From a virus: a stretch of 23,301 nucleotides of DNA. The notes below the pieces were generated by a model. The model was not told where the DNA came from. It was given only the letters and a program-made list of their open reading frames with translations, and made no database searches. Numbering within the stretch: the first letter of the stretch is position 1; every line of letters begins with the position of its first letter. A program made the translations under genes and the position numbers. This document shows, in pieces, positions 1-23,301 of the stretch. The DNA lies in the IMG/VR virus record IMGVR_UViG_3300031215_000072, positions 1-23,301 of that record; one strand, written 5' to 3'.

Positions 1-2
1 AT

Positions 3-218
3 GGATTTCTATTTTACAAAGATAAAACCAAAGAAGTTTATCTTGTTATTGTTCCAATCAAGCACTCAACGCAAATTGGAGACGATAATGATTCAGTAAA
101 AGGAGAGTTCCAAAAGCACGCTATGTCCTTCATAAACGAAGGTAGCGTAAACCTTGATACCTTAAAAAGTAAACTTTTAAATATCTTTAATTCTGGAACT
201 ATTAAGATTGAAGATTAA
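3..218 (+). CDS. C-terminal fragment of an unidentified phage protein (5' end outside window)
   Basis: Reading frame 3 is open from the window edge to a TAA at 216-218 and gives 71 residues, starting GFLFYKDKTKEVYLVIVPIK and ending SGTIKIED. I do not recognise the family. Its place just before a scaffold-like gene and the capsid genes is where a portal or head protease usually sits, but nothing in these residues proves either. A promoter-like sequence follows the stop, so this gene probably ends the upstream transcription unit. The competing ATG at base 1 gives only a 32-residue shadow ORF in another frame. Confidence 0.6.
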   Translation, partial: GFLFYKDKTKEVYLVIVPIKHSTQIGDDNDSVKGEFQKHAMSFINEGSVNLDTLKSKLLNIFNSGTIKIED

Positions 219-223
219 AAAGC

Positions 224-253
224 TTGCATAAATAGGTACTTTTATATTATAAT
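224..253 (+). promoter_or_regulatory. Putative sigma-70-type promoter for the head operon
   Basis: TTGCAT (224-229), an 18-bp spacer and a perfect TATAAT (248-253) lie between the first gene and the scaffold-like gene. The predicted +1 is near 260, giving a leader of about 42 nt before the ATG at 302. The leader has no purine-rich Shine-Dalgarno sequence. It holds only a weak CGG/CCG pairing at 271-284. Confidence 0.55.
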
Positions 254-301
254 TAATTTAACATATAGTTCGGCCCACTCTCCGTTATGAGATGTACTAT
301 T

Positions 302-1192
302 ATGAACAAACAACCAGAAGAAGTTAAAGAAGAAGTAGTTACTCCCGAAGAACCAGTTATCGAAAACGATGACGCTTTGGATCAGGAACTAGAAGACTCA
401 ATTAACAAACTCAAAGCCGGTAAAGAACTTGTAGAAAATCAAGTCAAACCTGAAGAGGTGGAGAATCCCGACGAAGCTCCTGTAAAAAATCCTGATGAAG
501 CAACTATGGATTTCAAATTGCCCTTAAAGTCTAAATTCGAATCGGATGAAGTCTATGAAAAAAGGGTAGAATTGATGGAACACATCCAAAAGAAAAAAGT
601 AGCTGTAACAGAAGAACAAAAACAAAACTTATCTGATAAAATACAAGGTACACGAAATGATATTCGAGAACTAAGTATTTCACAGAAAAAAGAAAGTATT
701 AATAATCCTAAAGAGATTGTAGAAATTCCAGAAGATATAGATCCTCAAACTAAAGCAGATTTAGAAAGATTGAAAGAACTTGGGGGAACGACAAAGGAAG
801 ACATTCAACAAATACTACAAGAGGAGCGTGATAAACAAAGTGTTAATAACACCCTTGAAGGATTTGTAGAACGACACCCTATGTTTAAAGATCAAGACAC
901 ACGAGATGTATTTTTCGATTTTGTTGATAACAACTATAATTGGCAAAACAAGTCTGGGAAAGAGCTAATGACAGTTCTTGAACTAGCAAAAGAAAATATG
1001 TTTAAACCTGCTGAAGGTATTCAAGACCGAGTCTTGAAATCAGCAAATGTTGCAGAAAAAGTTAATACAATGCAGTTTCCCGGAGGAACGAATACTCAAT
1101 CGAATATTCCCGATGGAGATGAAGCTGCTGTTGCAGAACTTATGGCAGCTGGTATGTCTGAAAAAAAAGCCCTAGAGCTTTTGGAAGATTAA
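302..1192 (+). CDS. Scaffold-like acidic helical head-assembly protein
   Basis: This 296-residue protein is very acidic and predicted largely helical. The N-terminal ~75 residues are Glu/Pro-rich and look disordered (MNKQPEEVKEEV...). A charged coiled-coil-like middle and a short C-terminal helical motif (AELMAAGMSEKKALELLED) follow. This composition and the position directly before the decoration-like and major capsid genes are typical of phage capsid scaffolds, which guide procapsid assembly and are then lost or cut. I prefer the ATG at 302 over an in-frame ATG at 287 because 302 carries the ATTATG context seen at most starts in this window. Function is inferred from context and composition, not from a recognised domain. 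Confidence 0.65.
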   Translation: MNKQPEEVKEEVVTPEEPVIENDDALDQELEDSINKLKAGKELVENQVKPEEVENPDEAPVKNPDEATMDFKLPLKSKFESDEVYEKRVELMEHIQKKKVAVTEEQKQNLSDKIQGTRNDIRELSISQKKESINNPKEIVEIPEDIDPQTKADLERLKELGGTTKEDIQQILQEERDKQSVNNTLEGFVERHPMFKDQDTRDVFFDFVDNNYNWQNKSGKELMTVLELAKENMFKPAEGIQDRVLKSANVAEKVNTMQFPGGTNTQSNIPDGDEAAVAELMAAGMSEKKALELLED

Positions 1193-1213
1193 TTACAATC
1201 GAATAACAATGAT

Positions 1214-1627
1214 ATGTTTAAACAATCACAAATCAAAAACCCAACGCGGTCACTGAAAGAAGTTGTTAAAGCTGCTAACCGAGTTACAACAAAAGGACAT
1301 GTGTTGATGTATACTTCAGGTCTTGCAGTTCCCGGAACTTCATCTACTACTGTAGCGAACTTAATTGGTATTTGTAACGAAGCTATTACAGCAGAACAAG
1401 CACTTACGCAAGTTCCAGTAATTGAAGTATTTCAAAATGACGTATGGTTGGCAGACTCAACCAACAACTCTAACGCAGCACACACAGGACAAAAAATGGT
1501 CCTTGGAGCTAACGCAGGAATCGTTAAAAACTCTGGTACAACCGATGCAGATGGTGTCGTTCAGCAAGTAGGAGTTTACGGAGCAGCGGCAGACAAGAAA
1601 ATTCTTGTACGTTTCTTAACAGCTTAA
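1214..1627 (+). CDS. Capsid decoration / head-stabilisation protein (DUF2190-like)
   Basis: A 137-residue, beta-rich protein directly before the major capsid gene. Its pattern (TTKGHVLMYTSGLAVPG, then NLIGICNEAITAEQAL, then an alternating hydrophobic stretch ending DKKILVRFLTA) resembles small head decoration proteins. Those trimerise on the outside of the capsid and reinforce it. The spacing to the scaffold-like gene is 21 bp and to the capsid gene 21 bp, so all three probably share one transcript. The start context is GATATG with no Shine-Dalgarno sequence. The family assignment rests on overall pattern and position, so a different head protein is possible. Confidence 0.6.
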   Translation: MFKQSQIKNPTRSLKEVVKAANRVTTKGHVLMYTSGLAVPGTSSTTVANLIGICNEAITAEQALTQVPVIEVFQNDVWLADSTNNSNAAHTGQKMVLGANAGIVKNSGTTDADGVVQQVGVYGAAADKKILVRFLTA

Positions 1628-1648
1628 TAATCTAATCAAAAAATAACT

Positions 1649-2686
1649 ATGTCTACAATAAATGACTATGCTGTAATCGTGAACAACGTGGTGAAAAAGA
1701 TTTCACCCAAAACAGCGCCATCAGTAAGATCAGAGTATCTTGACTACATGCACAAAGTTAGTGACTCACAACGTATTTACTCAAATACAGGAGTTACTGG
1801 ACTTGGTATGGGAGAGATAATCAATGACGGAGGAGTCGGAACAGGAGATGCTCCAGTTCAAGGTTTCTCAAAAAACTACACGCAAATGCACTTTACGAAA
1901 AAAGTACGAATGACATTCCAGTCAAACTTCTTTCTTTTCGATGGATCATCTGCAAAAATTAAGGGAGATGTTAAAGCAAAAGTTCTTGATGGTAAAAACG
2001 CTATCGAACATGCTAAAAACTATCTTGCTCAAGCTTTACTAGCACAGGGATTCGGAACTTCATTTACGTTTGTTCCAATCAACACAGTAGGACGTAATAC
2101 CCCAATCTCAACAATCGGAGCAGATGCTGTTCCTTACTGGGATGCAACTCACCCACTTGAAAATGGAGGAGCTGCATGGACTAACGTAATCGTTGATGGA
2201 TCAACTTCATCACCTGAACTTACTTATTCAGCACTTCTAGCCGCACGAAGATTACACTCATTAAAGAAAGATGGACGAGGATTACCTCTTATGTCTACGC
2301 TTGATACTGTTGTAGTTCGAGCCGGATCATCAGCAGCACAGTTTGCAAAAACTATTAAAGCTACTATTGAAAAAGGAATTGCACCTGCGCAAGCAAACAT
2401 CTTTAACAACGCTCCAGCTACAGACACATTCAAGGTGGTTGAACTATCACCATACCAAAACTTAGGTATGAATGGTCTTATGTGGGGAATGTTTGATTCA
2501 AAGATGGTAGGAGAAGATTACGGATTCTTATATGTTGAAGCACTTGCTACTCGAGCAGAGAAAGCAGTGGTTGACCTAATCGGAAACCAAGATCTTATTC
2601 TTAACTTCAACTCAATCGCAGTTCTAGGAGCTGGTGATTTACGAGGTTGGATGTGGAGTGCCGGAGACGGGAGTTCCGCAGGATAA
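1649..2686 (+). CDS. Major capsid protein (HK97-fold type)
   Basis: A 345-residue protein with the size, position and texture of an HK97-fold major head protein. An N-terminal arm with a conserved-looking segment (about 25-100: SVRSEYLDYMH, FTKKVRMTFQ) leads into a central helix (115-135). A WDATHPLENGG stretch follows at 164-174, like the 'HP' loop of many Mu gpT-related major head proteins. The C-terminus (DLRGWMWSAGDG) resembles the DPR-W ends of related capsid proteins. The protein follows a scaffold-like and a decoration-like gene, the usual order. A 69-residue leftward ORF inside it (2224-2433) is a shadow. Confidence 0.82.
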   Translation: MSTINDYAVIVNNVVKKISPKTAPSVRSEYLDYMHKVSDSQRIYSNTGVTGLGMGEIINDGGVGTGDAPVQGFSKNYTQMHFTKKVRMTFQSNFFLFDGSSAKIKGDVKAKVLDGKNAIEHAKNYLAQALLAQGFGTSFTFVPINTVGRNTPISTIGADAVPYWDATHPLENGGAAWTNVIVDGSTSSPELTYSALLAARRLHSLKKDGRGLPLMSTLDTVVVRAGSSAAQFAKTIKATIEKGIAPAQANIFNNAPATDTFKVVELSPYQNLGMNGLMWGMFDSKMVGEDYGFLYVEALATRAEKAVVDLIGNQDLILNFNSIAVLGAGDLRGWMWSAGDGSSAG

Positions 2687-2700
2687 CCAGAAATGGTATT

Positions 2701-2749
2701 ATCTATCTGTAGGCCACTTGATTAATTTCGAGTTGCTTATCAGGTAGAT
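2701..2749 (+). promoter_or_regulatory. Long imperfect hairpin downstream of the capsid gene
   Basis: ATCTATCTG (2701-2709) pairs with CAGGTAGAT (2741-2749), nine pairs with one G-U. Inside, ACTTG (2716-2720) can pair with CGAGT (2729-2733). No T-run follows, so it is not a standard intrinsic terminator. In the 89-bp gap after the capsid gene it could reduce read-through or protect the capsid mRNA end. Confidence 0.45.
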
Positions 2750-2775
2750 TATTAATAACAAATAACAATAATATT

Positions 2776-3105
2776 ATGATGCAAAATGTAAACAGCAGAA
2801 AAGAAACAATTCCAGTAACAGCTCCAGCAGGTGACAATGTTATTGTTGCCGGTACAGAAGAAGCGTGGATCTATGTTCACGAAATTCAAGGAGACTTAGA
2901 TGTTAACGGAACTTTATCTGTTTTATCAGGTTCAACTATCTTAGCTACATGGGACTTAGAGTCTGGTCAAGGTCTTACAACTTCTGACTTACCCGGAGAT
3001 GACAACTCTCCACGATACAGAATGAAACCCGAAGAAGACTTTATTTTACGAATATCAGCAGGAGCAACGTTCCAAGGAGCAGTAGTTTACAGCATAAGAA
3101 ACTAA
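2776..3105 (+). CDS. Small beta-rich virion protein
   Basis: A protein of 109 residues (108 if the second of two adjacent ATGs is used). It is almost entirely beta-strand-like: VIVAGTEEAWIYVHEIQGDL, then TLSVLSGSTILATWDL, ending AGATFQGAVVYSIRN. The C-terminal 'xG-VVYSIRN' strand is common in small jelly-roll-like phage proteins that sit on capsids or near the neck. I cannot name a family. Its place after the capsid gene and before the coiled-coil and fibre genes supports a virion role. The upstream hairpin may set its dose relative to the capsid protein. Confidence 0.55.
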   Translation: MMQNVNSRKETIPVTAPAGDNVIVAGTEEAWIYVHEIQGDLDVNGTLSVLSGSTILATWDLESGQGLTTSDLPGDDNSPRYRMKPEEDFILRISAGATFQGAVVYSIRN

Positions 3106-3109
3106 ATAT

Positions 3110-3730
3110 ATGCAAATCTCAACAGAACAACAAAATAAACTAGCTACTTGGGCTGAACAAAGAGATTTACTTTTACGCGAAATTTCTATTCTTGAAAATA
3201 AAAAAGAATCACTTGAAATAGCAAATATTTTAAGTGCTGACTCTTACACTGACAAGGAAACAAGAAAAACAATCTTAATTGGAGAAATTAAACAACTTGA
3301 AAAACAAGAAGAAAAACGAAAAAATTTAATTTCAGTAGAGTTAGATTCTTTAAACACACAAAAAAATGAACTTGAAAATAGTGTAGAAAAACAAACTCTA
3401 TTGCTAGAATCACTTATTGCTAAAAAAGATTTAGTTTTTAAATTAACTCAAGAACTTACTTCAGTTAACGAAAGTCTTGCTGGTAAAAATAAAGAAATTG
3501 AAGTTGTTGCAAGTCGTTTACAAAGATCTGCTGAAAAAAATATTTTTGATTCTAACAATTTGTTTGATTCATTAAAAAAAGATATGAAAGGTCTTTTAGA
3601 TTCAAGTGTATCAGCTTCAGAATCAGCTAATGTTATTTTAGAAAAACTTCCTCGGTGGATATTTGAACTACAACGTCCAGTATCTTTAAAAAAAGAAAAT
3701 ATTATTAGAAAAGTAAAATCAAAAAAGTAA
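3110..3730 (+). CDS. Coiled-coil virion-region protein
   Basis: A 206-residue protein, nearly all helical. From about 15 to 140 it carries heptad-rich, charged repeats (ISILENKKESLEIANIL, IKQLEKQEEKRKNL, LTSVNESLAGKNKEIEVV). A less repetitive C-terminus ends in a basic tail (KKENIIRKVKSKK). It starts four bases after the previous stop and ends one base before the next ATG, so it is translated as part of the same operon. No enzymatic motif is visible. A structural or assembly role (neck, fibre chaperone or scaffold-like) fits, but the sequence does not settle which. Confidence 0.55.
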   Translation: MQISTEQQNKLATWAEQRDLLLREISILENKKESLEIANILSADSYTDKETRKTILIGEIKQLEKQEEKRKNLISVELDSLNTQKNELENSVEKQTLLLESLIAKKDLVFKLTQELTSVNESLAGKNKEIEVVASRLQRSAEKNIFDSNNLFDSLKKDMKGLLDSSVSASESANVILEKLPRWIFELQRPVSLKKENIIRKVKSKK

Positions 3731-3731
3731 T

Positions 3732-4040
3732 ATGGGAAATCTAGCAACAGCAAAAGGATCACCAAGTACAATCGATGATGCAGGATCAGAAATCAACCTT
3801 GGAAATATTGGAGGAAATTTTTATAACATGGCAAGTGCTAATGCCACAGCAACCTACACTCTTACGGGGTCGGTAGATTTTGGTAATGCTATTATTCTTA
3901 TAAATAGAGCAACAGCTCCAGTGGTTACAGGGGCCACATCTATTTTAGGTTCAGATTTTATTGCAAACACTAATATGTATTTACAAGTAGCAAATAACGG
4001 TACGCGTGTCGAGTACTGGCTAGAACAAATAGCACCATAG
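3732..4040 (+). CDS. Small beta-rich structural protein
   Basis: A 102-residue protein with no recognised family. It is Gly/Ala/Thr-rich with alternating hydrophobics (TATYTLTGSVDFGNAIILI, then YLQVANNGTRVEYWLEQIAP), suggesting a compact beta domain like small tail-fibre or collar modules. The start follows the upstream stop as TAATATG, and the next gene starts one base after its TAG, so three genes here are joined by one-base junctions. Probably a virion component from context. Confidence 0.5.
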   Translation: MGNLATAKGSPSTIDDAGSEINLGNIGGNFYNMASANATATYTLTGSVDFGNAIILINRATAPVVTGATSILGSDFIANTNMYLQVANNGTRVEYWLEQIAP

Positions 4041-4041
4041 T

Positions 4042-4815
4042 ATGCCCGGACTAATTGGAAAACTTTATAATAGAAGACGAACACTAATTTTAAGTCAATC
4101 TAGCTTTGACCAAGACTACCAAGCAGTTTTAGACTACGCTACCTCAGAAGGAGATACTCTACCAAGTAGTTCTCAACAAGTTATAGGAAACACTTTAGTT
4201 CTTACTCTTAAAAACCTTGGGGTTTGGGATAAGTTAGGAAGTTTAGCAATGTTCGCAACAGATGGTGATTCAAGTTTTTCGTTAATTGACTGGAAAAGAT
4301 TATCTAAAATGACTATTGAAGGAACTGTTGTAAGAACTGAAAATGAAGGTTGGAAAGGTAATGGAACTAACGGAACAATTAATTCAGGTTATAAGCTACA
4401 AGATTTAACACAATTTGACCTTATTAATCGTTTAGGGAGTTTTGGAGGTTGGGCATTTGATAATAAGGCAAGTTCAGCAAATTCTTTATGTGGAGATGGA
4501 ACAGGTACAAATTCAATAAGAGGTGGTGGTGCTGACGATATACAGGGTAACAGATGCGGTGTAAATTCACCAGACTCAGGTTTATATCACATAAATAATG
4601 ATGGAACAGATTCAAAACAATTTATAAATAGTATTTTACGGGAAACGGAAGTGATAAATGATACTGGTGAATCTACCAATAATTTCCACGCACTCAGCGA
4701 GGGAGGTTCTAATTTTTCAACCGATAAAATTGCTATAATGTTTGGGGGTGGTGATTTATCAGCTGAACAATCAGATTTTTATGATGCTTTAGAAACTTAT
4801 ATGGATGCAATCTAA
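4042..4815 (+). CDS. Putative receptor-binding / lectin-like virion protein
   Basis: 257 residues. The first half has a pattern I know from many environmental and gut phage adhesins: Y-x-A-V-L-D-Y-A-T near 27-35, then TLPSSSQQ, LKNLGVWDKL, and FATDGDSSFSLIDWK (about 71-85). An EGWKGNGTNGTINSGYKL strand motif follows. In that group the second half forms a concanavalin-like beta sandwich. Here the second half is Gly/Asn/Ser/Asp-rich and ends with a short helix (SDFYDALETYMDAI). It starts one base after the previous TAG and ends 66 bp before the next gene, which has its own promoter. Binding of a host surface glycan is inferred from this resemblance. Confidence 0.55.
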   Translation: MPGLIGKLYNRRRTLILSQSSFDQDYQAVLDYATSEGDTLPSSSQQVIGNTLVLTLKNLGVWDKLGSLAMFATDGDSSFSLIDWKRLSKMTIEGTVVRTENEGWKGNGTNGTINSGYKLQDLTQFDLINRLGSFGGWAFDNKASSANSLCGDGTGTNSIRGGGADDIQGNRCGVNSPDSGLYHINNDGTDSKQFINSILRETEVINDTGESTNNFHALSEGGSNFSTDKIAIMFGGGDLSAEQSDFYDALETYMDAI

Positions 4816-4834
4816 TAAAATATTATCAAGAAGT

Positions 4835-4863
4835 TTGAGATTAAATTTTAAAAGAGTTATAAT
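4835..4863 (+). promoter_or_regulatory. Near-consensus promoter of the fibre operon
   Basis: TTGAGA (4835-4840), a 17-bp spacer and a perfect TATAAT (4858-4863). The predicted +1 is at about 4870, leaving a 12-nt leader (ACAACAACCATT) with no Shine-Dalgarno sequence before the ATG at 4882. The TATAATAAA and ACACAAC elements recur at the promoter at 15276-15304. Confidence 0.75.
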
Positions 4864-4881
4864 AAATACACAACAACCATT

Positions 4882-5823
4882 ATGGGATATCTAGCAAACA
4901 AATTAGTAGATGACAACAACCTTGGGTACTATGCTACCGAGTCTGCTTTGACTAGCGCATATCCTATAGGATTTGACGGAGCTTTTGCAATAGTTGGATC
5001 TACTGATACTTTTTGGGTGTGGGATTCAGGTGCAGAAGAATGGGTTGACACTAATTCTGGGGGTGGAGGGGGATCAGTAAACTTTGTTTCTAATGTAGCA
5101 ACAGATAGAATCTTAGGGAGAGTTGCAGCAGGATCAGGTGATTCACAAGAATTGACTAAAGCTCAAACACTTACTTTTCTTAACGTGGAAGACGGAGCTG
5201 ACGTAACAGATACAGGAAACGTAACAAGTGCAGGAGCTTTAATGGATAGTGAGGTAACAAACCTTTCTCAAGTAAAAGCCTTTGATGCATCTAATTATGC
5301 AACAGCGAGTCAAGGTAGTCTAGCTGATTCAGCTTCACAGGCTACAGGTGTTGAAGACGGAGCTGACGTAACAGATACAGCAAACGTAGAAAGTGCAGGA
5401 GCCTTGATGGATAGTGAGGTAACAAACCTTGCCCAAGTAAAAGCTTTTGATGAAACTGATTACGCAACACCGGCAGGAACAGAAACTCTTACAAACAAAC
5501 GAATAACCAAAAGAAAACAAACTGTAGCTTCGTCAGCAACAGTAACTCCCTCATGGGATGATGATGACATCGTAACTATTACCGCTCAAGCAGTAGGACT
5601 TACCTTAGCAAACCCAACAGGAACACCTACAGACGGACAAGCTATGATTGTTCGTATACTTGATAACGGAACAGGTCGAACTATTGCTTACGGTAATCAA
5701 TACAGAGCAATAGGCGTAACCTTGCTTACTACAACAACCGCATCTAAGACAAGTTATCTTGGTGGTTTTTGGAACGCAGCAGATAGTAAATTCGATATAA
5801 CCGCCATTGGCGAAGAAGCATAA
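4882..5823 (+). CDS. Tail fibre protein with duplicated 55-residue module
   Basis: 313 residues. An N-terminal domain of about 60 residues ends in a poly-Gly hinge (SGGGGGS). Then come two copies of a module with VEDGADVTDT and SAGALMDSEVTN, followed by a TLTNKRIT linker. A C-terminal beta domain (about 215-313, ending FDITAIGEEA) finishes the protein. 'GADVTDT ... LMDSEVTNL' modules are frequent in fibre proteins of marine and freshwater phages, which is the main habitat hint in this window. The 28-bp core of the module is identical at DNA level in both copies (165-bp period). The gene has its own strong promoter and is followed after one base by the adhesin gene. Confidence 0.7.
   Translation: MGYLANKLVDDNNLGYYATESALTSAYPIGFDGAFAIVGSTDTFWVWDSGAEEWVDTNSGGGGGSVNFVSNVATDRILGRVAAGSGDSQELTKAQTLTFLNVEDGADVTDTGNVTSAGALMDSEVTNLSQVKAFDASNYATASQGSLADSASQATGVEDGADVTDTANVESAGALMDSEVTNLAQVKAFDETDYATPAGTETLTNKRITKRKQTVASSATVTPSWDDDDIVTITAQAVGLTLANPTGTPTDGQAMIVRILDNGTGRTIAYGNQYRAIGVTLLTTTTASKTSYLGGFWNAADSKFDITAIGEEA
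5188..5380 (+). repeat. Direct repeat inside the tail fibre gene (165-bp period)
   Basis: A 28-bp identical block coding EDGADVTDT occurs at 5188-5215 and 5353-5380. The following ~70 bp of each copy are also similar, so the unit is a 55-codon duplication. It is a natural substrate for copy-number change by recombination. Confidence 0.85.
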
Positions 5824-5824
5824 T

Positions 5825-7480
5825 ATGGCAACTATTAACGCAAGTCAAGACTACGATTTTATAAGCACACTAACTTTTAATACAGCTAGTGGGAATTGTA
5901 ATATACGATTATTTAGAGGAAGTTCTTCTCAATTTTCAGGAACTGTATATTACAGAACAGGAACAAGCGGGTCTTGGACAACGCTTTCTGTTTCAGGGTT
6001 ATCAACAACAATCCCAGTGGGAGCAACAACAATGCAGGTGGCAAATGATTGGAATAAGTCAGGGAATGATTACATGACTCAATCTTTTGAAAGTCAGTCT
6101 TCTAACCTGACTGGAATATCTATATCTCAAAAAGCAGTATTAAATGGTGTTATTGGAGATAACTTCATGAGAGAATACGCAAGGGATTGTTCCTCTTTAA
6201 TATCACTCGATATACCTGATACATCTAGTCTTACAAGTGTAGGAAATGACTTTATGAGAGAATACGCAAGGGATTGTTCCTCTTTAATATCACTCGATGT
6301 ACCTGATACATCTAGTCTTACAAGTGTAGGGTCTGACTTCATGGTATCTTACGCTAGTGGATGTTCCTCTTTAATATCACTCGATATTCTTGATACATCT
6401 AGTGTTACAAGTGTAGGGTCTAACTTTATGGTATTTTACGCTAGTGGATGTTCTGATCTAACGTCACTGGGTATTCCTGATACATCTAGTGTTACAAGTG
6501 TAGGGTTTAACTTCATGGGATTTTATGCACAAGACTGTGCAGCAATAACCTCTTTAGATGTTCCTGATACCTCAAATATTACAAGTTCATTAGGTAGCTT
6601 TATGGTATTTTATGCATACAACTGTGCAGCAATAACCTCTTTAGATGTTCCTGATACATCTAGTCTTACAAGTGTAGGAAATGACTTTATGGCAGCTTAC
6701 GCAAAAGGTTGCACGTCTTTAATATCACTCGATGTATCTGATATATCTAGTCTTACAAGTGTAGGGTCTGACTTCATGAAAGAATACGCAAGGGATTGTT
6801 CCTCTTTAATATCACTCGATGTACCTGATACATCAAATATTACAAGTTCATTAAGTAGCTTCATGGGATTTTACGCAATGGATTGTTCCTCTTTAATATC
6901 ACTAGGTATTCCTGATACATCTAGTCTTACAAGTGTAGGGTCTAACTTCATGGCATTTTACGCAAGGGATTGTTCCTCTTTAATATCACTAGGTATTCCT
7001 GATACATCTAGTCTTACAAGTGTAGGGTTTAACTTCATGGGAGAATACGCAAGGAATTGTTCCTCTTTAATATCACTCGATGTACCTAATACATCTAGTC
7101 TTACAAGTGTAGGGTCTACCTTCATGGTATTTTATGCTAATGGATGTTCTAATCTAACGTCACTAGGTATTCCTGATACATCTAGTGTTACAACTGTAGG
7201 GTCTAACTTTATGACATTTTACGCAGGGTTTTGTTCCTCTTTAGAACGACTAGAATTACCCGCAATCGGATGGTTTGCAAGTAATAATGTAAACTGGAGT
7301 GTTCCATCAGGAAGATTAAATAATCTAAAAGGGTATGTACAAAATGAAACAGACTTATCAGACTGGCAAGGAGTAACATCATCAGGAGAAACTTTGCACA
7401 CAAACTATGTTCGCAGTACGAGTGATGTAATAAATGAAAACGCTTCTACTAACAATTCCAACTTTTTTGCTTTTATGTAA
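5825..7480 (+). CDS. Leucine-rich-repeat (BspA/TpLRR-type) adhesin, probable receptor-binding protein
   Basis: 551 residues. An N-terminal beta domain (1-110) is followed by 12 tandem 29-residue repeats (125-472) with consensus LxSLDxPDTSSLTSVG then xxFMxxYAxxCSS, a preceding half repeat, and a unique C-terminal cap (about 473-551). The pattern L..L.iP....v..G..F...C matches the BspA/Treponema-type LRR, whose usual period is about 23, so 29 is long. Each repeat keeps one Cys. LRR domains of this type bind host surface molecules, so a receptor-binding or adhesin role is likely. I chose the ATG at 5825, one base after the preceding TAA, over an in-frame TTG at 5807 that lies inside the fibre gene. 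Confidence 0.75.
   Translation: MATINASQDYDFISTLTFNTASGNCNIRLFRGSSSQFSGTVYYRTGTSGSWTTLSVSGLSTTIPVGATTMQVANDWNKSGNDYMTQSFESQSSNLTGISISQKAVLNGVIGDNFMREYARDCSSLISLDIPDTSSLTSVGNDFMREYARDCSSLISLDVPDTSSLTSVGSDFMVSYASGCSSLISLDILDTSSVTSVGSNFMVFYASGCSDLTSLGIPDTSSVTSVGFNFMGFYAQDCAAITSLDVPDTSNITSSLGSFMVFYAYNCAAITSLDVPDTSSLTSVGNDFMAAYAKGCTSLISLDVSDISSLTSVGSDFMKEYARDCSSLISLDVPDTSNITSSLSSFMGFYAMDCSSLISLGIPDTSSLTSVGSNFMAFYARDCSSLISLGIPDTSSLTSVGFNFMGEYARNCSSLISLDVPNTSSLTSVGSTFMVFYANGCSNLTSLGIPDTSSVTTVGSNFMTFYAGFCSSLERLELPAIGWFASNNVNWSVPSGRLNNLKGYVQNETDLSDWQGVTSSGETLHTNYVRSTSDVINENASTNNSNFFAFM
6197..7240 (+). repeat. Twelve 87-bp tandem repeats (LRR array)
   Basis: Twelve in-register 87-bp units code for the 29-residue LRRs. 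Blocks such as GATACATCTAGTCTTACAAG recur identically many times, while the short FMxxYAxx stretch differs between units. Units 5 and 8 share a variant (TSNITSS) and units 5 and 6 share CAAITSL. This points to copying between units and recent expansion rather than old divergence. Confidence 0.9.
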
Positions 7481-7490
7481 TAATAGTATT

Positions 7491-7718
7491 ATGGAACAAC
7501 ATTTATCAAAAATAAAATCGTGGTGGGTAATAATAATCTTTATAGGTACATTAATAGTATCTTGGACTAATTCTAACAACCGAATTGCAGCGGTTGAAAA
7601 AAATCAAGAACATATTATGGAAATGCAAAGAGTTAGAAACCTAGAATATACTTATTTGCAAATTGACATAGCATCAATTAAAACATCGCTAGAATTTATT
7701 AGAGAAAAACTACAATAA
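7491..7718 (+). CDS. Membrane-anchored coiled-coil lysis-cassette protein
   Basis: 75 residues with one hydrophobic segment at about 11-25 (WWVIIIFIGTLIVSW) and then a charged heptad-like helix to the C-terminus (RIAAVEKNQEHIMEMQ, SIKTSLEFIREKL). I chose the ATG at 7491 (TAGTATTATG context) over an upstream in-frame ATG at 7434 inside the adhesin gene. It sits directly before the predicted lysin and two genes before a two-TM protein, so a holin accessory, spanin-like or XhlA-like role is plausible. XhlA proteins usually carry the membrane segment at the other end, so that match is not exact. No family is certain. Confidence 0.6.
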   Translation: MEQHLSKIKSWWVIIIFIGTLIVSWTNSNNRIAAVEKNQEHIMEMQRVRNLEYTYLQIDIASIKTSLEFIREKLQ

Positions 7719-7721
7719 ATT

Positions 7722-8741
7722 ATGAACATATTTAAAAAACAAAAAGGTACAGGAGCATTAGCAGACACAAGACCTCTTTCTGAAGTTGCAAAAGACTATC
7801 ACTTGAGTGAGATTGTAAGTTCTGTTTCTGAAGTATTATGGGAAGAAAAAAAAGAATGGAAAACTTACCCTATTTATAACCAGAACGGAAGTGGTTCCTG
7901 CGTAGCTCAAACAGTATCTAAAATGCTCGGTATCATGTACGGACAGAAGTTTGGAACATACATACCATTTTCAGCAACACACGTCTATCAAAGACGATCT
8001 AATGCCCCGTCAGGAGGAATGATTGGTAATGATGCAGGGAATATTGCTCGAGAAGGAGTGACTTTGGAGTCATTGGTAAATAGCCAAGACATGACTGATA
8101 AAGAAATGGATGCAGTACCTATTGAAGAATACAAAAAGAAAGTAGGTGAAGTATTTAAAGCAGATACTTTTGTTCAATTAAAAACAAAAAGCATTGATGA
8201 TATTGCTTCCACTATTCAAAAAACAGGAAAGCCTGTAATGGTTTGGTATTATTTCAACCACGATGAATGGAAAGAAACACCAAAGATTAAAAGATATGTA
8301 CAACCTTATTCACCAAGTACTTCAAGACATTCAGTAACAGCAGTAGACTTTATTCTTATCAAAGGAAAAAAGCATCTTGTTATTGATGACTCATGGGGAA
8401 CACGTTATGGTAAAAGAGGTCAACGATTTATTTCAGAGGAGTTTCACAACACAAGAAACTTCTACGCGATGTATTTTACTAAGTTTGATTTTGAAGCAAC
8501 TGACCCTGATTATGTTCCAATAACAAAATTTATAGGACCTTTTGTTTTTGGTATAAAAAGTGGTTCAACAGTAGTATTACAGAACTTTCTTAAATCAAGA
8601 GGATTCTTTCCAAACAATGTAGAATCTACTGGGTACTTTGGATCAATAACCAAAAGATCAGTAATTAAGTTTCAATTATCAAGAGGACTTGTAGGGGACG
8701 GAATTGTCGGCCCCAACACATTAAAAGAACTAAACAAATAA
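7722..8741 (+). CDS. Papain-like (C1) cysteine protease with C-terminal peptidoglycan-binding domain; candidate endolysin
   Basis: 339 residues. The protease shows the papain layout: oxyanion Gln54 and nucleophile Cys60 (QNGSGSC, same six-residue spacing as papain QGSCGSC), general-base His203 (SRHSVTAVDF), and the NSWG loop as DDSWG with Asp223 in place of the usual Asn, followed by RYGKRG. A peptidoglycan-binding domain fills about 280-337 (VVLQNFLKSRG, TGYFGSITKRSV, GDGIVGPNTLKEL). No signal peptide is visible. Between a membrane/coiled-coil gene and a holin-like gene, it most likely cuts peptide cross-links in the host wall at lysis. A virion-processing protease is the alternative, though the wall-binding domain argues for lysis. 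Confidence 0.75.
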   Translation: MNIFKKQKGTGALADTRPLSEVAKDYHLSEIVSSVSEVLWEEKKEWKTYPIYNQNGSGSCVAQTVSKMLGIMYGQKFGTYIPFSATHVYQRRSNAPSGGMIGNDAGNIAREGVTLESLVNSQDMTDKEMDAVPIEEYKKKVGEVFKADTFVQLKTKSIDDIASTIQKTGKPVMVWYYFNHDEWKETPKIKRYVQPYSPSTSRHSVTAVDFILIKGKKHLVIDDSWGTRYGKRGQRFISEEFHNTRNFYAMYFTKFDFEATDPDYVPITKFIGPFVFGIKSGSTVVLQNFLKSRGFFPNNVESTGYFGSITKRSVIKFQLSRGLVGDGIVGPNTLKELNK

Positions 8742-8745
8742 GATT

Positions 8746-8928
8746 ATGCAAACAAAAAAATGGTATACAAGTAAAACAATGTGGTTTTCTATTGCTCTTG
8801 CAGGAGTAGGAATCCTTGAGGCTGTAACAAGCTCATTACAAGAATCACAAGTAAACGGAACTCTCTTAACTGTAGTAGGTCTAGTTACAGGATTATTGCG
8901 ATACATTACGTCAAAGGCTATTCAATAA
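8746..8928 (+). CDS. Two-TM holin-like protein
   Basis: 60 residues: a basic N-terminus (MQTKKWYTSK), a first hydrophobic segment at about 11-29, a short polar turn (LQESQVNG), a second hydrophobic segment at about 38-52, and a basic tail. A 'KKWYxSKTxW' start followed by two membrane helices is common in small phage proteins next to lysins. It starts four bases after the lysin gene, which supports a holin role: forming holes in the inner membrane to release or activate the lysin. Confidence 0.65.
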   Translation: MQTKKWYTSKTMWFSIALAGVGILEAVTSSLQESQVNGTLLTVVGLVTGLLRYITSKAIQ

Positions 8929-8940
8929 ACATTTATTGTA

Positions 8941-8949
8941 TGATATAAT
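8941..8949 (+). promoter_or_regulatory. Putative extended -10 promoter
   Basis: TGA-TATAAT (8941-8949) just after the holin-like gene is a perfect -10 with the extended TGn. No good -35 is visible. The predicted +1 is at about 8956, in a region with no convincing ORF, so it would start the possible small RNA described next. Confidence 0.45.
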
Positions 8950-8955
8950 AATTTA

Positions 8956-9045
8956 AGGGAGCATAAAACCTCCCTAATCTTAAATACTTCTAATTTTTTA
9001 TTTATGTTTTTATTCAGAAAAGATCTTTTGGTAGGGTCTTTTTTT
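8956..9045 (+). ncRNA. Candidate small RNA with 5' hairpin and intrinsic terminator
   Basis: From the predicted +1 (8956) the transcript begins with a hairpin, AGGGAG (8955-8960)/CTCCCT (8969-8974) with an 8-nt loop. An unstructured AU-rich stretch follows, and it ends at an intrinsic terminator (9018-9045), about 90 nt in all. The only ORF is a 16-codon one from 9004 whose end overlaps the terminator, which I do not accept. The alternative is that this is just the untranslated tail of the lysis operon plus its terminator. Confidence 0.35.
9018..9045 (+). terminator. Rho-independent terminator after the lysis cassette
   Basis: AAAAGATC (9018-9025) pairs with GGTCTTTT (9035-9042) with one G-U wobble and a 9-nt loop, followed directly by further T residues to 9045. 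It ends rightward transcription of the lysis operon or of the candidate small RNA. Confidence 0.75.
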
Positions 9046-9059
9046 GTTGCATAAATTTG

Positions 9060-9068
9060 TGGTATACT
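9060..9068 (+). promoter_or_regulatory. Extended -10 promoter of the accessory cassette
   Basis: TGG-TATACT (9060-9068) is an extended -10. The -35 position falls in the terminator T-run. The predicted +1 is at about 9075, giving a 16-19 nt leader to the ATGs at 9091/9094. A TAAATTTG (9052-9059) just upstream matches the Bacteroidota -7 consensus TAnnTTTG by letters but has no correctly placed partner. Confidence 0.55.
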
Positions 9069-9090
9069 AAGTAGGAACCTAAAAAAATAA

Positions 9091-9312
9091 ATGATGAAAA
9101 GAGAAACAATACCTGTTTGCACAATACATGACAAATTTCAAACCAGTAATGGTAAATGGCTTAATAAGTCAGAAGACTTTATATCTCATGTAGTACACAC
9201 CCACTCACAAGATTCTTATTTAATAGAAACCCCTTGTGATGAATGTGATGACCCTAAACAGTTGGATGTCTTTAGACCAATAACTGTAAACTTTAAAGAA
9301 CAGAATGATTAA
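9091..9312 (+). CDS. Small Cys/His-rich accessory protein
   Basis: 73 residues (72 if the second of the paired ATGs is used). It holds a CTIH pair near 10-13 and a CDEC pair near 50-53, spaced like a four-ligand zinc site, with NGKWLNK and a HTHSQDSYLIETP stretch between. This loosely resembles small zinc domains of the form CxxC...G.W...SHgiCp.C, but I cannot assign a function. It has its own promoter and lies 17 bp before the HNH gene. It belongs to a run of three small Cys-rich genes that looks like an accessory (moron-type) insertion between the lysis and tail genes. Confidence 0.55.
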   Translation: MMKRETIPVCTIHDKFQTSNGKWLNKSEDFISHVVHTHSQDSYLIETPCDECDDPKQLDVFRPITVNFKEQND

Positions 9313-9329
9313 TGTAACTCTTAGAAATC

Positions 9330-9575
9330 ATGAGTCGGAAATTTGGAGTATGCCCTAAATGTAAAACGGAGCAAAAATTAACAAATCACCATATATTTCC
9401 AATATGCTTTTGGGGGAAAAATGGAGACAAGGTTCTGATCTGTCGTGGATGCCATGACGATTTAGAATACTTTATAACAAGGATTGAAGGTAGAACTAGA
9501 AAAGGAAAAAGGAATCAATTACCGAGAATTTCTTATCTTAATATTTATCTTTTATTTATAGAGGGCTATTCGTAG
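9330..9575 (+). CDS. HNH endonuclease (small)
   Basis: 81 residues. The first 45 hold the signature: CPKC (8-11), KLTNHHIFP with the HH of the HNH core, then CRGCHDDLE with CxxCH completing the zinc-stabilised beta-beta-alpha-metal fold. The rest is a short basic tail. HNH proteins of this size can be nicking or homing enzymes, or packaging-associated nucleases. Far from the terminase, between lysis and tail genes, a free-standing homing-type enzyme is the better guess. The TAG stop lies inside the 3' arm of the terminator, so translation and termination are physically coupled. The start codon has a C at -1, an exception in this window. Confidence 0.75.
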   Translation: MSRKFGVCPKCKTEQKLTNHHIFPICFWGKNGDKVLICRGCHDDLEYFITRIEGRTRKGKRNQLPRISYLNIYLLFIEGYS

Positions 9576-9586
9576 CCCTTTTTTTT
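9562..9586 (+). terminator. Rho-independent terminator with TTCG loop
   Basis: AGGGCTA (9562-9568), tetraloop TTCG (9569-9572) and TAGCCCT (9573-9579), followed by a T-run to 9586. The stem is perfect. It overlaps the 3' end of the HNH gene and is followed two bases later by an extended -10 promoter. Confidence 0.9.
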
Positions 9587-9587
9587 A

Positions 9588-9596
9588 TGGTATAAT
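9588..9596 (+). promoter_or_regulatory. Extended -10 promoter, +1 predicted on the ATG
   Basis: TGG-TATAAT (9588-9596) is a perfect extended -10. With the usual six-base gap, the +1 is 9603, exactly the A of the next ATG, so the transcript would be leaderless. The -35 position is inside the preceding terminator. Confidence 0.6.
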
Positions 9597-9602
9597 TGTA
9601 GT

Positions 9603-9743
9603 ATGCCTCACAGCAAGACAATGGAAAAATGGTTACTATGTAAAAAACATGGAACTCTTTTTGATGGCAATAAAATGTTTAAATGTTTTAGATGCAGAAT
9701 TAATGATAATGAGGTCAATTTTAAGAAACCAAAAAGAATATAA
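9603..9743 (+). CDS. 46-residue zinc-ribbon-like miniprotein
   Basis: MPHSKTMEKWLLCKKHGTLF followed by KMFKCFRC and a basic tail ending PKRI. CKKH and CFRC, 15 residues apart, form a likely Cys3His zinc knuckle, and the tail is rich in Lys and Arg, so nucleic-acid binding is plausible. It has its own terminator-promoter punctuation upstream and ends 51 bp before the tail operon. The ATG at 9603 coincides with the predicted transcription start. A second in-frame ATG at 9621 would leave an 18-nt leader and a 40-residue product. The codon texture and the paired motifs support a real gene despite its size. Confidence 0.6.
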   Translation: MPHSKTMEKWLLCKKHGTLFDGNKMFKCFRCRINDNEVNFKKPKRI

Positions 9744-9752
9744 AAATATAAT

Positions 9753-9777
9753 CTATAAGTTGCTTTACATCTTATAG
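9753..9777 (+). promoter_or_regulatory. Palindromic operator-like site over the tail promoter
   Basis: CTATAAG (9753-9759) and CTTATAG (9771-9777) form a perfect 7-bp inverted repeat with an 11-bp centre. The centre contains the -35 element TTGCTT (9760-9765), and the right arm lies in the promoter spacer. This is a natural place for a repressor or activator dimer. A hairpin terminator is less likely because no T-run follows. Confidence 0.5.
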
Positions 9778-9788
9778 TCTTGTATTAT
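9760..9788 (+). promoter_or_regulatory. Promoter of the tail operon, +1 predicted on the ATG
   Basis: TTGCTT (9760-9765), a 17-bp spacer and TATTAT (9783-9788). The standard gap puts +1 at 9795, exactly the A of the ATG of the first tail gene. An alternative pairing, TTTACA (9764-9769) with TATATA (9786-9791), shifts +1 by about three bases. Either way the leader is zero or almost zero. Confidence 0.55.
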
Positions 9789-9794
9789 ATAGAT

Positions 9795-11186
9795 ATGAAT
9801 CAATTTCCACAGATAACTATTAAACATGCAATAGGAAACATATTAGAAATACCAAATCAGATAGCTTCGCGCGCATCAACTTATTTTGCCGCAGATCTTT
9901 CAGTCGGTTCAACAACAGTCTTAGCTCAAAATGCTTTTGATTTTACATCCGGAAGCATACTCCAACTATCATCAATGGGATCAGAAAATTGCGAAATTGT
10001 TGTTTCATCAGCAAATACTAATTCTCAATTTACAGTAAGTGCAACAAAAACAGCGCACACAAGGGGAGATATTATTAAAGAGATTAGTTTTGACCAAGTA
10101 GAAGTTCACAAATCTTCTACTCTTGCTGGTACCTATTCATTGCTTTCAACAAATAATTTTCAGATGACACAGATGAATACTATTGTTAATGATACAACTG
10201 GAACAACTTCTGACTTCTATAAACTACGATGGAAAAATTCTGATACCGAGGAAGTATCTTCTTTCTCTAGTCCTATTAGTGTATTGACTTATCCTGAAAA
10301 TTCAGTAGCCGAAACAATATTTCCAGTACTTTTATCAATGGGAATTTCTTCAAACGACCAAAAGATAAATACTAAATTTTTATTAAGTGCGGTAAATGAT
10401 GCTCGTAAATTTGCAAAAGCTAAAATGTACGGGTTCCGTCACGCTTGGAATCAAAAGTTCGAACACCCTCTAAAAGTATTAGCTGGAAATAACTTTGTAA
10501 ATTTGCCAGAAGACATCGACTTTGATACAACAGATCGATCACTTCTTTCAGCACGATTTATCTTTGGAGCAGTTATGTCACCATACAATCTTACTTATAT
10601 TGACAAGCGCAGCTGGAATCAACGATCATATCAATTATCAGGAAGCACTAATTCTTCTGTCGTTGCAACAAATGCGACTACAATAGACGTAGTAAATTCA
10701 GGAGACTTTGAGCCTATTGATGGATCTGGAGTTGCTTATGTCGCTACAGATTCTTTTGACCAAGAAATAATGGCAATAGGATATACTGGAGTTGACTTGG
10801 TAAATAATCAGCTTACAGGAGTTACTGGAGTTACTCGAGAAATACCTTTAGGTACAAAGATTTGGTCAAACCCTACGATAGGTCAACCTGTATTCTACAC
10901 AGTGTATGATGGTAAAATTGTATTCGAAAGAGTTCTATCAGATGCCCTGCAAGGTAATAATCTATATATTGACTACTATCAAAAACTTGAAAAAGTCACA
11001 GACTACTATCAAGTTTTAAGAGAAAACTATCGAGAAATTTATACCTTTTATTTAAGGTATGCAATAAAGTATAAGCGAGACAATACGACACCAACAAGCG
11101 ACCCTGATTTAGTTAAGTTTAATGAGTTATTAGAAGCCTTATTCGACAATCTATATACTGGTCAACCAACAACTATAATAACCTAA
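9795..11186 (+). CDS. Tail tubular protein A / head-tail connector-like protein
   Basis: 463 residues. The N-terminal half is beta-rich with Ig-like texture (about 20-165). The second half has the organisation of podovirus connector/tubular proteins: a helix with NDARKFAKAKMYG (about 200-215), LPEDIDFDTTDRS, a middle beta insert (SSVVATNATTIDVVNSGDFE, PLGTKIW), FYTVYDGKIVFE, NLYIDYYQKLEKVTDYYQ, and a C-terminal helical part (YTFYLRYAIKYKRD). Such proteins join the portal/adaptor ring to the tail. I use the ATG at 9795, not the in-frame TTG at 9780, because the TTG lies inside the promoter, upstream of the predicted transcription start. It is followed after 13 bp by the large beta-rich tail protein. 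Confidence 0.6.
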   Translation: MNQFPQITIKHAIGNILEIPNQIASRASTYFAADLSVGSTTVLAQNAFDFTSGSILQLSSMGSENCEIVVSSANTNSQFTVSATKTAHTRGDIIKEISFDQVEVHKSSTLAGTYSLLSTNNFQMTQMNTIVNDTTGTTSDFYKLRWKNSDTEEVSSFSSPISVLTYPENSVAETIFPVLLSMGISSNDQKINTKFLLSAVNDARKFAKAKMYGFRHAWNQKFEHPLKVLAGNNFVNLPEDIDFDTTDRSLLSARFIFGAVMSPYNLTYIDKRSWNQRSYQLSGSTNSSVVATNATTIDVVNSGDFEPIDGSGVAYVATDSFDQEIMAIGYTGVDLVNNQLTGVTGVTREIPLGTKIWSNPTIGQPVFYTVYDGKIVFERVLSDALQGNNLYIDYYQKLEKVTDYYQVLRENYREIYTFYLRYAIKYKRDNTTPTSDPDLVKFNELLEALFDNLYTGQPTTIIT

Positions 11187-11199
11187 TAGAAATTTAATT

Positions 11200-13836
11200 A
11201 TGTCAAATTCAATTAAAATAAAAGACCAAAAGATTCCTTATCCAACGGAAGGAATTGTTCGCACATCTTCAGTTGATGATACTGTTGCACCTGATGGATC
11301 TGTTCAGTCTGCGGTAAATGTTAACTTTGACCAAATAGGTGCAATTAAAACAAGACTAGGACTGACTGAATATGCTGACGACATTACCGGAGAAGCTGTT
11401 TCTTTTGGAACTTTTAATGGAACAGTAGAACAAGCTGGTTTTGCAAGAGTCGATAAAGCTGGAGCAACTACAATCGTAACACCTGAAGAAACAAGATCAA
11501 ATCAATGTAAATCAGTAAGACTAAATGAAAATTATGTTATGCTTTTTTACAGAGGAGACAATAACGATGGTTACGTTAGAGTCATTGAAGTTGAACCTGA
11601 TACTGGAGTTGTAACAACACTAGATGAACCTTTTGAATTTGATACTTCTGACTTAGAAGAAATTGATGCTGTACATCACAATAGCTTTGGTTCTTTTGAA
11701 CATGTACTTGTTACTTGGGGAGGAGGAACTGGTAATGGTCAAGTTGTCGCACAAATTTTTAGATTTTCAGTTACAGGAGGTAGCGTACAAAAAGTGGGGT
11801 CGCCTCATATAATTTATAATGCAGACAAAGGAGGTTATCTTTCTTTAAAAAAATATGATGCCAGTAATTATGTTTTTGTTTACTCAAGACTAGATTCTAC
11901 TGATAACAATAATCTTACAATTCTTCAAGTCGATGGTTCTTATGCTGTTTCACAACCGGGAAATACATTAACAGAAACAAATAATAATGAAATGTATTTC
12001 TTTAATAACTTAGAAGTTTTAGGAGATGGTACAAATAAATTTATAAACTTTACAACAAATAATAATTCGACAACTACCTCTGCATATGAAATAAATACAT
12101 CTAACTGGAATATATCACAAGTTGGAAACCGGTTAATTCAAACAGGTTCTTTCAGTGATTTTTCTAGTTCCTCATTGTTTGATGGAGAAAATGTTATATT
12201 TTTTAATAGGTATCTCGATTCAGGAGTACAGATTTATAATGTAAACCCTTCCAACTCAAATGTAACGACACTCTCAACGAGAACAATATTTGATGAAATT
12301 CCAACTACTGATTTTTCTTGTGTGTCTATGGGTGATGGCAAAAGCTTTGTAAATTTTTGGTCAAGAAGGACTCAAGGACGTATTCCTAGTTCAGGGTATG
12401 TACAATTATTTAATGTTAATTTATCTACATATAAAGTAGAACTTGTTTTAACACCTCAAAACTTTGCGGTATCAGATGCAAATCACTGCGCTGCATTATT
12501 AAATGACAATACTATTATTGATTTTTTTAGAACTGAAGTTGGAGCAAATGAAGAATTTGGTGCTGTTTCATTATTTAAAACACAAGGGTCTTTGCTAAAA
12601 ACAAATACATTATATGTACAACAAGAGAATGGAGATGTTCTCACCACAGAAGGGACTTCATGGACGACAAGAAGGACAGGATTATTTACAGCAGGAAAAG
12701 CTCGATTCATGCAATTCTTAAATTATGTTTGGATGGTAAATGGTAATTCTTCAATAGGAGATGACGTTAAAACATCTAACGGAGGAGCTTTTGGTACAGA
12801 TCTTGTTCCTGATAACTTCCCAAAAGGAGACTTTATTCAAGGAGGGTTTGAAGGTCGAGTGTGGGTAGCAGATAGTCTTAACGATGTTATTTATTTTACT
12901 GACATTGTTCAGTTTACTCCACCTTACACTTATCGTTTAACCTACGACCCTGATGTAAACTTCATTAAAAACTTTTCACCTCAAGATGGCCAAACCATTA
13001 CAGGGTTTATCACAACACCAAGAGCGTTACTATTATTTAAACAAAATAGTATATATCGTATCTATGGATCTTTTAATGTTGATGCTTATCCTGCCTATAA
13101 TGTTGGAACCTATTCTGAAGAATCAATCGTACAAACTAAGAAAGGATTATTCTTTCACCATTCGTCAGGATTCTACAAGTTTAATTACGGAGGGGAACCT
13201 GTTGAGATTTCTCGTACTATAAATGATTTTGTTAAAGCTATTCCTCGAGCATACTATGAAAAAGTAGCAGGAGTGTTTGACGGATCTGATGCAATACTTT
13301 GGTCAGTGGGACCACTTACTGTTGAAGGAGTTAGCTACAGCAACGCGGTAATGAGATACACTATCTCTACACAAGTATGGACTGTATACAACTATGAAGG
13401 AAATAATATTAAAGCCCTCGTAAAATACGATGATGGAACAAATCTAAATATTATAATGGGAACAAACGAAGGTAAAATTAACAAAATGGATAGTGGATTT
13501 AATGACCTTGGAGAATTATTTAGTTTTGAAATGATTGATCGATGGCGATCATACAGTCCTATGTATGCTGACGAAGAAAAAATGGTTGGATTTAATGTCT
13601 ATAATGAAAACGCAGCTGGAACACTTTTACAATATCAAAATAAAAAACAAAATTCTAATAAATGGTCAACAATTGGAAGTGTAACAGAAAAAAGCAATTG
13701 TCTATTCTCTGGTTTTGATACTGAAATTGATAATGTTTCAAGGTTAAGACTTGCTGGTACAACAAAAGGTGACCCAATAGTTATTCATGGTATTGAAGTT
13801 CTTCGTGTAGATATTGAAGGATATAATCTAAACTAA
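11200..13836 (+). CDS. Large beta-rich tail protein (stabilisation / tail tubular B-like)
   Basis: 878 residues, almost wholly beta. The start (PDGSVQSAVNVNFDQIGAIK then TRLGLTEY) has the 'N-v-x-F-D-x-x-G-A-x-x-x-R-x-G' signature at the N-terminus of podoviral tail stabilisation and tail tubular B-like proteins. A long series of propeller-like blades fills about 60-460. The second half keeps the typical sequence GRVWVADSLNDVIYFTD, QTITGFITTPRALLLFKQ, SIYRIYG, GLFFHHSSGFYKF, VEISRTINDFV and TQVWTVYN. It probably forms the tail tube/hub below the connector. It is translated with the connector (13 bp upstream) and the fibre (2 bp downstream). Confidence 0.7.
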   Translation: MSNSIKIKDQKIPYPTEGIVRTSSVDDTVAPDGSVQSAVNVNFDQIGAIKTRLGLTEYADDITGEAVSFGTFNGTVEQAGFARVDKAGATTIVTPEETRSNQCKSVRLNENYVMLFYRGDNNDGYVRVIEVEPDTGVVTTLDEPFEFDTSDLEEIDAVHHNSFGSFEHVLVTWGGGTGNGQVVAQIFRFSVTGGSVQKVGSPHIIYNADKGGYLSLKKYDASNYVFVYSRLDSTDNNNLTILQVDGSYAVSQPGNTLTETNNNEMYFFNNLEVLGDGTNKFINFTTNNNSTTTSAYEINTSNWNISQVGNRLIQTGSFSDFSSSSLFDGENVIFFNRYLDSGVQIYNVNPSNSNVTTLSTRTIFDEIPTTDFSCVSMGDGKSFVNFWSRRTQGRIPSSGYVQLFNVNLSTYKVELVLTPQNFAVSDANHCAALLNDNTIIDFFRTEVGANEEFGAVSLFKTQGSLLKTNTLYVQQENGDVLTTEGTSWTTRRTGLFTAGKARFMQFLNYVWMVNGNSSIGDDVKTSNGGAFGTDLVPDNFPKGDFIQGGFEGRVWVADSLNDVIYFTDIVQFTPPYTYRLTYDPDVNFIKNFSPQDGQTITGFITTPRALLLFKQNSIYRIYGSFNVDAYPAYNVGTYSEESIVQTKKGLFFHHSSGFYKFNYGGEPVEISRTINDFVKAIPRAYYEKVAGVFDGSDAILWSVGPLTVEGVSYSNAVMRYTISTQVWTVYNYEGNNIKALVKYDDGTNLNIIMGTNEGKINKMDSGFNDLGELFSFEMIDRWRSYSPMYADEEKMVGFNVYNENAAGTLLQYQNKKQNSNKWSTIGSVTEKSNCLFSGFDTEIDNVSRLRLAGTTKGDPIVIHGIEVLRVDIEGYNLN

Positions 13837-13838
13837 TT

Positions 13839-15284
13839 ATGGAAAATAATGAAGGAAAATTAAATAGAAATTTATACAAAGAAGATAGAACCTCTCCTGA
13901 CGAGAGATCTGTTTCTCTTTCTATAAACGAAAACGATAAAAAAAACCAAGACTTTCCTGAAAGTGGAGAAGTTATTTCTGGTAGTGTTATCACTGATTCA
14001 ATTATTCAAACGTCAGGAGGGCCAAATCGTATAGAACTAGAGGGAAACGATTTATCTTTTCATGATGATACAACAAGTGCAAACGGAAAGGTAACAGGAG
14101 ACACCTCTCGTATTAATTTTACTCACTCATCTGCTGATAAAAAAGAAGGTTTTGTTTTTGAAAAAAGAGCTTCTCTCTATGCTACTTACGACAATGTACT
14201 TTCTATTTTTGCCTTGCCACCAAAAACTGATAAGAATTATAACTACATGTTTTTAGGGAGAAATGGGAGAAGTGATGCTTCAGGTAGTCGTGACGCTAAT
14301 CTTACATTTCTTGGTATTAATGTTAATAGAAATTCTTCGTTAGGGTCACCCAGTAGTTCAGACACCTCACAACAACAAGCTCAAAAAAGCTTAAACGGTA
14401 AATTTCAAGTTGAATACTCTCAAGATGGAGAATTAAATAATTCAATAATGTTTGCAGGTCTTCCAACACAATCATTATTTCCTTCATTAGGGACTGGATT
14501 TTCTTCATACATGTCATGTGGTGATGGAGGGATTTCAGGAATAGGTAGTAGGTATATAGACCCTGTAACTAAAATTGTAGGAACTGCTTTAATTTTTTAT
14601 GTAATAGCTTCTAGTGACCCAGAAGAATTTGCTCAAATATATACAGGTGGAACAATACTCCCTAATGAAAATGGAAAACTTGACTTAGGTTCATCCTCTA
14701 TGAAGTTTAGGAATATATATGCAACAAACTTTGAAGTAGCAAACTTTGCAATAGATAATTTGGACGTAACTAATAGCCTTACTGTAAAAGATTTAACTGT
14801 TAGTGATGACATAATGCCTGACAGTGACGAATCAATAGACATAGGTTCTTCTTCAACTAAGTTTAGAAATATCTATGCAGAGGATATTGAAGTAGATAAC
14901 TTAGAAGTAGACAACAACCTTAGTGTAAAAGATTTAACTGTTAGTGATGACATAATGCCTGATGATGACGGATCAATAGATATTGGTTCTTCTTCAAGAA
15001 AGTTTCGAAACTTCTACGGAAGTGTGGTTGCTTGTCCCTTACCTACAATACCTAACGCGCTAGAAGTTCTTGAAAGAGTTCCCGAACCAACAACAGTTGG
15101 AGACAGAGGACACTACGGAAAAGACAGATTGTATTTCGATGATATTACCTTCCCTAAAGAAGTTTTACATGACACAGGAGATGGAGTAATGGATATTGAA
15201 CATACTAATATGTTAGGGTTTTTACTCAAAGCAGTAATAGAATTAAAAGATAATCTAAAAGTCTTAGAAGATAAATTGAAATAA
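13839..15284 (+). CDS. Tail fibre with GSSS-F-R-N-I-Y repeats and C-terminal coiled coil
   Basis: 481 residues. A charged N-terminus leads into a beta-rich shaft. Three repeats begin near residues 281, 333 and 380 (LDLGSSSMKFRNIYA, IDIGSSSTKFRNIYA, IDIGSSSRKFRNFYG). This 'iGsss.kfrniYa' motif is typical of phage fibre/collar proteins leading to a chaperone domain. The end (LEVLERVPEP, then HTNMLGFLLKAVIELKDNLKVLEDKL in outline) is like the trimerising helices after an S74-type intramolecular chaperone, but the catalytic part is not clear. The gene starts two bases after the previous stop. A perfect TATAAT at 13822-13827 lies 11 bases before the ATG but lacks a -35. Confidence 0.65.
   Translation: MENNEGKLNRNLYKEDRTSPDERSVSLSINENDKKNQDFPESGEVISGSVITDSIIQTSGGPNRIELEGNDLSFHDDTTSANGKVTGDTSRINFTHSSADKKEGFVFEKRASLYATYDNVLSIFALPPKTDKNYNYMFLGRNGRSDASGSRDANLTFLGINVNRNSSLGSPSSSDTSQQQAQKSLNGKFQVEYSQDGELNNSIMFAGLPTQSLFPSLGTGFSSYMSCGDGGISGIGSRYIDPVTKIVGTALIFYVIASSDPEEFAQIYTGGTILPNENGKLDLGSSSMKFRNIYATNFEVANFAIDNLDVTNSLTVKDLTVSDDIMPDSDESIDIGSSSTKFRNIYAEDIEVDNLEVDNNLSVKDLTVSDDIMPDDDGSIDIGSSSRKFRNFYGSVVACPLPTIPNALEVLERVPEPTTVGDRGHYGKDRLYFDDITFPKEVLHDTGDGVMDIEHTNMLGFLLKAVIELKDNLKVLEDKLK
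14784..14962 (+). repeat. 38-bp direct repeat in the fibre gene (141-bp period)
   Basis: The 38-bp blocks at 14784-14821 and 14925-14962 are identical (coding VKDLTVSDDIMP). They belong to a 47-codon module duplication that also carries the GSSS-K-F-R-N motif. Identity at third positions indicates recent duplication or gene conversion. Confidence 0.85.
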
Positions 15285-15304
15285 TCGATTAATTATTATA
15301 TAAT
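15276..15304 (+). promoter_or_regulatory. Near-consensus promoter of the lysozyme/internal-protein operon
   Basis: TTGAAA (15276-15281), a 17-bp spacer and a perfect TATAAT (15299-15304). The predicted +1 at about 15311 leaves only a 4-nt leader before the ATG at 15315. The -35 overlaps the last codons of the fibre gene. The TATAATAAA...CACAAC sequence after it matches the promoter at 4835-4863. Confidence 0.78.
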
Positions 15305-15314
15305 AAACACAACG

Positions 15315-16337
15315 ATGGAATTATCAAACACAACATTAAGAAGGGGATCAAGAGGAGACGATGTTATCGCACTTCAGGAGTTTTTAATCTCGCAAGGATT
15401 TGACATTCAAGCTGATGGTGACTATGGACCATTAACACAAAGCGCGGTATCTGAATTCCAATCAGAAAACGGATTATCTGCCGATGGTATTTTTGGACCC
15501 AACACTCTTGCAGAGACAGAAGCAATATTAGCTGATGAACCTGCCGAAGACACTTCACAAGAAATGTTTGATCCTCAAACAGGAGAAGTTAACAATGACT
15601 TTATACCTCGAACACAAGAGGAAGCAAACCTAGTTTATAATAGTTCTGCATTGTCTCAACCTGTTTTTCAAGGGAATACTCCAGAAGACATTGAGTACGC
15701 TGCGACTACCGGAGACTTTAGTAGACTTCGTAATGAATTTGGTAAGCCTTTCTCTGATGAGATTCAACAACAATCTGTAAGAGATGCAGAAGATGCTCTT
15801 AATCCACGTTTTGAAATAGATAAGGAATTTGAAACACAACGAACTGAAGATGCTCTTAGGCAGAATCAACAGTCTTTTGACAATGCTCAACAAGACCAAG
15901 CAGATAATTTTGAAACTGATAAAGCTACACTAGATCAAAATGCTGCTAATCGAGGAGTATTATTTTCAGGGGCAAGAGATCAAAAGGAACGTAAATTGCA
16001 AAATGTATATAATACAAATCAAAATCGTATGCAACAAACAAACATGGACAATATAAGTTCTTTATCTGGAAACTTCCAACGTCAGTTTGGAGACAAGGCT
16101 GCGAATCAAAATAGACTTTCGCAGTTCTTTAGTTCAGGTTCAAATACATTTAATCCTAAAGTTGCTACAGGGGGAGCGCAAAAAAGTTCACTGTCACAAA
16201 CATACAAACCAAAGAAAACAGGATTTATAGGGACAGCTAATACAGCGCAAAGTTCTAATGTTCAACGAAGATCAGCAGACTTGTTAGCAAACAGGGCTAA
16301 TAAATTATTCAGTACAGGAGTTAATAACCAACGATAA
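15315..16337 (+). CDS. Peptidoglycan-binding virion protein with Gln/Asn-rich tail
   Basis: 340 residues. Residues 8-68 form a peptidoglycan-binding type 1 domain (RRGSRGDDVIALQEFLISQG, DYGPLTQSAVSEFQ, DGIFGPNTLAE). The rest is low-complexity, Gln/Asn/Asp-rich and helical, with the segment ANRGVLFSGARDQKERKLQ near 210-230, a motif I associate with virion proteins of many environmental phages. No catalytic domain is seen. It is the first gene of the operon with the GH24 lysozyme protein, which starts one base after its TAA, so the two may act together in crossing the wall at infection. Confidence 0.65.
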   Translation: MELSNTTLRRGSRGDDVIALQEFLISQGFDIQADGDYGPLTQSAVSEFQSENGLSADGIFGPNTLAETEAILADEPAEDTSQEMFDPQTGEVNNDFIPRTQEEANLVYNSSALSQPVFQGNTPEDIEYAATTGDFSRLRNEFGKPFSDEIQQQSVRDAEDALNPRFEIDKEFETQRTEDALRQNQQSFDNAQQDQADNFETDKATLDQNAANRGVLFSGARDQKERKLQNVYNTNQNRMQQTNMDNISSLSGNFQRQFGDKAANQNRLSQFFSSGSNTFNPKVATGGAQKSSLSQTYKPKKTGFIGTANTAQSSNVQRRSADLLANRANKLFSTGVNNQR

Positions 16338-16338
16338 T

Positions 16339-18249
16339 ATGAGTTTACGAGATCGATTTAAAAAAGCATCAATGAGGACAGTAAGAGATACTGGTATTAA
16401 TGCAATATCAACATCATTAGGTATGGGGCCAACAGGAGGAAAACTTTTAAATGAAGTATTTTCAAGAGGTCAGAAAGCACAAAATCCACAGGCACAAACG
16501 CCACAGGCACAAAGTCCTTCTAGACCTTCTCCTTTTAGTAGGGAATCAACAGATAGAATGGTTCCTAGTCAAGTACAATCTCCAGTAGCACCTAGCTCTA
16601 AGGGAGGTTCTCCTTCTTTGTTTCCAACCCAAACACAAGATGTTCAGCAACCACAAACTCCAGAACCTTTTAAAATGCCAGATAAATTTGTTAATCCAGA
16701 AACAGGATCTCCTTACGGAATAAAAGAATACGGAGAAATGATGGCAAATAAATTTTCAGGAAGTGGCCAAGGAGATATTGGGAGACTTTCTGGTGAAGCT
16801 ATTGGACTTAATAACTATCGTAATGATATTGCTTCAGGTGAAGTTGATCCATTCGGAGTTGGTAAAGATTCAGGTATTGCATATACCGCTTCAGAACTAA
16901 AAGCTATTGAAAACGCACAAGCAGGAATTTATGACCCTGCTCTTCAAAATGTATTTTCTCGATTAGAAACAGCTCAACGATCTGAATCAGATCGATTGGA
17001 AACTCAAAGAGAAGAAAAAATGCTTGAGCTTAAAAATAAATATAAATTAGGTGAAATAGATGCTCAAACAAATGCTGATATAAGAAAAGATAATGAGACA
17101 GGTGGAGGACTATCAAACTACGATGGTCCCTTTAAATCATTAATTAGTAGAACAGCAAGACTTGTTACTTCTGTATCTGGAGCAAAACAAACAAGAACAG
17201 ACTTGGCAGAGTATTTACAAAATCAAGATTATATTTCAGCTTACTCTCAAATGAGAAACACTGTTGCTCAAGATTATCTAACAGGTGAGTCAAGAACTAA
17301 ATTTATGAACAGAGCTAGGGACTTAGAGTCAATGAGCAAGTTAAGAGCTCAAGTTCAAAATTATAGTGATAATGGCGGAGATATGGGGTTGCTAGTAGGA
17401 GAATCAGAAAAAATTAAACGTAGATTAGGAATTGGTAGTGGCCAAGAGACTGAATTAGCTACAGACCTATGGGGAGCGTTTCAAGAGTATCGATCTGATA
17501 TGTCTGGTGCGGCCTTTGGAGCAGGAGAGTCAAGGGACTACGCTTCAGTTAACCCAACACTAGGAAAAAGTTTAAACTTAAATCTTTCTGTTATTGATGG
17601 AGCATTAAATAAACTTAATCGTTCTGTTGATTCAACAATGAAATCAGCTTTGCCGGGGTCAGAGGAAATCAAAGCATTAGCAGAATTTGATAATCTTTCT
17701 GAAGAAGATAAACAATTATTTATTGAAATGGAAGGAGACCCACGAGAAGATTTTAAACCCGTTGGTAATACGAAAGATTCCAATGAGCAAAACTTAAATA
17801 CAGCAATGAACTTTGTTGCACAAGAAGAAGGCTTTAGGGAAAAAGCTTACCAAGACCAAACAGGTAAATGGACCATTGGTTTTGGAACAACTAATATAAA
17901 AGGTAGAGCAGTAAAGGAAGGTGATACTTTGTCAAGACAAGAATCACAAGAAATAATGCAAGACCAAATCATAAATGATTACACTTCTTTTTCTAATAAA
18001 ATAGGAGATAACTTAACACCTAATCAATTTGCAGCGCTAACAAGTTTTGAGTATAACCTTGGATCAGGTGTGTGGAGTCAACCAAGTGGACAAGAAATAA
18101 TTAAAAAAATAAACAAAGGAGATTTTCAAGGAGCAGGAGAATTAATGCAGGCATTTAACAAATCAAAAAACTCAACGACAAGAGAACTTGAGTTTAACAG
18201 GGGCTTAGCAAATAGGAGAAGTAAAGAAGCTCAATTATTAGTAACCTAA
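16339..18249 (+). CDS. Virion protein with C-terminal GH24 (T4-type) lysozyme domain
   Basis: 636 residues. The first ~110 are disordered and Gln/Pro/Ser-rich (NPQAQTPQAQSP). Residues ~180-480 are helical and unassigned. From about 489 there is a T4-type lysozyme with the catalytic triad at exact T4 spacing: Glu497 (EEGFREKAYQD), Asp506 and Thr512 (WTIGFGTT), then LTPNQFAALTSFEYNLGSG and NRGLANRRSKE near the end. It cleaves the MurNAc-GlcNAc bond. The long N-terminal part and the neighbours indicate a particle-borne lysin that opens the wall during DNA entry, separate from the protease lysin of the lysis cassette. Confidence 0.8.
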   Translation: MSLRDRFKKASMRTVRDTGINAISTSLGMGPTGGKLLNEVFSRGQKAQNPQAQTPQAQSPSRPSPFSRESTDRMVPSQVQSPVAPSSKGGSPSLFPTQTQDVQQPQTPEPFKMPDKFVNPETGSPYGIKEYGEMMANKFSGSGQGDIGRLSGEAIGLNNYRNDIASGEVDPFGVGKDSGIAYTASELKAIENAQAGIYDPALQNVFSRLETAQRSESDRLETQREEKMLELKNKYKLGEIDAQTNADIRKDNETGGGLSNYDGPFKSLISRTARLVTSVSGAKQTRTDLAEYLQNQDYISAYSQMRNTVAQDYLTGESRTKFMNRARDLESMSKLRAQVQNYSDNGGDMGLLVGESEKIKRRLGIGSGQETELATDLWGAFQEYRSDMSGAAFGAGESRDYASVNPTLGKSLNLNLSVIDGALNKLNRSVDSTMKSALPGSEEIKALAEFDNLSEEDKQLFIEMEGDPREDFKPVGNTKDSNEQNLNTAMNFVAQEEGFREKAYQDQTGKWTIGFGTTNIKGRAVKEGDTLSRQESQEIMQDQIINDYTSFSNKIGDNLTPNQFAALTSFEYNLGSGVWSQPSGQEIIKKINKGDFQGAGELMQAFNKSKNSTTRELEFNRGLANRRSKEAQLLVT

Positions 18250-18257
18250 AAAATATT

Positions 18258-19910
18258 ATGCAACAGCAAAATGAAAGCTTATCACAAAAGCTAGATCGAT
18301 TCAAAAAAAATAAATCAAATACATCTGGTAGTAATGCAAATAAAAGCATGAGTGAAAGAATGGCTTCTTTTAAATCTACAAAAAATCCGCCAAAGGCTAC
18401 TGGCCCTCTTAAAAAAGACAGAGGAATGGTAACTAATTTTGCTACTGATATGTTAAAAACTCCAGCTAGAGTTGCTACTAACGTCGTTGGGGCAGGTAAG
18501 GAAGCATTAAATTTATTTGATAATTTATCTGGTAAAGAAAGTAGATTTAGTAAAGAAGATATTCAAAACAATCAACCTTTTTCTGGTAACTTACTAGGAG
18601 AAGTAAAAGGAGTTGGAGTAGAAGATGGTGGAGGATTATCAGGGGCTAACCTAAAAGATTCATTAGGTGTAGGTCTTGAAGCTGCTTCGTATACACCAAT
18701 AGGTAGAGGTGCTTCTCTACTAGGAAAAACAGCACAAACAGCAGCTAGAGGAAGAAGTGCTGCAGGAGGCGGAGTTAGAGGATTCTTAAAAAGACAAGTT
18801 CCTCTTGCTCGAGAAGGAGGACTTAGTAGTTTATTTGGGCAAGGAGGTAGATCTGTACAAGAAGGGGATAGTTTGTCAGAAGGTCTAAAGAAAACAGTAG
18901 GATCAACAGTAGCAGGTACATTAGGAGGTCCAGTGTTAGGAGCAGCAGCAAGGACAGCAGGTAATTTTTTACCAAAAAGACTATTCATGGGAGCTGACGA
19001 TGCTGCAAACGTAAGAAACACTAACATTAATACTAAAAATACCGCTAAGTTTACAAAAGAAATGGAAGAAGTTGCAGAATCAATTTACCCTAATATTAGT
19101 AAAGCTGAAAAAGCAACTATTACAAAAAAAGATACTACAAGTTCTATCTTTGGAAGTAAAACAAGCGCTGACTTTATAAACGATCCAAAAACAAAAGAAG
19201 TAATTGAGGCTGTTTATGATTTACCTGAAGATATTAAAATAAACTCAAAAGATACTTGGGGATTAAAAGATCAGAAAATAACACAAGGTATAAATCGTCA
19301 AGATCAAAATATATTAGAGTTAATTGATAGACCAGAAATAATAAAATCAACTACTTTTGATAAAAAAGATATGAGGGAATTTTTAGATAAAAAAGTTCTT
19401 AATTTAATCCGCGGTGAATTTGGTGAAAATTCTGAAATGTATAGAAAAACATTAAATGGAATAGAAAATGCAATGTTTGCTGTTAAAGAATCAAATTTAA
19501 AAGGTAGTCATTTAGCTAGAAGGGAATTTGATAGAATATTTAAAGAGCTTAATCCTCAAGCATTTAAAGAAACTCCAAACAGTTTTGGTGAATTAAGTCA
19601 GCACGCAACAGACGTTACAAAAGTATGGAGAGCTATTCGTAATGGTATGAATGAGTTTAACTTTAATCTTGTTCCTGCTGATAATCCTTACCGAAGTTTA
19701 TTAAGAAACGAACATTTACTTCTAAGAGCTAAAACTGAACTTAATAAACGAAGTACAAAAGAGCTTGGAAAAGATGCGTTTGATAGAAAGATGGATAAAA
19801 ATAGACTTCTAAAAAGAGCTGTTGATGGTGTTACTACAGGAGGGACAATCTATGTAGCTTCAAGATTGTTTGGAAGAAATGGTGGATCAGCAGGTAATAA
19901 CTCAAACTAA
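18258..19910 (+). CDS. Internal / ejection-type virion protein (putative)
   Basis: 550 residues, no recognised family. The N-terminus is basic and polar (KLDRFKKNKSNTSGSNANKS). Residues ~60-260 are Gly/Ala/Ser-rich with weakly hydrophobic stretches (GSTVAGTLGGPVLGAAARTA) that could enter membranes. Residues ~265-520 are charged and helical, and a hydrophobic C-terminal segment (VTTGGTIYVASRLF) ends in a Gly/Ser/Asn tail. A large protein with soluble and membrane-seeking parts, last in the late operon after a virion lysozyme, fits an ejected internal core protein. The ORF ends directly at the bidirectional terminator. Confidence 0.5.
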   Translation: MQQQNESLSQKLDRFKKNKSNTSGSNANKSMSERMASFKSTKNPPKATGPLKKDRGMVTNFATDMLKTPARVATNVVGAGKEALNLFDNLSGKESRFSKEDIQNNQPFSGNLLGEVKGVGVEDGGGLSGANLKDSLGVGLEAASYTPIGRGASLLGKTAQTAARGRSAAGGGVRGFLKRQVPLAREGGLSSLFGQGGRSVQEGDSLSEGLKKTVGSTVAGTLGGPVLGAAARTAGNFLPKRLFMGADDAANVRNTNINTKNTAKFTKEMEEVAESIYPNISKAEKATITKKDTTSSIFGSKTSADFINDPKTKEVIEAVYDLPEDIKINSKDTWGLKDQKITQGINRQDQNILELIDRPEIIKSTTFDKKDMREFLDKKVLNLIRGEFGENSEMYRKTLNGIENAMFAVKESNLKGSHLARREFDRIFKELNPQAFKETPNSFGELSQHATDVTKVWRAIRNGMNEFNFNLVPADNPYRSLLRNEHLLLRAKTELNKRSTKELGKDAFDRKMDKNRLLKRAVDGVTTGGTIYVASRLFGRNGGSAGNNSN

Positions 19911-19938
19911 AAAACACATTATATAATGTGTTTTTTTT
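19911..19938. terminator. Bidirectional terminator at the convergent junction
   Basis: A perfect 24-nt palindrome (19911-19934; half-site AAAACACATTAT) is followed by T8 (19931-19938) rightward and flanked by A6 (19909-19914), which reads as T6 leftward. It can stop both the late rightward operon and the leftward operon that meet here. Confidence 0.9.
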
Positions 19939-20050
19939 AATCTAAGGAAAAGAACACCCAAATAACAAAAAATATAATTAAAGGAATTATTAGGAATGGA
20001 AAATGCCAACCTATTATAAAACCTATGACATGAGCTAAGGTAATATTCAT
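19937..20050 (-). CDS. 37-residue single-pass membrane miniprotein
   Basis: Leftward ORF MNITLAHVIGFIIGWHFPF, then a hydrophobic stretch LIIPLIIFFVIWVFF and SLD. It has almost no charged residues and could be one long or two short membrane helices. The ATG is one base after the TAA of the upstream 74-residue gene (TAATATG), the same coupling seen elsewhere, and the stop lies inside the T-run of the terminator. Both facts support a real last gene of the leftward operon. The function is unknown; a holin-like or membrane-modifying peptide is possible. Confidence 0.55.
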   Translation of the reverse strand: MNITLAHVIGFIIGWHFPFLIIPLIIFFVIWVFFSLD

Positions 20051-20051
20051 A

Positions 20052-20276
20052 TTAGTGTTCGAATACAACAAGTGCCAAAATATTTAATTCAGTTGCGATT
20101 TCTTCCGCTGTTTTTATTTTGAACTCTTTTGTTATTATGTCTTCTGCTCTTTGTACCATAGCTGAATCAACCTCTATGTTTTTTTCTGCTGCAACTTGTG
20201 AAACAATTATCCCAAGCTCAAAAGCTAGGAGATTTTTTTGATTGTCGTTAATTAGGTTTTTTATATATTTAATCAT
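20052..20276 (-). CDS. Small helical protein of unknown function
   Basis: 74 residues, mixed charged and hydrophobic, predicted helical (IKYIKNLINDNQKNLLAFEL, then AEDIITKEFKIKTAEEIATE). No family recognised. Its ATG overlaps the TGA of the nuclease gene (ATGA), the only TGA-terminated complete gene in the window, so translation is probably coupled to the nuclease. A partner or regulator of that nuclease is possible. Confidence 0.6.
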   Translation of the reverse strand: MIKYIKNLINDNQKNLLAFELGIIVSQVAAEKNIEVDSAMVQRAEDIITKEFKIKTAEEIATELNILALVVFEH

Positions 20277-21010
20277 ATTTCTTTTATAAAGTTCTGATAA
20301 GCTTCACTGATTTCTTCTGCTGTTTTTACGATAAGGTCTTCCATTCGTTCGATCTCATTCTCGTCAAACTCTCGACGGAAAGACTTTACTCGACCTGTAA
20401 CTTCTACTTGTGGTTTGTTTTGAACCAAGCCTGATTGTTTTTCTTTTTTAGTGTCTCTCGTTTCTATCCAATCAAGGTAACATTCTTGTGGCATCTCACC
20501 AGTACTCCATTTGAGCGCTGTAGCGTAGAAAACCAGTTGGTCATGTTTCTGTACCTTTGATCTAGTCCAAGGTATCTTACCGGTCTTGTACTCCCTGAAA
20601 ACGTTTGCTGATACGTCTATAGTTTCTACTTTATTATAGCTGTCTATAAAAGATAGTATAGGTACATTCTTCACAAGGCATTGTATCTTGTGTTCAGGGG
20701 TGTCGTAGGTCTCAAGATCAGGAATAAGGTTATGGTGTTGCTCGTTCTCGATAAGAGTTGCAATGTTAGATCCAAACCTTAAATACTTTGTGTTGAGCTT
20801 TCTCCCTCCTTCGAAATACTCACGTCTGTATCTGTCTTTACTACTTTTCCATAAGAGCAGTTGGGACCATGAAAGATGGGGCTTTGGAAGGAGGAAAGAG
20901 CCATCGCCTCTTGGCCAGTCTGGAAAATCTGGTTTACTATAATCGACTTCATCGAATTCTGATTTAACAGGTTCTTCATTTTTAATTTCTAAGTCATTTT
21001 TTATTAACAT
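20273..21010 (-). CDS. PD-(D/E)XK exonuclease, RecB/Cas4-like family
   Basis: 245 residues. Motif order fits the RecB-type nuclease fold: LSWSQLLLWKSSKDRYRREY (46-65), the 'S-x-S-x-L' entry of such domains; LRFGSNIATLIE (77-88) as the motif I helix; ILSFIDSYN with Asp123 (motif II); REYKTGK with Glu140-Tyr-Lys142 (motif III); and HDQLVFYATAL with Gln158 and Tyr162 (the QxxxY motif). Only two cysteines (111, 177) exist, so the Cas4 iron-sulfur cluster is absent. Phage enzymes of this type degrade DNA ends for recombination or replication. The gene follows the structured noncoding element and belongs to the leftward DNA-metabolism operon. Confidence 0.78.
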   Translation of the reverse strand: MLIKNDLEIKNEEPVKSEFDEVDYSKPDFPDWPRGDGSFLLPKPHLSWSQLLLWKSSKDRYRREYFEGGRKLNTKYLRFGSNIATLIENEQHHNLIPDLETYDTPEHKIQCLVKNVPILSFIDSYNKVETIDVSANVFREYKTGKIPWTRSKVQKHDQLVFYATALKWSTGEMPQECYLDWIETRDTKKEKQSGLVQNKPQVEVTGRVKSFRREFDENEIERMEDLIVKTAEEISEAYQNFIKEI

Positions 21011-21030
21011 ATATTTGTTTCTGCATGAGC

Positions 21031-21164
21031 AGTGTGTAGGGTATCTATTCTACTGTATATATTTTCGAAATTTCTGTCAGCAAGACCTAAGTTGACCCTA
21101 GGAGGTACTACTATATCTTGATTTCTTACAGCTTATTATGCTGTTGGTATATACCCTACACACT
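21031..21164. ncRNA. 134-nt element closed by a perfect 14-bp inverted repeat (candidate structured RNA)
   Basis: AGTGTGTAGGGTAT (21031-21044) and ATACCCTACACACT (21151-21164) are perfect inverted repeats in the 170-bp noncoding gap upstream of the nuclease. Between them lie a hairpin ACAGC/GCTGT (21128-21144, 7-nt loop) and a second pairing CAAGA (21081-21085)/TCTTG (21116-21120) with inner CCTA/TAGG or ACCT/AGGT options. This gives a multibranched shape on either strand. If leftward it is the 5' leader of the nuclease mRNA. It matches no RNA family I recognise. A DNA-level role (origin, protein site) is the alternative. No target-site duplication flanks the arms. Confidence 0.5.
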
Positions 21165-21180
21165 AACCACGAGGGATAGG

Positions 21181-21312
21181 CTATTTTTTTAAGTTTCCTT
21201 GTTTAAATATTTTGTTTACATATCTAAATTCGTTTACTCTGTCTTTTGCAATATTGTTTCGTGCAATATTAAATAATTTGCGTTTTGAATTATTGTTTCT
21301 TGGTTTAGTCAT
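21181..21312 (-). CDS. 43-residue basic protein
   Basis: Leftward ORF MTKPRNNNSKRKLFNIARNN continuing IAKDRVNEFRYVNKIF and ending KQGNLKK. It is strongly basic (Lys/Arg/Asn-rich), predicted helical after residue 10, with a repeated NIA unit. Its ATG is one base after the TAA of the upstream gene (TAATATG), the junction type used six times in this window. A nucleic-acid-binding or ribosome-associated role would fit the composition, but no family is recognised. It is the last gene before the structured element. Confidence 0.55.
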   Translation of the reverse strand: MTKPRNNNSKRKLFNIARNNIAKDRVNEFRYVNKIFKQGNLKK

Positions 21313-21313
21313 A

Positions 21314-22021
21314 TTATGCTGTATTTAATTCTTTACGTTTAAGTAAACATTCTTCTAGTAATAGTGGTTTCTCTGGTTCTGTAAGATTTTTAGATCTATT
21401 TATTTGAGCTTGAAGCTGGTCAACCGCGTCGATACTCATAGCGCTTGCAATAGCTTTACTTGCTTTTGTAAATGATCGTGATTCCTCTAAACTTGCTGAT
21501 AAAGAATCGCCTTCAGATGGTTTTGAGGGTACCTGTAGTACCTCTTTTTTGGCCTCGGGAGTCGATACTTTTTCAGTCTCTTTAACTGTTTCCGCAACTT
21601 CAGTTTTTACAGGAACTTTTACTTCTTTTGCTTGCTCTTTCTTCTTAACGTCTACAACTTTTTCAGTAACAGTAACTTTTTCTTTCATAAAGCGAGGGTA
21701 AGAAGTTTTATTTTCTGCATAAGCATACGTTTTGTATAATTCCTCAATATAAGGAAGTACAAACTCATTTGCTTCTTCTAGGGTTTTAGCCTTTACAGAA
21801 ATTGTTGGCTGAATGTTTCCATAAAACATAGTTGGAATAACCGCTGTCATAGAAAATTCTAGTAATGTAACTTTTGCTTTCTTAGCTGGTGCTTTCTTAG
21901 CTGGTGCTTTCTTAGCTGGTGCTTTCTTAGCTGGTGCTTTCTTAGCTGGTGCTTTCTTAGCTGGTGCTTTCTTAGCTGGTGCTTTCTTAGCTGGTGCTTT
22001 TTTGGTAGGTTCTTTTTTCAT
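21314..22021 (-). CDS. Protein with histone-H1-like APAKK-repeat tail and unassigned phage domain
   Basis: 235 residues. After MKKEPTKK come eight perfect APAKK repeats (9-48), a basic tail like those of bacterial H1-like and HU-tail proteins, expected to bind DNA non-specifically. A compact domain follows (about 50-115: [40 protein letters not shown]), then a charged linker. The C-terminal helical motif ([20 protein letters not shown], ending [16 protein letters not shown]) occurs in many phage DNA-metabolism proteins. Among nuclease and resolvase genes, a DNA-binding recombination or replication accessory is likely. A perfect TATAAT at 22027-22032 (leftward) lies 5 nt before the ATG but has no good -35. 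Confidence 0.55.
21878..21997 (-). repeat. Eight perfect 15-bp tandem repeats (APAKK codons)
   Basis: On the leftward strand the unit GCACCAGCTAAGAAA is repeated eight times without a single change. Even synonymous third positions are identical, so the array expanded recently, probably by slippage, and its copy number is likely to vary between relatives. Confidence 0.95.
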
Positions 22022-22027
22022 AAATAA

Positions 22028-22321
22028 TTATAATTTAATGCTAGTAAATCGAAGACTTTCTTTTTCTGTAAAGGTTGCTTCGTTTGATGATTCTGCTTTT
22101 GCTTTTGCGACCTTAAAGTTTTCCTCAAGCTCGTTAACGTGTTCAGGGTATGACCACTTCTTTAATGGGTTTACCGAGAAACTACCCATTGATGTTTCTT
22201 TTTTCTTTTCTCCACTCTCTATCATTCCTTTAATGATAAGAGTTCGTAGTTGCGTTTTCTTGAGCTTAACCTCTTTTTCCTTAATATCTAATAATGCGTA
22301 TTCTTCATAAATGTTTTGCAT
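22028..22321 (-). CDS. Small helical phage protein (Gp157-like pattern)
   Basis: 97 residues: a helical N-terminus ([20 protein letters not shown]), then [20 protein letters not shown], and an end [16 protein letters not shown]. The scheme 'helix - G-S-F-x-V-x-P-x-K-x-W - helix - LRFT' is widespread in small phage proteins beside recombination or replication genes, sometimes grouped with Gp157-like proteins. No biochemical role is proven for that group as far as I know. It lies between the ribbon-helix-helix gene and the APAKK-repeat gene and shares their transcript. Confidence 0.5.
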
Positions 22322-22328
22322 AGTAATG

Positions 22329-22475
22329 TTATTTATTGTGTTGGTAAGTGTCGATCATGTGGCGGATAAATTCTCCATGCCCCATATTTTCTTTTTTGGA
22401 TTCTTTTTTAATAAATTCTTTTTGATCTTCCCTAATCCCGGGGTAGATTCTAACTAGGTTTGTTGGTTTTTTCAT
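22329..22475 (-). CDS. Ribbon-helix-helix DNA-binding protein
   Basis: 48 residues beginning MKKPTNLVRIYPGIREDQKE and continuing with FIKKESKK and GHGEFIRHMIDTY. The layout is a short beta strand (NLVRIYPG), helix A, turn, helix B, as in Arc/CopG/MetJ-like repressors that bind operators as dimers. I start at the ATG at 22475. The longer reading from 22541 would begin inside the -35 box of a near-perfect promoter and upstream of the predicted transcript start. As first gene behind that promoter it could regulate its own operon. The palindromic CTATAAG site upstream of the tail genes is another possible target, which is speculation. Confidence 0.7.
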   Translation of the reverse strand: MKKPTNLVRIYPGIREDQKEFIKKESKKENMGHGEFIRHMIDTYQHNK

Positions 22476-22512
22476 AATTTGTGTGTGTGTGTAAGTTATT
22501 AAACTTAACATA

Positions 22513-22541
22513 AGTATATATTGTGTCGGTGTAGGTGTCAA
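22513..22541 (-). promoter_or_regulatory. Strong leftward promoter
   Basis: On the leftward strand: perfect TTGACA (22541-22536), a 17-bp spacer and TATACT (22518-22513). The predicted +1 is at about 22506, giving a 31-nt leader with an (AC)n run before the ATG at 22475. It lies directly after the stop of the resolvase-like gene and should drive the ribbon-helix-helix gene and those below it. Confidence 0.85.
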
Positions 22542-22543
22542 AT

Positions 22544-22939
22544 TTAGCTGTGTATAAGTTTCTCTGCGAGTTCCTTACATTCGTCTAAGGTAATGCTTTT
22601 TTTTCCTGATTCCATCATGGCTTCAATAACCATGTATCTCATAAAGTAAAATGTTTTATCTTTCTTTATAACAAGGTACGTTGGCAAAGGAGGTGTGCAT
22701 ATAGTATCACAGGCTTTTTGTCTAATATCAGAATCAGATAATTTCCAAACAAGTCCATTATTCTCAAGCGCTGGTAATCCTATCAGTTGACTTTCTTCTA
22801 TCTTTTTAAAATTAAAAGTGTTTCCCCTCATTACTTTTAGCTCACAATAGCAATAGAAACCCTCTTCTCTTTTTGATCTTAAATATTTATTTAACAGTGT
22901 CTGTTCTTTTGATTCTCGCTTTGTTCTTATATTTTTCAT
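22544..22939 (-). CDS. Putative Holliday-junction resolvase (RecU/Hjc-like PD-(D/E)XK)
   Basis: 131 residues. After an N-terminal helix rich in charges (ESKEQTLLNKYLRSK) comes YCELKVMRGNTFNFKKIEES with Glu33-Leu-Lys35 as the ExK motif, then F-x-F-x-x-I-x-x-x-Q51-L. That spacing is like the E-A-K ... F-P-L-x-x-I ... Q segment of RecU. The strand PTYLVIKKDKTFYFMRY fits the later core strand of this fold. The metal-binding Asp that should precede ExK is not obvious, so I keep the call tentative. A VRR-NUC-like or other small nuclease is the alternative. Its first 53 bases overlap the zinc-ribbon gene. Confidence 0.5.
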   Translation of the reverse strand: MKNIRTKRESKEQTLLNKYLRSKREEGFYCYCELKVMRGNTFNFKKIEESQLIGLPALENNGLVWKLSDSDIRQKACDTICTPPLPTYLVIKKDKTFYFMRYMVIEAMMESGKKSITLDECKELAEKLIHS

Positions 22940-23042
22940 TATGCTTTTTTGTTAATAATTTCTTACAATATTTTCTATCACAGTATTTCCAAGACATTAC
23001 AATGATTAGCTTCCCACAATTTTTGCATTTTTTATTTATCAT
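22887..23042 (-). CDS. 51-residue zinc-ribbon miniprotein
   Basis: Leftward ORF MINKKCKNCGKLIIVMSWKY followed by CDRKYCKKLL and a Lys/Arg-rich tail. CKNC (6-9) and C21/C26 give a four-Cys site of the 'CxxCGK ... YCxxxxC' kind common in phage DNA-associated zinc ribbons. Its ATG overlaps the helicase stop (ATGA), showing translational coupling. The 3' third overlaps the next gene by 53 bases in another frame. Function unknown; nucleic-acid binding with the helicase or resolvase is a fair guess. Confidence 0.6.
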   Translation of the reverse strand: MINKKCKNCGKLIIVMSWKYCDRKYCKKLLTKKHNEKYKNKARIKRTDTVK

Positions 23043-23301
23043 AGCGGTGATAATTTCTCTTGAAAATCTTCTCCAATCATCATCGACTCATGACAATCGG
23101 CATCGGGCCCTTTTACTAATAGATGAATGTAAAGATTCTTATGAAGATTATTGGCTCGAACTAATCGCCCAAGACTTTGTTTGTAATGGTCGTATTGATA
23201 TGACTTTGATGCGTATATAACGCACCTGAAGCTAGGAAGCTCGTAGCCTGCTGAAATACCTATTTGTGCAATGACTATGTGCCTATCGGAATCATTCGCT
23301 T
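23039..23301 (-). CDS. C-terminus of a superfamily-2 (SNF2/DEAD-type) helicase, truncated by the window edge
   Basis: The leftward frame is open from the right edge to a TGA at 23041-23039 and gives 86 residues. SAGYELPSFRCVIYASKS is the motif V region (G-x-x-L-P-x-x-x-x-V-I). YKQSLGRLVRANN is motif VI (QxxGRxxR) with its arginine finger. NLYIHLLVKGPDADCHESMM is the usual tail. Phage helicases of this type remodel DNA at forks or recombination intermediates, or melt replication origins. It heads the leftward genes seen here and overlaps the zinc-ribbon gene by four bases. The N-terminal Walker motifs lie outside the window. Confidence 0.82.
   Translation of the reverse strand, partial: ANDSDRHIVIAQIGISAGYELPSFRCVIYASKSYQYDHYKQSLGRLVRANNLHKNLYIHLLVKGPDADCHESMMIGEDFQEKLSPL

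Follow-up and report, generated by a model that had tools for sequence, protein, structure and literature searches.

A structured RNA recurring in intercistronic spacers of phages and its possible role in transcript processing

A noncoding gap of 170 bp (21011-21180) in the window, which is the whole 23,301-nt stretch analysed here and the complete IMG/VR record IMGVR_UViG_3300031215_000072 of a tailed phage, was compared with the sequences of related phages. As judged from this comparison, the gap holds a real RNA structure, in which a long stem keeps its pairing while its sequence shifts, and by the same evidence the structure recurs in at least three phages, between different genes. As an RNA motif the element is new, and the literature searches made gave no published description of it; as a kind, structured RNAs in the spacers of phage operons have precedent. 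It was tentatively read (probability of roughly 40%) as a cis-acting intercistronic processing or insulator RNA, like the RNase III sites of T7 mRNA. The spacers of phage operons are usually annotated as if empty, and the element is a recurring structured RNA of phages that otherwise share little.

Anatomy of the element in the window

The genes of the window run rightward from 287 to 19910 and leftward from about 20052 to the right end. The gap lies on the leftward side between a 43-aa ORF (21181-21312, minus strand; no match in a Pfam search), of which the stop codon stands 7 nt before the element, and the gene of a PD-(D/E)XK (RecB/Cas4-like) nuclease (20273-21010, minus strand), of which the ATG starts 10 nt past it, so that the element fills the spacer between the two. 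The nuclease was assigned by a profile match to PF12705 (21.3 bits, slightly below the cut-off of 22), and relatives of it were found.

The perfect 14-bp inverted repeat (21031-21044 / 21151-21164) reported in the first-pass annotation lies exactly where it was placed, as the inner part of 17-nt arms (21031-21047 / 21148-21164) with 94% complementarity. This core stood, but the extent did not: the whole element spans 153 nt of the minus strand (21021-21173; 5' CTCGTGGTT ... CTGCTCATGCAG 3'), with seven further pairs (P0) beyond the 14-bp stem, set off from it by a U.C mismatch, as delimited by the shared end motifs and full stems in four further copies, by the lack of a stem in 11 chance matches of the motifs and by covariation. 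On the minus strand, the 5' strand of the sequence-conserved outer helix P0 is CUCGUGG (21167-21173), which is identical in five copies and replaced by AUAGUUG in the sixth with pairing largely kept, and its 3' strand is UCAUGCAG (21021-21028) with a bulged C at 21023, as placed by the fold and the arm alignment. Between P0 and the inner helix P1 stands the invariant U.C mismatch (U at 21166, C at 21029), unchanged in 6/6 copies, and next to it the U at 21165 pairs with the G at 21030. P1 is variable in sequence and conserved in pairing (arms AGTGTGTAGGG/CCCTACACACT in the window); its 5' strand is AGUGUGUAGGGUAU (21151-21164), with nine of 11 inner pairs (those in columns 10-20 were counted) changed on both sides, and its 3' strand, identified by the inverted repeat and covariation, is AUACCCUACACACU (21031-21044). 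The general plan is 5' CU CGUGG / U / U-P1 ... interior ... P1'-G / C / UCAYG C AG 3'. Among the copies compared, P0 has seven pairs with the bulged C in its 3' strand and P1 has 12-18, and the closing helix amounts to 19-24 bp, or about two turns, in all of them.

The interior of the window element (21045-21150, 106 nt) holds no conserved sequence or structure and is unalignable with those of the other copies, which range from about 27 to 170 nt, so the multibranch architecture proposed earlier was not borne out. The internal hairpins proposed with it were not supported either: the one at 21128-21144 does form in the minimum-energy fold, but the copies have no interior pairing in common. A search for pseudoknots between the interior and its flanks gave none that was convincing in the copies with CTCGTGG.

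When sequences were simulated with a first-order Markov model, none of 3000 versions of the 170-nt gap contained a perfect repeat of at least 14 bp, and 7 of 60 versions of the whole window did. As such repeats are not uncommon over a whole window, this one is striking only for its position, and conviction about it comes from the comparison with relatives. The minus strand folds at -46.4 kcal/mol (z -3.9; none of 200 shuffles was as good) and the plus strand at -43.5 kcal/mol (z -2.0). In the search with Rfam covariance models no family was matched at gathering or relaxed thresholds, and only generic hairpin models appeared below threshold (best score 21.9 bits against a cut-off of 86, for a generic miRNA hairpin model), which agrees with the first-pass statement that no known riboswitch, ribozyme or phage RNA was recognised in the gap.

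Copies, covariation and placement

The relatives were drawn from 80 loci with related capsid genes, and the nuclease was found in 19 of the 50 records searched. A DNA search with the gap matched one relative, G002 (IMGVR_UViG_3300035698_017134), before its helicase gene and not before its nuclease; this phage carries two copies in two spacers, with P1 stems (GGTTTAGAGGG/CCCTCTAAACT and AGTTAGCTACA/TGTAGCTAACT, respectively) differing from that of the window. The copies of the window and G002 start with CCCTCGTGGTTRGT and finish with ACTGCTCATGCAG, and two more copies came to light by a motif scan in a second phage, G051 (IMGVR_UViG_3300035698_005309). All five copies start with CTCGTGGTT and finish with CTGCTCAYGCAG, and their stems are different and fully complementary; a mismatch-tolerant scan of 1.8 Mb of sequence returned these five only. 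A scan by structure alone (TTRG with P1 pairing and CTGC with P0 pairing) ranked a copy in G048 (IMGVR_UViG_3300028361_000111, with a capsid gene identical to that of the window) first, and the five known copies were among the next seven matches. This sixth and shorter copy has a window-like P1, a 27-nt loop and a different P0 that still pairs (UAGUUG/CAAUUA); because it was first noticed by the likeness of its P1 to that of the window, the P0 pairing is its independent evidence.

Wider searches returned chance matches. BLAST of the gap against phage records gave chance pieces only; exact two-motif scans of viral contigs, at spacings of about 85-206 nt, gave the known copies and chance matches in GC-rich contigs; none of the nine matches of a motif scan of genome contigs had the stem; and among the 59 contigs with CTAACTGCTCAYGCAG in a one-motif scan the stem was present in the two true copies only. 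Relatives of G051 were sought through its DnaC-like gene, and none besides G051 was found. An occurrence of ACTGCTCATGCAG inside a coding gene of G002 (the 128-aa ORF upstream of its nuclease) was set aside as chance, as it has no 5' partner. The matching spacers of most relatives are without the element, which therefore comes and goes. The sample is small (six copies from three phage lineages), and this limits every functional claim.

For so few sequences the covariation is unusually clear. The six arm pairs align without gaps; 113 of the 114 cells of the 19-pair helix are paired (99.1%), with both-side changes in 11 of the 19 pairs; and the covariation score is 0.618, a value reached by 0 of 500 shuffled versions, which averaged 0.239, whereas slid partners scored no more than 0.106. 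P1 pairing was 11/11 in each of the five true copies, against 3-7 of 11 in the 11 chance occurrences of the two motifs. An absence of covariation in the stem had been named beforehand as the result that would speak against a structured RNA; both arms were found to covary across relatives, and the proposal was upheld, as was its assignment to the leftward (nuclease) strand.

All copies are oriented with the transcription of the neighbouring genes, and in 6/6 it is the sense strand that gives the more stable fold, because G-U pairs turn into A-C mismatches on the other strand. The two ends of the element are non-equivalent (a bulged C on one side, the U.C mismatch and G-U pairs), unlike the terminal repeats of transposons. 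Sense orientation, sense-biased folding and non-equivalent ends together favour a function as RNA. A DNA site bound by a protein, suggested earlier, would by itself leave the strand-specific, G-U-tolerant pairing unexplained, and an origin of replication, likewise suggested, is unlikely, with up to two copies per genome in non-homologous spacers, always in transcript sense, and a GC-skew profile that is flat across the element.

The base of the helix lies 0, 2, 3, 7 and 7 nt past the upstream stop codon in five of the six copies, and the next ATG follows 8 to about 28 A/U-rich nt past the helix in the five copies with CTCGTGG. Copy 1 of G002 has no clear gene ending directly upstream, and the G048 copy is followed only at a long distance by an ORF of at least 40 codons. 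An intrinsic terminator (a GC-rich hairpin with a U tract) was considered and rejected, since the stem is followed by GCAGAAACAA, GCAGTAAAAA and similar sequences and none was found at the site, and a search for a Bacteroidota-type -7 promoter in or before the element was negative.

The role was first tied to the nuclease, but the element precedes several different genes, all non-structural: the PD-(D/E)XK nuclease gene in the window, a helicase gene (PF00271) and an Acb2 homologue (PF24729, 1.7e-11) in G002, and a membrane-protein gene and an Acb2-like gene (PF24729, 3.4e-5, slightly under the cut-off) in G051. The two Acb2-like anti-CBASS genes (L116:4662-4904 and L118:2-217) stand directly after two element copies in two unrelated phages, and as two of the five served genes they are suggestive and not a rule. 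Acb2 is described as a sponge for the cyclic nucleotides of CBASS immunity (PMC12657218, PMC12043709).

The start codons are without a Shine-Dalgarno motif and the sequence upstream of them is A/U-rich, which are also the start-site traits of Bacteroidota (PMC6847099). G051 encodes a KhpA-type KH-domain RNA-binding protein (L153:14099-14332; PF13083, 2.4e-17), an unusual phage cargo, and a search for it in the records of the window, G048 and G002 was negative. The same search did not find this family in its Bacteroides control genome, so Bacteroidota are only a candidate host group. The window phage encodes lysozyme-type endolysins, so its host is bacterial.

Possible functions and known systems

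RNase III engages about two turns of double-stranded RNA, and phage T7 carries several RNase III sites at different spacers. In the reading as a processing or insulator element, a helix of roughly two turns would join the two ends of the spacer RNA; in this helix the outer P0, with its bulged C and invariant U.C mismatch, would serve as a signature, the inner P1 would be free in sequence while paired, and the enclosed loop would be largely filler. The host RNase III, or a comparable factor reading the P0 and mismatch signature, would cut the closing helix and so separate the cistrons, of which the upstream one would obtain a structured 3' end near its stop codon and the downstream one a trimmed 5' end separated from its AUG by a few A/U-rich nucleotides. 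The comparison of copies supports the helix, the strand on which it acts in sense, its recurrence and its placement, and from there we infer transcription through the element, the cleavage and the enzyme. A disposable interior, a two-turn helix, transcript sense, a position from stop to start and several copies per genome fit a processing or insulator element. These phages encode no RNase III domain in the searches made, so the enzyme would have to be that of the host.

The likeness to the T7 sites lies in the presence of several intergenic copies per phage, oriented with transcription, and in double-stranded stems of about two turns that would here too separate cistrons, and a sense helix of this length stands between genes here, with two copies each in G002 and G051. 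The T7 sites differ in that they are compact local hairpins and have no strict 21-nt motif in common; the element has conserved ends, a free stem sequence and an interior of 27-170 nt, and its cleavage is putative. The RNase III processing stalks of rRNA precursors also close a large interior by a long-range helix, but there the interior is a functional RNA and here it is a non-conserved spacer. The c4 antisense RNA, manA, wcaG and other phage-associated RNAs are likewise structured phage RNAs found by comparison (PMC2864571), to which the element has no match in Rfam sequence or structure. The a1/a2 inverted repeat of retron msr-msd similarly places variable complementary ends around about 100 nt; a retron ncRNA was rejected, as the reverse transcriptase (PF00078) was absent from 4/4 records, which may be fragments, with positive controls. 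An archaeal bulge-helix-bulge intron was also rejected, as the lysozyme-type endolysins indicate that the host is a bacterium and no reading frames would be joined at the junctions.

Against the processing reading stand the near-identity of P0 in unrelated phages, which points to a reader of specific sequence since RNase III does not require a 21-nt motif, the different P0 of the G048 copy and the lack of a clear gene end directly before G002 copy 1. A sequence-specific RNA-binding factor would account better for the strictness of P0, and the main rival is a leader bound by such a protein, of phage or host, with P0, the U.C mismatch and the bulge as its site, P1 as a stabilizer and binding near the AUG tuning how accessory early genes are translated. 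In its favour, P0 and the flanking UU/GC stay unchanged among five copies of unrelated phages while the rest varies, G051 encodes the KhpA-type protein, and the served genes are non-structural, two of them acb2-like; against it, the P0 sequence is missing in G048, KhpA was not found in the records of the other three phages, and no protein is linked with the element in all phages. We consider such a leader unlikely, and it and the processing element can both be true.

Reinitiation or ribosome shunting, by which a ribosome ending the upstream ORF would cross the folded spacer and restart at the A/U-rich start site, appears improbable. To our knowledge, ribosome shunting is not established in bacteria. 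In the shunts of rice tungro and cauliflower mosaic viruses the stem begins 7-8 nt past the end of a short ORF and the landing site is UA-rich (PMC3291615), and the element resembles them in a stop codon 0-7 nt before the basal helix (5/6 copies), an A/U-rich landing region before the ATG and a variable enclosed part, which would be the part skipped. Those plant pararetrovirus/RTSV shunts, however, belong to eukaryotic viruses with a scanning ribosome, and the element is bacterial and stands between full genes; the spacers are very short anyway, so that the closeness of stop and start may be a trivial by-product, and neither G002 copy 1, with no notable ORF ending there, nor G048, with its distant next ORF, fits. 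A tiny non-autonomous mobile (MITE-like) element with imperfect terminal inverted repeats, inserting between genes, was judged slightly more improbable: identical ends at non-homologous sites of different phages, absence from the matching spacers of most relatives and the inverted-repeat architecture would suit it, yet stem and interior differ completely with pairing kept, the opposite of recent transposition, the ends are non-equivalent and are all that the copies share, the orientation is always transcript sense, and a Y1 transposase search of these genomes was negative. No target-site duplication flanks the element, as was noted before, and the sites differ in gene content, so that no clean empty site is demonstrable. 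A small self-cleaving ribozyme or minimal intron, with the P0/internal-loop region as its core, is highly improbable; known small ribozymes likewise have conserved nucleotides clustered at a helix junction next to stems and loops that vary, but here most of these nucleotides are paired and are mostly replaced in G048 with pairing kept, no Rfam ribozyme or intron was matched, and splicing of the ends would not join a reading frame.

A wider proposal, which we hold to be doubtful, is that the element represents a new class of mobile-looking RNA modules in phages of one little-known bacterial group. Unrelated phages would share a sequence-specific RNA signature below a stem that evolves freely, and its position ahead of accessory and anti-defence genes (acb2 twice) would let one conserved factor set their expression individually within long operons. 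The genes that follow the element include acb2, the product of which blocks CBASS immunity, and if the element is a processing or regulatory point, it would show how phages of hosts without Shine-Dalgarno sequences dose single genes within one transcript. The end motifs provide a simple search handle for metagenomes.

Other features of the window and related phages

In the window, 21314-22021 encodes a basic KKAPAK-repeat protein with a histone-H1/HC2-like N-terminus (PF07382 below cut-off), kept in relatives just upstream of the nuclease region. A perfect 14-bp palindrome (AAAAAACACATTAT/ATAATGTGTTTTTT, 19909-19936) between the converging gene blocks is probably a bidirectional terminator. 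A surface-type protein of repeated 'CSSLISLDVPDTSSLTSVGSDFM' units (5807-7480), resembling bacterial leucine-rich repeats, is perhaps a variable receptor-binding or decoration protein.

A second structured RNA was seen in related phages (L141:9362-9454, L146:9101-9187, L147:4810-4906, L150:346-437, L169:5493-5591 and L172:5259-5343, and at matching places in L140, L143, L154, L164 and L168), in most of them between ssb-like and primase genes. It has a long stem with an inner loop that can pair, over 7-10 nt, with sequence immediately upstream, which makes a covarying pseudoknot (AUGCAAC/GUUGCAU, AUGUAAC/GUUACAU, AUACUAC/GUAGUAU, AUGGCAC/GUGCCAU, CUUCGAC/GUCGAAG and others), with at least 7 complementary nucleotides in 10 of 11 cases against 19 of 110 mismatched combinations. 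The Rfam search of one copy gave only generic hairpin models below threshold, and some copies may contain a short leader ORF.

Noncoding stretches of G048 (L117:10770-10960) and G002 (L116:740-890) both carry AACGRGCTACGG and possibly belong to a further structured RNA beside the element. Arrays of short inverted and direct repeats (GGGCATAAG / TTATGTCCC; GTGTCACTTTTTG) lie in noncoding DNA upstream of the capsid block of related phages (L041, L079, L025, L024, L020, L066, L009, L049, L068 and L117:3280-3506) and are candidate iterons of an origin, of packaging or of a regulator. A spacer of G002 (L083:707-844) has a tRNA-like fold with a GTTCGACTCC T-loop and a CCCGACA end, on which ARAGORN makes no call.
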